Made by a program: the position numbers and the translations under genes. From Ceratodon purpureus (Eukaryota; Streptophyta; Bryopsida; Pseudoditrichales; Ditrichaceae): a stretch of 64,000 nucleotides of DNA. The notes under the pieces were generated by a model that worked only from the letters and a program-made list of their open reading frames with translations, was not told where the DNA came from and ran no database searches. Below, piece by piece: positions 1 through 64,000 of this stretch. The stretch spans positions 19,044,270 through 19,108,269 of the forward strand of contig CM026426.1 of the NCBI GenBank assembly GCA_014871385.1, read 5' to 3'. Each line of letters begins with the position of its first letter. Position 1 is the first letter of the stretch.

Positions 1-3000
1 TTTTATTCCGTTCATCTCCCAAACCAATTGCATCGAGCCCTTTCCTAACCATTCTTTATAATTTTAATTATATGTTAGAGCATTGTAGGATCCGTATGTA
101 CAATGAAATATATAGATTATTTTTTTGAAACTCTAATCCAACTGTCTTCCACACCATGCTATTCATTTAATTTTATTCCTTTTATCTTTTCCACTCCATG
201 CTATAGATTTGGTTTTATTCCGTTCATCTCCCAAACCAATTGCATCGAGACCCTTTCTCACCGTTCTTTATAATTTTAATTATATGTTAGAGCATTGTAG
301 GATCTGTATGTACAATGAAATATATAGATTATTTTTTGAAACTCTAATCCAACTGTCTTCCACACCATGCTATTCATTAAATTTTATTCCTTTTATTCTT
401 CCACTTCATGCTATTGATTTAATTTTATTCCGTTCATCTCCCAAACCAATTGCATCGAGCCCCTTCCTAACGATTCTTTATAATTTTAATTATATGTTAG
501 AGCATTGTAGGATCTGTATGTAAAATGAAATATATAGATTATTTTTTTGAAACTCTAATCCAACTGTCTTTCACACCATGCTATTCATTTAATTTTATTC
601 CTTTTATCTCTTCCACTTCATGCTATTGATTTAATATTATTCCGTTCATCTCCCAAACCAATTGCATCGAGCCCCTTCCTAACCGTTCTTTATAATTTTA
701 ATTATATGTTAGAGCATTGTAGGATCTGTATGTAAAATGAAATATATAGATTATTTTTTTGAAACTCTAATCCAACTGTCTTTCACACCATGCTATTCAT
801 TTAATTTTATTCCTTTTATCTCTTCCACTTCATGCTATTGATTTAATATTATTCCGTTCATCTCCCAAACCAATTGCATCGAGCCCCTTCCTAACCGTTC
901 TTTATAATTTTAATTATATGTTAGAGCATTGTAGGATCCGTATGTACAATGAAATATATAGATTATTTTTTTGAAACTCTAATCCAACTGTCTTCCACAC
1001 CATGCTATTCATTTAATTTTATTCCTTTTATCAATTCCACTCCATGCTATTGATTTAATTTTATTCCGTTCATCTCCCAAACCAATTGCATCGAGCCCCT
1101 TGCTAACCGTTCTTTATAATTTCAATTATATGTTAGAGCATTGTAGGATCTGTATGTACAATGAAATATATAGATTATTTTTTGAAACTCTAATCCAACT
1201 GTCTTCCACACCATGCTATTCATTTAATTTTATTCCTTTTATTCTTCCTCTTCATGCTATTGATTTAATTTTATTCCGTTCATCTCCCAAACCAATTGCA
1301 TCGAGCCCCTTCCTAACGATTCTTTATAATTTTAATTATATGTTAGAGCATTGTAGGATCCGTATGTACAATGAAATATATAGATTATTTTTTTGAAACT
1401 CTAATCCAACTGTCTTCCACACCATGCTATTCATTTAATTTTATTCCTTTTATCTCTTCCACTTCATACTATTGATTTAATTTTATTCCGTTCATCTCCC
1501 AAACCAATTGCATCGAGCCCCTTCCTAACCGTTCTTTATAATTTTAGTTATATGTTAGAGTATTGTAGGATCCGTATGTACAATGAAATATATAGATTAT
1601 TTTTTTGAAACTCTAATCCAACTGTCTTCCACACCATGCTATTCATTTAATTTTATTCCTTTTATCTCTTCCACTTCATGCTATTGATTTAATTTTATTC
1701 CGTTCATCTCCCGAACCAATTGCATCGAGCCCCTTCCTAACCGTTCTTTATAATTTTAATTATATGTTAGAGCATTGTAGGATCCGTATGTACAATGAAA
1801 TATATAGATTATTTTTTTGAAACTCTAATCCAACTGTCTTCCACACCATGCTATTCATTTAATTTTATTCCTTTTATCAATTCCACTCCATGCTATTGAT
1901 TTAATTTTATTCCGTTCATCTCCCAAACCAATTGCATCGAGCCCCTTCCTAACCGTTCTTTATAATTTTAATTATATGTTAGAGCATTGTAGGATCCGTA
2001 TGTACAATGAAATATATAGATTATTTTTTTGAAACTCTAATCCAACTGTCTTCCACACCATGCTATTCATTTAATTTTATTCCTTTTATCAATTCCACTC
2101 CATGCTATTGATTTAATTTTATTCCGTTCATCTCCCAAACCAATTGCATCGAGCCCCTTCCTAACCGTTCTTTATAATTTTAATTATATGTTAGAGCATT
2201 GTAGGATGCGTATGTACAATGAAATATATAGATTATTTTTTGAAACTCTAATCCAACTGTCTTCCACACCATGCTATTCATTTAATTTTATTCCTTTTAT
2301 TCTTCCTCTTCATGCTATTGATTTAATTTTATTCCGTTCATCTCCCAAACCAATTGCATCGAGCCCCTTCCTAACGATTTTTTATAATTTTAATTATATG
2401 TTAGAGCATTGTAGGATCTGTATGTACAATGAAATATATAGATTATTTTTTTGAAACTCTAATCCAACTGTCTTCCACACCATGCTATTCATTTAATTTT
2501 ATTCCTTTTATCTCTTCCACTCCTGGCTATTGATTTGGTTTTATTCCGTTCATCTCCCAAACCAATTGCATCGAGCCCTTTCCTAACCATTCTTTATAAT
2601 TTTAATTATATGTTAGAGCATTGTAGGATCCGTATGTACAATGAAATATATAGATTATTTTTTTGAAACTCTAATCCAACTGTCTTCCACACCATGCTAT
2701 TCATTTAATTTTATTCCTTTTATCTTTTCCACTCCATGCTATAGATTTGGTTTTATTCCGTTCATCTCCCAAACCAATTGCATCGAGACCCTTTCTCACC
2801 GTTCTTTATAATTTTAATTATATGTTAGAGCATTGTAGGATCTGTATGTACAATGAAATATATAGATTATTTTTTGAAACTCTAATCCAACTGTCTTCCA
2901 CACCATGCTATTCATTAAATTTTATTCCTTTTATTCTTCCACTTCATGCTATTGATTTAATTTTATTCCGTTCATCTCCCAAACCAATTGCATCGAGCCC

Positions 3001-6000
3001 CTTCCTAACGATTCTTTATAATTTTAATTATATGTTAGAGCATTGTAGGATCTGTATGTAAAATGAAATATATAGATTATTTTTTTGAAACTCTAATCCA
3101 ACTGTCTTTCACACCATGCTATTCATTTAATTTTATTCCTTTTATCTCTTCCACTTCATGCTATTGATTTAATATTATTCCGTTCATCTCCCAAACCAAT
3201 TGCATCGAGCCCCTTCCTAACCGTTCTTTATAATTTTAATTATATGTTAGAGCATTGTAGGATCCGTATGTACAATGAAATATATAGATTATTTTTTTGA
3301 AACTCTAATCCAACTGTCTTCCACACCATGCTATTCATTTAATTTTATTCCTTTTATCAATTCCACTCCATGCTATTGATTTAATTTTATTCCGTTCATC
3401 TCCCAAACCAATTGCATCGAGCCCCTTGCTAACCGTTCTTTATAATTTCAATTATATGTTAGAGCATTGTAGGATCTGTATGTACAATGAAATATATAGA
3501 TTATTTTTTGAAACTCTAATCCAACTGTCTTCCACACCATGCTATTCATTTAATTTTATTCCTTTTATTCTTCCTCTTCATGCTATTGATTTAATTTTAT
3601 TCCGTTCATCTCCCAAACCAATTGCATCGAGCCCCTTCCTAACGATTCTTTATAATTTTAATTATATGTTAGAGCATTGTAGGATCCGTATGTACAATGA
3701 AATATATAGATTATTTTTTTGAAACTCTAATCCAACTGTCTTCCACACCATGCTATTCATTTAATTTTATTCCTTTTATCTCTTCCACTCCTGGCTATTG
3801 ATTTGGTTTTATTCCGTTCATCTCCCAAACCAATTGCATCGAGCCCCTTCCTAACGATTCTTTATAATTTTAATTATATGTTAGAGCATTGTAGGATCTG
3901 TATGTACAATGAAATATATAGATTATTTTTTTGAAACTCTAATCCAACTGTCTTCCACACCATGCTATTCATTTAATTTTATTCCTTTTATCTCTTCCAC
4001 TCCATGCTATTGATTTGGTTTTATTCTGTTCATCTCCCAAACCAATTGCATCGAGCCCCTTCCTAACCATTCTTTATAATTTTAATTATATGTTAGAGCA
4101 TTGTAGGATCTGTATGTAAAATGAAATATATAGATTATTTTTTTAACTCTAATCCTACTGTCTTTCACACCATGCTATTCATTTAATTTTATTCCTTTTA
4201 TCTCTTCCACTCCATGCTATTGATTTGGTTTTATTCCGTTCATCTCCCAAACCAATTGCATCGAGCCCCTTCCTAACCGTTCTTTATAATTTTAATTATA
4301 TGTTAGAGCTTTGTAGGATCCGTATGTACAATGAAATATATAGATTATTTTTTTGAAACTCTAATCCAACTGTCTTCCACACCATGCTATTCATTTAATT
4401 TTATTCCTTTTATCTCTTCCACTTCATACTATTGATTTAATTTTATTCCGTTCATCTCCCAAACCAATTGCATCGAGCCCCTTCCTAACCGTTCTTTATA
4501 ATTTTAGTTATATGTTAGAGCATTGTAGGATCCGTATGTACAATGAAATATATAGATTATTTTTTTGAAACTCTAATCCAACTGTCTTCCACACCATGCT
4601 ATTCATTTAATTTTATTCCTTTTATCTCTTCCACTTCATGCTATTGATTTAATTTTATTCCGTTCATCTCCCAAACCAATTGCATCGAGCCCCTTCCTAA
4701 CCGTTCTTTATAATTTTAATTATATGTTAGAGCATTGTAGGATCCGTATGTACAATGAAATATATAGATTATTTTTTTGAAACTCTAATCCAACTGTCTT
4801 CCACACCATGCTATTCATTTAATTTTATTCCTTTTATCTCTTCCACTTCATGCTATTGATTTAATTTTATTCCGTTCATCTCCCAAACCAATTGCATCGA
4901 GCCCCTTGCTAACCGTTCTTTATAATTTCAATTATATGTTAGAGCATTGTAGGATCTGTATGTACAATGAAATATATAGATTATTTTTTGAAACTCTAAT
5001 CCAACTGTCTTCCACACCATGCTATTCATTTAATTTTATTGCTTTTATTCTTCCTCTTCATGCTATTGATTTAATTTTATTCCATTCATCTCCCAAACCA
5101 ATTGCATCGAGCCCCTTCCTAAGGATTCTTTATAATTTTAATTATATGTTAGAGCATTGTAGGATCTGTATGTAAAATGAAATATATAGATTATTTTTTT
5201 GAAACTCTAATCCAACTGTCTTCCACACCATGCTATTCATTTAATTTTATTCCTTTTATCTCTTCCACTCCTGGCTATTGATTTGGTTTTATTCCGTTCA
5301 TCTCCCAAACCAATTGCATCGAGCCCCTTCCTAACCATTCTTTATAATTTTAATTATATGTTAGAGCATTGTAGGATCCGTATGTACAATGAAATATATA
5401 GATTATTTTTTTGAAACTCTAATCCAACTGTCTTCCACACCATGCTATTCATTTAATTTTATTCCTTTTATCTCTTCCACTCCATGCTATTGATTTGGTT
5501 TTATTCCGTTCATCTCCCAAACCAATTGCATCGAGCCCCTTCCTAACCGTTCTTTATAATTTTAATTATATGTTAGAGCATTGTAGGATCTGTATGTACA
5601 ATGAAATATATAGATTATTTTTTGAAACTCTAATCCAACTGTCTTCCACACCATGCTTTTCATTTAATTTTATTCCTTTTATTCTTCCACTTCATGCTAT
5701 TGATTTAATTTTATTCCGTTCATCTCCCAAACCAATTGCATCGAGCCCCTTCCTAACGATTCTTTATAATTTTAATTATATGTTAGAGCATTGTAGGATC
5801 TGTATGTAAAATGAAATATATAGATTATTTTTTTGAAACTCTAATCCAACTGTCTTCCACACCATGCTATTCATTTAATTTTATTCCTTTTATCCCTTCC
5901 ACTCCTGGCTATTGATTTGGTTTTATTCCGTTCATCTCCCAAACCAATTGCATCGAGCCCCTTCCTAACGATTCTTTATAATTTTAATTATATGTTAGAG

Positions 6001-9000
6001 CATTGTAGGATCCGTATGTACAATGAAATATATAGATTATTTTTTTGAAACTCTAATCCAACTATCTTCCACACCATGCTATTCATTTAATTTTATTCCT
6101 TTTATCTCTTCCACTCCATGCTATTGATTTGGTTTTATTTTGTTCATCTCCCAAACCAATTGCATCGAGCCCCTTCCTAACGATTCTTTATAATTTTAGT
6201 TATATGTTAGAGCATTGTAGGATCCGTATGTAAAATGAAATATATAGATTATTTTTTTAACTCTAATCCTACTGTCTTTCACACCATGCTATTCATTTAA
6301 TTTTATTCCTTTTATCTCTTCCACTCCATGCTATTGATTTAATTTTATTCCGTTCATCTCCCAAACCAATTGCATCGAGCCCCTTCCTAACCGTTCTTTA
6401 TAATTTTAATTATATGTTAGAGCTTTGTAGGATCCGTATGTACAATGAAATATATAGATTATTTTTTTGAAACTCTAATCCAACTATCTTCCACACCATG
6501 CTATTCATTTAATTTTATTCCTTTTATCTCTTCCACTCCATGCTATTGATTTGGTTTTATTCTGTTCATCTCCCAAACCAATTGCATCGAGCCCCTTCCT
6601 AACCGTTCTTTATAATTTTAGTTATATGTTAGAGCATTGTAGGATCCGTATGTACAATGAAATATATAGATTATTTTTTTGAAACTCTAATCCAACTGTC
6701 TTCCACACCATGCTATTCATTTAATTTTATTCCTTTTATCTCTTCCACTTCATGCTATTGATTTAATTTTATTCCGTTCATCTCCCAAACCAATTGCATC
6801 GAGCCCCTTCCTAACCGTTCTTTATAATTTTAATTATATGTTAGAGCATTGTAGGATCTGTATGTACAATGAAATATATAGATTATTTTTTTGAAACTCT
6901 AATCCAACTGTCTTCCACACCATGCTATTCATTTAATTTTATTCCTTTTATCTCTTCCACTTCATGCTATTGATTTAATTTTATTCTGTTCATCTCCCAA
7001 ACCAATTGCATCGAGCCCCTTCCTAACCGTTCTTTATAATTTTAGTTATATGTTAGAGCTTTGTAGGATCCGTATGTACAATGAAATATATAGATTATTT
7101 TTTTGAAACTCTAATCCAACTGTCTTCCACACCATGCTATTCATTTAATTTTATTCCTTTTATCTCTTCCACTTCATACTATTGATTTAATTTTATTCCG
7201 TTCATCTCCCAAACCAATTGCATCGAGCCCCTTCCTAACCGTTCTTTATAATTTTAGTTATATGTTAGAGCATTGTAGGATCCGTATGTACAATGAAATA
7301 TATAGATTATTTTTTTGAAACTCTAATCTAACTGTCTTCCACACCATGCTATTCATTTAATTTTATTCCTTTTATCTCTTCCACTTCATGCTATTGATTT
7401 AATTTTTTTCCGTTCATCTCCCAAACCAATTGCATCGAGCCCCTTCCTAACCGTTCTTTATAATTTTAATTATATGTTAGAGCATTGTAGGATCCGTATG
7501 TACAATGAAATATATAGATTATTTTTTTGAAACTCTAATCCAACTGTCTTCCACACCATGCTATTCATTTAATTTTATTCCTTTTATCAATTCCACTCCA
7601 TGCTATTGATTTAATTTTATTCCGTTCATCTCCCAAACCAATTGCATCGAGCCCCTTCCTAACGATTCTTTATAATTTTAATTATATGTTAGAGCATTGT
7701 AGGATCTGTATGTACAATGAAATATATAGATTATTTTTTTGAAACTCTAATCCAACTGTCTTCCACACCATGCTATTCATTTAATTTTATTCCTTTTATC
7801 TCTTCCACTTCATGCTATTGATTTAATTTTATTCTGTTCATCTCCCAAACCAATTGCATCGAGCCCCTTCCTAACCGTTCTTTATAATTTTAGTTATATG
7901 TTAGAGCTTTGTAGGATCCGTATGTACAATGAAATATATAGATTATTTTTTTGAAACTCTAATCCAACTGTCTTCCACACCATGCTATTCATTTAATTTT
8001 ATTCCTTTTATCTCTTCCACTTCATGCTATTGATTTAATTTTATTCTGTTCATCTCCCAAACCAATTGCATCGAGCCCCTTTCTAACCGTTCTTTATAAT
8101 TTTAATTATATGTTAGAGCTTTGTAGGATCCGTATGTACAATGAAATATATAGATTATTTTTTTGAAACTCTAATCCAACTGTCTTCCACACCATGCTAT
8201 TCATTTAATTTTATTCCTTTTATCTCTTCCACTTCATACTATTGATTTAATTTTATTCCGTTCATCTCCCAAACCAATTGCATCGAGCCCCTTCCTAACC
8301 GTTCTTTATAATTTTAGTTATATGTTAGAGCATTGTAGGATCCGTATGTACAATGAAATATATAGATTATTTTTTTGAAACTCTAATCTAACTGTCTTCC
8401 ACACCATGCTATTCATTTAATTTTATTCCTTTTATCTCTTCCACTTCATGCTATTGATTTAATTTTTTTCCGTTCATCTCCCAAACCAATTGCATCGAGC
8501 CCCTTCCTAACCGTTCTTTATAATTTTAATTATATGTTAGAGCATTGTAGGATCCGTATGTACAATGAAATATATAGATTATTTTTTTGAAACTCTAATC
8601 CAACTGTCTTCCACACCATGCTATTCATTTAATTTTATTCCTTTTATCAATTCCACTCCATGCTATTGATTTAATTTTATTCCGTTCATCTCCCAAACCA
8701 ATTGCATCGAGCCCCTTCCTTACCGTTCTTTATAATTTTAATTATATGTTAGAGCATTGTAGGATCTGTATGTACAATGAAATACATAGATTATTTTTTG
8801 AAACTCTAATCCAACTGTCTTCCAAACCATGCTATTCATTTAATTTTATTCCTTTTATTCTTCCACTTCATGCTATTGATTTAATTTTATTCCGTTCATC
8901 TCCCAAACCAATTGCATCGAGCCCCTTCCTAACGATTCTTTATAATTTTAATTATATGTTAGAGCATTGTAGGATCTGTATGTACAATGAAATATATAGA

Positions 9001-12000
9001 TTATTTTTTTGAAACTCTAATCCAACTGTCTTCCACACCATGCTATTCATTTAATTTTATTCCTTTTATCTCTTCGACTCCTGGCTATTGATTTGGTTTT
9101 ATTCCGTTCATCTCCCAAACCAATTGCATCGAGCCCCTTCCTAACCATTCTTTATAATTTTAATTATATGTTAGAGCATTGTAGGATCCGTATGTACAAT
9201 GAAATATATAGATTATTTTTTTGAAACTCTAATCCAACTGTCTTCCACACCATGCTATTCATTTAATTTTATTCCTTTTATCTCTTCCACTCCATGCTAT
9301 TGATTTGGTTTTATTCCGTTCATCTCCCAAACCAATTGCATCGAGCCCCTTCCTAACCGTTCTTTATAATTTTAATTATATGTTAGAGCATTGTAGGATC
9401 TGTATGTACAATGAAATATATAGATTATTTTTTGAAACTCTAATCCAACTGTCTTCCACACCATGCTTTTCATTTAATTTTATTCCTTTTATTCTTCCAC
9501 TTCATGCTATTGATTTAATTTTATTCCGTTCATCTCCCAAACCAATTGCATCGAGCCCCTTCCTAACCGTTCTTTATAATTTTAATTATATGTTAGAGCA
9601 TTGTAGGATCCGTATGTACAATGAAATATATAGATTATTTTTTTGAAACTCTAATCCAACTGTCTTCCACACCATGCTATTCATTTAATTTTATTCCTTT
9701 TATCAATTCCACTCCATGCTATTGATTTAATTTTATTCCGTTCATCTCCCAAACCAATTGCATCGAGCCCCTTCCTAACCGTTCTTTATAATTTTAGTTA
9801 TATGTTAGAGCATTGTAGGATCCGTATGTAGAATGAAATATATAGATTATTTTTTTGAAACTCTAATCCAACTGTCTTCCACACCATGCTATTCATTTAA
9901 TTTTATTCCTTTTATCTCTTCCACTTTATGCTATTGATTTAATTTTATTCTGTTCATCTCCCAAACCAATTGCATCGAGCCCCTTCCTAACCGTTCTTTA
10001 TAATTTTAATTATATGTTAGAGCATTGTAGGATCCGTATGTACAATGAAATATATAGATTATTTTTTTGAAACTCTAATCCAACTGTCTTCCACACCATG
10101 CTATTCATTTAATTTTATTCCTTTTATCAATTCCACTCCATGTTATGGATTTAATTTTATTCCGTTCATCTCCCAAACCAATTGCATCGAGCCCCTTCCT
10201 AACCGTTCTTTATAATTTTAATTCTATGTTAGAGCATTGTAGGATCTGTATGTACAATGAAATATATAGATTATTTTTTGAAACTCTAATCCAACTGTCT
10301 TCCACACCATGCTATTCATTTAATTTTATTCCTTTTATTCTTCCACTTCATGCTATTGATTTAATTTTATTCCGTTCATCTCCCAAACCAATTGCATCGA
10401 GCCCCTTCCTAACGATTCTTTATAATTTTAATTATATGTTAGAGCATTGTAGGATCTGTATGTAAAATGAAATATATAGATTATTTTTTTGAAACTCTTA
10501 TCCAACTGTCTTCCACACCATGCTTTTCATTTAATTTTATTCCTTTTATCTCTTCGACTCCTGGCTATTGATTTGGTTTTATTCCGTTCATCTCCCAAAC
10601 CAATTGCATCGAGCCCCTTCCTAACGATTCTTTATAATTTTAATTATATGTTAGAGCATTGTAGGATCCGTATGTACAATGAAATATATAGATTATTTTT
10701 TTGAAACTCTAATCCAACTGTCTTCGACACCATGCTATTCATTTAATTTTATTCCTTTTATCTCTTCCACTCCATGCTATTGATTTGGTTTTATTCCGTT
10801 CATCTCCCAAACCAATTGCATCGAGCCCCTTCCTAACGATTCTTTATAATTTTAATTATATGTTAGAGCATTGTAGGATCCGTATGTACAATGAAATATA
10901 TAGATTATTTTTTTGAAACTCTAATCCAACTGTCTTCCACACCATGCTATTCATTTAATTTTATTCCTTTTATCTCTTCCACTCCATGCTATTGATTTGG
11001 TTTTATTCCGTTCATCTCCCAAACCAATTGCATCGAGCCCCTTCCTAACGATTCTTTATAATTTTAATTATATGTTAGAGCATTGTAGGATCTGTATGTT
11101 AAATGAAGTATAAAGATTATTTTTTTGAAACTCTAATCCAATTGTCTTCCTCACCATGCTATTCATTTAATTTTATTGCTTTTATCTCTTCCACTCCATG
11201 CTATTATTTTAATTTTATTCCCTTCATCTCCCAAACCAATTGCATCGAGCCCCTTCCTAACCGTTCTTTATAATTTTAATTATATGTTAGAGCATTGTAG
11301 GATCCGTATGTAAAATGAAATATATAGATTATTTTTTTGAAACTCTAATCCAACTGTCTTCCACACCATGCTATTCATTTAATTTTATTCCTTTTATCTC
11401 TTCCACTCCATGCTATTGATATGGTTTTATTCTGTTCATCTCCCAAACCAATTGCATCGAGCCCCTTCCTAACGATTCTTTATAATTTTAATTATATGTT
11501 AGAGCATTGTAGGATCTGTATGTAAAATGAAATATATAGATTATTTTTTTAACTCTAATCCTACTGTCTTTCACACCATGCTATTCATTTAATTTTATTC
11601 CTTTTATCTCTTCCACTCCATGCTATTGATCTGGTTTTATTCTCTTCATCTCCCAAACCAATTGCATCGAGCCCCTTCCTAACGATTCTTTATAATTTTA
11701 ATTATATGTTAGAGCATTGTAGGATCCGTATGTACAATGAAATATATAGATTATTTTTTTGAAACTCTAATCCAACTGTCTTTCACACCATGCTATTCAT
11801 TTAATTTTATTCCTTTTATCTCTTCCACTTCATGCTATTGATTTAATATTATTCCGTTCATCTCCCAAACCAATTGCATCGAGCCCCTTCCTAACCGTTC
11901 TTTATAATTTTAATTATATGTTAGAGCATTGTAGGATCCGTATGTACAATGAAATATATAGATTATTTTTTTGAAACTCTAATCCAACTGTCTTCCATAC

Positions 12001-15000
12001 CATGCTATTCATTTAATTTTATTCCTTTTATCAATTCCACTCCATGCTATTGATTTAATTTTATTCCGTTCATCTCGCAAACCAATTGCATCGAGCCCCT
12101 TCCTAACCGTTCTTTATAATTTTAATTATATGTTAGAGCATTGTAGGATCTGTATGTACAATGTAATATATAGATTATTTTTTGAAACTCTAATCCAACT
12201 GTCTTCCACACCATGCTATTCATTTAATTTTATTCCTTTTATCTCTTCCACTCCATGCTATTGATTTAATTTTATTCCGTTCATCTCCCAAACCAATTGC
12301 ATCGAGCCCCTTCCTAACGATTCTTTATAATTTTAATTATATGTTAGAGCATTGTAGGATCCGTATGTACAATGAAATATATAGATTATTTTTTTGAAAC
12401 TCTAATCCAACTGTCTTCCACACCATGCTATTCATTTAATTTTATTCCTTTTATCTCTTCCACTCCATGCTATTGATTTGGTTTTATTTTGTTCATCTCC
12501 CAAACCAATTGCATCGAGCCCCTTCCTAACGATTCTTTATAATTTTAATTATATGTTAGAGCATTGTAGGATCCGTATGTACAATGAAATATATAGATTA
12601 TTTTTTTGAAACTCTAATCCAACTGTCTTCGACACCATGCTATTCATTTAATTTTATTCCTTTTATCAATTCCACTCCATGCTATTGATTTAATTTTATT
12701 CCGTTCATCTCCCAAACCAATTGCATCGAGCCCCTTGCTAACCGTTCTTTATAATTTCAATTATATGTTAGAGCATTGTAGGATCTGTATGTACAATGAA
12801 ATATATAGATTATTTTTTGAAACTCTAATCCAACTGTCTTCCACACCATGCTATTCATTTAATTTTATTCCTTTTATTCTTCCTCTTCATGCTATTGATT
12901 TAATTTTATTCCGTTCATCTCCCAAACCAATTGCATCGAGCCCCTTCCTAACGATACTTTATAATTTTAATTATATGTTAGAGCATTGTAGGATCTGTAT
13001 GTACAATGAAATATATAGATTATTTTTTTGAAACTCTAATCCAACTGTCTTCCACACCATGCTATTCATTTAATTTTATTCCTTTTATCTCTTCGACTCC
13101 TGGCTATTGATTTGGTTTTATTCCGTTCATCTCCCAAACTAATTGCATCGAGCCCCTTCCTAACGATTCTTTATAATTTTAATTATATGTTAGAGCATTG
13201 TAGGATCCGTATGTACAATGAAATATATAGATTATTTTTTTGAAACTCTAATCCAACTGTCTTCGACACCATGCTATTCATTTAATTTTATTCCTTTTAT
13301 CTCTTCCACTCCATGCTATTGATTTGGTTTTATTCCGTTCATCTCCCAAACCAATTGCATCGAGCCCCTTCCTAACGATTCTTTATAATTTTAATTATAT
13401 GTTAGAGCATTGTAGGATCCGTATGTACAATGAAATATATAGATTATTTTTTTGAAACTCTAATCCAACTGTCTTCCACACCATGCTATTCATTTAATTT
13501 TATTCCTTTTATCTCTTCCACTCCATGCTATTGATTTGGTTTTATTCCGTTCATCTCCCAAACCAATTGCATCGAGCCCCTTCCTAACGATTCTTTATAA
13601 TTTTAATTATATGTTAGAGCATTGTAGGATCTGTATGTTAAATGAAGTATAAAGATTATTTTTTTGAAACTCTAATCCAATTGTCTTCCTCACCATGCTA
13701 TTCATTTAATTTTATTGCTTTTATCTCTTCCACTCCATGCTATTATTTTAATTTTATTCCCTTCATCTCCCAAACCAATTGCATCGAGCCCCTTCCTAAC
13801 CGTTCTTTATAATTTTAATTATATGTTAGAGCATTGTAGGATCCGTATGTAAAATGAAATATATAGATTATTTTTTTGAAACTCTAATCCAACTGTCTTC
13901 CACACCATGCTATTCATTTAATTTTATTCCTTTTATCTCTTCCACTCCATGCTATTGATTTGGTTTTATTCCGTTCATCTCCCAAACCAATTGCATCGAG
14001 CCCCTTCCTAACGATTCTTTATAATTTTAATTATATGTTAGAGCATTGTAGGATCTGTATGTTAAATGAAGTATATAGATTATTTTTTTGAAACTCTAAT
14101 CCAATTGTCTTCCTCACCATGCTATTCATTTAATTTTATTGCTTTTATCTCTTCCACTCCATGCTATTATTTTAATTTTATTCCCTTCATCTCCCAAACC
14201 AATTGCATCGAGCCCCTTCCTAACCGTTCTTTATAATTTTAATTATATGTTAGAGCATTGTAGGATCCGTATGTAAAATGAAATATATAGATTATTTTTT
14301 TGAAACTCTAATCCAACTGTCTTCCACACCATGCTATTCAATGAATTTTAGTCCTTTTATCTCTTCCACTCCTGGCTATTGATTTGGTTTTATTCCGTTC
14401 ATCTCCCAAACCAATTGCATCGAGCCCCTTCCTAACGATTCTTTATAATTTTAATTATATGTTAGAGCATTGTAGGATCCGTATGTACAATGAAATATAT
14501 AGATTATTTTTTTGAAACTCTAATCCAACTGTCTTCCACACCATGCTATTCATTTAATTTTATTCCTTTTATCTCTTCCACTCCATGCTATTGATTTAAT
14601 TTTATTCCGTTCATCTCCCAAACCAATTGCATCGAGCCCCTTCCTAACGATTCTTTATAATTTTAATTATATGTTAGAGCATTGTAGGATCCGTATGTAC
14701 AATGAAATATATAGATTATTTTTTTGAAACTCTAATCCAACTGTCTTCCACACCATGCTATTCATTTAATTTTATTCCTTTTATCTCTTCCACTCCATGC
14801 TATTGATTTGGTTTTATTCCGTTCATCTCCCAAACCAATTGCATCGAGCCCCTTCCTAACGATTCTTTATAATTTTAATTATATGTTAGAGCATTGTAGG
14901 ATCTGTATGTTAAATGAAGTATATAGATTATTTTTTTGAAACTCTAATCCAACTGTCTTCCACACCATGCTATTCATTTAATTTTATTCCTTTTATCAAT

Positions 15001-16099
15001 TCCACTCCATGCTATTGATTTAATTTTATTCCGTTCATCTCGCAAACCAATTGCATCGAGCCCCTTCCTAACCGTTCTTTATAATTTTAATTATATGTTA
15101 GAGCATTGTAGGATCTGTATGTACAATGAAATATATAGATTATTTTTTGAAACTCTAATCCAACTGTCTTCCACACCATGCTATTCATTTAATTTTATTC
15201 CTTTTATCTCTTCCACTCCATGCTATTGATTGGTTTTATTCCGTTCATCTCCCAAACCAATTGCATCGAGCCCCTTCCTAACGATTCTTTATAATTTTAA
15301 TTATATGTTAGAGCATTGTAGGATCTGTATGTTAAATGAAGTATATAGATTATTTTTTTGAAACTCTAATCCAATTGTCTTCCTCACCATGCTATTCATT
15401 TAATTTTATTGCTTTTATCTCTTCCACTCCATGCTATTATTTTAATTTTATTCCCTTCATCTCCCAAACCAATTGCATCGAGCCCCTTCCTAACCGTTCT
15501 TTATAATTTTAATTATATGTTAGAGCATTGTAGGATCCGTATGTAAAATGAAATATATAGATTATTTTTTTGAAACTCTAATCCAACTGTCTTCCACACC
15601 ATGCTATTCAATGAATTTTAGTCCTTTTATCTCTTCCACTCCTGGCTATTAATTTGGTTTTATTCCGTTCATCTCCCAAACCAATTGCATCGAGCCCCTT
15701 CCTAACGATTCTTTATAATTTTAATTATATGTTAGAGCATTGTAGGATCCGTATGTACAATGAAATATATAGATTATTTTTTTGAAACTCTAATCCAACT
15801 GTCTTCCACACCATGCTATTCATTTAATTTTATTCCTTTTATCTCTTCCACTCCATGCTATTGATTTGGTTTTATTCCGTTCATCTCCCAAACCAATTGC
15901 ATCGAGCCCCTTCCTAACGATTCTTTATAATTTTAATTATATGTTAGAGCATTGTAGGATCTGTATGTAAAATGAAATATATAGATTATTTTTTTGAAAC
16001 TCTAATCCAATTGTCTTCCTCACCATGCTATTCATTTAATTTTATTCCTTTTATCTCTTCCACTCCATGCTATTATTTTAATTTTATTCCCTTCATCTC
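1..16099. repeat. Tandem satellite array, 210-212 bp monomer, about 76 copies
   Basis: The same AT-rich monomer repeats head to tail from the first base of the window. The marker TTTTATTCCG recurs at 1, 213, 423, 635 and 847 and, with small changes, down to 16082, which gives about 76 monomers averaging 211.6 bp. Two length classes exist, 212 bp and 210 bp; the shorter one has a shorter T-run after TAGATTA and a TATTCTTCC variant. Diagnostic variants recur at fixed distances, so the array grew by block duplication: 209 and 2747 (2538 bp, 12 monomers), 5495 and 9305 (3810 bp, 18), 14341 and 15611 (1270 bp, 6), 7321 and 8381 (1060 bp, 5). Short open frames inside are by-products of the repeat and are not genes. 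The left end lies outside the window. A centromeric or heterochromatic role is possible but not shown; I see no CENP-B-like box. Confidence 0.97.
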
Positions 16100-16485
16100 G
16101 TCCATTGTTTTATCTTTTTTAGTTTTCCACATCCTTTCTTATATTAATGTACTATTTCTTTTGTGGTCAACATTATATTATTCATCGTGCATTAGATCAT
16201 TATTCCGTTATGGCATAATTCAGTTTCTAATCATGATGAGATTTATTCATATTGATAACTTCTTTCATCCCATGTTATTCATCTCTTTTTATCCCGAGTC
16301 TCTTATTATAGTCATGATTGTTTTTTTATAATTTGATATCTCATCTACAAATTATTCAAATGAGTATTCCTTATTTTAATATCTCTTTGTAATTTTTTAT
16401 TTATTATTTTATTTCATTTCTTTGTATTATTGTCTTCCAACCTTCTTCAATGCTACTCCTAACAAAAATAAGAGATTTTTTTAAG
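16100..16485. other. AT-rich unique junction sequence
   Basis: The satellite stops inside a monomer just after TTCCCTTCATCTC and is followed by about 385 bp of AT-rich single-copy sequence. No gene, terminal inverted repeat or tRNA-like box is seen here. Confidence 0.6.
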
Positions 16486-16669
16486 GTCTCGCGCCCACCC
16501 CTGGACCCGCTCGCGCCCCCCCCATACCCGCTCGCGCACCCCCCCCTCAACCCGCTCGCGGCCCCCCCCCCGAACCCGCACTCGCACCCCCCCGAACCCG
16601 CACTCGCCCCCCCCCTTATCCCACGTGCGCCCCCTCCTCGATCTCGCTCGCGCCCCTCCAACCCGCTCG

Positions 16670-16700
<31 letters not shown>
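16486..16700. repeat. C-rich CCCGCTCGCGCCCC array upstream of the first RING gene
   Basis: This is a degenerate tandem array of ACCCGCTCGCGCCCC-like units about 17-22 bp long, ending in an uninterrupted run of 30 C (16670-16699). Open frames across it on either strand are low-complexity shadows. It directly precedes a TATA box, and related arrays precede three other plus-strand genes in the window. Confidence 0.9.
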
Positions 16701-16702
16701 AC

Positions 16703-16710
16703 TATATAAG
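16703..16710 (+). promoter_or_regulatory. TATA box of the first RING gene
   Basis: TATATAAG begins 3 bp after the end of the C-rich array and lies about 330 bp before the ATG at 17043. The leader that follows carries the TTATTGCTGAGTACTTGGGT motif also found, diverged, behind the promoters at 53989 and 55007. Confidence 0.65.
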
Positions 16711-16763
16711 TGAAGGGGGCGCCCTCCCCCCCCCACTTTTTAAGCTCCACCTTGGCACTCAGG

Positions 16764-16923
16764 CCTTGAACTACCTCGCGGTGGCTTATTGCTGAGTACT
16801 TGGGTGGGGTCTACAACATTTTGACAACGCCACGTACCTCGTTCAACCGTATTTTGTACGCTCATCCGGGAATTTGGGCCCTAAACTACCTCACGGTGGC
16901 TTATTGCTGAATACTTGGGTGGG
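16764..16923 (+). repeat. Leader motif duplicated in the 5' region
   Basis: A 45-bp leader segment occurs twice 115 bp apart, at 16764-16809 and 16879-16923. Both copies read CTACCTCRCGGTGGCTTATT followed by GCTGARTACTTGGGTGGG. The copies look like an internal duplication of the leader. ACTTGG|GTGGGG could serve as a splice donor, and TTTACCAG just before the start codon could be the matching acceptor of an untranslated-region intron; this is inference. Confidence 0.7.
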
Positions 16924-17042
16924 CCACAAAGTATAGTTAGAATACCATAATCAACCACGTAGGAAAATTGTAAAATCAATTGGGGGAAGTTTTGAGGAGT
17001 TGGTGTGTTTTTTAACACACAAAACTTTACCAGTACACCACG

Positions 17043-19415
17043 ATGGAGGGAAACCCAGCTCCGGCGGCGGAAACGCTACTCACCAAGGCGGAAAAGAAAA
17101 AAATCAGAGATCGTGAACGGAAGCGTGGTGGTAAGAAGATGAAGAAGCGACTTCATGTGTTGAACAACCCGACAAAGTTGGCATTTAGAGGTTGGCAAGA
17201 TGAGCCGGAACCGTGGAAATATTCCACATGCAAGGAATTCATTGAGTGGTGCCACATCACAAAAATATTTCCACACGATCGGCACAGAAAGCACAGGATC
17301 TCAGACAAGGCTAACCTCTATTGTTGCTTGAATGCGGAGTTTGTTGAACGTTCTATACAAGTTTACCAGCATCTATACAAGCAATCTTGTGTCGAACGCA
17401 ATGAAGTACCATTGTTCATTTGCAGAATGGTGTATGCTGAGGTGGTGCTTCACAAAGTGGTGGATTGGTCCACCATCAAATCCACGACGAGTGTTAGGGC
17501 GCCGACAGAGCGTGACATTCCCAAACAAAGGAAATACCCAGATGGTGGCGTGGGGAAAAGAATGAAGGTAAAAACACAAGTGCCGGATCCTGCTACAGCA
17601 GAGTCTGAACCAGATTCTGATTCCGATGGTCGTCGTGGAGAAAGAGTGCCACGTAGAATTGCAGCACCAGCAAATATGGCTCTAGAGCCTCCAATGAACC
17701 ATCCAGCGGACGTCGTAGAACCTCATGACGATGCGAACATCATCTTCGTGGAAAACGATCCGAATACGGCAGCTAATTTGGAGGTGGTCGGAACTGAACC
17801 TACGATGGTTCTTGGCATGCCGGTTGTAGTTAGAAATGACCAGTCTAACCAAATCGAGGAGGTCGGGGAGTTGCAATTACAGGTTATAGAAAAGGATGGC
17901 TTCATTGCAGAGTTACAAGAGACCCTCCGAAAACTACGATTGGAATCAGCAGCAAAAGATGCAGTAATATCAGATTTGCGCAATCAATTGCAAGAACGAG
18001 AAAGACCTCAGTCTTCTCAAGCCAATGATATACCTGTAGTTCAGGATCCAATGTTGGTGGATGAATCTTACATCAACAACACAGTTGATGTTGCAACGGC
18101 CGGTGTGTTGGAGAATATTTCCACACCAGCAAAACGACGACGAGCTGGAGTGATATTGCCTCCACCAGCCCCATACCCGCGACCCTATGTGGACATTGAT
18201 GGACCATTAAGTCAAGATTCCTTGTCATTTCCACCCAATGCTCTAACGGGAGAAGTGGAGACATTGATGAGAGCCAATAATGAATTGCGGCTCCTTGTTT
18301 CTAAGTTTGCTAAAGCATACTACGAGTGGAAAGTGGCAACCATTCTCAGCATTGATCGCGGTCGCCAAATTGCATTAGAGTTCAAGAAGATCGACGAATC
18401 GTACTTGCAACACAACAGACGAAGGGATTTTGGCCTCACTTCATGGATTAACGCAGATGATATGTATCCAGATGACATGCCAATGCAAGAATCGAATCCT
18501 AAACTCATAGATTGGGCCCAGTTGAATTTCGATGTGGAGAACGCAACTTCGTGCCATGATCTTCAAATGAAGGAAGGAGTTAATAGCAGAAAGCTTTGGC
18601 CAAATCCTCAACCGTGGGTGATGGATGGGTCAAAACAATGTATGGTGTGTCTAAACACATTTGGTCCTGAGGGTGGATGGGCAGTTGGATCATGTACCCA
18701 CATGTTCCATCCAATGTGTTTAATTAACATTTTTTTGGTAAGGAGATTTTGCCCGATGTGCAAATCTCCGTTCCATGAACGCTTGTACGAGGTTTTTGGA
18801 CTCACTCCATACATGCCACCAAGCCATGAGAGAAATCCCGAAAACACACCAGGTGAAGACTACTGCAACATGTGGGGGGAAGATTTGATTTGGAGTTGGC
18901 GGGCCCAGACTCACTCGGTCTTTAAGAGCAATGTAAGTGACGAGTTGGGGTGGGAGAATAACCCCAATCAGATTGTGAGGGTGGCAAAGAAGATAATTGG
19001 ATCAAAGAAGGAGGACCAAGGGAAACGAAATTTCTTCTATCAGACTTTGAATGGATACTGGGATGCGAAGAATAAGAAGTTCCAACTTGGTAATCACCCA
19101 AAAGGCCTCATATGGAACAAGGAGGGGGAATTGGTTACAGACCTTGAAGGTCAATTCATGACTTTGACCGCCCAAGATGCAGTCCAAATGTCTATTTCAG
19201 AGTGGAAGTTAATTTTCAAACATGAAGCTGTTGACTTTCTTCTGGAGGAACACTCTCCACAGACATTGCGTACATTGAGAGAATTGAGGAACTCGCAAAT
19301 TTTGCGTTCTCTCAGTGAAAGTGATGGCCCATTCCGGCGGACACGGAAGAGAGCCTTGACGCTGGACAATGGAGCGGGACCAAGTGGCACAGCGGGAGTA
19401 GATGCAGATGAATAG
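17043..19415 (+). CDS. RING-H2 finger protein of a mobile-element-linked family (790 aa)
   Basis: This is one uninterrupted exon of 790 codons that starts at the first ATG after the TATA box and leader. Residues 40-145 form a conserved N-terminal domain (RLHVLNN, LAFRGW, EFIEWCH, NEVPLFICRMVYAEVVLH) that I do not recognise. An acidic linker and a coiled coil (about 272-320) follow. A RING-H2 finger lies at 533-573: C533-x2-C536, a C-x-H-x2-H-x2-C centre and C570-x2-C573. RING-H2 proteins are usually E3 ubiquitin ligases; that role is inferred. A second conserved block with NFFYQTLNGYWD lies at about 660-700, before a basic, Ser-rich tail. The gene at 55294 is a clear paralogue along its whole length. 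C-rich arrays flank the gene on both sides, and a hAT-type terminal sequence lies 0.7 kb downstream. TGTAA about 50 bp after the stop is a possible green-algal polyadenylation signal. The partner or substrate is unknown. Confidence 0.85.
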   Translation: MEGNPAPAAETLLTKAEKKKIRDRERKRGGKKMKKRLHVLNNPTKLAFRGWQDEPEPWKYSTCKEFIEWCHITKIFPHDRHRKHRISDKANLYCCLNAEFVERSIQVYQHLYKQSCVERNEVPLFICRMVYAEVVLHKVVDWSTIKSTTSVRAPTERDIPKQRKYPDGGVGKRMKVKTQVPDPATAESEPDSDSDGRRGERVPRRIAAPANMALEPPMNHPADVVEPHDDANIIFVENDPNTAANLEVVGTEPTMVLGMPVVVRNDQSNQIEEVGELQLQVIEKDGFIAELQETLRKLRLESAAKDAVISDLRNQLQERERPQSSQANDIPVVQDPMLVDESYINNTVDVATAGVLENISTPAKRRRAGVILPPPAPYPRPYVDIDGPLSQDSLSFPPNALTGEVETLMRANNELRLLVSKFAKAYYEWKVATILSIDRGRQIALEFKKIDESYLQHNRRRDFGLTSWINADDMYPDDMPMQESNPKLIDWAQLNFDVENATSCHDLQMKEGVNSRKLWPNPQPWVMDGSKQCMVCLNTFGPEGGWAVGSCTHMFHPMCLINIFLVRRFCPMCKSPFHERLYEVFGLTPYMPPSHERNPENTPGEDYCNMWGEDLIWSWRAQTHSVFKSNVSDELGWENNPNQIVRVAKKIIGSKKEDQGKRNFFYQTLNGYWDAKNKKFQLGNHPKGLIWNKEGELVTDLEGQFMTLTAQDAVQMSISEWKLIFKHEAVDFLLEEHSPQTLRTLRELRNSQILRSLSESDGPFRRTRKRALTLDNGAGPSGTAGVDADE

Positions 19416-19685
19416 GAATAGTTACAACTTAGTACTAAGTGACTAGTTTTCATATACTACAGTTTTTGTAATGTTTTGGTTTGAATTGGTAATGGAATGA
19501 TTTTACTTTCATAAATGTATACAACATTGCAAAGTCCATGTATTTTGGCTCACGAGTATCTCATTTTTTCTATGCTGAATTTACACATTTGTCATTGCGC
19601 TTAGCCCCAATATATTATTCTGATGGAAATGTTAGGCTTTTTTGCATTGTCAAAACTTTACTATATCTACAAAATGAGCCGCACG
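19416..19685. other. 3' flank of the RING gene
   Basis: AT-rich sequence with no further gene. It holds the likely 3' untranslated region, including TTTTTGTAATG near 19464. Confidence 0.5.
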
Positions 19686-19912
19686 AAAAACCCGCTCGCG
19701 CCCCCCCCTGAACCCGCTCGCGCCCCCCTTGAACCCGCTCGCGCCCATTCCCTCTGAACCTGCTCGCGCCCCCCCTGAACCCGCTCGCGGCCCCCCCCCT
19801 GAACCCGCTCGCGCCCCCCCCCTGAACCCGCTCGCGCCCCCCCCTGAACCCGCTCGCGCCCCCCCTGAACCCGCTCGCGCCCCCCCTGTACCCGCTCTCG
19901 CCCCCCCTACAC
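19686..19912. repeat. C-rich AACCCGCTCGCGCCCC array downstream of the RING gene
   Basis: About a dozen units of 17-20 bp stand in the same orientation as the upstream array. The 17043-19415 gene is therefore bracketed by two direct arrays of the same unit. Confidence 0.9.
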
Positions 19913-20029
19913 ATGCTGGCACCCCTTTTGCATATGTGGCATTCCCCGTCATCATTCGTTGTCCATGTCATCAATATGTTTCCCCTATAGGTAAGTTGTA
20001 AAAAAAAAAAACTAACTTAGTAATTTTCC

Positions 20030-20136
20030 TCCTCCCCTCAATGTCCGATTATGTCCGGGGACCGACCGGTCCGTCCGTCCGTCCCTCCGTCTATGTCCGG
20101 AAATTTTGCCCATGTCCGTCCGATAAGACAACCCTG
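20030..20136 (-). mobile_element. Right terminal sequence of a hAT-type element
   Basis: Read on the minus strand from 20136, the sequence begins CAGGGTTGTCTTATCGGACG and continues with GGACGGAC repeats. It matches the plus-strand sequence starting at 53606 (CAAAGTTGTCATAATGGACG) and the ends of the element at 30838-35181. This looks like the right end of the unit holding the first RING gene. No matching left end is seen before 16486, so that side is lost, degenerate or replaced by satellite. The 8 bp outside the end are CTCATGGT. Confidence 0.6.
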
Positions 20137-20387
20137 CTCATGGTGGCAACGTAGAGATTAGAAAGGATCTAAAGCTAAGTGGCACCACATGGAATGTGCC
20201 ATAGAATCCATCTATTAGTGGCTCTGTTGCCAAAACACCATATTTGTTATTTTGGGAGATATTCTTGAATTTGGGAAATCAGCGTGTAGAGAAATGGCCA
20301 CATTTGTGCCTTTCTATTTACTTCGACCTCACGTAAATCAATATTGAATCATTAAAAACACGTTAAAGGAAGAATGAGGCCTATGTC

Positions 20388-20510
20388 ATTTAGGTCCAGT
20401 GGACTTAATGCAGGAACATACAGGAGAGAACTTAATAATGTTCAATGATTTGTTAAGAACATGTTTAAGGAAGGATGATGATTATGTCATTAAGGTCGAC
20501 CATACCTAAA
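20388..20510. repeat. Two 21-bp palindromes of the TTTAGSTCGA family in diverged 100-bp repeats
   Basis: Imperfect palindromes lie at 20388-20410 and 20490-20510. Each sits in a diverged repeat that begins GTTAAAGGAAGAATGA or GTTTAAGGAAGGATGA. No gene is supported between 20137 and about 20800. Confidence 0.6.
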
Positions 20511-20870
20511 CGCAGTAAAAAACAAGAAAGAGGAGTATACCACGTTTTTGTATTTATAGTAGTAACTATTTGTTACCTTTCTAAACCTAGGATTAGAAAA
20601 AATGCAATGTCCAATCACATAAAATACATTTGGAAATTTGTAGAACACGAAAAGAGTGCATGACAGTGAGGCATAAATGGCAAACGAGAAAATTTGACAA
20701 ACAGATCAATTGTTTTATTCGAAACATAATTACTTTAAAATAACATAGACGATTCTTATAATCGTCTCTCCATTGTCTGTGCCATTGCTATACAGTACAT
20801 ACTATCCACTATATGGTTATGGAGTCCCCCTGTAAGCCTCAATTCTTGACTTGACAAATTCCCGTTGACG

Positions 20871-21656
20871 CTAACGTGTCCACGACATTCCCTCGACCTG
20901 CATCATTGAACTATCAAGAAGACGTTGCAACTTCTGTCTACGTCTGTCACCAATGCTTGACTCAGGCAGAGAGTGGCAACGGGAACTGGATGGTTTAGGG
21001 TGGGAGTCGCCGGACTTCCTTGCCCCGGATCCTGTAGTTGTTGATCGTAGCCTCGGCATCTGCAAGGCAAGTACAAAGGGGATAAATTAGCATTGGGAAG
21101 AGAATTTGGTTTAGGTGAAATCGACCTAAACTGCTGAGTGCAACTGTTGAGGTCGAATGGACCTTGAGGGAAGAAGCCTACATAAGCTAGCACAGACCTA
21201 CATGAAAGTAGAAAAAGATCAATCATTTTAGGTGGCCTCGAGCTAAACTAAGGACATATAGGAGGCAAGAACAGATGCAAGCAGCTACCATCACTTAACC
21301 CACTTACATGAACGAAACATCAGAAAGGAATGAAAATCTAATAGTCAAGAATGAAAACTAACCTTTGCCGGTGGAGGTGACGGCATGTCCTCCACATTGT
21401 TAAAAAGAGCACGCTTCGTAGGGGTAGAACTCTATTGTTTTGGAGATAAAACCTGCAGTACGGTCCGTGGCCATATAGGAGAAGGGGATTTTAGGGTTTT
21501 CGGAATGGAGAGGTTAACTGGGCTGTCCACAACTCCTTCATCAACAGCCATAGTTGAATAGTCCATCGTGGACTGCGCTGTTGCAACCAATTGCAACAGT
21601 AGCCTTCTGCTACGCAGAGAAGGCCCGCAACCATAAGCATTATTCAAAGAATCCAC
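20871..21656 (-). CDS. Small basic protein of unknown function, two exons
   Basis: Exon 1 runs from ATG at 21656 to 21363 and ends at a good donor (AAAG|GTTAGT). Exon 2 runs from 21059 to 20871 after TTGCCTTGCAG. The predicted protein is Ser/Pro/Arg-rich, with MPRLRSTTTGSG at the start of exon 2, and has no domain I recognise. Exon 1 contains an in-frame TAG at 21434-21432, after which coding-like sequence continues to the donor. After the exon 2 TAG (20873-20871) the same frame continues as plausible protein (REFVKSRIEAYRG), crossing a TAA near 20815. The gene may therefore be longer, or it may be decaying. The intron holds two 21-bp palindromes. Expression is unproven. Confidence 0.4.
21110..21247. 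repeat. Two 21-bp palindromes inside an intron
   Basis: Copies lie at 21110-21130 and 21227-21247, both in the intron of the 20871-21656 gene. They read TTTAGGTGAA...TCGACCTAAA and TTTAGGTGGC...TCGAGCTAAA. Confidence 0.75.
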
Positions 21657-21699
21657 TTAGGCTCAACATGCATTCTCCTGCAATACATAAAGCAAATCG

Positions 21700-22850
21700 A
21701 AACATACATCTCCAATAATTTAGCAAAGGTTTAGGGTTTAGGGTTCGACGCAAGGGACATAATAGATTAAAAAAGAAAAATAAACTTTGTATTACAAAAG
21801 GAGTAGTCTTGAGACAATGATTAGCCAGTTAGTTAAGATGTATAGTATACTGATAGCTTCGCGCCAGTTCAGATATGTCCATTAGCAAACTAGAGAACCA
21901 AAAATATGCCTAATTATGCTCTACGACTAATTGCCTCGTTAATCTTAGCGTATTGTTCACAGGTAGAACGGTCATCATAATACATTTTTTTTTCGATCGG
22001 ACGCTCGGTCCTAAATCTTGCGAGTGTTCCTACGAAGTTGTGGAGGTCTACAAGTTATGGCAAAGGTTTCCACAACAAAAAACGATCATCTGTGGCATTG
22101 GGGTTTTGGTTGTTCCAAGTGGAGACTAAAAGGACATTGTGAGAATTATTCTGATAGTGCTTGATCGGACTGCCGTCGATAAAAATGGTGTTGTTGCCTG
22201 ACTCCTCGGCAACCAAGGACAGCTCAGCAAGGAAGCAGCATCGACAAGGCAGTCAACGAACTACAAGTTAAACTGAAGACATTGGCAGAACTAGGAGTTA
22301 GCACAAGAAAGTAGGATCAGACAGTATAGAAAGAGTTGAAGACTTGGTCGACATTCACTCTCTCATTTTTGGAGTTGAGTCCCTGTTTAGGGATTCTTTG
22401 TACTCTCTGTCTCTATCTCGTCTTGGACTTAGACTCCATGGCCCCTCACTTTTGATGAACAATCTATACAGTGTATTCCTTGCACCCTCTTGTCTATGAT
22501 CCTCTGTATGCTTGCTGCTTGTTCTACCTAACTGTTTCTTGCCAAATCTTCCCCCTCTAGCTTAGCAGTCCTAGAAACCAAGGCATAGCCCTTACTAAAC
22601 CAAACCTCCCTTGCTCCCAGGCTCTCTCTCAGTCTACTCGGTACCTGAGTCATGGGCTTGTCTGGGACAACACATGCTCCACTGTTCCACACCCCTGAAC
22701 TGTAGTAGGCCTCTACACTCGTATGTTAAGACTTAGTCAAACCGCTGATCATCCATTTCCTACCTAGGATAGCTAGTCAGCAAGCTAACTTCACATCCCC
22801 CTTACGACTCCATGGCTTCAGGTATCTCCATGTTGTAACCCAGCTTAACA
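21700..22850. other. Stretch without a supported gene
   Basis: A short TTTAGGGTTTAGGG telomere-type run lies near 21730. The segment from about 22300 to 22850 has pyrimidine-rich composition of the kind seen in long terminal repeats. I found no protein-coding signal worth reporting. Confidence 0.4.
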
Positions 22851-25800
22851 GGTGTTGGCATCGGAATATAGACCATCAAATTTATGAAAGAGACCATCAC
22901 ACATCCGCTTAAGAAAGATGTCCTTTTGAGTCCCGGGTTCCTTCATAAATTCAGAACAACCTCGCAAATCTACGCCCATAGGAGCTCTCTAACAGTCCTC
23001 TTGACCTAGAATTCTGAGCGGATAGACAGGACAAATCGGACCAAACAGATAGTCGCAGATCATTGTGGGATCCGAGAAACTCAGAATAAACCGGAAGAGC
23101 CTCATCCGGAGTTAGTATTCCATTAATTTTTCATTTTTTTGGTTAATTAGGTAAAAACTAGCTAGACACTAGTTGCATTAGGAGTTAACGCGGACCGGAT
23201 ACTCCGGAAACCTTAAAACAGTTAACGCAGGAAGTATTCTCGGAACCTTGATTTCGGAAACTCGGAAGAGAAAACTCGGAACGGGTCAAAGATCTGAGAA
23301 CTGACGGTTACTGTAACCGCGTCTAGGATCCGAAACGACGCGGAAGTCATCATGACTCGGATAGGTGCCTAGCTCGGTACGGTGGCGGCTGCAATTACGG
23401 ACCGCCGCAGCGTTTATGATGCCCTGGGTATATAAGCGAGAGTGTTAGGGTTTGGAGTTCCTTTTTGCGGAGTGGGAGTAGAGAGTGAAAGAGCGGTGAG
23501 GTGTTTTGTCTTTTCCGATTCACTAGCAGTTGGATTGCCGGGTTTCTTGCTATCGGATCGCAAAGGGAGAGAGGTGAGACGTAGAAATGGCGCACGTCCA
23601 GTATAGAGTTCTTAGTCCCGCCACTCCGGTGAGAGAGTCGGAGATGAACGAGTTGATTGACGATCTCACCCGGATGAGGTGCTAGGGTTTGCTGTCACGG
23701 CTGTGGTTGCTGAAGGATGAGGCGATGGTGACAGAGATCCTGGACGGACCGGATAATAGGTGGGACAACACGATCCGGGGCAAGCCCGAGCTGTGGAGTG
23801 CAGAACGGTGGGCGGAAACTTACGACTTCGAGCAGAACGGACTCCTTTGGGCAACCCGGACAGATAAGTACGTACAGGATAGGTTTCACGGGAAGATCCA
23901 TAAGAATAACGGATACGTGATAGACGCCTCCAAGGATAGGAGACGGAGACAGATCTTAGCCTTCCCCGTTCCGATCCTGTATCCGCTGAAACCGGAACAG
24001 GTCACCATTACGGTCGGGAACACCATCTTCGGAGCGTACACGGGGGAACGTCCGGTGAATTGGGCCGCACTCATGGCGGAAGTTGTGCAGAAGATGGTGC
24101 CATCGATCGGAAAGAAGCCGACCCCGATCACCCCTTTTCTCTACCACCTTTACCACTCGTATGGTTTGCTGAGGGATAAGGAGGAGGAGGATTATACGAC
24201 GGCCAAGAACTTCCTCAATTTTCAGGAGATCCCGCCCGAGATGGATGTCGAACCGCACGGGGAAACCTCGGATACAGCGTCCACGGAACGGGATGATGAT
24301 ACGGCGATCATTCCGAATCCCGGCGCTACGAAAGCCCACTCCAAGTCACGATCGGAACGCGCTGCGTCGCAGCACGCGGAGCCCTCCACGGCCCGGGGAG
24401 ATACGGAACGGAAGGAGGTCAGTTCCGAACGGGGATTTCCGGTTGAACTATTCCGGGGAATTTGGGAAGAAACTCATCGTGCACAGGCCTCTTACGATCG
24501 GATCGAGACGCTGTTCAGGAGGGTCTGCACGTCTCTCGGGGGCTGTTTACCGAAGGAGGTGATCCGAGAGGTGGAGCTTTTGAAGGACGCCCCAAAACTT
24601 CGGAGTGAGAAGAAGCAGTTGGAGCTTCAGTTGCAGGAGCTTACGAGGGAACTAGCAACGAAGAGCGAGGAGATCCGGAAGTTCCATGCCGAGCAGGAGG
24701 AGACCTTGGGTGAGCTTCGGAAGTTGGTAGGGAATTTGGGTGCTATAGTCAACAAGGCCCGGTTGTTCGACGAGAATGTATTGCAGCTTGCAGATTTGGA
24801 GAACAAGCAGAAGATCATCACGATCCTCTACAAATGCGAGCACTCGATGTACCAGATTCTGAAGAAGGTTCGGCAGCTGCTCAATCCGGGAGTCGGAAGT
24901 CCCAGCGTCGGAACCATTTGTTTCCCGGGTCTCCCTCTCGGACCGTTGTAGGGGAATCTCGTGGGGTAGCGTTCCGGACCCCAATAGAGCGCAACCTCCA
25001 GCTTGAGGAGCAGATGACGGTCGACGCGAATATCTTCAAACCGGTCCGGACGATCGCGGAGATGATCCGGGAACACCAAGGACAGGTGGTGTCACCCGGA
25101 GCCAGCACGGTTCAGCAAGGCTGCGCGATCCCCACTGGTCAGGCGGAGGTGACAGGGACTACAGTCACCGTTAGGCGATCCAAAGAGCGGACGATTACGG
25201 AAGAGGTAACCCGGCCGGTGCAGCCGGTTGTTCTCCCAACACTCGGATCGTCGGTAATCATGCCGGCTTATCAAGGGGAGGTAGCAGGAGCGGAATGGGG
25301 ACGGGCCATTTCACCAACCGGACGGACCCGAGTGACTCAGGAGGGGGCACTTACCCCTTCACCCACAGCCCAGACCGGAACAATGACTCCTACACCCACC
25401 GGAACGCCAGTGGTGGACTCCTCTGCTGACAGTTCCGGTGCTCAGAGAGTTTTGAGGAAGAGGAAGTATCCGGCGGAGAAGGGACCCATTACAATTTCCG
25501 GGTCCGACTCGGAAACCTATGCGAGCTCCCCGGTTGGGACAGCCGGAACTGGGACTCGGACCCCTACGTCCGGAACCCCTCCCACGCATATGTTGCCGAA
25601 GTCTCCCAAATCTTCGAAGAACCGAGTCGTTACCCGGCTTTCCTTGGAGGCCCAGACGAAGGAGTCAAAGGCGGAACGGAGTGCTAGGCGTCAGGCGGAG
25701 CGGGCATCGAGGGCAGAAGGATCCGAGCCACGGATGACCAGGTCGAAGGAGAAAGACCGCGAGCAGGAGAGCCACAAGAAGACGAAGATGGGGTAGATTC

Positions 25801-27000
25801 CTCTCGCTGCAACTGGCCGTCACTTTCCGGATTTATAGGAGTAGGTTTCGGATAAGGAGATCCGGATTATTCGTAAAGTAGGATTCGAGGTAGATAACTA
25901 GGGATTAGGGTTTTTGATTGAACTGCCGGCGCTGCCACTTTTGTGAAAGCCCCTGCGTACTTAACCGGGGAAGGCGATGCAGTCCGGGTCTTCGTTTTCC
26001 ATGTTTTCTCCCTATATTCCTTATCAGTAAAGTATTCATGTTTTGCAAGTACTATGCGTGGTTTCCAGTTAAGTGTGAATGATCCGGGAAGGATATGAGA
26101 GTAACGCTGTAGCTCGGATAGGAAGGTAATGGGAGTTGTGACGAGACCTGAACCGGAAAGGTAACGGGATTGAGCAGAAAGATTTAGTGGATTGTCGTAG
26201 GAGTGAAGCCTCACTGTTCCGTCCCCAAACCAACCTCACGCGGAATAACCGTCGCTAGGGTCAAAGCGGATCGAGGGGTACTTGATCGGGCTCCCTGAAC
26301 TTCTGAAGAGGTTCGGTACACTGTGAGAGGGGGATTCGGAACGTGGTACGCGTCGCCTAGGGATAATCACATCCTGGTTCTCCCAGATCCGGATTGGTTT
26401 GTCGTTGTAGTCTCACGGATCGGAAGTGGTCGTCTGCGTGACCTGCTGGCCAGAGTACTCTAGGTCAATTGTGAGACAGTATCTTTTCCGAGACGTTGGG
26501 ATTTGTGGACGAAACACCTGACGAGAAAGAGAAACAGATAGAGAGATAGTCGAGGAGTTACGTTCCGGAGACACTATCCGAGCAGTGGCAAGGCTCGGAA
26601 CTATTAGGAGTAACTACTTGGTGAAACACTATTGAATCCCTGGACGATACTCGGAACCTAGTGACAATACGGATGTTTACGCTCAATTAGAGTGCTATCC
26701 GGATGTTAGTTGCGTTTCCGTGTTCCGACAATCATGTTTGTCGTTGAAGTCTTCATCGAACTCGAGACGGTTATGGTTGCGAACGTTGACAACCGACGAA
26801 GGAATTCAGCACAATTGGGCCTGACACAGACAAGCTTGGGGCCGACGACTGCTGGCTTGGACGCTGAGTGGATGTTAAGGTCATGGCTAACGAATGATTG
26901 TCTAGGCCAATTAGGAGTACTGGAGCAGAGTATTCCATTGAGGTCGAGCACAACGTTCAACCAACCACTCTGAGGTCGCGTCGGGACAGGACTCAATTAT
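22851..27000 (+). mobile_element. Possible LTR-type element fossil with a gag-like region
   Basis: A CCGGA-rich segment differs in composition from its neighbours and is free of the 21-bp palindromes found on both sides, so it looks like an insertion. It has a TATA box near 23427 (GGGTATATAAG). A gag-like coding region spans about 23587-25793, with a globular N-terminal part, a coiled coil rich in Glu and Leu, and a basic low-complexity tail. A site near 22857 resembles a methionine-tRNA primer-binding site. No reverse transcriptase, protease or integrase was seen, and no convincing pair of end repeats was found. The element is incomplete and appears broken in a few places. Its family is uncertain, and a non-LTR origin is possible. 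Confidence 0.35.
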
Positions 27001-27180
27001 TCACTAGAACTTACGTCACATCAAGATGCCTCGCGCACCTGGAGAGGAAATACCGATGACAGATGGACATTACTATATTATACTAGGACGGAGTTATACG
27101 AATGATACAATGAGGACAGTCGCAGGGCAAGTCAGTACCCAAGTAAACAGTGCAACGAGATATAATGATGGATGAAATAC

Positions 27181-27416
27181 CTGAACATCCTCGGCTTGTT
27201 CTTCTACGACATCCCGATCCTCCACAGGACCCATCGTCCCTAACAAATCCTCGGGTTGATTGTCAGGAATGACCTCTACGCACGGTGATAAGGTAAGAGC
27301 ACATTGGGCCGTGACATCTAAATCCATATTTGTGTGTATTGGCACATCCGCGATTTGGGCCATGACAACATCATCCATGACCCGAAGATCGTCCACTCCC
27401 TCATGTAATTTCTGAC
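27181..27416 (-). CDS. Isolated exon of an unknown acidic protein
   Basis: A minus-strand open segment is bounded by an acceptor (CAATGCCCAG before 27416) and a donor (GTTCAG|GTATTTC after 27181). It encodes an acidic stretch with LHEGVDDLRVMDDVVMAQIA and EDLLGTMGPVEDRDVVEEQA. It may be the next exon of the gene at 27672-30100, since the frame after that gene's last exon points towards it. No domain is recognised. Confidence 0.35.
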
Positions 27417-27499
27417 CTGGGCATTGCAAGAGAACTATAGAATCATCAGAGAGTGGTCAAGGAAGCTGACAAAGAAAGAATGGAAAAAAAGTTGAATAG

Positions 27500-27520
27500 T
27501 TTAGCTCGAGTTGAGCTAAA
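27500..27520. repeat. 21-bp palindrome TTTAGCTCGA-G-TTGAGCTAAA
   Basis: A near-perfect copy lies between the two coding segments on either side, probably in an intron. Confidence 0.75.
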
Positions 27521-27671
27521 AAGCCCATTTGTATTAATTACAATCGCTTTGGTACAAAATGCACATTTCAGTGAACTACTTCGGTATTAACACCTCATCT
27601 ACAAAATTCCGAGTTCAAAAAATCTAAGTTTGGAAAGGACCTGAAGATGTCTCGGGAGCATCTCCCTAAGT

Positions 27672-30110
27672 CTAATTGTGGGAGGGAGAATGGGATGGGC
27701 ACGGACTAGGGTCACGCATGACCTGGTCGGTGCAATGATGGCTTGGCTCAGGCATTGATGCAGGCCTAGGATCCGACTCTAGCAAATTTGCACCACCGCT
27801 AGCGGATCCCAAAATCTCTAGTACTCGCGAAGTAGGCAAGGCAATATCTATTGGCTGGACGTTGTGCAGAACTAGACCCACATTCGGGTAAAGAGCGACA
27901 TTACTGATGCCTTGCAGAACACCCTGTAGTGCCACCTGCACGGTCTTGTTCATATCCAAGCTCTCCTTCTCAATCCTATCCATTAAGGACTTCCTCCTTT
28001 CCTTGGACGCCTGCAGTTCTGCAATATGAACTTGAATATCCGGAACGGAAGCTGCTCTCCCTAACGGGGAGGCTTGCCGTGCTGGTGGGTCGACCCTTTT
28101 TTTCTTGAGTGCCTGTTTCCTTGTACCTCGGGCACCACCAGTCTTTCTCCCACTTCCTGATCCCAGCTCCGGTGCTGAGCCCGGTCTCTCTTTGTCTGTA
28201 CGCGTAATGTCTACCTCAGGAAAATCGAGTCTTCTCCCCACTCCACCTTCAGATGCTGTCTCACTCACCGGATCTGAAGGCGGACCATCGCCCTCATTGC
28301 TGATGTCTGCAGTACTGGAGGAGGGGGTTTGGTCTTCCATAGGGGCATCCTTATCCACTTCTACATTGTCACCCTGCTCCTGAGCTCTGCCTTTCCCTTT
28401 CTGCACAGATTTACCAAGTTCCGGAAAACGTTCCTTATCGACATAATATGCGTCGACATGAAAATCGATTGGGTCTAGAGTCAAACCAAGGGACTGAGCA
28501 TCGCTCATATTACCTGAGTCACTATCATCCGCGACGACAAAAGCCAAGATCGAAAGCATCTGAGAAACCGATAGCAAGGTAAACAAGGTTTAGGTCGACT
28601 CGAGCTAAAGTATAGAAGTGTATGCATACACAGTCCAACGCATCAAAACTGTAGAACGATTTAACTCAATTTGAGCTAAAGTGTGGAAACACCTACCATG
28701 GCAGCCAGTAGGGGCTTTGTTCCAGCATAGAGCTGATACACCGCCTCTCCATGTTTGCAGAAAGTGTCGTGGACCTAGATGTATAACTCCATCCTCAACT
28801 CCAATGGATAGATCGGGTACTTCCTTTCATTGAACTTCCTGTTCTCCTTGTAGAGTGGGAGATCCGGCGTGCTGTACTCGCTCTTAGGTTATGGCGGCGA
28901 CACTTCGTTGTCACGTAATTTTGTATCGATGAGAAATAGGAGTCGAACGGGTTCCATCACGATTCTGCTCTTTGGGGGGTGTCCACTGAGTTGCTCGTTA
29001 GGGGCGGGGAAATACTGAGAATTGACCTTCTTGCGACCACTCAAGGTGCTACGCTCTACCCACGTTAGTACCTTAGCGAAGTCCTCATCGTCCCCGCAAA
29101 TCAGAAGCTAGTGCCGAACGTCGTTGAAGTGGGGCTGTCCAAAGTCATCGACCATATTGAAGAACTCCATGAAGAAGGGGTTATCCAAAGTGTAGTTTTG
29201 CCTCGTCTTGTAGGTTGGGAGAAACCGGAAGTCGATGATTCCCAAGGAGAGAGCGTCGCCCACAACCTCCATATATCGGAGGGCGAAGATCCGAAGGTAA
29301 GTCGAGGCTCCCTGATGAATGGGAGAAACCACATCTGAGCTAATGGACTCTAAAACCCATCTCGCACCTGAAGGAAGGTTCTAAAGAACTCAACCGCATA
29401 TATGGAGAGATCCTTGGCAGACGCGTTGCAATACTGTGTAGCTCTGGAGTTAGTCCAGTATGAGTCCGGAATACCCCAATCAAGCAAAACGTGCTTGGAC
29501 TCCTTGGAGACATGGTAAGCCTTCTTGAACTGCTTCCAAGCCGGTACATCAAGGACGCCTCTCTTGATTACTTGTAGGGTCGGTTTAATCTTGTTCAGTT
29601 CCCCCTGAGCTACAGCCTTACGTTTTCTCCGCTCTACCCACTCCTTGACCGTGTAGCAGTCCTCCAGTACATTCATATTCTGCTTAATGACAACCTTCGG
29701 ATATGTGTACTTCCGACTTGGCCTAGACTTATGCAGGATGTGCTTACAAAGCCTCTGATGATCCGCCTCTGACAAATTTCCCAGCCATTTGAAAAACTCC
29801 TTCGGTAGCGTTCCATCCTTGTCTAGAACGAACCTGGCACTCTCATGGAATTTCTTGTGAGGTTCTTCGGTGTTGGGGTCTATGAGTCCACCACATGCCG
29901 CAGAGGCGATCACCTCCTTCCACAAGTCCCAGGTTTCATCGCTGGATGTGATGATCTTTAGCACGTTTGTAAGAAAGGTATGTTCTTCTCTCCCTTCTTC
30001 GACACCAGCGCTTGATGCTTGGCTACATCCATCATTGCGAAGCGCTCCATGATTGCTTCCACAAAGGTTTGCATACACACAAGACATACCTTAGATGATG
30101 CTTTCACGCA
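27672..30110 (-). pseudogene. Divergent DNA-methyltransferase-like gene, interrupted frames
   Basis: Two main exons are visible: about 30110-28697, ending at GCCATG|GTAGGT, and 28559-27672, starting after TTTCTCAG. The first exon contains a basic region, then a segment (SGHPPKSRIVMEPV, then YPIYPLELRMEL) and the motif KHGEAVYQLYAGTKPLLAAM. That motif parallels KPGDIVFEWSAGTG in the gene at 49131-52590 in spacing and in its distance from the preceding Arg/Glu-rich block. The second exon is acidic, Ser/Pro-rich and ends with a coiled-coil-like stretch (QASKERRKSLMDRIEKES). The reading frame is broken: in-frame TAG/TAA at 29110, 28891 and 28777, and frame changes near 30000 and 29355. The family assignment rests on the paralogue-like motif alone. 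The gene is probably a decayed copy. Confidence 0.45.
28589..28680. repeat. Two 21-bp palindromes in an intron
   Basis: Copies at 28589-28609 and 28660-28680 fall inside the intron between the exons ending at 28697 and starting at 28559. Confidence 0.75.
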
Positions 30111-30118
30111 AACTACGT

Positions 30119-30266
30119 TTTAGCTCAAGTTGAGCTAAACTGCGTTAGATTTATCTGATCATTGTAAACAAACAAGATTATATACATTTAGCTCGAAACA
30201 CCATATTCGTTATTTTAAGAGATTTATCGTCTCCCAAAATAATGCATTAGGTCAGGTTGAGCTAAA
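30119..30266. repeat. Two 21-bp palindromes upstream of the 27.7-30.1 kb gene
   Basis: Copies lie at 30119-30139 and 30246-30266, with a half-site near 30187 between them. They flank the 5' side of the minus-strand gene. Confidence 0.7.
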
Positions 30267-30400
30267 ATGGGCACAATGGTCTCATACTTGGCAAGGAAAA
30301 GCTAATAAGCAATTTCCATTAAATTGGGAGATGATCACACACTAGTAATAGGAAATGAAAGAAACAGATAGTTTACTAGAAATATATGAAAAAATACAAG

Positions 30401-30738
30401 GTAGGTCGAACCACCCTAAATGAACATCATGCAAATAACAGGAAATGAACCCAACGGATAACTTGGGCAAACTTATATTATATATATGTGTGGAAATACA
30501 ATTTAGGTCGACACTCTTTAAATGTTGAATCCATGACGGGCCCTTTCAGACCTGTACAAACAATCAAGTTGTTCGACCAACATAGCTGCCTACAGTTTCC
30601 ACAGTATGATATGCAATCAAAGAACATACGGACTTCAGTATAGTCCCATGCCAACAAATGTATGTTAACGGCTCTACTTTCAGAAACCCAAACTAGGAAC
30701 TTCAACGCTAGATGTCGTTTAGGTCGCCTCAACCTAAA
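30401..30738. repeat. Diverged roughly 100-bp repeats carrying three palindromes
   Basis: Copies near 30401, 30502 and 30718 sit in diverged units that share GAAATGAA..., a TATATATG stretch and a GGTCGA core. The third unit (about 30685-30775) is related to 35195-35275 on the far side of the fold-back element. No coding signal is seen from 30140 to 30829. Confidence 0.6.
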
Positions 30739-30829
30739 CGGCTGCTATGTGCCAGTACATATGATATAGAATCAAAGGTTTAGGGTACTAAGTAAAAATC
30801 TAGAAGAAGAACTATAAGTGACATGTTGG

Positions 30830-30837
30830 TATTCTGC
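30830..30837. repeat. Left 8-bp target-site duplication TATTCTGC
   Basis: TATTCTGC lies directly before the element end CAGGGTTGTT and is identical to 35182-35189. Confidence 0.9.
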
Positions 30838-30869
30838 CAGGGTTGTTCAAATAGACGTCGGACCCGGCT

Positions 30870-31445
30870 CCGGACGTCAAGACGTCCGACCCGGACGTGG
30901 CGTCCCCGACGCTCGAGAATTACGTCGCGGTAATAATTTTGCGACCCCGGAGGGGTAAAAACATTCCCCAGCCGTCCGATCGGCCGATCCCGCCACCACG
31001 CCCCATCTCGGTGGTCCATACGCGGGGACGGCCGCGGGGTCGTTGGGGATGGCCGCACGTCGATCCGACGGCCAAGATGCGGCCGTGCTGGCACATCGCG
31101 GGCCGTCGCATGTGGGCGGCCCTCCTGGGCCGTCGGATCCCACCGCCGTCGCCGTGGCCGACCGCGGGAACGGCCTCGGGGACGGCCGCGGGATCCGACG
31201 GCCCAGATCGACCCAGGCGCAGGCCATCGGGGACCGCTCGAGCGGCGCGGCCGTCCCCGTGGCCGTCCCCGCGGTCGACAACGGCGACGGCCGCGGGATC
31301 GGACGGCCCGCGACCGGCATGGTTGGCCACGGAGGGCCGTCCGATCCCGCGGCCGTCCGCGTGGGCGACCGCGTGGAAACGCGGCCGTCCACGTGGCCAA
31401 CCGCATGGAGACGCAGCCGTCCCAGCGACGGCCGCGGGGACGGCC
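30870..31445. repeat. GC-rich CGGCCGTC array, left arm
   Basis: Degenerate units built on GGCCGTCCGATCCCGC and related words fill the outer left arm. Long open frames exist on both strands, but all are repeat shadows. Confidence 0.8.
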
Positions 31446-31486
31446 GCAAATTAAAAAAAAAAAATCCCGAATCTTAAAATCTTCAT

Positions 31487-31601
31487 AACTTCTTCAAAAC
31501 GTCTCCAAATCGGGCTTATGAGGTGTTTTTTGGCATCTACATTTCCTGTAGATGCCAAAAAACATCTCATAAGTCCAATTTGGACAGGTTTTGAAGAAGT
31601 T
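31487..31601. repeat. Long hairpin in the left arm
   Basis: An imperfect inverted repeat with stems of about 55 bp is centred on the 5-nt loop TTTCC (31542-31546). Outer bases AACTTCTTCAAAAC pair with GTTTTGAAGAAGTT, and the inner 20 bp pair almost perfectly (TTTTTTGGCATCTACA against TGTAGATGCCAAAAAA). Confidence 0.85.
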
Positions 31602-32261
31602 ACGGGAATTTGGAGATTTCGGGAAGTTGAGGGGTCGGCCGTCGGCGGGGACGGGGGGCCGACCCCGGTGACGGCCGCGGGGACGGCCCCCGCCCGGTTG
31701 GAGGCGGGGTCTCGCATGGCCTTCCTTCTTCTCTTGCGTTTTCTCTAGAGACGGCCTCCCCTCCCCTCCTCCCCTCGTCCAACCTTGACAAAACAATTCT
31801 ATTTCTAGATACTCTAAAAACAAAATCAATACCGAATTAGAAATTTGAGACATATCCCTGAAATCATGGAAAATGTCCAAAAGATTTTGTAATCGGGATT
31901 GTGGGATCCGCCTTGATGTTGGGGTATACTTTAGAAGGAGATATTTATGCCGTTCAATTGTTGGTGCTCTACTATGGTTTGCAAACATAATCTCAATGTT
32001 TAGAAGGAAGAATACATTTGTTTTGGAAATGAAATTATGGCCCATGGGCCTATAGACAAGGGAGGTATACGATGGGGGGTACAACTTAAAAGGTAATGAG
32101 AAGCTTATAAAAAATAATATTCTTTTATTTGAAGACATTATTTCGTTAGGTAATAAAGTTAAAGGAGAACTCGACATGGATTTCTCTTACATTAATATGA
32201 CAAGTTTGTATGTTTTTGTCTTTAATTTTATATGGCAAGACAAATCCTTTTTTCCATGAAA

Positions 32262-33841
32262 ATGCGCTTTTCCTAATTAATTGCTTTCTTGGGTATTTAA
32301 ATTTATGCCCACTGTAGATTGTATATCTTAGTGTTATTGAACTTATTTCTTATGTTTTCAAATACCATTTTATTCTATGTAATTTTAATTAATTATTTTC
32401 CAATTATTGTCTCGTGCTTTATCTAATCCTTTAATCTTTAAGAAAAAAGTCCTTTCTAAGTTGGATATTTTTATTTAGTTTCTTCTTTTGCCATAATGTT
32501 ATCACCATGACATGGTTTTTTCTATTCACTTCATACTCCTCATTTCTTCTTGTATGTCATTTCCACTCTTGCAATTATTATTATTATTTTTTATTTGATC
32601 TTTTATTCTAATTATCTTTTTGATTTATTATTACCTCTCATGTACTTTTTTTATTTTTTATTTTTTCCCATGATATCTATCTTCTCTATACACATCTATT
32701 TCCTTCAAACCTTTTCCCATTGTAGTTTGTCTGTCTCGCGGTTATTTGTTATGTTTCATTTACTGTCATATTGTATTTTATTTCAATTGTCTGTTTTTTA
32801 TTATTGTCTTGTACATAATATAATCCCCTAATCTTTTATTTATTTTTCCTTTCTTCCGATAGGCAAAAGTAAAAAGATAGAATGGGAGACAGATTAGAGG
32901 AATATTAAATAAATAAATAGATGATGGGAGAGGAATGGAAGGATAGGAAAATGAGAAGATAAAATGGAAGAATAATGTTAAGATAAAAAACTAAAGAGAC
33001 GATAGAATGGAAAAATAGTGTAATAATAAAAAGTTCAGAGTATAGAATGGAATAATAGTGTAATAATAAAATAACAAGAAGATAGAATGGAAGGCAAATG
33101 GAAAAAGTATAAAAATAAAAGATAGAATCTGAGACTAAGGAAAGAATACAAAATAATTAAATACTTAAATAAATAAATAAACAAATATAAATTTTTGGCT
33201 ATGAGATATGTGTTTGTATTTCCACATTTAGATGAATCCACATGTTATGTCTTTCATTCATAAAAATAATGATTATGAATCACCTTTAAGATGGAAAAAA
33301 AATCATAAGTCTCAGAATAAAAAATTGACGAGATTTGTTAAACTTTAAGCCATATAGACTCGGTGTTTGTGTAAAAGGAATGGAAGGCAAACAATGTGGA
33401 ATTCACTTGCCCAAGTACTCAAATGTAATACTAGCATATCTTTCATTTCAAAAGCAAGAAACAGTTATCTTAATGTCAACTCCCAAACCTTCAAAATTCA
33501 CTCACCTTTTAAAATTAAACATCCACCCTTGTCAGATTGCTTGGTTTTTTAATTAATTAATCAATTTATTTATTATTAGAACTAAAATTTAATGTATTTA
33601 AATTTCTATCCTCTATCACTTATAATGAATTTTTTGTCCACCATCTTCGACTTCTAATTCAACTTTACAATCCTCAATTCTATTTAATGTGTCCTCCAAC
33701 CTCCTTCACACAATTTCAACCTCTATCTAATTTGATTTGGAATCTAATTTCTAAGTGTTACGTCCTCTACAACATACCTTCCAAATCCTCTCATTCAAAT
33801 TCATTTATAAATTTCAAGTTTATCCTTTATTTAATTCCAAT
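32262..33841. other. AT-rich spacer of the fold-back element
   Basis: About 1.6 kb of AT-rich sequence with T-rich tracts on the left and AAGATAGAATGG-like repeats at about 32870-33140. No conserved protein is seen. Confidence 0.6.
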
Positions 33842-34539
33842 GTTCCATTTCTGGAAAAAGGGATTTGTCTTGCCATATAAAATTAAAGCCAAAAACATAC
33901 AAACTTGTCATATTAATGTAAGAGAAATCCATGTCGAGTTCTCCTTTAACTTTATTACCTAACGAAATAATGTCTTCAAATAAAAGAATATTATTTTTTA
34001 TAAGCTTCTCATTACCTTTTAAGTTGTACCCCCCATCGTATACCTCCCTTGTCTATAGGCCCATGGGCCATAATTTCATTTCCAAAACAAATGTATTCTT
34101 CCTTCTAAACATTGAGATTATGTTTGCAAACCATAGTAGAGCACCAACAATTGAACGGCATAAATATCTCCTTCTAAAGTATACCCCAACATCAAGGCGG
34201 ATCCCACAATCCCGATTATAAAATCTTTTGGACATTTTCCATGATTTCAGGGATATGTCTCAAATTTCTAATTCGGTATTGATTTCGTTTTTAGAGTATC
34301 TAGAAATAGAATTTTTTTGTCAAGGTTGGACGAGGGGAGGAGGGGAGGGGAGGCCGTCTCTAGAGAAAACGCAAGAGAAGAAGGAAGGCCATGCGAGACC
34401 CCGCCTCCAACCGGACGGGGGACGGTCCCCGCGGCCGTCGCCAGAGACGGCCGGCCGTCCCCACGGCCGTCACCGGGGTCGGCCCCCCGTCCCTTCCGAC
34501 GGCCGACCCCTCAACTCCCCGAAATCTCCAAATTCCCGT

Positions 34540-34654
34540 AACTTCTTCAAAACTTGTCCAAATTGGACTTATGAGATGTTTTTTGGCATCTACAGGAAAT
34601 GTAGATGCCAAAAAACACCTCATAAGCCCGATTTGGAGACGTTTTGCAGAAGTT
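34540..34654. repeat. Long hairpin in the right arm
   Basis: This is the mirror copy of the left-arm hairpin with loop GGAAA (34595-34599). One stem carries GTTTTGCAGAAGTT where the left arm has a perfect match. Confidence 0.85.
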
Positions 34655-34689
34655 ATGAAGATTTTAAGATTCGGGATTTTTTTAAAAAA

Positions 34690-35050
34690 CATTTGCGGCC
34701 GTCTCCGCGGCCGTCGCCGGGGACGGCCTCCCCTCCGCGGCGACGGCAATGGGCCGTTGCCGGGGACGGCCCCTCCACCGCGGCAACGGCCCCCCCCTCC
34801 GCGGCGACGGCAAGGGGCCGTCGCCGGGGACGGCCCCCCCCTCCGCGGCGACGGCAAGGGGCCGTCGCCGAGGACGGCCCCCTCCACCGCGGCGACGGCA
34901 AGGGGCCGTTGCCGGGGATGGCCACCCCCTCCGGGGCGACGGCAAGGGGCCGTCGCCGGGGACGGCCCCTTCCCGACGCGGCCAACGGCCCCCCCCCGCT
35001 CCGCGGCGACGGCCGCACCCTCCCCCGCAACCCCTCCCCCGCGTAGAAGG
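34690..35050. repeat. GC-rich GGCGACGGCAAGGGGCCGTCGCC array, right arm
   Basis: Units of about 50 bp, each containing GCGACGGCAAGGGGCCGT and itself partly palindromic, repeat about six times. The open frames across them are not genes. Confidence 0.85.
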
Positions 35051-35181
35051 TCTGGTTTCACCCCGGTGTGAAACCTATGCGGGTGATTTTTTTTTCTAAG
35101 TCACAGGACGTCCTCTGGCGCTGGCGGACGTCCGCGGACGTCCCCACGTCCCGAGCGTCCCGGACGACCGTGACAACCCTG

Positions 35182-35189
35182 TATTCTGC
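35182..35189. repeat. Right 8-bp target-site duplication TATTCTGC
   Basis: Identical to 30830-30837 and directly adjacent to the right element end. Confidence 0.9.
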
Positions 35190-35223
35190 ACTCGTAAAGT
35201 ACGAACTTCAACGCCAAATGTAG

Positions 35224-35400
35224 TTTAGGTCGCTTCAACCTAAACTGCTGCCTATAATGTGATACAAATGATAAATAAGGAATGGACTTAAACACTTAAG
35301 TAGTGTTCCCTCCAACAAAATATATGTAATTTGCTAGTATTCAAAACATAAACACTATCAACTAATACGCTATATCTCATTCAGGTCGACTCGAGCTAAA
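35224..35400. repeat. Two 21-bp palindromes downstream of the DUF7869-type gene
   Basis: Copies lie at 35224-35244 and 35380-35400. The first sits in a block similar to 30685-30775, so the fold-back element inserted between two related repeat units. Confidence 0.7.
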
Positions 35401-35532
35401 CATCTACCTTTGACTAGAAAACATAATGTTGGATGAATGGATGAACAAAATTCAGTTTAGTTGTCTCCAAACAAATATAAGTGATCTGCCTCAATTTAGA
35501 ACTTCAAGACTACCAACTTGAAAGCTATATGT

Positions 35533-38404
35533 TTATTCGGAATCCAGAGAAACAAATCTCTCCAAGGAGGCCTTTATAATGTCCAGTTGTTTGAGTGGAA
35601 TCTTTAGCGTTGGATCCTTGCCACGCCCCCGCTCGTTCACATTTATCTTAACTTTTGATTTCCAAGCTGTTAAGACTGCATCAGTACTCTACCAAGATTC
35701 AGGTACATCCTTCTCTATTGTCCAACGAAGTCTTCCATCCACATCCCAGCCAGTATAGAATTTCAAAACATTTTCATCTCGGGAAATTGGACGGTAGAAC
35801 TCTACTTGGATTGTGTTCGGGAGGTCAGGGTTCGAATTAGGGTCAGTCAAGGCCCTCGCAAGCCAGAAAAGACAATCGTCTTCATCGCAGGGTCGTAATG
35901 CTAGGAAGTACCTTGCAAAAAGGTCTCGCGCAACACGGAATGATGGTCCTGGGCGATCTCGTTTGTGACCAACAAAGTGATCATCCTCTGCGAACTCCTC
36001 GCGCAAAGTTCCATCTTCCTGAAACTCGTCTTTGACGGAATGAGCGAGCCAAGTGGATGGCCAGAAACCATGCTCTACGGTGGGGACTGCATCAAAGGGG
36101 ATGGAAAGAGCCTCTTTAACATCGTTCCAATAGTATGAGAGTGGCTCATAGATTCTTCTGGACTCGACTGAATCCGAAGATAGCCTCTCCCAATGATCTA
36201 CAAAATCCGACAAGCCGTTAATCACATCAGGCAGGTGCCGCATCTCGCGAGGCGCCACGCCACCAGGAACACCACGGGGCCATAAAGATTGACCTTCAGA
36301 ATCCTCCTTCCACAACTTGATGCCACAACCATCTCCTTTTGGCAACCAGCCGTCGTCGTGACAGAAGATTTTATACTTCATGACTCGGCATCCTGAAGAA
36401 TCTACATAGAATTTGAACTGATGAGCTTTAGTGTGACCCATTAACGTATCGTCGCCATCAAGCATCCACTCCGCGATGAATTTCTTGAAATCTGAGACCT
36501 CCTGAATGAGATGAGGAATTGTTGGTACAGCTTCATTTTTCATGAAGGACTTCATGAGGAGAGGTACTATGGGGAAGTCCTCCCTCTGCAAAGCCATGCT
36601 CCATCGTCCGAAAAGGGCATCAATATCGTCATGAGTATGGCCGACCAGCATGAAGTTCACGTACACTTCGTGAAACACCCGCTTCGCGAAACACCCGCTT
36701 TGCGAAACACCCGCTTTGCGACTAATAGGGACCAGAATGAAAATACAAATCTATTCTTGTTATTGCTGACAGCATTATCCATTTGGACGTTAAGAATGGG
36801 AGGCAAGGGTTTAGCAGCAACAGGAACCTAGGGAGGAGGGCCAAGAGGATCCAAACACATCTTTGAATCATGCAAAAGCGCGGCATACAATGGGTGAGAC
36901 GGATTTTCTTGAAAGAGTTCCCTGGAGGTGGATATTGGAGGTGACTCAAGATCCCGAAGGAGCTTCGCAAACGATCCAACCGTGTAATTAGCGTCGTGTG
37001 AATAAATGTCAAGGCCATAATGGGCGTAACGTTGGTCCACATGCCCATGAGCAAGCATTCCCGTGACAGCAAGAGGAAGCTTCATGAGACCGTCTAAGTG
37101 TTTGACCTTGTGGGATAAGGCCGGCGACGCTGTCTTGGAGTGGTCCATCTTGTCATGAATAATTATAAGAACTTCATGAGGAGTAGCCTTCGACCTGAAT
37201 GGATTTAGGTAGTACAAGTCCCTATACGCCATTGCAAAGTTATTGTGCAGCCTCATTTTCCTAGACCATAACAGGGACGCCTGAGATCCTGTTAACGTCA
37301 ACTTCTTCTGGGACTTGAACTCATCACATTTTGAGCAACGAGCGAAGTTGTCTCCTGCCCGTTTGGCGTAATATTCTGGATAGCTAAGCCTCCTGATCTT
37401 GCTCAAGTTAGAAGCGGACATCGGAGGCAATCCACAGTCCGCTAGATGTTCATCGAGGATCGGAATTTGTTCCTTCCATTTGAAACTGGAAGGCAGAACT
37501 TTAGCTACAACTCTCTCCCCTGAAGGCAGAACACGACTCTTGTGGGGCATGTGGTCGGCATGCCTGTCAAGGATGGCCCCTAGGACGGCACTTGCTACCA
37601 CTGTGTGATTTCTAGGTTTACGTAAACCAGTATTAAGGTGAAATTGAGCTTCGAAACCAGCAGCAGCATACTTGGCATTTCTATAAAATGTACTGGAGCT
37701 CACTCCCATAATCTTCATCCAGGCGAAGGGGCAAACATCTATGCCCTCCAGAGTCACCACACTCCACCCCACTGAGTTCTTGTGAATGTGTCTATGCACG
37801 TCGAGTTTTATGTAGTTTCACAACTACACTGTGGTCTTGTCGTACATACGCGACTGTAGAGTAGAGATTTTATCTCTAGAATAGTGTTTACGCACATCTG
37901 AGCGCAGCACGTATTTGCCGCTACAGAGTTAATTAATGTCTGGGTCATCAGAAACTCAGTGTGACGTGATATAGGTGGGGGGGGGGGTATTCCTAGAGGA
38001 ATTATCATACGATCGGGTACGATCTCCCAGGGATCGATTACGCTCCGCAACCCAACGGTTATAAACATCACGTGGACTATGGTGCTCTAGGCTAACTCCA
38101 TCCAGATAGACGTGGCTGATAGGCCACGTTTTGAAGGAGTACCTCCAATCATCCTCTGACTCTTCTTCGACTAACGAACGTGATACCTGGACGACGACAA
38201 ATAAGCACCAAGGGGACCAACCGTGTTAGTTACCAAGCTGGACCGTGGGTTCTGGATCAAACCCTCTGCTAACGAGATATTGTCGTCACTGTATATTGTT
38301 ACAATCTTGTTCTGCCACAATCTTGAGGGGACAACCACAAAGTCTCGAAGGTCTGGGTTTAAGGGCACTTCAATCGGTCCCTCGACATCTGAGGAGTAAT
38401 CCAT
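35533..38404 (-). pseudogene. DUF7869-type transposase-like gene, frames interrupted
   Basis: Reading on the minus strand, an ATG at 38404 opens a first coding block. Further blocks follow at about 38170-37810 (EDDWRYSFKTWPISHVYLDG, then CCAQMC), 37799-36828 and 36678-35533. The third block has CPFAWMKIMGVSS, a C-x2-C pair (CSKC) and HDKMDHSK near 37150. The fourth has LVGHTHDDIDALF near 36630. These are hallmarks of the DUF7869 family found in transposase-like proteins. A glutamine-compatible TAG at 35691-35689 is followed by 51 coding-like codons ending at TAA 35535-35533. The middle is disturbed by a 16-bp unit present three times (36672-36719) in what should be a continuous LLVAKRVFHEVYVNF stretch. 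Other frame changes lie near a 10-G run at 37977 and near 37810. The copy is therefore probably not functional as read. Three palindromes lie 100-210 bp upstream. Confidence 0.55.
36672..36719 (-). repeat. Three 16-bp tandem units inside the DUF7869-type gene
   Basis: GAAACACCCGCTTYGC is present three times in a row. Two extra copies add 32 bp and change the reading frame, which explains why two long open frames abut here. Confidence 0.85.
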
Positions 38405-38499
38405 TGTACCTGGAATGCAACAGATCCAATTTTATGAGAACATATTATACTCCTTGAAGAAAATTCATCTTTAAGTTTGAGAACTTATCCCAGCAGAAG

Positions 38500-38615
38500 T
38501 TTAGCTCGACTCCAGCTAAACTGTTCCTGGACTATGGGAAGCAGCAGTTTAGCTCGAGTTGAGCTAAACTTCTTTTGCCGTGTGGATGCAGCAGTTTAGC
38601 TCGACTCGAGCTAAA
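38500..38615. repeat. Three evenly spaced 21-bp palindromes upstream of the DUF7869-type gene
   Basis: Copies lie at 38500-38520, 38548-38568 and 38595-38615, 47-48 bp apart, each preceded by GCAGAAG or GCAGCAG. Their regular spacing next to a start codon makes them good candidates for protein-binding sites. Confidence 0.8.
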
Positions 38616-39216
38616 CTACCGACCGCATAAAGCGGCGCTTTAATAGGTGCTTACATCGTCGGAATTCAGAGTCTTAGACTTAGAGTAGGCTTACGGTGTC
38701 CGCTCTCAAACGTTTCCAAGTACTAAGTGAGACACTGCTAATACATTATGAATTGAAACAATCGCAAACATACAACAACCAGAAATGAATGAGATGTACT
38801 CATGATCGGAGAAAACTAAAGAGAAGACGTACAAGAGAAACGGCGCAATACAGCTTCCGCCCAGAAAACAACCACCTCCAAGTGAGCGCCGAGAGCTCCT
38901 ACACGCGAGAGAAGCAAGTGAGTAGAGAAAAGACTTCGAGCGGGGACGATTCCAGAGGTCATTCTCTAACGTGTGACCGTTTTCATGCCGCTTGAGTTTT
39001 GAAAATAGGCGGGAATCATGCATGACCATTCGTCCCTCCACATTTCGGGGTGTGAGAATGCGCGGGAATTACTACTTTCCATACTTCTCGGCCCTTTAGA
39101 TAGATGCAGATGCGAAATATTTGGTGCATTAATTGTATCAAATGGGATGGGTTGGAAGTCGCTATAGCGCCTGACAAAATGTTGACTTTTGGCCTCGAAC
39201 TTTTCCTCGTCTATCA

Positions 39217-39303
39217 GGGTTCAGGATTTAGGGTATAGGGTTCAGGGTTAAGGGTTTAGGGTCTTAGGTCCAGGGTTAAGGGTTAGGGTATAGGGTTAAG
39301 GCA
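39217..39303. repeat. Degenerate plant-type telomere-like repeat
   Basis: A run of TTTAGGG, TTCAGGG, TATAGGG and TTAAGGG words covers about 85 bp. It is interstitial and degenerate, not a chromosome end. Confidence 0.7.
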
Positions 39304-39799
39304 TTTCTAGGGACATTAAATATCTCGTATACGGAATAAAATAAAATCGAAATTTTTTTAAACCTATTTGAATTTCGTGAGTAAGGTTCATACAGGGAAG
39401 TATATCGTTGCAAATATTCATACCTCCATGTAGTAGAGTATGTATTTTTGCTCAATGTCATTATTATATATGATGTATGAAATCAAATCATTGTATGTGA
39501 GTTCATGAATAGTGCTTGATAGACCTAGGTAGATATATTTTTAGATGTAGAATTATTTATTTATTCTACATATTTAGTCAGATATAATTATCATGTATAT
39601 ATGTTCATGTACTTTTATTTATGTCTCTATTTATTTCATAATGTCACTACTGCAATTGTGGTCCAAGAACACTGCAATTTACAGCAGTCACTACACTCAG
39701 AACTGGTGTATAAACGGAGGTTTACTGATCGAGGGCTCTAGTGTAACTCGGCACTGACACAGAATTTCCTGTTGAGCTAAAAATGAGTTAAGCTATGAT

Positions 39800-39960
39800 T
39801 GAAATCACGGCGCAGGTTGCGTGGTAAACGTGGGACCGCTTTGACAGGCTGGCTCACGCGGGTTCGAAGCCACGGGGGCACTCTGTAAATAGGATCCTCT
39901 AGTGGAACCGGTTTGCTTGCAGCCGGGTATGCACTCAACAGTTTTTTTTCTTTATGTATG
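39800..39960 (+). mobile_element. Possible tRNA-derived SINE
   Basis: An A-box-like TGCGTGGTAAACGTGG (39818-39833) and a consensus B box GGTTCGAAGCC (39861-39871) are spaced as in RNA polymerase III promoters, and a T-rich stretch follows near 39940. The arms do not fold into a proper tRNA cloverleaf, so a real tRNA gene is unlikely. Only one copy is visible here. Confidence 0.4.
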
Positions 39961-40700
39961 ACCGCCTGGTATGTATCCGAGGTGTATATTCGGCGTAATG
40001 TTGTCTATACCCGTGGGTGGGAAAACCGGATCCAGTAAGAGGCGGACGTGATGCAGAATCCATAGACGTCGGGTATATGCGTGGTCTGGGATATTCTTTG
40101 TTGGCGGATATGTGGACGGTACTGATATCCTAGATCACGGGTATCAAACACATGCGAATTGATTCAAATAGGTCCGACATATTTAACAAATTTTTGAATG
40201 TACTGAATAGTCGGTGCGGGTGGATCCGGATGTGAGGATCGGTATCTCCACTGTCGGTGTCTGTGGTAGAATAAGTTATTTGAGGAGTGTTTGACGTCCA
40301 AGATTGGCCCGGTGGTTTCAATCTAATTTGGTATCAGGTTCAATTGACGTCGATGAATTGGGTGGAATCTCTTATCAGACTGGTTGGACATGGACAAATC
40401 GGAAATCTTGCATGGAGTTCATTGGACAATGGCCTTGCATCACATTGCAAATAAAGTCGGGAATGAATAAACTCGCATTACAAATAAGGTGGATGGTGAA
40501 CTGGCAGCAAGTAGGTGCCACATGCGTTCACCACGCAGATATCATTAATTAGTGAAGTTACAATAGCGGAAAGTCATGGCCCTCACTGGACATTTGCAAC
40601 TAGATGATTCAGTATAATCCAATATTGAACACATCATGACGGACGTCTTGGAACTGAGTGCGGTTGGCGATGGTGAATTCAGGGCTTGAATGATACCAAG
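39961..40700. other. Stretch without a supported gene
   Basis: A short plus-strand open frame (40304-40552) has no recognisable domain and no clear promoter. TTTGGTATCAGGTTC near 40329 resembles a primer-binding site, but nothing else supports an element. Confidence 0.3.
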
Positions 40701-40716
40701 TGGCGAGATGACCACA

Positions 40717-43565
40717 TCACACTCTTGTGGCGTCCCTGGGCCGGGGGCAATGCGGATTCCATAAGGCAGCAACCCACTTCTGGCTCCGGGAATAATAACG
40801 GGACTGAGTGTCAGAAGAGTCGTTGTACCTGAATCCATTGGTGCCCTTCAGAGCACTGGGAACCAAGTTTGGTAGACTTGGTTCTCCATGCCACACCTGC
40901 TTTGCCTTGTGCCACTGCGATGAGGGGAAACTTGTCGTGAAGGATCCAGACTAATTTCCCAACCGAAATGGGATCGCATCCTTCGTCTCTGGGGACTATC
41001 GGTTCAGGTGGAGCTTTCGTGCACAACGTCGTAGTTTTGTCCTTCTTCCTCCCACGTGTTTCGTTAGGTACGATCACCGGTGGCTGACTGCGGCGAGGAG
41101 GTGTCGGTTCAAAATCGGAAGAATCCCAGTCGGCGGCGGATGGCAATAAAATCCCCATCATTGTCTTTGCGCCTTCCATCACCTCTGTGCCAGCACTATC
41201 GTTGGGTTGGGCCGCATATCCACACGCGGCTATGTCCACGGGCGGTTCGTGGTTCACCGTCTTGGTGTGAGCGCGAGATGAATCGTCTACAGGCTGCATC
41301 GGCGATGCAGGTGCCATGGGCGGATGCTCTCCCGTGATGTTGAGCGCAGCCAATGATTCAGTGGCTACAATAGGTGTGTTGTTCGCAATGTGAGAGTTCA
41401 TCTGTACCGCCGCGGTCTTCGTCAAAAATTGTTCATGAGGATTAGTCGCTGTGGTGGTTACGACTGATTGCGGTGAGAGGATGACTGTCTTGTCGCTAGG
41501 TGATGGAGACATTGAGAAAAAGGGATCCTATGATTAATAAACGAAGGGACATGACATATAAAGGATGTATTCACGAGTGTCTAATAAATACTAAATTTGA
41601 TAGGAATTGTGCTTACATGATTTCGCTGGTGATGCGTGACTTGGTTCGCGGTGAAGGCAAGGAATATTGTCCACCTCTTTTGTGGCGGCAGCTAATCTCT
41701 TGATCATGGCAATTAACTCCTGCATTGCGGAGCACGTGCTACTTACGTCCGCTTGAATGAAATCGAGTCGGCTTCCCATGGCTATGTTAGGGTCCTCTGC
41801 TTTGATCAAACGCGATTCCAACATCTCTAAACGATCCCTCTCCTGGGCTTGTATATCGTTGAAGAAGAGCGTGGACTCATAATTGTTCATCTCGTTACTT
41901 GTTGGTGCACGGTTACAAGGACGTCTTCCATTCGAATCCTGTATGTGGCGACATGGATATGGTGAGCTAGTTAGTATGATTAGGGCTACTACGATATGGA
42001 AGAACTGCAAGATTCTATCAGGTTTAGGGTTGGATGATACTTACCATCGAGTGACGGTACTTGGGTGGATGGGGGTTGGAAGACTCCGTGAACACCAAGT
42101 TATGTCCCATGTTAGCATATTCAGTCTCTGCGTCAAGCAAAGAGTCATGGCCGAGAGAGACAGAGGGTTCAGACTGCATACTGTCATGACTGTTGAAGGG
42201 GGTCTGGGTGGTAAAAGTCATGGCGTCGTAGTCCTGGTGGAGTCAAAGATGAAGATGTATAAGAACTGAGAATGCACAAATATTCTTGCATGTTTATAGT
42301 TTGAAAAAAAAAAGGTGACACACTGAAATGATCACGACTACTAACGTTCAAGATAAATGAGTGGATGGTAGAGGGTACACGATTACCGGGCTACCGAGGC
42401 GTGACATAGGATCAGCTACATTATCTTCAGGAAAATCCAAGTAATCTTCTGGATCTTCGTCACGTCTTGTGCGTTTCTGGGACGGTGAGTCATCGCTATA
42501 CGGCAGGCTTCCACTGGATGACGCACCCACGCGTGAGCGTTTCTCTTTCATGGCCTCGCTCTCCCTTCTACCCACGTCGCTTCTCCAATATTTGTCGAGC
42601 ACTGCGAACGCTTCATCCGGACAGTCCTCATGCTTTTGGTGGTTGTTCTCAATCCAAAATTTCTTCCATTTCGACCTGTCGTTACTAATAAATCCAGCCA
42701 CGTACTCTGCAACGACGTCCTCTCTCACAGGCACATCGAACGTGAACATCTCATCCAACTCGTGTTGAATGGTGGTTAAACTCCACTTCCAGGATACGGG
42801 ATGCTTCTTGTGTTCCCGGATAGACCAGTCGAGCGTCCGTTTTGCAATGGCTCGCACAGCCCGATGCCATTTTGTTCGCTGGCCAATGATATCACCTGAT
42901 GGAGTTGTCGCAATTGGGAAACAGGCTTGTCTGCCCGCCGCATGTGGAGCTCGCATCTCCCCGTAACCAATGTTGTCGAGTTGTCGACTTTGGCGGCGGG
43001 CTGCATTTGCAGTGTCGCGCTGTGCAGCACAAGGTATGTGGCGTGGACGCTGAGCCGCGACGACAAGGGCACAAGAGTCCGCAACAGAAGGTGGGGAAGT
43101 ACGAGGTTGCGAAATGCAAGGAGCAGGTTCGGAAACACAGTGTCTAGCAGGTTCTGGATTACTGGATTGTTGCAGGGACGGCGGAGTGCTTACCCCGGTG
43201 GATGGAGCGCCATGGGAGACGCGAGGGCGAATGGGGAGTGTCCCCCATCGAGGCGCAGAGGAGTTGGCTCGCGAACAATGCAGCGTGTTTGCATGCTGGC
43301 TTTGGCCGCGAAAATCAGCTCCACCGTTATGATGAGGAGGAGACGCGATATTGCTGTGTGGAGGTGCCTGTACAGAAGACAAACGGCGAGTGTTAGGTAG
43401 AGTATATACAATGTATGTACAATACCAAGTGCAACACAGAAAAGCTTCATGTAGGATGGAATCAGAGATTACTATGACTACATAATGTGTATAACACATG
43501 GGCCAAGATCGCACCTGGTTGTGTCGTCCAGCGGGCGCTCGATTAACGTAGGCAGCTGACTCCAT
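40717..43565 (-). CDS. En/Spm-like (Transposase_24-type) protein, at least five exons
   Basis: Proposed exons are 43565-43515 (MESAAYVNRAPAG), 43367-42387, 42233-42045, 41938-41617 and about 41512-40717. Most junctions have good GT-AG sites, for example CAACCAG|GTGCGA, TGTACAG|GCACC, TCGATG|GTAAGT and CATACAG|GATTCG. Exon 2 holds a Pro/Ser-rich region and then a Trp-rich domain (WKKFWIENNHQKHEDCPDEA, YWRSDVGRRESEAMKEKRS) resembling the plant Transposase_24 domain of En/Spm-related elements. Exon 4 is coiled coil (RDRLEMLESRLIKAED). The last exon is Pro/Ser-rich with a C-terminal VWILHDKFPLIAVAQGKA block, as in the same plant family. It then needs a frame change near 40830 to end at TGA 40719-40717 (SRSQKWVAALWNPHC). 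The boundaries of the last exon are uncertain. It could be a domesticated host gene or an element relic. Confidence 0.45.
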
Positions 43566-43683
43566 ACCCGCCCGCCAAAACATGCTTGCAAACTGAGGAA
43601 AAGATATGGCGTGACAATAGAAAGGATCGGTACACTGCTGAAGTCTCTTGAAGTTATGGTGCACCCATAAGAAAGACGGTGAG

Positions 43684-44429
43684 TATGGGGGGAAGCACAA
43701 TAAAGTGAACCACAAAAGTGCTTATCTTTTTTCCAATTTCAGCCCCTTCTGTAAAGACTAGAGAAAGTGGGACTTACGATATGTTGATGCAAAATTAAGT
43801 TTGGGATACGGAAAGTAGACTTGATCTTCTTCAACTTCCCAAAGTTGCGAGAAAAGATATTGAGTTTACAATGGAAAACGAAGACGTCAAAGTCAGGCAA
43901 AGTGAATGGTCGTCATTTAGAAAAGTGAACATAACGGTTTAGGGTTTTGTCCAAAATCACTTTTAATTTCGCGGTGCACTCTATATGTTTAAGAAGTATT
44001 CTAAAATAGTCAATTAATATACTCATTGATTGGTTTAGGGTTCCAAAAGTACCGCAAGGATACTTTTTAAGAGGGTCACTTCCACGGTACTTTTTGTGCG
44101 TTTTTTTTCACCGAACATTGTTTTTCAAATTGAAAAAAACATCCTCTAAAGACAATAGATGGCTCCAAATGAAGAAATTAAGACTTTGGAAAAGTTCATT
44201 TTCATGAATTAGATCTAGTGGTCAAATTAAGTTTCAATTGAAGATATTCTTTCTATGAAGATGTATATAAGATACCTTATGACACCCTAGAAAGTGACTA
44301 AAATGCTCAAAAACTACACCAAAATGCTCAAAATCAGCTTTGAGCCTTAAAAAACAGCACACTTCATATTCACTTGTTGGTGGTCACATTTTGCACTTTG
44401 TGGTCCACTTTATTGTGCTCTCCCCCGTA
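43684..44429. mobile_element. MITE of about 740 bp
   Basis: Left end TGGGGGGAAGCACAATAAAG and, reversed, right end CGGGGGAGAGCACAATAAAG continue as inverted repeats of about 37 bp (through GTGAACCACAAAAGTGC and GTGGACCACAAAGTGC). A TA lies at each outer edge and could be a 2-bp target duplication, which would fit a Tc1/mariner-type MITE. The inside is AT-rich and non-coding. Confidence 0.65.
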
Positions 44430-46975
44430 TATATTCCCGGTGGAGGAGCTGTCTGTGCTGCTACATGCCTCTAGGGTTTCCATCATTAAAACAACTATAG
44501 CATCTAAATCAGAGAGCCGGGAGAACGCGCCGCAGAGTCACTGTGGGATCATACCCACCCAGGCCAGATGGAGGCGGCGCCGGTAACAATGTAGCAAGCA
44601 TTAGGTTTCAAATTGCCCTACTTGGATCTGTACGAGGTTGTGAAAGCATGAGGGCGTGATGAACGAGGCTCTGATATACTCATTGTAAACACATGGATTG
44701 GTGAAGGCCGTGTAAACTAACCAAATCGGCGTGCGTGTTCCTCCCTTTGAGTTTGGAGGGAGTGCCATCACCGTCGCCTGTCTTTTACGCCGCATTCCAA
44801 CGAGACAAATACCCACCACTATCGCATGAAAAGAACGAGGCAGGAATTGTGCATAGCAAAGAGACACAAAGAGAACGTTGCGAGATGGGTAGCAAGGATA
44901 CGCTGATGTGCTCGGGGGGCCTGCGTAGACAGAGGGGTTCAAGCAAAAACCGGAGTTTGGGAGGATAGTCGCGTCTTCTAGATCTCGATGGAGTCGAGAT
45001 CAGAAAGGGTTTAGGGGAAGGACTGTGCTTTTTTTGTCGGAACTTATATGGAGAGTTATGATGACGTGTCAAGAAACCTGATTTGGAATGGAATTGTCAG
45101 CCATACGGTGGGTGCAATTCCATATTTGGTTATTTTTAAAGACCCGAGGCATAAAATTGTACAGGAAAGTGCCCATGCAGGCGGCTGGTATTCTCGGATC
45201 ATGGAAAGGTTGATAGACATGCTTGTTATATTACCTTCAAATGAAGGATCTTTACGTGAAAGGACCAATTAATTTGCAGACAAGAATGAAACGCGTTTGG
45301 ACCAAAGGAATGGACTAGAACAAACTTGAAGAGATCGTCAAGACGATCGGGAGTACAAGAAGACAGTGCTGCGGAGTCATTGAGGTGTGCAAAAAGTGGA
45401 CGTTCAAGGCGACACACCAAATGATCGAGAGAAAATTACAGTGGACGAACATGCACACTCGAACTTGTACTCTGACAATCCACTCAACGGTCGTGGCTAG
45501 CTGCCTAACTTCACTAATGCTGATCAAGGCCGTAGCTGGGTGTACTGTAGATCCGAGGTGAAAGCATGTCCTCCGCAGTCCGCTGTGATTGTCTGCATAG
45601 CCTATGTCCGCTTTATCAACTTTACGAGCACGGTCGCTCAGACTATCCATCTGCATCTACACGCGCAATTGGCGAAACCACCTGCACAGACCTTGCTACA
45701 GCGTAAACACTACGCACTCTCACCTCAATCACTCCGAGAGAACTCACCGCGGCCGTGACAAGGTGAGTTTATGTGTTGAAAGACCCTCACGTGGAATGGA
45801 CCGGAACGAGAGGGACTTCGGCTACTAAACAATGTACAGATAAGACAACAACACCTATGAACGCACCAATCGAAGGGCGGATCAAGAATAAACTCTAATC
45901 TGGGAGTAGAATGATCAGACCTGGAAAATCGCCTTGCTAGATTTCAGCTACTAAACTATGTGCTATTTGTGGAGGCCATCTTGAATTTCGAACTGTGAAA
46001 TGTGCAGAAATAATGCGACTATGTGCACGTCGTTGATTTGTCCTTTTGGCCACATGGCTACAATGTGCAATACGATCGACCAATGGCGCCATGGAGATGT
46101 TTGAGATCATTGCAGATGGCTGTTCACTACACTGGCCAACGGATCCGCGACTGTTGAGTACACAACAGAGCTGGGTAATTTAGCAGATTCTTTTAATATG
46201 CGTGGCGGCGGGTTACGAGATCGGCGCTAACTTGGACTGTCGTCGTCTTCTCTGGAATTGTCGAATGGCGATCCAATCGCGTGGACAATGGACATCCTTC
46301 GGCGCAACATGGACACATTAGGGTTCCGCGTCCTTGTATGGAGCAGCTTGATCGCCATGCCATAAGGCTGTCTCCTGGTCGCGTCGTTGTATGAGGACTC
46401 CCGCGACACTTGGATCCGTGGCTACGAGGAGGAACCGACAGCAGGTACGTACAGTATGCTAGTCGTTCCAAGGTTCCATTTCCGATGTTGTCTGCTACCG
46501 TGACTCCAGTGATGATTTAGCAATAACGCTACTCTGTACCCGGAGCGGCAAACGTGACACCTTTCAATAGAACTTGCGTTGGCATGGATCATCTTTTTTT
46601 TCGCAGCTGTACTTGAGATCAAAGTAGTAGTCTGCTTGGCGAGCGCACTGAAATCCTAATGTCATCTGTCTCTACTACTCCTTCGTAGTTTGTTGTCAAC
46701 CTGACTCCAATTTCTCCATCCGCATCATGTAATTCTTCGGCTCCAGCGTGGAATTTTCTCCTCTATGTTTTTCTTTTCCTATTTCACGAATAGTGCGAGG
46801 TCCTCGTAGAGCTACATGTCCAAGGTCTTGAGAGGTTGCGTTTTTTTTATTTCCAGGTGTCTCAACCTGTCTACATCGAACTGTGTCCGCATAGTCGATT
46901 GAAATCGTGTCACAACTAGTCAGAGGAGCACGGTGGGGATATCTGTAGAATCTTCAAGTCTTCTTTATTTTTTAA
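44430..46975. other. Stretch without a supported gene
   Basis: Several short open frames occur on both strands, but none has a domain, a convincing splice pattern or a promoter. I see no repeat structure here. Confidence 0.4.
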
Positions 46976-46982
46976 ATTCGTT

Positions 46983-46989
46983 TATATAA
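46983..46989 (+). promoter_or_regulatory. TATA box before the 47.0-kb gene
   Basis: TATATAA lies about 55 bp upstream of the ATG at 47043, a normal distance. The CGCGCCCG array and shared leader seen at other plus-strand genes are absent here. Confidence 0.45.
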
Positions 46990-47042
46990 CCGTGTGTGAG
47001 GCTGGGGTGCTGCTAGGGTTTATATTGGAAGAAGGAGCAGCT

Positions 47043-47547
47043 ATGGAAGGGAGGGCTCGACTGCCAATAGGCGACCCAATTCGGGTTCAAGCACGGGACG
47101 CGAAGGTTCTCTACAGGGAAGAAGCTGTATGTGGGATGACGGCTCAAACGTCGGCAAGATGCCCATGCAACATTTGCATGGGTGAAGTTTACAGCAAGCG
47201 GAGATTGGAGATGATCAGGAAGCATCTTGAAGATGTGGGTCGGTATCCATTCCTGCGAGGACGAACCAGGGTGAGTTTCAAATTTCCCAAATGGATCTTA
47301 TGCAGTCTACCCTATTTATCTTGTCAATATTGTCATGTCGTCTACATGGTTTCTAACATCGCATATACAGGGGTGGCTGGGGACAGAGGATTCGTCAGAC
47401 CACAAATGGGAAGCGGAAATTCGAGCTGACTATGGAGTCCAGGGGAGGGGTCACTTACGAGCGGCAGCAACGCAACTAGTCGAAGGCCGGGGAAAGTTCG
47501 TATGTGAGCGGAGAGCGGAGAGCACAGAATGGAGAGCACAGAATTGA
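47043..47547 (+). CDS. Cys-containing transposase-associated-like protein, two exons
   Basis: Exon 1 is 47043-47270 and ends at CCAGG|GTGAGT. Exon 2 is 47371-47547, starts after GCATATACAG and ends with TGA. The start chosen is the ATG that follows the TATA box. The product is about 134 aa. Its middle (ARCPCNICMGEVYSKRRLEM, HLEDVGRYPFLRG) has the C-P-C-x2-C...HL...G layout of the transposase-associated domain found in En/Spm-type plant elements. The assignment is by pattern only. No partner transposase follows directly. Confidence 0.4.
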
Positions 47548-48244
47548 CAATTAGCAAAATTTTCAAAAGCAAAGTAGACCCTATAACCATGGAAAATTAC
47601 TAAATTAAGGCTTGATTTTATTACTTTTTTTAGGAAAAGAGTATATTACCGTGGAAATCAGGGTTATCTCTGGTAAGAATTTATTACGTTTCTTCTCTAA
47701 GATACAAATTAGGGCTGATGTCATGATGACGTCATGCATATATTTTGTTGGATTTGTCATGGGTTTAGGCAAGATACAATGACCATGCGTTAAGTTTTAG
47801 ATCAAACAAATAATTCTTTCATAGGATTATGTAAATGCACAAGGAAGAAAACAAATTTGAAAGAACATAAAGGAGGCAAGGTTTGAAAACTTCCTGGAAT
47901 ATTTCAAAATTCGTGTAAAATATCTTAACTGGTGAAACCAAGATATACCTTCTTAGAGTCCTTGTCTTCATCGAAGATTACTCTCTCTTCCTAGACAGCG
48001 AAGCATCTTCATTTGAGTGATACAAGTAGGAGATTTTCATCATAAAAGAGCACTTGGTAAGCTGGGTTCCAGTTGAGGAGGTCACTCTTGGTTTCTTGAG
48101 CTTGTTCCTAGGTGCCGTATTAGGATAGTGACACAGTCCTTGGCATTCTGTGCTGTATGCGAAGGTAGCGATGGAGTTCCGGGGGGTCAATCTGTAGGCT
48201 TATGTGGAACGTTTTAAGACTACAAGAATTCAGTGTGTTGCGCG

Positions 48245-48616
48245 ATGCCGAAGGTGTGTAATGCAAGATCGAGGAGGACGAGAGCGGCTGTAATTTTGCC
48301 CCCAAAGGCACCGGCGAGTTATCAGGAGCTACCGCCCTGGCTGTTGGAGGTGGAGCGCACTAGAGAACGAGGCATGGACCTGCCACCGTTTAGGCACATC
48401 GGAAGCCTCCATGTTGGTGAAGGTGAATGGCGTTGGACAGTGCTTTGTACCAATGAGCTTCTCCGTATTATGGAGTTGTCTCTAATCCCGTATCCCTTGC
48501 TATCGAACGTCGATGAGAATCCAGTTGTTCAGCTGCCCGAAGTGATCATATCGGATGGCGAAACTTGCTGGTTTGATATGGACAAGAGCTGGACTGTATA
48601 TCCTCCGAAGGATTAG
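48245..48616 (+). CDS. Unknown small protein (about 123 aa)
   Basis: An open frame starts at ATG 48245 (MPKVCNARSRRTRAAV) and ends at TAG 48614-48616. It has a basic N-terminus and then a well-formed globular segment (GEGEWRWTVLCTNELLRIME, YPLLSNVDENPVVQLPEV). I do not recognise the family. It may be a terminal exon of a longer gene, because no promoter is evident in front of it. Confidence 0.35.
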   Translation: MPKVCNARSRRTRAAVILPPKAPASYQELPPWLLEVERTRERGMDLPPFRHIGSLHVGEGEWRWTVLCTNELLRIMELSLIPYPLLSNVDENPVVQLPEVIISDGETCWFDMDKSWTVYPPKD

Positions 48617-49130
48617 TACTGTGAAGTCTAGTGGGGTGTTCGAATACATTCCTTTAGATTTGGTCCCTTATTGGATCTAGATACGAGTATTCCAGCACGA
48701 TGGTTTTAGATAATTTAGACGATTCTAGGAAAAAGACAACTCGAAACCAACTAAAAGAAATGGTCTATAAAGTTCGTGGAATATTTCAGAGTTCGTGTAC
48801 AATAATGGAGTAGCAGAAACCAAGATGTACACCAAGTCAAGAGTAGGTAACATGGCTATGGAAATGTGGGATTTTGAATGATTAAAATATAAATTACAGC
48901 GCAATTTAAATTTTGAGCCTTTCTTTTGTAACATTTCATTCTTCATATTAAATTTTGAGGATTACAGTTGTGACATTCCATCCTTTACCAACACGGAGAG
49001 GAATTGGAAATGAGAATCATAACAAATTTAGGTTTAGGGTAGTAGAGTAGACGACGGAATAGGCAATGAACTCCAATTAAATCAAATCAAATCAAATGAA
49101 AACAATGAAAGACCGAAGCCTCCTTCTAAC

Positions 49131-52100
49131 TCAGAACATGCTACAATCGCTACTTCCACTCTCAGAACTAGATGACTCTGAATCTCCTTCTACAGCCTCG
49201 TCATCGACGAATAGAAGGGCTCTGGGATCAAAAGTAGTTGGCCGACTAGGAACATATGTGAGGGCTCCAGATTGAAACGCCTGTGCTAAGTCCTCTGCGT
49301 AGTCCGGAAGTATAAAAGGCTGAATTGGGCTGGAATGAAGACGCCACGATGGAGTGGACACTGATGTTGGCCCACGTGGCGGTGTTGCCGAAACTACTCT
49401 GCAATAGAAAACCGATTGTGGTTAGATTGAATACGTAGAGCTGGAAAGAGAAGTAATGCTTGGAAAATTTGAACAAAAAATAGAAGACTTACACCATTTA
49501 TCAGGTCTTCTTGATCTCTTTGCAGGCGCTTCCTCTGCTGCTGCCGGCCTAGGATGTTTTGGAGGGCCCATGGCAGATGACGTAGCCATATACGGTTTGA
49601 GAAGGGCGTTGAATATGGCTTTGTCCTCCTCACAAGCTATAATATGACGACGAATAGCCTGGCAAGCCTTGAGGGAGGCACCTGAAAACACGTAGCACAG
49701 AAAAGTAGTGAGTCCCTCTGGAGAAAATCAGAGGATTGGAAATGCAGAAACTGTTAATGGAGGAATACCTGTTCCTGCCGACCACTCGAAGACTATGTCA
49801 CCGGGCTTGGTCATCTCCTCAATGATGCCCTGCATCATCTCAGGGGCTTTCTCCCTCGGGCCTCTCCACGGCACCTCCCCATTCATGAGCTGCGAGTCTG
49901 CATCGGTGAAGTTGAGAATGGCATCACTCTCCGTAATGTGGAGGTCGTTGTAAACGACATCGGATTTCTTCGTTTGAAAAGAAAACTTGGATGGGGGAGA
50001 ACCACCACGAATGAAGACGCGCACCCAGAATCGAAGAGACTGCGAGAAACAAAAATATGTGAGTGTAATTAAAAAGAAAACTTAGTAGAATGCAAAGACA
50101 AGCAAAGATTATGATGTACATACCAAGGAGCCGGGCATCGTTGGGTGAGCCAAGCCTAGTGCATTGAAGCCCCACCAGTCTCGGTGCTGCACGAAGCCAT
50201 TAGCAGCAGCCACTTCGGAAATCTTCGTAGCCAGACGTTGGTCGTTGTTGTGGATGATGCAGAGAGCACCATCAAACTACAAGTAATGTCTTGCAAATTC
50301 GAAGAGGTCCTCCAAATAATCCTTGCCGCGTTTGTTCCAAGACGGAGGGACGTAGGTGGGATTGGATACAGTGGGGACCGGAAGATTCTCAGGAACGTCG
50401 ACAATGATCAAGTCGAATCCCAAGTGATTCTCCTCATTGCATCTATCAGGAACTCGGTTCTCGCGGCCTGCCCCAAACTTGAGTAAACAAGAAATCAGAG
50501 TTAGAAATTACAAGTTTTACAGAATATAAGAATTCAAGGGAAAGAATGAAACAACGAATCATACCATTCGAATGATGTCTAGAGCCTTGTTCCATTCGGG
50601 ATCGCCACCAACGTCTTCAAGTTCCTTGTGTTGGGATAGAACCGAGCCCACAGTGGAGTTGATGACATAAACCTGAGAGGAATTGAGAGTTCCAGCGGAA
50701 GAGGTAGTTTGTGGGAATTTCTTGGTTTTCCTCTGCTCAAGGAGACCTCTGGTGACCTCGGAAGCACTGATCGAGGAAGGAGCCGGCGAAGAAGCAGGAG
50801 AAGGCTTCGTAACGACAATACCCGGAGAGGGCTCTGGTGCCTTCTCAGCTGGTGCGGATGACTCCGCACCAGTTTGCTGTGATGCCTCTGACTGAGAACG
50901 CAGAGATTTCAGTCGCCTTCCTCTCCCTCTCTTCGGTGGTGGAGCAGAAGACTGGTCCTGCTCTCCTTCACGACCTTCTGCATCATCCACGGAAGCCTCC
51001 CCTACAACCTCACCCCCATCGTGTAGCATCTTGACTTCCGCCTCCGAGTCGATAGTGAAACCACCAATACAATCAAGATACCAGCATCCAGCATCTAGGT
51101 GAGCAGCTTTGTACCTTTTTATCTGCTGGGGAGAGTACATACACTGGTCCGAGGATGTCTGCGTCCAAAGCTTGAAGTACTTGGGGAGGTGCTGGACGCT
51201 GATGGCCCCCTTCAAAAGAAGCTCTCGTTTGAAGTACCTATGGGAAGACATATAGAAGGTAAGTATAAGAAACAATTGCAATGAAAAATACGAGATGGAA
51301 ATGCGATTAAGTTACTTCAAGTACCGGTATGTAACCCGCTTGACAACTTGAGCGGTTCCAGGGAATTTTGCGAAGTTGGACTTCTTGTCGAAGTGCTTAT
51401 CAACCTTTTTCCCAATGAATGTAGGAAAGGCCTTGTCCCACAACAGAATACGTGAACTCTCGACAAAATCGCTCGGCTGTTGGACATCAGGAAATGCCAT
51501 CCAATTGATGTCGAGGTTCTCCGTTTTGAATATGTCCTCGATTTCGTTGATGACGGCTTCCTCCAACTGTAAAACGAAATTCACATAAGTAGAAACGAGA
51601 AAGAATTCTGTGAGATAATAAAGGAACATGGAATTAGAAAGGTCTTATTATGAAACTTACCCCAGCCCAGAATGAAGCTTTGTTCAACCATGGGTCGAAT
51701 TCGGTGTCCTTGAATTCAGCTGGCAGAAATCTGTAAGACATTCGAGCACTCGGTGATGAGTTCCACCACTTCAACCAACGAGCCTTGTATTTGGCCTCAA
51801 CGGCCGCTGGAACAATCCTCTGAAGCTTTTCGAGCGTCATCTCAGGCTTATTGTTGAGACTGTAATGGCGATTGATCTGCAAGAAGCACCGAAGTTTTAA
51901 AAAGGATTAATAAAGAAATTATTGAAGTCATACGAAACAGTGAATTGAACAATGATCAGTGAGTCACCTCATTGAGGAAGTCGTCACCATTCCTAGGATT
52001 TGCAATTGCCAAGTACTTGGTAAAGTCCTTCTTCTTGATGGCTTCGACCATTCTCTCTGATGCCTCATTCATGACATCCCAAACTGCACTTGCAGACTGC

Positions 52101-52590
52101 TCATCCTCGGGTGTCTTCTTGCGGTAGGCAGTGGCTGCTTCATCGGAGGCCGCAGCGAGTTCCCGCTGTAGAAAGATAATTAAGCCTTAGGAAATTCCAT
52201 GAGTATTGAATAATAAGAAGCAAATAGAGAGAGGAGGTAGGACTTACTCGGTACAAAAATGCGATGAAAACTTTACTTGTCAAGGGAAACCAGGAGGGAT
52301 TAGGTGGCTTGTTCTTCAAACATGCGTCATACTCTTCAGGACTGAGGAGGTCTTTAAATTCCTCCAGCTTCATCATTCCGAAGGAGCGGATTCGAAATAG
52401 TTTTGCGGGGAGATTACTCTTCACGTGGTCATTCTCAGTCGACCTAAAAATAAACCAAAATACGTATGATGAATAATAGAGATGAGATAAAGTAACAAAT
52501 GGAAAAACAGGAAAAAAGAAACAAGTACTTACCAGTTGATGTCATGCATTGCGTGAAGAAGATTGCCAACATGGCCACGGGGGTCGTGTA
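49131..52590 (-). CDS. DNA N4/N6-methyltransferase-like protein, ten visible exons, 5' end missing
   Basis: Exons in order are 52590-52533, 52443-52248, 52165-51968, 51876-51661, 51566-51316, 51237-50565, 50477-50124, 50040-49769, 49681-49493 and about 49397-49131, with mostly consensus GT-AG junctions. The first six give an unrecognised alpha-helical, Trp-rich N-terminal region ending in a Ser/Pro-rich linker. Exon 7 has FDLIIVDVPE, at the place of catalytic motif IV (normally DPPY), so the active site looks altered. Exon 8 ends with KPGDIVFEWSAGTG and exon 9 begins ASLKACQAIRRHIIACEEDK, together matching SAM-binding motif I. The order IV then I is that of beta-class amino-methyltransferases. 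The protein ends SDCSMF before a TGA. An in-frame TAG lies in exon 7 at 50279-50277 (HYL-stop-FDGAL). The 5' exons are cut off by the segment starting near 52591. Whether it methylates DNA, RNA or nothing is unknown. Confidence 0.6.
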
Positions 52591-53605
52591 TGTGGGAAGA
52601 CGTTCCCACATGTTTCCGGAAGTAAGCATAAATTTCCGGCTAAACCGGAAATTATAGTGTTTCTAGAATACTAGCTAGATAGGAATATTAGAAATATGAT
52701 AGTTTTAGCTAATAAGACGGTTGGGAGAAACTAGAAGCCATAACCAGACATGGTGGCACAAGTCTTTGATATCGGCTAGCCAGACGGTTCCGGTCGGACT
52801 GCAAGTTTCCAGAATCCGGAAATCTGAAGTTCGGAAATCCGGAAATCTGGACTCCGGAAGTTTGGAAATCCGGAATCCAGAAACTGTTGGACGAATACCG
52901 GAACTCAAGAATAGTAGATGGGGCTACCTCCCACACAGACCGGAACCTCAAAGCCGGTAGGTAGATGTCCAAGATGCCAGAAGTCTGGCTCTTCTATAAT
53001 TCCGGATCAGGTAAGAAGTAGAAATAGGTAGTTAGAAATCTCCCGACTCTTAATAGCGACTAACGATGGGGCTCAATTGCACCCGGCTATTAACAGGGAG
53101 TTAGATATAGTGATTTGTTGTTGTTGAGATCCGGAAGTTTCAGATCCAGAATCCGGAAGTCTCAGATCTAGAAACCGGATCTCAGATCTAGAGACCAGAT
53201 CTCAGATCCAGATCTCAGATCCAGAATTCTAGGATCTAGTGGGCCACTAGGCTGCGAGAACTCCGGGTAGGAGATAGTACTTAAGCCAGAAGTTTTCCTA
53301 AGGCTTGCACCTTGTTTTTGTATTCCATTAGCTTGTGAAATTCAGAATATGTTTGGAGAAACTGTTGGAGTTTGAGCGAGGGACGGTTGCATAGCAGGTC
53401 CATTGTGGTTCCGGTTGGAAGTACCATTGTTGCCGGTAGGATTCCGAAAGTGTGTATTCCGGTTGAGTGAATCAGGAGAGCGCCCGGAGAGATTGGAAAG
53501 GTGTCAAGCGCCGAGTGTTGACGGTTTCCAACGTCCGGAAGGAGCCTGGTGACAGGGACAAAAGCCTGACTAGCCAACCGGAAACCGTCCGGAAGGGGTA
53601 ACAGT
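52591..53605. mobile_element. CCGGAA-rich insert, possible lone LTR
   Basis: The segment starts TGTGGGAAGACGTTCCCACA, is filled with TTCCGGA/CCGGAA and AGATCTCAGATC words, and ends ...GGGGTAACA just before the hAT-type end at 53606. TG...CA termini and a length near 1 kb would suit a lone LTR, but no clear target duplication is visible. Its composition resembles the fossil at 22851-27000. It separates the methyltransferase-like gene from its 5' exons. Confidence 0.35.
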
Positions 53606-53744
53606 CAAAGTTGTCATAATGGACGGACGGGCCAAAAAATTGTCGTGTAGTCACGTGACGAGCGTGACGGACGGTTATCAGACGGACGCTTATCGGACAG
53701 GCTCCCGACCGCGAGCAAAATTACTGTCCTCACAGTGTACTACT

Positions 53745-53985
53745 GTTTACCATGGGTGGCGCCCGTCGTCGTGTCCGCGCGCGTCTTTGCGCCTGTTCGC
53801 GCCGGTCCGCGCCGGTCATATGTGGTTGTTCGCGCCCGTCGTCAGTCTCGCGCGCGCGCGGTGATCGCGCCCGATTACCCTCGCCCGATCACGGTCGCGC
53901 GCGCCCGTAGCTTAGGAATAACGTGCTCGCGCCCGTACCAGCCTGCGCGCGCCCAACCTGCTCGCGTCCACACTGTCGGCCCCGT
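53745..53985. repeat. CGCGCCCG-type array before the coiled-coil gene
   Basis: Degenerate units containing GCGCCCGT, CGCGCGCG and CTCGCGCCCG run up to the TATA box. Open frames across it are not genes. Confidence 0.8.
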
Positions 53986-53988
53986 GAG

Positions 53989-53995
53989 TATAAAT
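53989..53995 (+). promoter_or_regulatory. TATA box of the coiled-coil gene
   Basis: GTGAGTATAAATTGCC is followed by ATTTTGCACCCCCCCA and the leader CTGATTGCTAAGTGCTACGG. The promoter at 55007 has the same order of elements. Confidence 0.7.
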
Positions 53996-54116
53996 TGCCA
54001 CCCTCCTCCACTAATTTTGCACCCCCCCACTTTGTGCATTTTGCCTTCAACAGCCCAAGGGTAGCTGATTGCTAAGTGCTACGGTGGGTTTCTCAACATT
54101 CGCTGTACCGTCCAAC

Positions 54117-54521
54117 ATGAATTCCAACGCCTGCAATTGCCAACAAATCAAGTCGATTATGAGTTTGACGAATGGTGCCACTCCACCGGGCACTGCACAG
54201 CGAACGGACACAGTTATTTGGTTAAAGCTGGAGCGACTCCGTCAACTGATTGAGTTCTTCGAGGATTGGATCTCTCGCCGTGACAAATTGGTGGCCTACG
54301 CAGAGAATGGACGCCCTCTGCCTCCAACCACTGAAGAGCAGTTGGCAACCCAAGCGACTGTCGAAGAACTTGACTGTGAGATTAGCGATCTCATCAAAGA
54401 ACTGAAGAAGAAGATGGCAATACTTTGTGTCCCCAATATTGTCTCTAGTGCTCAAACGAACCATTTTGAGACGCACTTGAAAGACCTAGAGGACCGGTAC
54501 CTAGAGTGCATGGCACTGTAA
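54117..54521 (+). CDS. Small coiled-coil protein (134 aa), unknown function
   Basis: The chosen start is the first ATG after the TATA box (MNSNACNCQQIK); the frame is open further up only through non-ATG codons within the leader. The protein is mostly helical, with a heptad-like stretch (VEELDCEISDLIKELKKKMA) and a Cys pair near the N-terminus. AAATAAATAAAG about 30 bp after the stop could be a polyadenylation signal. No domain is recognised. Its own promoter and its position between the hAT-type end and the RING gene suggest an accessory gene of the element. Confidence 0.6.
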   Translation: MNSNACNCQQIKSIMSLTNGATPPGTAQRTDTVIWLKLERLRQLIEFFEDWISRRDKLVAYAENGRPLPPTTEEQLATQATVEELDCEISDLIKELKKKMAILCVPNIVSSAQTNHFETHLKDLEDRYLECMAL

Positions 54522-54639
54522 TCAACATTACAATGAAGTGATACATTTTCAAAATAAATAAAGTATTTTTTTTTAACTCTGAATTTGCAAGTTCTCTTTG
54601 GTTACTCTGATTTTTAACAGTGTTCTAGTTTGTGGTGGC

Positions 54640-55005
54640 GCCCGTCCTGGTCCAGTGCTCGCGCCCGTCCATCCAGCGTTGGCGCCCGACGGTCGCGCCC
54701 GTGCAATTCGGATCGCGCCCAACTAATATCCGCGCGCCCGCATCGACGTCCGCGCGCGTGCCCCTTCGGTACCCGGACGACGCCCGCGCGCGCCCGACAA
54801 AGACCGGGTCGGTACCCGCTCGCGCGCGGTAAAACCCGCTCGCGCCCGTCATATACCCGCCACTGAACCGCTCGCGCCCGTTGATATCCGCGAGGGCGCG
54901 GAGGGATACACGGCCAAAACCCCGCCGTCGGTGCCCGCGCGCGCCCGTCGGGTTCCCGCTCGCGCTCGTAGCAGGTTGTTCGCGCCCGTTCCCTGGCGCC
55001 CGTGA
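54640..55005. repeat. CGCGCCCG-type array before the second RING gene
   Basis: About 365 bp of units such as CGCTCGCGCCCGT and CGCGCGCCCG. The long open frames on both strands come from the repeat. Confidence 0.8.
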
Positions 55006-55006
55006 G

Positions 55007-55014
55007 TATAAAAG
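55007..55014 (+). promoter_or_regulatory. TATA box of the second RING gene
   Basis: GTGAGTATAAAAGGGC is followed by ATTTTGCACTCCCCCC, CCTTCAACAGCCCCCGGGT and the leader ACTGATTGCGAGGTACTCAG, which ends at a donor-like AG|GTGGGT. Confidence 0.7.
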
Positions 55015-55293
55015 GGCGATTTCCCACCTCATTTTGCACTCCCCCCCCCCCCCTTTGAGAACCTTGCCTTCAACAGCCCCCGGGTAACTGATTGCGAGGT
55101 ACTCAGGTGGGTCCCAGCACTCTGACACGTGTCTTTGTTTTTGTTCTCCAGAACTCTATGGTGTCTGTGTATTACATTTGAGAATTTTGTAAATGTTTAT
55201 AATTTGTAAATGTGATTGAGGTTTTGGGGTAGTCGTAGGCTTTTAATTTTGCACTTTTGGAAGACTTCGAAGAACGATCTACCTCGAGCAGAT

Positions 55294-57849
55294 ATGGAAC
55301 GGCAAGAACCAAATCAGCCCACGGCGGCAAAGCAGAGGAAAAAGCAAAAGGATGCGGGACGGGCTAGGCATGGAAACCTCCAACATAAGAGGGTCCACGT
55401 CTTATTGAATCTAGCAAAGCTGGCATTCAGAGGGTGGGAAGCTACACCGCAACCGTGGACTCTACCAACGTGTGAACAATTCATTGAATGGTGCCACATT
55501 GGGAAGTTATCCCCGTTGCACCGTCATAAAAACAATCGTACTTCAAATAAGGCGAACATGAAATATTGCAAGAACCGTCAGTTCGGGAGGCGGTGGTTGG
55601 AGGTGTACCAGATCCTATACAACCAGGCGATGAACGATAGAAATGAGGTTCCGCTCTTTATTTGTAGAATGGTGTATGCCGAGGTAGTGCTTCATAGGCA
55701 GGTGGATTGGAGGACCATACGGTTGACTCCTAGCGTCCAACGGCGTCCACATGAGATGGCGATACCTACAGGGGTCCTAAGATTTCCAGGTGTGGACTGG
55801 GCATACTTGGATGATCCTGAGGATCAAGCGCCTGTTGAATGGAGTGACTCAGGGGAGGATAATGATTCTGATGGTACGGTAGACCGTCCCCCTCAGTCAC
55901 AAACAAGAGCAGCGACTAGTGCTAGAATCACACGGTTAAAAAAGAAGGATCCTGTGCTAGCTGCCTGTTTGTCGACGAGGAATCGTGCACCGCCTGCAAA
56001 TCCTACTCGACCGGGTATTCCTCATCAGGCTCCTCCAGCAATCGTCGGGGGCCCGAGCAATGTTGATGTTGCTCCTCCTATATTAGTTCCACAGATTGCG
56101 GGCCCGAGCAATGTTGATGTAGCTCCTCATGTACTGAATCCACAGATTGCGGGCCCGAGCAATGTAATGGAAGATGATGACACTGGGTTTGCAGATGAGT
56201 TGGAGGCTACAATAGCCGCCGCTGATGCCCAGGGCCCGCAAGGCGATGCATTGCAGAAGGAGCTGGAAGGAAAAAATGCAATAATTTCTGAGATGGAGAA
56301 GACGACCCAGAACTTGTACGAAGAAGCCGATAGGATGAATGAGATTATACGGAAGCAGAATGAAGAGATTTCGCAACTTCGATCTGCGAGGGCTCTGACT
56401 TACGTACCCGAGGCAAGCCAAGCTCCAATCCCTAGTAGCCGTGGAATGAACGAGGAAGACGTGAATGCCATCATTGAATCGGCCACGCACGGTCTCTTGG
56501 AAGATACCCCGGTCCGAGTTCCCCGTAAGCCAATCATTCCATTCGCGTCATCAAGTCAAGTGATGCACCCCCCCCAGCGGCAAATCATGTTCGTGGATTC
56601 TCAAGAGACGGAGGACTCTTTGGGATTTCAACAGCCATCGGTACCCACTGTCTCCGAATTGCAAGCTACCAACGGGATGCTCAGAAAGTATCTGATCGAG
56701 ATGAGCAGACAGTACTACCAATGGAAGATTGCATGCATCATGAACGTCGACCGTTTCAGACAGATCCACGATGAGTTCAAGAGGATTGACCGCGACTACC
56801 TCCAGCTTAACTCCAAGAGAGATTTCGGACTTACCTCGTGGGCAGATCCAGATGAAATGTTCCCTGACGACATACCAATGATTGGTAAAGCAATAGATTG
56901 GACGCAGTTGGAGTGGGAGTACAAGACCGCCATATCCAATGAGAAGATCCCTAAAAATACATGGCCAAGATTGCCGTGGCCCAATCCACAGAAGTATGTG
57001 TTGGATGGAACCGAGTGTCCAGTTTGTTGCAATCTATTTGGGCCAGAGGGGGCCTGGTCATTGGGATCTTGTCACTGCATGTATCATCTACAATGCTTGA
57101 TTTCCCATGCCTTGATACGTCGGCGGTGTGCAGTATGTAAGGCGCCCTTACACAAGCGTTTTTATGAGCAATTCGGCCTAGTGAATTGGATGCCACCGCA
57201 TTGGGAGCTAAATAAGGAAAATACTCCTGACTTTCCGGACAAGTGGGGTGAAGACTTGATTTGGAATTGGCTTATGGGAATGCACCAGTCCTATGTTAAA
57301 CAAATGAGCGATCAGTAAAGGTGGGACCAGAAACCTGCGGAGATTGTACGGATCTGCCACGAACTTATCAAGGGCGGGACGGAGGACGAACTCGAGGGAA
57401 GGAGGAATTTCTTCTACCAAGTGCTACATGGGCACTGGGATATTCAAACTCGTACATTCCAGTACGGCCCACATCCTCTTGGATTTAAGTGGAACTCCAA
57501 AGGGAACTTGGTTGCGGATCAGATCAAGGAGTTACACGACATGACTGCAGAGGATTTCCGGATCGCTGAGGAAGTACAAACCGCGGAATCTGAATGGGAT
57601 ATATTGTTCAAGACTCAAGCCGTGGATTTCCTATGTGCGGAACATACTCCGGATGTCGTAACAGTGCTCCGTCGGATGCGCAACAACAACTTCATGGAAG
57701 CAATGCTTGGAGGAGATGGCATAGCAAAGAGAACCCGTTCTGCCAAGCGGAAACTCATCGCCAACGCTGGGGCAGAAAGTAGTGCAGCAGGTACCTCTCG
57801 TGCTCGACACGATGAGGGTGGATCGAGTTCCTCTGCACCGGGCACGTGA
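55294..57849 (+). CDS. RING-finger protein paralogue, one in-frame TAA
   Basis: The ATG at 55294 (MERQEPNQPTAAK) lines up with the start of the paralogue at 17043; the frame is open upstream only without an ATG. All parts of the family are present: the N-terminal domain (LAFRGW, EFIEWCH-like, NEVPLFICRMVYAEVVLH), an acidic linker with three tandem AGPSNVDVAPP-like repeats, a coiled coil, the RING and the C-terminal NFFYQVLHGHWD block. In the RING (C575-x2-C578 to C612-x2-C615) the fourth ligand is Cys rather than His (GSCHCMYHLQC), so it is C4HC3-like and not RING-H2. A TAA at 57316-57318 interrupts the frame between the RING and the C-terminal block, and the same frame continues to a TGA at 57847-57849. 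Either the protein ends after 674 residues, or the stop is a recent mutation or is read through. Confidence 0.75.
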
Positions 57850-58255
57850 CGTTGTGGAGATCCATGAGTGAAGACCACATTCTGTAAAAAGATATCGGAA
57901 TATAAATACATGTAGATGGCATAGGGGTATGGATAGGTTTGGGATTACATTCACATGTTTAATTTTTGTTAAACTCAAACAATGGATGATAATTTGCTTT
58001 TGTAAATCATTGTCGTGATTCTCAAGACGCTTTTATTCTCCCTACATAATACATTGGCCTCCCTTTTTTTGATTGCCAATCATGTTATTCATTCCGCCCG
58101 TTGTCTCATCTCCTTCCATCGTATGATAAGTGTATAAATATCTTTGTTGCACACCAAAATGTTTAATATGGTCAGTGGATTTAAGTCACGGTAAGAGAAC
58201 TTAAGTTATTGTAAGTGTATTTAACTTATGGACTGAATTTTATGTTACGTGGATT
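57850..58255. other. 3' flank of the second RING gene
   Basis: AT-rich sequence without a gene. TGTAA occurs about 35 bp after the TGA and again near 57999. Confidence 0.4.
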
Positions 58256-58259
58256 TGAA

Positions 58260-58830
58260 CTCTGAACCCGCCCGCATGCTCGCGCGCGTTTGCGCGCGCC
58301 CGTAGTGTGCGTACCCGCGCGCGCGCAAACCTGCCCCCAGCGAGAGTAAACCCAGGATTACGCCCGTACGCGCGCGCGCGCGCGAACTGCTCGCGCTCGT
58401 TGCACCAACAGCGCGCCAACAAATTCTGAAATGTGGAACACCCGACGGTGTCTCCGTCGTTCCGCTTGCGCCCGACTTCGCACGCGCGCGAGCACAACAA
58501 CCCGAGTGAGGGACTAATTTCTCTCCCCAAACCCTCTTTTCCATTTGCACGCGCCCGCACCCGCGCGCGCGTCCTGATCGCGCCCGTCAAACCAACCGCG
58601 CGCGCACGGTCGCGTGATTCTGAAACTCTTCCTCCCCCCACAATGTCTCTCGCATTCCGCTCGCGCCCGATTTCGCGCGCGCCCGATTGCGCGCGCGCGA
58701 GCACTGCAACCATATCATGGAACTAATTTCTCCCCCCGAACTCCCTCGTTCCATTTGCACGCGCCCGCACGCGCTCGCGCCCATCAATGCGGGCGCCCGT
58801 TTTGCACGCGCCCGAGCACTCCAACAACAT
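58260..58830. repeat. CGCGCCCG-type array with a 210-bp duplication
   Basis: A segment with CCATTTGCACGCGCCCGCAC is found at 58541 and again at 58751, together with TTCCGCTYGCGCCCGAYTTCG. The array is therefore a diverged tandem pair. No TATA box and gene follow directly. Confidence 0.75.
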
Positions 58831-58849
58831 CACTCAAATAAATTTTATG

Positions 58850-59690
58850 ATTCTACCACTCTCCCATCCTATCCCCTTGTTTTTATTTAATATTCCCACA
58901 CTCTTTAATTTGTTTTTTTTTTTTTTTTTCCCCCCTTCTTTGAACACTACGCTTTTATTTAATTCCTTCTCTCATTTCGTCCGTTCATTTTTATAATATA
59001 CTAAAGCTAGTAAATCTTCAGGTCGACCCAGAGTCACCAGAAGATCCTCTAAGCGCTTGAGTTCAGCTGATGATTCGTCAATATCCATTGTTTTTTTTTT
59101 TTCCCCTCCTTTGAACACTACGCTTTTATTTAATTCCTTCTCTCATTTCGTCCGTTCATTTTTATAATTCCAGCTCTCCCCCATCCTCCCGCCTTATTTT
59201 TATTCAATACTCCTACGCTCTTTAATTTGTTTTTTAATTTTTTTCCTCCCTTCTTTGAACACTACGCTTTTATTTAATTCCTTCTCTCATTTCGTTTGTT
59301 CATTTTTATAATTCCACCTCTCCCGTATCCTCCCGCCTTATTTTTATTCAATACTCCTACGCTCTTTAATTTTTTATTTTTTTTTTTTTCCCCCTTCGTT
59401 GAACACTACGCTTTTATTTAATTCCTTCTCTGATTTCGTTTGTTCATTTTTATAATTCCACCTCTCCCCTATCCTCCCGCCTTATTTTTATTCAATACTC
59501 CTACGCTCTTTAATTTTTTATTTTTTTTTTCCCCCCTTCGTTGAACACTACGCTTCTATTTAATTCCTTCTCTCATTTTGTTTGTTCATTTTTATAATTC
59601 CACCTCTCCCCCATCCTCCCGCCTTATTTTTATTCAATACTCCTATGCTCTTTAATTTGTATTTTATTTTTTTCTTCATTTTATAAATTC
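58850..59690. repeat. T-rich tandem repeat, 142-144 bp unit, five to six copies
   Basis: GAACACTACGCTT recurs at 58942, 59113, 59257, 59401 and 59543. Each unit carries a long T-run with CCCCC, AATTCCTTCTCTCATTTCG and a CTCCCCCATCCTCCCGCC block. The first spacing is 171 bp because other sequence (about 58998-59090) interrupts it. Confidence 0.9.
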
Positions 59691-59837
59691 GAATGCCTAT
59701 TCGTTTACTTTATTTTTTATTTTTTCTTTTGGGTACTCCAATCTCCCATACTAATGTATGGTATTTCAGTGTAGTCCATTCTCTCCCTTAAGCTTTATTT
59801 TTTTTTTTTTTTGAACTTACGACTTTTAAACTTCATT

Positions 59838-60085
59838 GCGCGCGCCCTGTTGGATCGCGCACGTCCGAGCGCGCCTGCAGGCGCCCGCGCGATCGCGTCC
59901 GCAGTCGACCCATTGAACCTGCCCACGCGCGCGCGCGCACACGCGCGACCGCGCCCGCAAGTACGCGCGCGCGCCTGCTTTTTTGACGCACGCGCGCGGC
60001 CTCCCCGACCTGCGCTCGCCCTGCTCGCGCCCACCCGTCCGCGCGCGCCTGCTCGCGCCCCACGCCGCCTACGCGCGCGCTCGGG
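59838..60085. repeat. CGCGCGCCCG-type array
   Basis: Low-complexity CG-alternating sequence. Open frames on both strands are shadows. A 330-bp stretch without a gene separates it from the next array. Confidence 0.8.
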
Positions 60086-60424
60086 GTTTCAACTGGATTA
60101 ACGCAGTAACTAGTAAAATTTATCCCGTATTTTAAGTTAACACTGCCTGAGGTTAGCTTAAAACGACTTACCTTCCAGTGGGAGGGCAGAAACATGAAGG
60201 GCGAGATGACAGCCTGCTCCAGTTCTTAGACATGTGTGAATGGGGTGGGTAGTCCTCTTGCTTCTCTCATGTTTCTCAATCTTTTCACTTAAATGGGGTT
60301 CCTTTTTATGTAGATGTTCACGTGTTTGTAGTTCACACACTTTAATTTTTTTTGAAATTTATTCATTTTTCCCTATCATTGTTATTTCTTCTCAGTGAAT
60401 TGAGCTGGCCAAATCGATCTTGCC

Positions 60425-60735
60425 CGTTTGATCGCGCCCGCACCCGACCGCCCGTGCGCGCCCGCGCCTGCATTCACCCGCCGCTCTCCGCCCGTGCGCG
60501 CCCGCGCTTGCATTCGCCCGCCGCTCTCCGCCCGCGCCCGCCCGCTTCGCGCTCCAGCCCTCGCGCCCGCATGTGCCCGCCCCCGCCCGTCTTCCCCCGT
60601 GCGCGCTATCCGCCACGCGGCCTGCAATCGCGCGCACCCACCTGCGCCCGCCCGTTCGCGTCGGAGCGCGCCCAATCTTCTGGCGCGCGCGCGCCCGTTC
60701 GGTCGGGCCCGTCCGGACAGTACTCGCCCGGTCGA
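60425..60735. repeat. CGCGCCCG-type array before the hAT transposase
   Basis: Includes a 42-bp tandem duplication at about 60450 and 60492 (CCCGTGCGCGCCCGCG then TGCATTC). It ends just before the TATA box. Confidence 0.8.
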
Positions 60736-60744
60736 GGGCGGCAG

Positions 60745-60752
60745 TATATAAA
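60745..60752 (+). promoter_or_regulatory. TATA box of the hAT transposase gene
   Basis: TATATAAATTGCCCCC follows the array directly. The leader has GGGGAGACACTTGG then TTTGGGTGGG, a weaker relative of the leaders at 16764, 54062 and 55084. The ATG is 250 bp downstream, so a leader intron is possible. Confidence 0.6.
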
Positions 60753-60995
60753 TTGCCCCCTTGATTTGACATCCACCTTACCTCCTTGCGTGCTTCATGT
60801 CCTGGGTCTCCTTGAGGGCTCCTTGCTTGAAACTGTTAGCTTGGGGAGACACTTGGTTTGGGTGGGGGGAATGTAAAAATTCTTCTCTCCATAAATCAAT
60901 GTGTCAAGCACGTTTCAGACACACTAAGTTATTCAGATAATAATCTTTTGGTACTACTGGTCCTATTAGTCCTGATACTTTCCTAATCATTCACT

Positions 60996-63809
60996 ATGGA
61001 ACCGGTTGAAGCGGTTGAACCGGTTGAAGTGGTTGCTCCGGCTAGAGCCATTCCGAGACTCGGTACGAAAGAGTGGGCACCATGGTTTACGGTCAAGCTC
61101 CTGGAAGGGTCACTGTCACATAAGGTAGCCCAATGTGTGTATTGCAGGACCAAGTTTTCGTACGTGAAGCATAGGTGCTTTCAGCATTATGGTTGGAACC
61201 AGTCCAATCTCTCGAGGGTTTGCCAAAAGGCACCTACCGTAGTGAAGAGGAAGTTTCAGTTTTACGCTGGAAAGATTCCCGGCCCTTTGACACAGGAGGA
61301 GATGGATGGTATCAGGACAACGTTCCCCGCGTCAGTTCAACGTGGGTGTTCCAGTGCTTCCACACACGGCACTCTGTACGGTGGATCCGAACCCTCGTAT
61401 AATGATACCGAAGAGGACCGAAATGTCTCCAGTGTTGCACCTAGTAGGGCGGGTTCGAATACCACTAGGAGCTTGCGGCAACAGGACATGAGTGAAGCAC
61501 TCCAGATCGCCAAGCGGAAGGAGCTGGACATGTTGTGGTCATCCTTCTTTTACGAAGCCAACGTCGCATTCAACGTGGCCAAGCACCCAGCATTTATTAA
61601 GGCGGTGAGCACAACCGCGGCTGCCGGATTTAACTACGGTCCTCCTTCCTATGACGCGATGCGAACAACGCACATCAAGGAAAAATAGAAGTTGATCAAG
61701 GCAAAGATTGATGAACGTACGAAAACCTCGACCGAGTTATACGGGGCTACCATATGCTCCGATGGTTGGGATAATGTGAATCGCCGACCGTTGATGAATG
61801 TCATGCTAGTATGTCCGGCAGGCGATGTATTTCTTGGGTCTGTTGATACGACTGGCGAGAAGAAGTCAATGGGATATATTGCCGGGGAGATGAAGAAATA
61901 TATTCGAGAAATTGGCCCTCAAAATGTTGTCCAGATTTGCACGGACAATGCAGCCAACATGCTTGGCGCCATGGATAATATCCTAGAGGAGTTTCCTCAC
62001 ATGTACAAGCAGGGCTGTTGTGTCCATATTCTAGATCTTCTTATGGAGGACTGGGGCAAGGAAGTCTTTGTGAAGGATTTGGTCGCCAAGGCTAAACACG
62101 TGTGTCATTACATTCGGAGACATCATGTTCCCATGGCCCTTTTCCGCAAATTTGAACCGAAGTTATCCTTGGTGGTTCCCGCTCAAACCAGATTCGCTTG
62201 TAACTATCTGATGATAGCGCCCCTTATGGAGGTTAAATTTGCTTTGGAACAAGTGGTCATGGCACCGGAGTGGTTCGATTATGTCGACGGTTTATTCAAC
62301 CAAACCGAGGGGGTGCGTAATCATGCACGCACAAGCCTAGTACGTGAAACAGTTCGTGATGATGGGTTCTCGCATCAGTGTGACAACTTCACGCACCTAG
62401 TGAAACCAGCCCTGGTAGCTCTCAGAACCTTCGATGGAAGCCAGCCGGCAATGGGCAAGGCATGGATTACAATGAGCAACCTAAAGGATCACGTGTACAG
62501 TCTCCGAGGATCCCCTTGCTTTTTCCCACCTGTCATGGCAACAAGGATGGAGATGCGGTTCGACCGTAGATGGGACATGATGCATACCGATCTTCATTAT
62601 GCCGCGGCGCTCTTGAACCCTTGGGTTAGAACGCATAAGGGCTTACAAGTCATAGGAGAAGCGAAGGCGGCTCTCAATCGGGTGTTTCGTCAGGTGGGTG
62701 GCCAAATGGGAATTCCATTTGCCGTTCTTATGAAAGAGATGATCAAGTTCGACGAGGGACGTGGCCCTTAGAGCCCCGAAGTGACCATCGATATCAGAGG
62801 TTTGAATCTGGAACCCCATCAATGGTGGCAGAGGATTGGAGGGGGGCCCTTGGCAGTCATTGCAAAGCGCATTTTATCTCAGGTCTGCTCCGCCTCATCG
62901 TGTGAACGGAATTGGAGCATGTATTCGTTTGTCCACAACAAGGTACGCAACCGCCTGGGGTTGGAGAAGTCTCACGCCTTGGTGTACATTTATACAAATA
63001 GCAGACTCCTCCGCGAACGCCCAAAGCCCAACCCCCTCAGATGGTACGAGAACAATGCATGGTCAGAGGAGTCAGATCTAGAGAGAGATCCAAGCGAAGA
63101 GGAAGGAGATGACGACAATCATTACATACCAGTTGACCACGCAGGCAGTGGGGATGATGATGTCTGGGGACATGATAACGTCGACGTTAACACGAATGGG
63201 CAAAACGACGGTAATGGCAACGGGCGCGGTGACGCTAACCGCAACAATCCGCGTGACCGCAACAACCACGATGATAACGGTGATGCGTACGACTTCAACA
63301 ATGAACCAGAATATAACCAGGGAAACCCGGACATGAACATCTATGGAGACGAATTACCCACACTCCCGGTATTTGATGAAGCGGCTAATGCAGAAGGAAG
63401 AGACGCACGTGACGAAAGAGATGCTATTCCAGTCCAAATCAATCCCAAGAACAATGACGGGGTTGCAGATGATTCATCCAGCGAGGACCATCTTGGCAAC
63501 GATATCCATGCTGGCGATGATGACGAGGACAGTGACGAAGGGGGTGATGGAAGTCATGGACGGGCTGTAGATGGACCTCATTGGACCGGCCTCGTTAGTG
63601 GGGAGGGCAACTGGGGAACCGTTTTTCACAAGGCGACTCAAGCTTGCTTCAAGAGATTCCTCCTGCTCACGAGAGAAGGACCGTGCACGCAATCCCCGCA
63701 CAGACTGTGCCTCCATCGCAACCCACAAGTACGGGGGGTATCGAACCAGATACAATCGTGGATGGAGGCCTCGCTCGGAGGCCCACAAGTTCAATGGGCG
63801 CAAAAATAG
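60996..63809 (+). CDS. hAT transposase with BED-type finger, DUF659 and hAT C-terminal domain
   Basis: The frame starts at ATG 60996 and runs 938 codons with two in-frame TAG codons (61686-61688 and 62769-62771). A BED-type zinc finger holds C47-x2-C50 and later His/Cys residues (CVYCRTKFSYVKHRCFQH). DUF659 starts near residue 240 (YGATICSDGWDNVNRRPLMN) and includes CTDNAANMLG. These give the first two catalytic Asp (SDGW, CTDNA). The hAT C-terminal dimerisation region lies at about 610-672 with the catalytic Glu in SSCERNWSMYSFVHNK and LVYIYTNSRLL at its end. A long Asp/Asn/Gly-rich tail follows, unusual for hAT. Near 63600 a +2 frame becomes the more protein-like one (EPDTIVDGGLARRPTSSMGA, to the window end), so a frame change or intron is likely. 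All domains are intact apart from the TAGs, which sit at glutamine-compatible places (KEK-stop-KL, GRGP-stop-SP). Confidence 0.8.
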
Positions 63810-64000
63810 CTCGACTCCTTAGATCATCAGCAGCGGCGAGGCCTCCACTCAATCGAGCTGGTGGTAGTCGGCGTGGTGCCTCCACCGCCAAGCTAGTCCC
63901 CGTGGCGCCAGCTATAGACGACGCCGTACAGAATGTGGCCCAACGTGGTGCGAAGAAGTCCACAGACAAGGTTGTTAGGAAACCACCATCACAAGAACCC

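What the first reader, a model, noticed from the sequence alone, without database searches (positions are those of the whole stretch)
53606..64000. Candidate multi-gene hAT element carrying a RING-finger gene and a coiled-coil gene
The sequence shows a terminal motif CARRGTTGTC plus GGACGGAC repeats at 53606 (plus) and at 20136 (minus). Each lies beside a member of the same RING family, and the first is followed on the same strand by a coiled-coil gene, a RING gene and a hAT transposase. hAT elements normally encode only a transposase. An element family that carries its own RING protein, possibly to act on host ubiquitin pathways, would be new to me. That the genes share one element is inference.
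Basis: partly seen in the sequence, partly recalled or inferred. Interest (0 to 1): 0.75.

Follow-up and report, generated by a model that had tools for sequence, protein, structure and literature searches.

The report
Multi-gene hAT transposon with RING, kinase
A large jumping gene in what looks like a moss genome carries, besides the enzyme that moves it, its own RING-finger protein and its own protein kinase, and both are shared by two distantly related families of the element, which suggests that they help it to persist in its host.

Summary
53606 is the left end of a 13,855-bp hAT-type element; its right end lies 3,460 bp beyond the window with the predicted GTAACAGT duplication, and a nearby copy of the target repeat lacks the insertion. 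The RING gene at 17043 belongs to a second family, B, with another gene order. Of 20 copies examined, 18 had both ends: 16 with perfect 8-bp duplications, 2 with 7/8. B has about 350 of each end genome-wide. RING, kinase and hAT are 44-53% identical between families. Both carry CGCGCCC arrays (46 in the window, 3.1 expected) resembling the target arrays of VANC anti-silencing proteins. RING and kinase most likely serve the element; counter-silencing is my preferred, untested mechanism. Against: RING shows no significant selection within family B, and no copy read in full has every gene open.

The parts
53598..53605 (.). Left target-site duplication GTAACAGT of element A1; the right one is at extended coordinates 67461-67468 (L009:5461-5468)
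   Evidence: an uninterrupted copy of the target repeat with the same GTAACAGT lies at extended coordinate 69516
53606..64000 (+). Element A1, 13,855 bp in all, cut by the window end; it continues to extended coordinate 67460
53606..53628 (+). Left terminal inverted repeat CAAAGTTGTCATAATGGACGGAC; the right end reads CATGGTTGTCATAATGGACCGAC on the minus strand
   Evidence: other A copies begin CAGGGTTGTCATAATGGACGG
54117..54521 (+). Coiled-coil gene, 134 aa (P0002); found in family A, not in B1 or B2
   Evidence: no Pfam match
55294..57849 (+). RING gene of A1, interrupted by stop; RING domain at 57016-57138
60996..64000 (+). hAT transposase of A1 with DUF659 and hAT dimerisation region, interrupted by stops; its C-terminal part runs on to about extended coordinate 64441
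16100..20136 (+). RING-side part of a family B copy; the end at 20136 reads CAGGGTTGTCTTATCGGACGGACATGGGC on the minus strand
   Evidence: the far end of this copy was not found
17043..19415 (+). RING gene of family B, 790 aa, open (P0001); RING domain at 18639-18761
1..16099 (.). Array of a 212-bp repeat lying between RING and kinase of the same B copy (kinase at C6:19017422-19018999, left of the window)
53831..60696 (+). Blocks of the CGCGCCC motif between the genes of A1 (a B set lies at 16490-19882)
   Evidence: 46 in the window, 3.1 expected; none in the 33 kb between the elements

Best explanation
Shown: the window holds one full-length though decayed member of a family of large hAT-superfamily DNA transposons (A: coiled-coil, RING, hAT, kinase, all in one direction) and part of a member of a second family (B: RING(-), kinase(+), hAT(+)). 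RING protein, kinase and transposase are resident genes of both families and homologous between them. Inferred: the transposase cuts and pastes the element, in cis or in trans, at its CA..GTTGT ends with GGAC repeats, as other hAT transposases do, while RING and kinase are accessory proteins that serve the element's own life cycle. Mechanism that I prefer (about 0.4, untested): a counter-silencing or self-activation system in which an element protein binds the CTCGCGCCC arrays between the genes, and RING (as an E3 ligase) and kinase act there on host silencing factors or on the element's own transcription, in the manner of VANC in VANDAL elements. The confidence given is for the structural claim plus 'accessory genes that serve the element'.
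For: Both ends, 8-bp duplication and empty target copy for A1. Matched ends in 18 of 20 copies examined: A 8 of 8 (7 perfect, 1 at 7/8), B 10 of 12 (9 perfect, 1 at 7/8). Linkage far above rotated positions: RING-kinase 30 of 57 listed, 28 of them within 3.1 kb (rotation mean 0.42, most 3); coiled coil-kinase 54 of 83 at 9-15 kb (mean 0.4, most 4); left and right B ends 53 of 69 on C1-C5 (mean 1.1, most 7). Homology of all three genes between families with position 3 far more diverged than 1 and 2. Constraint within families on hAT of B and kinase of A. Rows without stops: RING 36 of 57, kinase 72 of 82, hAT 55 of 67. Intact kinase motifs in both families and all eight zinc ligands in both. 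Shared CGCGCCC arrays.
Against: RING of B as a whole (0.89 of the neutral ratio, P=0.17), coiled coil of A (0.97) and kinase of B (1.00, two copies) show no significant constraint within families. None of the six copies read (A1-A4, B1, B2) has every gene open. RING scores just below Pfam's cut-off (25.7 against 27.3). No expression, binding or activity data exist here; the motif arrays could be a by-product of tandem repeats. No other genome could be searched for the triplet.
Confidence: 0.8

Rival explanations
1. RING and kinase regulate the transposase rather than the host: the kinase phosphorylates it and the RING protein controls its turnover, tuning timing and copy number.
For: The three genes keep company in both families and have diverged to a similar depth.
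Against: Does not explain the CGCGCCC arrays beside every gene; no direct evidence either way.
Confidence: 0.3
2. RING and kinase are captured host genes carried as passive cargo, as in Pack-type elements.
For: Weak or absent selection within families on RING of B and kinase of B; gene capture is common in plant elements (PMC13317346, PMC2528002, passages).
Against: Both genes are shared at full length by two families in different order and orientation, with a codon pattern of long-term constraint; many rows are free of stops.
Confidence: 0.12
3. The cargo serves the host: the genes are kept because the plant uses them.
For: Open frames in many copies.
Against: Hundreds of dispersed ends and many decayed copies; stops in 13 of 20 listed RING copies on C6 against 8 of 37 elsewhere. 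This looks like element dynamics (inference).
Confidence: 0.05
4. The genes belong to separate elements that happen to lie side by side or nested.
For: The window is rich in insertions; three CAGGGTTGT-type ends lie in it.
Against: One duplication brackets all four genes of A1, and the same contents recur in other bracketed copies.
Confidence: 0.02

Closest known systems
hAT7 elements with a TET/JBP dioxygenase gene in rust fungi (Kojima 2025, PMC12730594; abstract, passages and first part of the Discussion seen)
   Same: hAT transposase plus an accessory gene that is kept, probably against silencing according to the author
   Different: 7-bp duplications, fungi, a dioxygenase; no RING or protein-kinase gene is named in the passages seen
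IS3EU elements with an alpha-kinase gene (same paper, passages)
   Same: A DNA transposon with a kinase gene beside the transposase
   Different: Other superfamily, 6-bp duplications; alpha-kinase, whereas the gene here matches the ordinary protein kinase family
VANDAL elements with VANC anti-silencing proteins in Arabidopsis (PMC5735166, passages)
   Same: Multi-gene element; short motif arrayed in one orientation in non-coding parts, evolving by tandem repeats
   Different: VANDAL is placed among Mutator-like elements (recalled); no VANC-like protein was recognised here; binding and demethylation are not shown here
KAONASHI-MULE and CACTA elements with a ULP1 protease domain (PMC2528002, PMC13317346, passages)
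   Same: Plant DNA transposons carrying a gene of a ubiquitin-like pathway
   Different: A protease, not a RING protein; other superfamilies; no kinase named in the passages seen
Lanisha (Maumus, McDaniel and Carey, Repbase Reports 2020; seen only as a citation and a description in PMC12730594)
   Same: Proposed by authors of the Ceratodon purpureus genome work, so perhaps the same host (inference)
   Different: Described as similar to EnSpm, in a group with 2-5 bp duplications

Membership tests
hAT superfamily | 8-bp target-site duplication (usual length, PMC12730594 passage) | tested here: met
   16 of 20 copies perfect, 2 at 7/8, 2 without a second end found
hAT superfamily | hAT-type transposase domains | tested here: met
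   DUF659 E=3e-31 and Dimer_Tnp_hAT E=3.8e-5, above its cut-off; DUF659 in B E=1.2e-30
hAT superfamily | Short terminal inverted repeats | tested here: met
   A1 ends agree over 23 bp with few mismatches; B ends agree over CAGGGTTGT
hAT superfamily | Cut-and-paste activity and catalytic residues | not testable with these tools
   No activity data; residues were not assigned against a solved hAT transposase
RING-type E3 ubiquitin ligase | Eight zinc ligands in cross-brace order | tested here: met
   C3H2C3 in B, C4HC3 in four A copies (names of the patterns recalled); best solved match RNF24 E=6.7e-7
RING-type E3 ubiquitin ligase | Curated Pfam score | tested here: inconclusive
   zf-RING_2 25.7 bits, cut-off 27.3
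RING-type E3 ubiquitin ligase | E2 binding and ligase activity | not testable with these tools
Protein kinase superfamily | Pfam Pkinase above cut-off | tested here: met
   B kinase 33.1 bits, cut-off 31.7; the fragment of the broken A1 copy scores 24.5
Protein kinase superfamily | Glycine loop, HxDxxxxN, DxG and APE motifs | tested here: met
   Present in A and B
VANDAL / VANC anti-silencing system | Dense, co-oriented short motifs in non-coding parts | tested here: met
   CGCGCCC 46 against 3.1 expected, 44 of 46 on one strand of the window; map
VANDAL / VANC anti-silencing system | VANDAL-type element with a VANC protein | tested here: not met
   The transposase is hAT-type; none of the proteins scanned matched a VANC model in Pfam or NCBIfam
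Lanisha superfamily | EnSpm-like transposase and 2-5 bp duplications | tested here: not met
   hAT-type transposase and 8-bp duplications

The most novel reading that the evidence does not exclude
A lineage of giant hAT elements has kept, since before families A and B split, a self-contained counter-defence module: an E3 ligase and a kinase that work together with element-specific CTCGCGCCC landing arrays between the genes, so that the element protects or activates its own chromatin through ubiquitination and phosphorylation.
Probability: 0.35. Interest if true: 0.82.

Novelty: new variant of a known kind. Interest (0 to 1): 0.64.

Why it matters
Accessory genes of plant DNA transposons are mostly unexplained; VANC is the case for which a mechanism has been worked out in the papers seen. 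Two families that share the same RING gene, kinase gene and transposase, with some 350 copies of each end in one of them and at least two apparently stop-free copies, would make it directly testable whether a transposon uses ubiquitination and phosphorylation to resist silencing. If the host is the moss Ceratodon purpureus, its large sex chromosome also offers a comparison of decaying with intact copies.

Tried and rejected
Lanisha, which I recalled as a Ceratodon element, was considered and rejected: EnSpm-like, in a group with short duplications. Enrichment of family A on C6, suggested by 32 of 40 listed left ends, was dropped as a claim: other A queries give 78 of 150 coiled-coil and 28 of 83 kinase rows on C6, so the first figure may only reflect likeness to the query, itself a C6 copy. 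Within-family selection on RING was sought and not found for the whole protein (the plain dN/dS of 0.57 takes no account of mutation bias). The far end of the B copy in the window was sought in L070 and not found. NCBIfam gave nothing useful. In one search the row 'RING_A(window)' was read one base out of frame and is void; the zinc ligands of A come from the three-frame scans in the same call.

Papers: PMC12730594 (outline, abstract, passages, part 1 of 2 of section 24), PMC5735166, PMC8000587, PMC13317346 and PMC2528002 (passages only). Ten searches: no title or start of abstract in the listings described a hAT element with RING and kinase genes. I did not open most listed papers, the library is partial, the Ceratodon genome paper is not held and Repbase could not be searched.
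Full report
Where it is. The window is G000:C6:19044270-19108269 of a 362,488,568-base genome in 151 contigs; C6 is 110.5 Mb. A review passage gives Ceratodon purpureus as a 360 Mb genome whose U and V are each over 100 Mb and about 30% of it (PMC8000587); C6 is 30.5% of this genome. I therefore take the host to be that moss and C6 to be a sex chromosome. This is inference; no taxonomic test was run.

The observation. CARRGTTGTC is present three times in the window against 0.26 expected. The flanks, joined, align at 1599 identical of 1647 columns to a second copy of the same host repeat about 2 kb further right, and that copy has no insertion. This is an empty site in place.

Gene content of A1. 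Coiled-coil ORF 54117-54521; RING gene from 55294; hAT transposase from 60996 with DUF659 and the hAT dimerisation region; kinase at extended coordinates 65309-66856. This copy is decayed: stops interrupt RING, hAT and kinase. Three other A copies were read: A2 (C6:8.858 Mb, 13,675 bp), A3 (C6:49.33 Mb, 12,554 bp) and A4 (C5:2.69 Mb, with both extreme ends cut off by my request). All have the four genes in the same order. The coiled coil is open in all four, the kinase in A2 and A4 only; RING and hAT are split in every one. In the list of A kinases 20 of 83 rows, on many chromosomes, share one score (1140.4 bits) and have no stops, which suggests a recent burst (inference).

Family B. The RING protein of 17043-19415 (P0001) has 57 scored copies at 93-100% identity on 12 contigs (a capped list). 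Two were read with their surroundings: B1 (C1:5262100-5272862, 10,763 bp, duplication GTCGCAGT) and B2 (C7, 11,898 bp, AATGAGAT), both RING(-), kinase(+), hAT(+), and 93-97% identical in the aligned pieces. RING is open in both; the B2 kinase and both hAT genes are split between frames. The end at 20136 is the RING-side end of this family. Ten further B copies from the RING list were examined: eight had both ends, seven with perfect duplications and one with 7/8; for C8:10.9 and C13:7.9 Mb the far end was not in the DNA fetched. With B1 and B2 that makes 10 of 12. For A, 8 of 8 copies (the window copy and seven chosen because both ends had been listed) have both ends, seven perfect and one 7/8.

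Census. At up to two mismatches there are 344 left and 350 right B ends; the reversed patterns give none. On C1-C5, for which the listed exact matches appear complete, 53 of 69 left ends face a right end within 45 kb; 35 of the 53 span 9.5-15.5 kb and 10 are under 6 kb, hence probably internally deleted; two left ends on C4 share one right end. Rotating the positions gives a mean of 1.1 and at most 7. Gene linkage agrees: RING-kinase 30 of 57, 28 of them within 3.1 kb; coiled coil-kinase 54 of 83; kinase-hAT 32 of 67, without a rotation control. The lists are capped by score, so these are lower bounds. Of ten B copies for which all three genes were listed, three have no stop in any matched stretch; one of these is B1, whose hAT is nevertheless split, and the other two (C6:20.84 Mb and C9:3.25 Mb) show a hAT frame of 1109 residues. 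Those two were not read, and the frame column alone is not proof, since rows with stops show the same length.

Constraint. Between A and B the three shared genes are homologous: by tblastn kinase 44-45%, hAT N-part 51% in A1 and A2, RING 36-39% over the length in A1 and A3; in codon alignments 46, 53 and 44%. Codon positions one and two agree at 0.57-0.70 and position three at 0.34-0.36, where shuffled codons give 0.25; aligning on the protein favours the first two positions somewhat, so the sharing of full-length proteins is the stronger point. All three have diverged to a similar depth, which fits one ancestral three-gene element, although two families cannot prove it. Within families the picture is weaker. 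Against a null that keeps base, change and CpG context, hAT N-part of B (0.14, P<0.001, two copies), kinase of A (0.63, P=0.004) and hAT of A (0.77, P=0.023, frame uncertain) are constrained; RING of B is not as a whole (0.89, P=0.17), only its RING domain (0.38, P=0.049, 13 changes, the best of three segments tested); coiled coil of A (0.97) and kinase of B (1.00, two copies) are not. Copies drift after insertion, so this is partly expected, but it does not help my case.

What the proteins are. B RING has C3H2C3 ligands; the four A copies have C4HC3. The best solved match is RNF24 (E=6.7e-7), while Pfam's zf-RING_2 stays just below its cut-off. The kinase passes Pfam's cut-off in B and keeps the glycine loop, HxDxxxxN, DxG and APE motifs in both families; its solved matches are weak (best E=0.0064). 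Basic clusters in B RING and B kinase would suit the nucleus; the A kinase has none by the rule used. The coiled-coil protein has no useful match.

Motif arrays. CGCGCCC occurs 46 times in the window against 3.1 expected, 44 times on the plus strand. All lie inside the two elements; the 33 kb between them have none. In B1 the blocks run with the genes: minus-strand on both sides of RING, plus-strand before and after hAT; in A1 they are mainly plus-strand except a minus-strand block before the kinase. The commonest forms share the core CTCGCGCCC in both families, while blastn with masking found just one short non-coding match (36 bp, before hAT) between A1 and B1. Arabidopsis VANC proteins bind short motifs arrayed in one orientation in non-coding parts of VANDAL elements, evolving by tandem repeat formation (PMC5735166, passages). 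That likeness is the basis of my preferred mechanism. It is analogy, not proof; the arrays here are themselves partly 20-23-bp tandem repeats, which could spread without function.

Verdict. The structural claim is secure. That RING and kinase serve the element is probable. How they do so is open: counter-silencing through array-bound proteins about 0.4, control of the transposase about 0.3. Cargo in DNA transposons is known (TET/JBP in hAT7, alpha-kinase in IS3EU, ULP1 in MULE and CACTA elements), so this is a new variant of a known kind; a hAT lineage with a conserved RING-kinase pair did not appear in the searches named in Tried and rejected.

Noticed in passing
30838-35181: A third insertion with CAGGGTTGT-type ends and a perfect duplication TATTCTGC, 4,344 bp, with an internal 616-bp inverted repeat at 97.6% identity and no convincing match to RING, kinase, hAT or coiled coil: a non-autonomous relative.
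   Followed up: partly
1-16099, with L011 and L071: The 212-bp tandem array lies between RING and kinase of one B copy, 42.3 kb apart here against 0.6-3.1 kb in 28 other copies; B2 has 4.2 units. A satellite expanded inside a transposon, about 41 kb if continuous; 11.8 kb of it were not seen.
   Followed up: partly
G000 contig C6 against the others: Listed B RING copies have stops in 13 of 20 cases on C6 against 8 of 37 elsewhere (P=0.0018), as if copies decayed but stayed on this chromosome.
   Followed up: partly
about 54000, 55010, 60745 in the window; L009 about 3125: TATA-like boxes with partly similar leaders lie 128-286 bp before coiled coil, RING and hAT of A1; a CATAAAA before the kinase was seen by eye.
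   Followed up: no
L086+L087 (copy A4) and L036 (copy A2): RING of family A is split between two frames near a run of C that the window copy reads through; a real frameshift, a frameshifting site and an assembly error in a homopolymer are all possible.
   Followed up: no
52590-53605 and L009 5461-8120: The target of A1 is a host repeat rich in CCGGAA motifs, present as a second copy of over 1.6 kb beside the insertion; possibly the long terminal repeats of a retrotransposon (reading).
   Followed up: no
35689-37799 minus: Two adjoining ORFs match DUF7869 (E=2.3e-18 and 2.7e-4), perhaps another transposon-derived gene.
   Followed up: no
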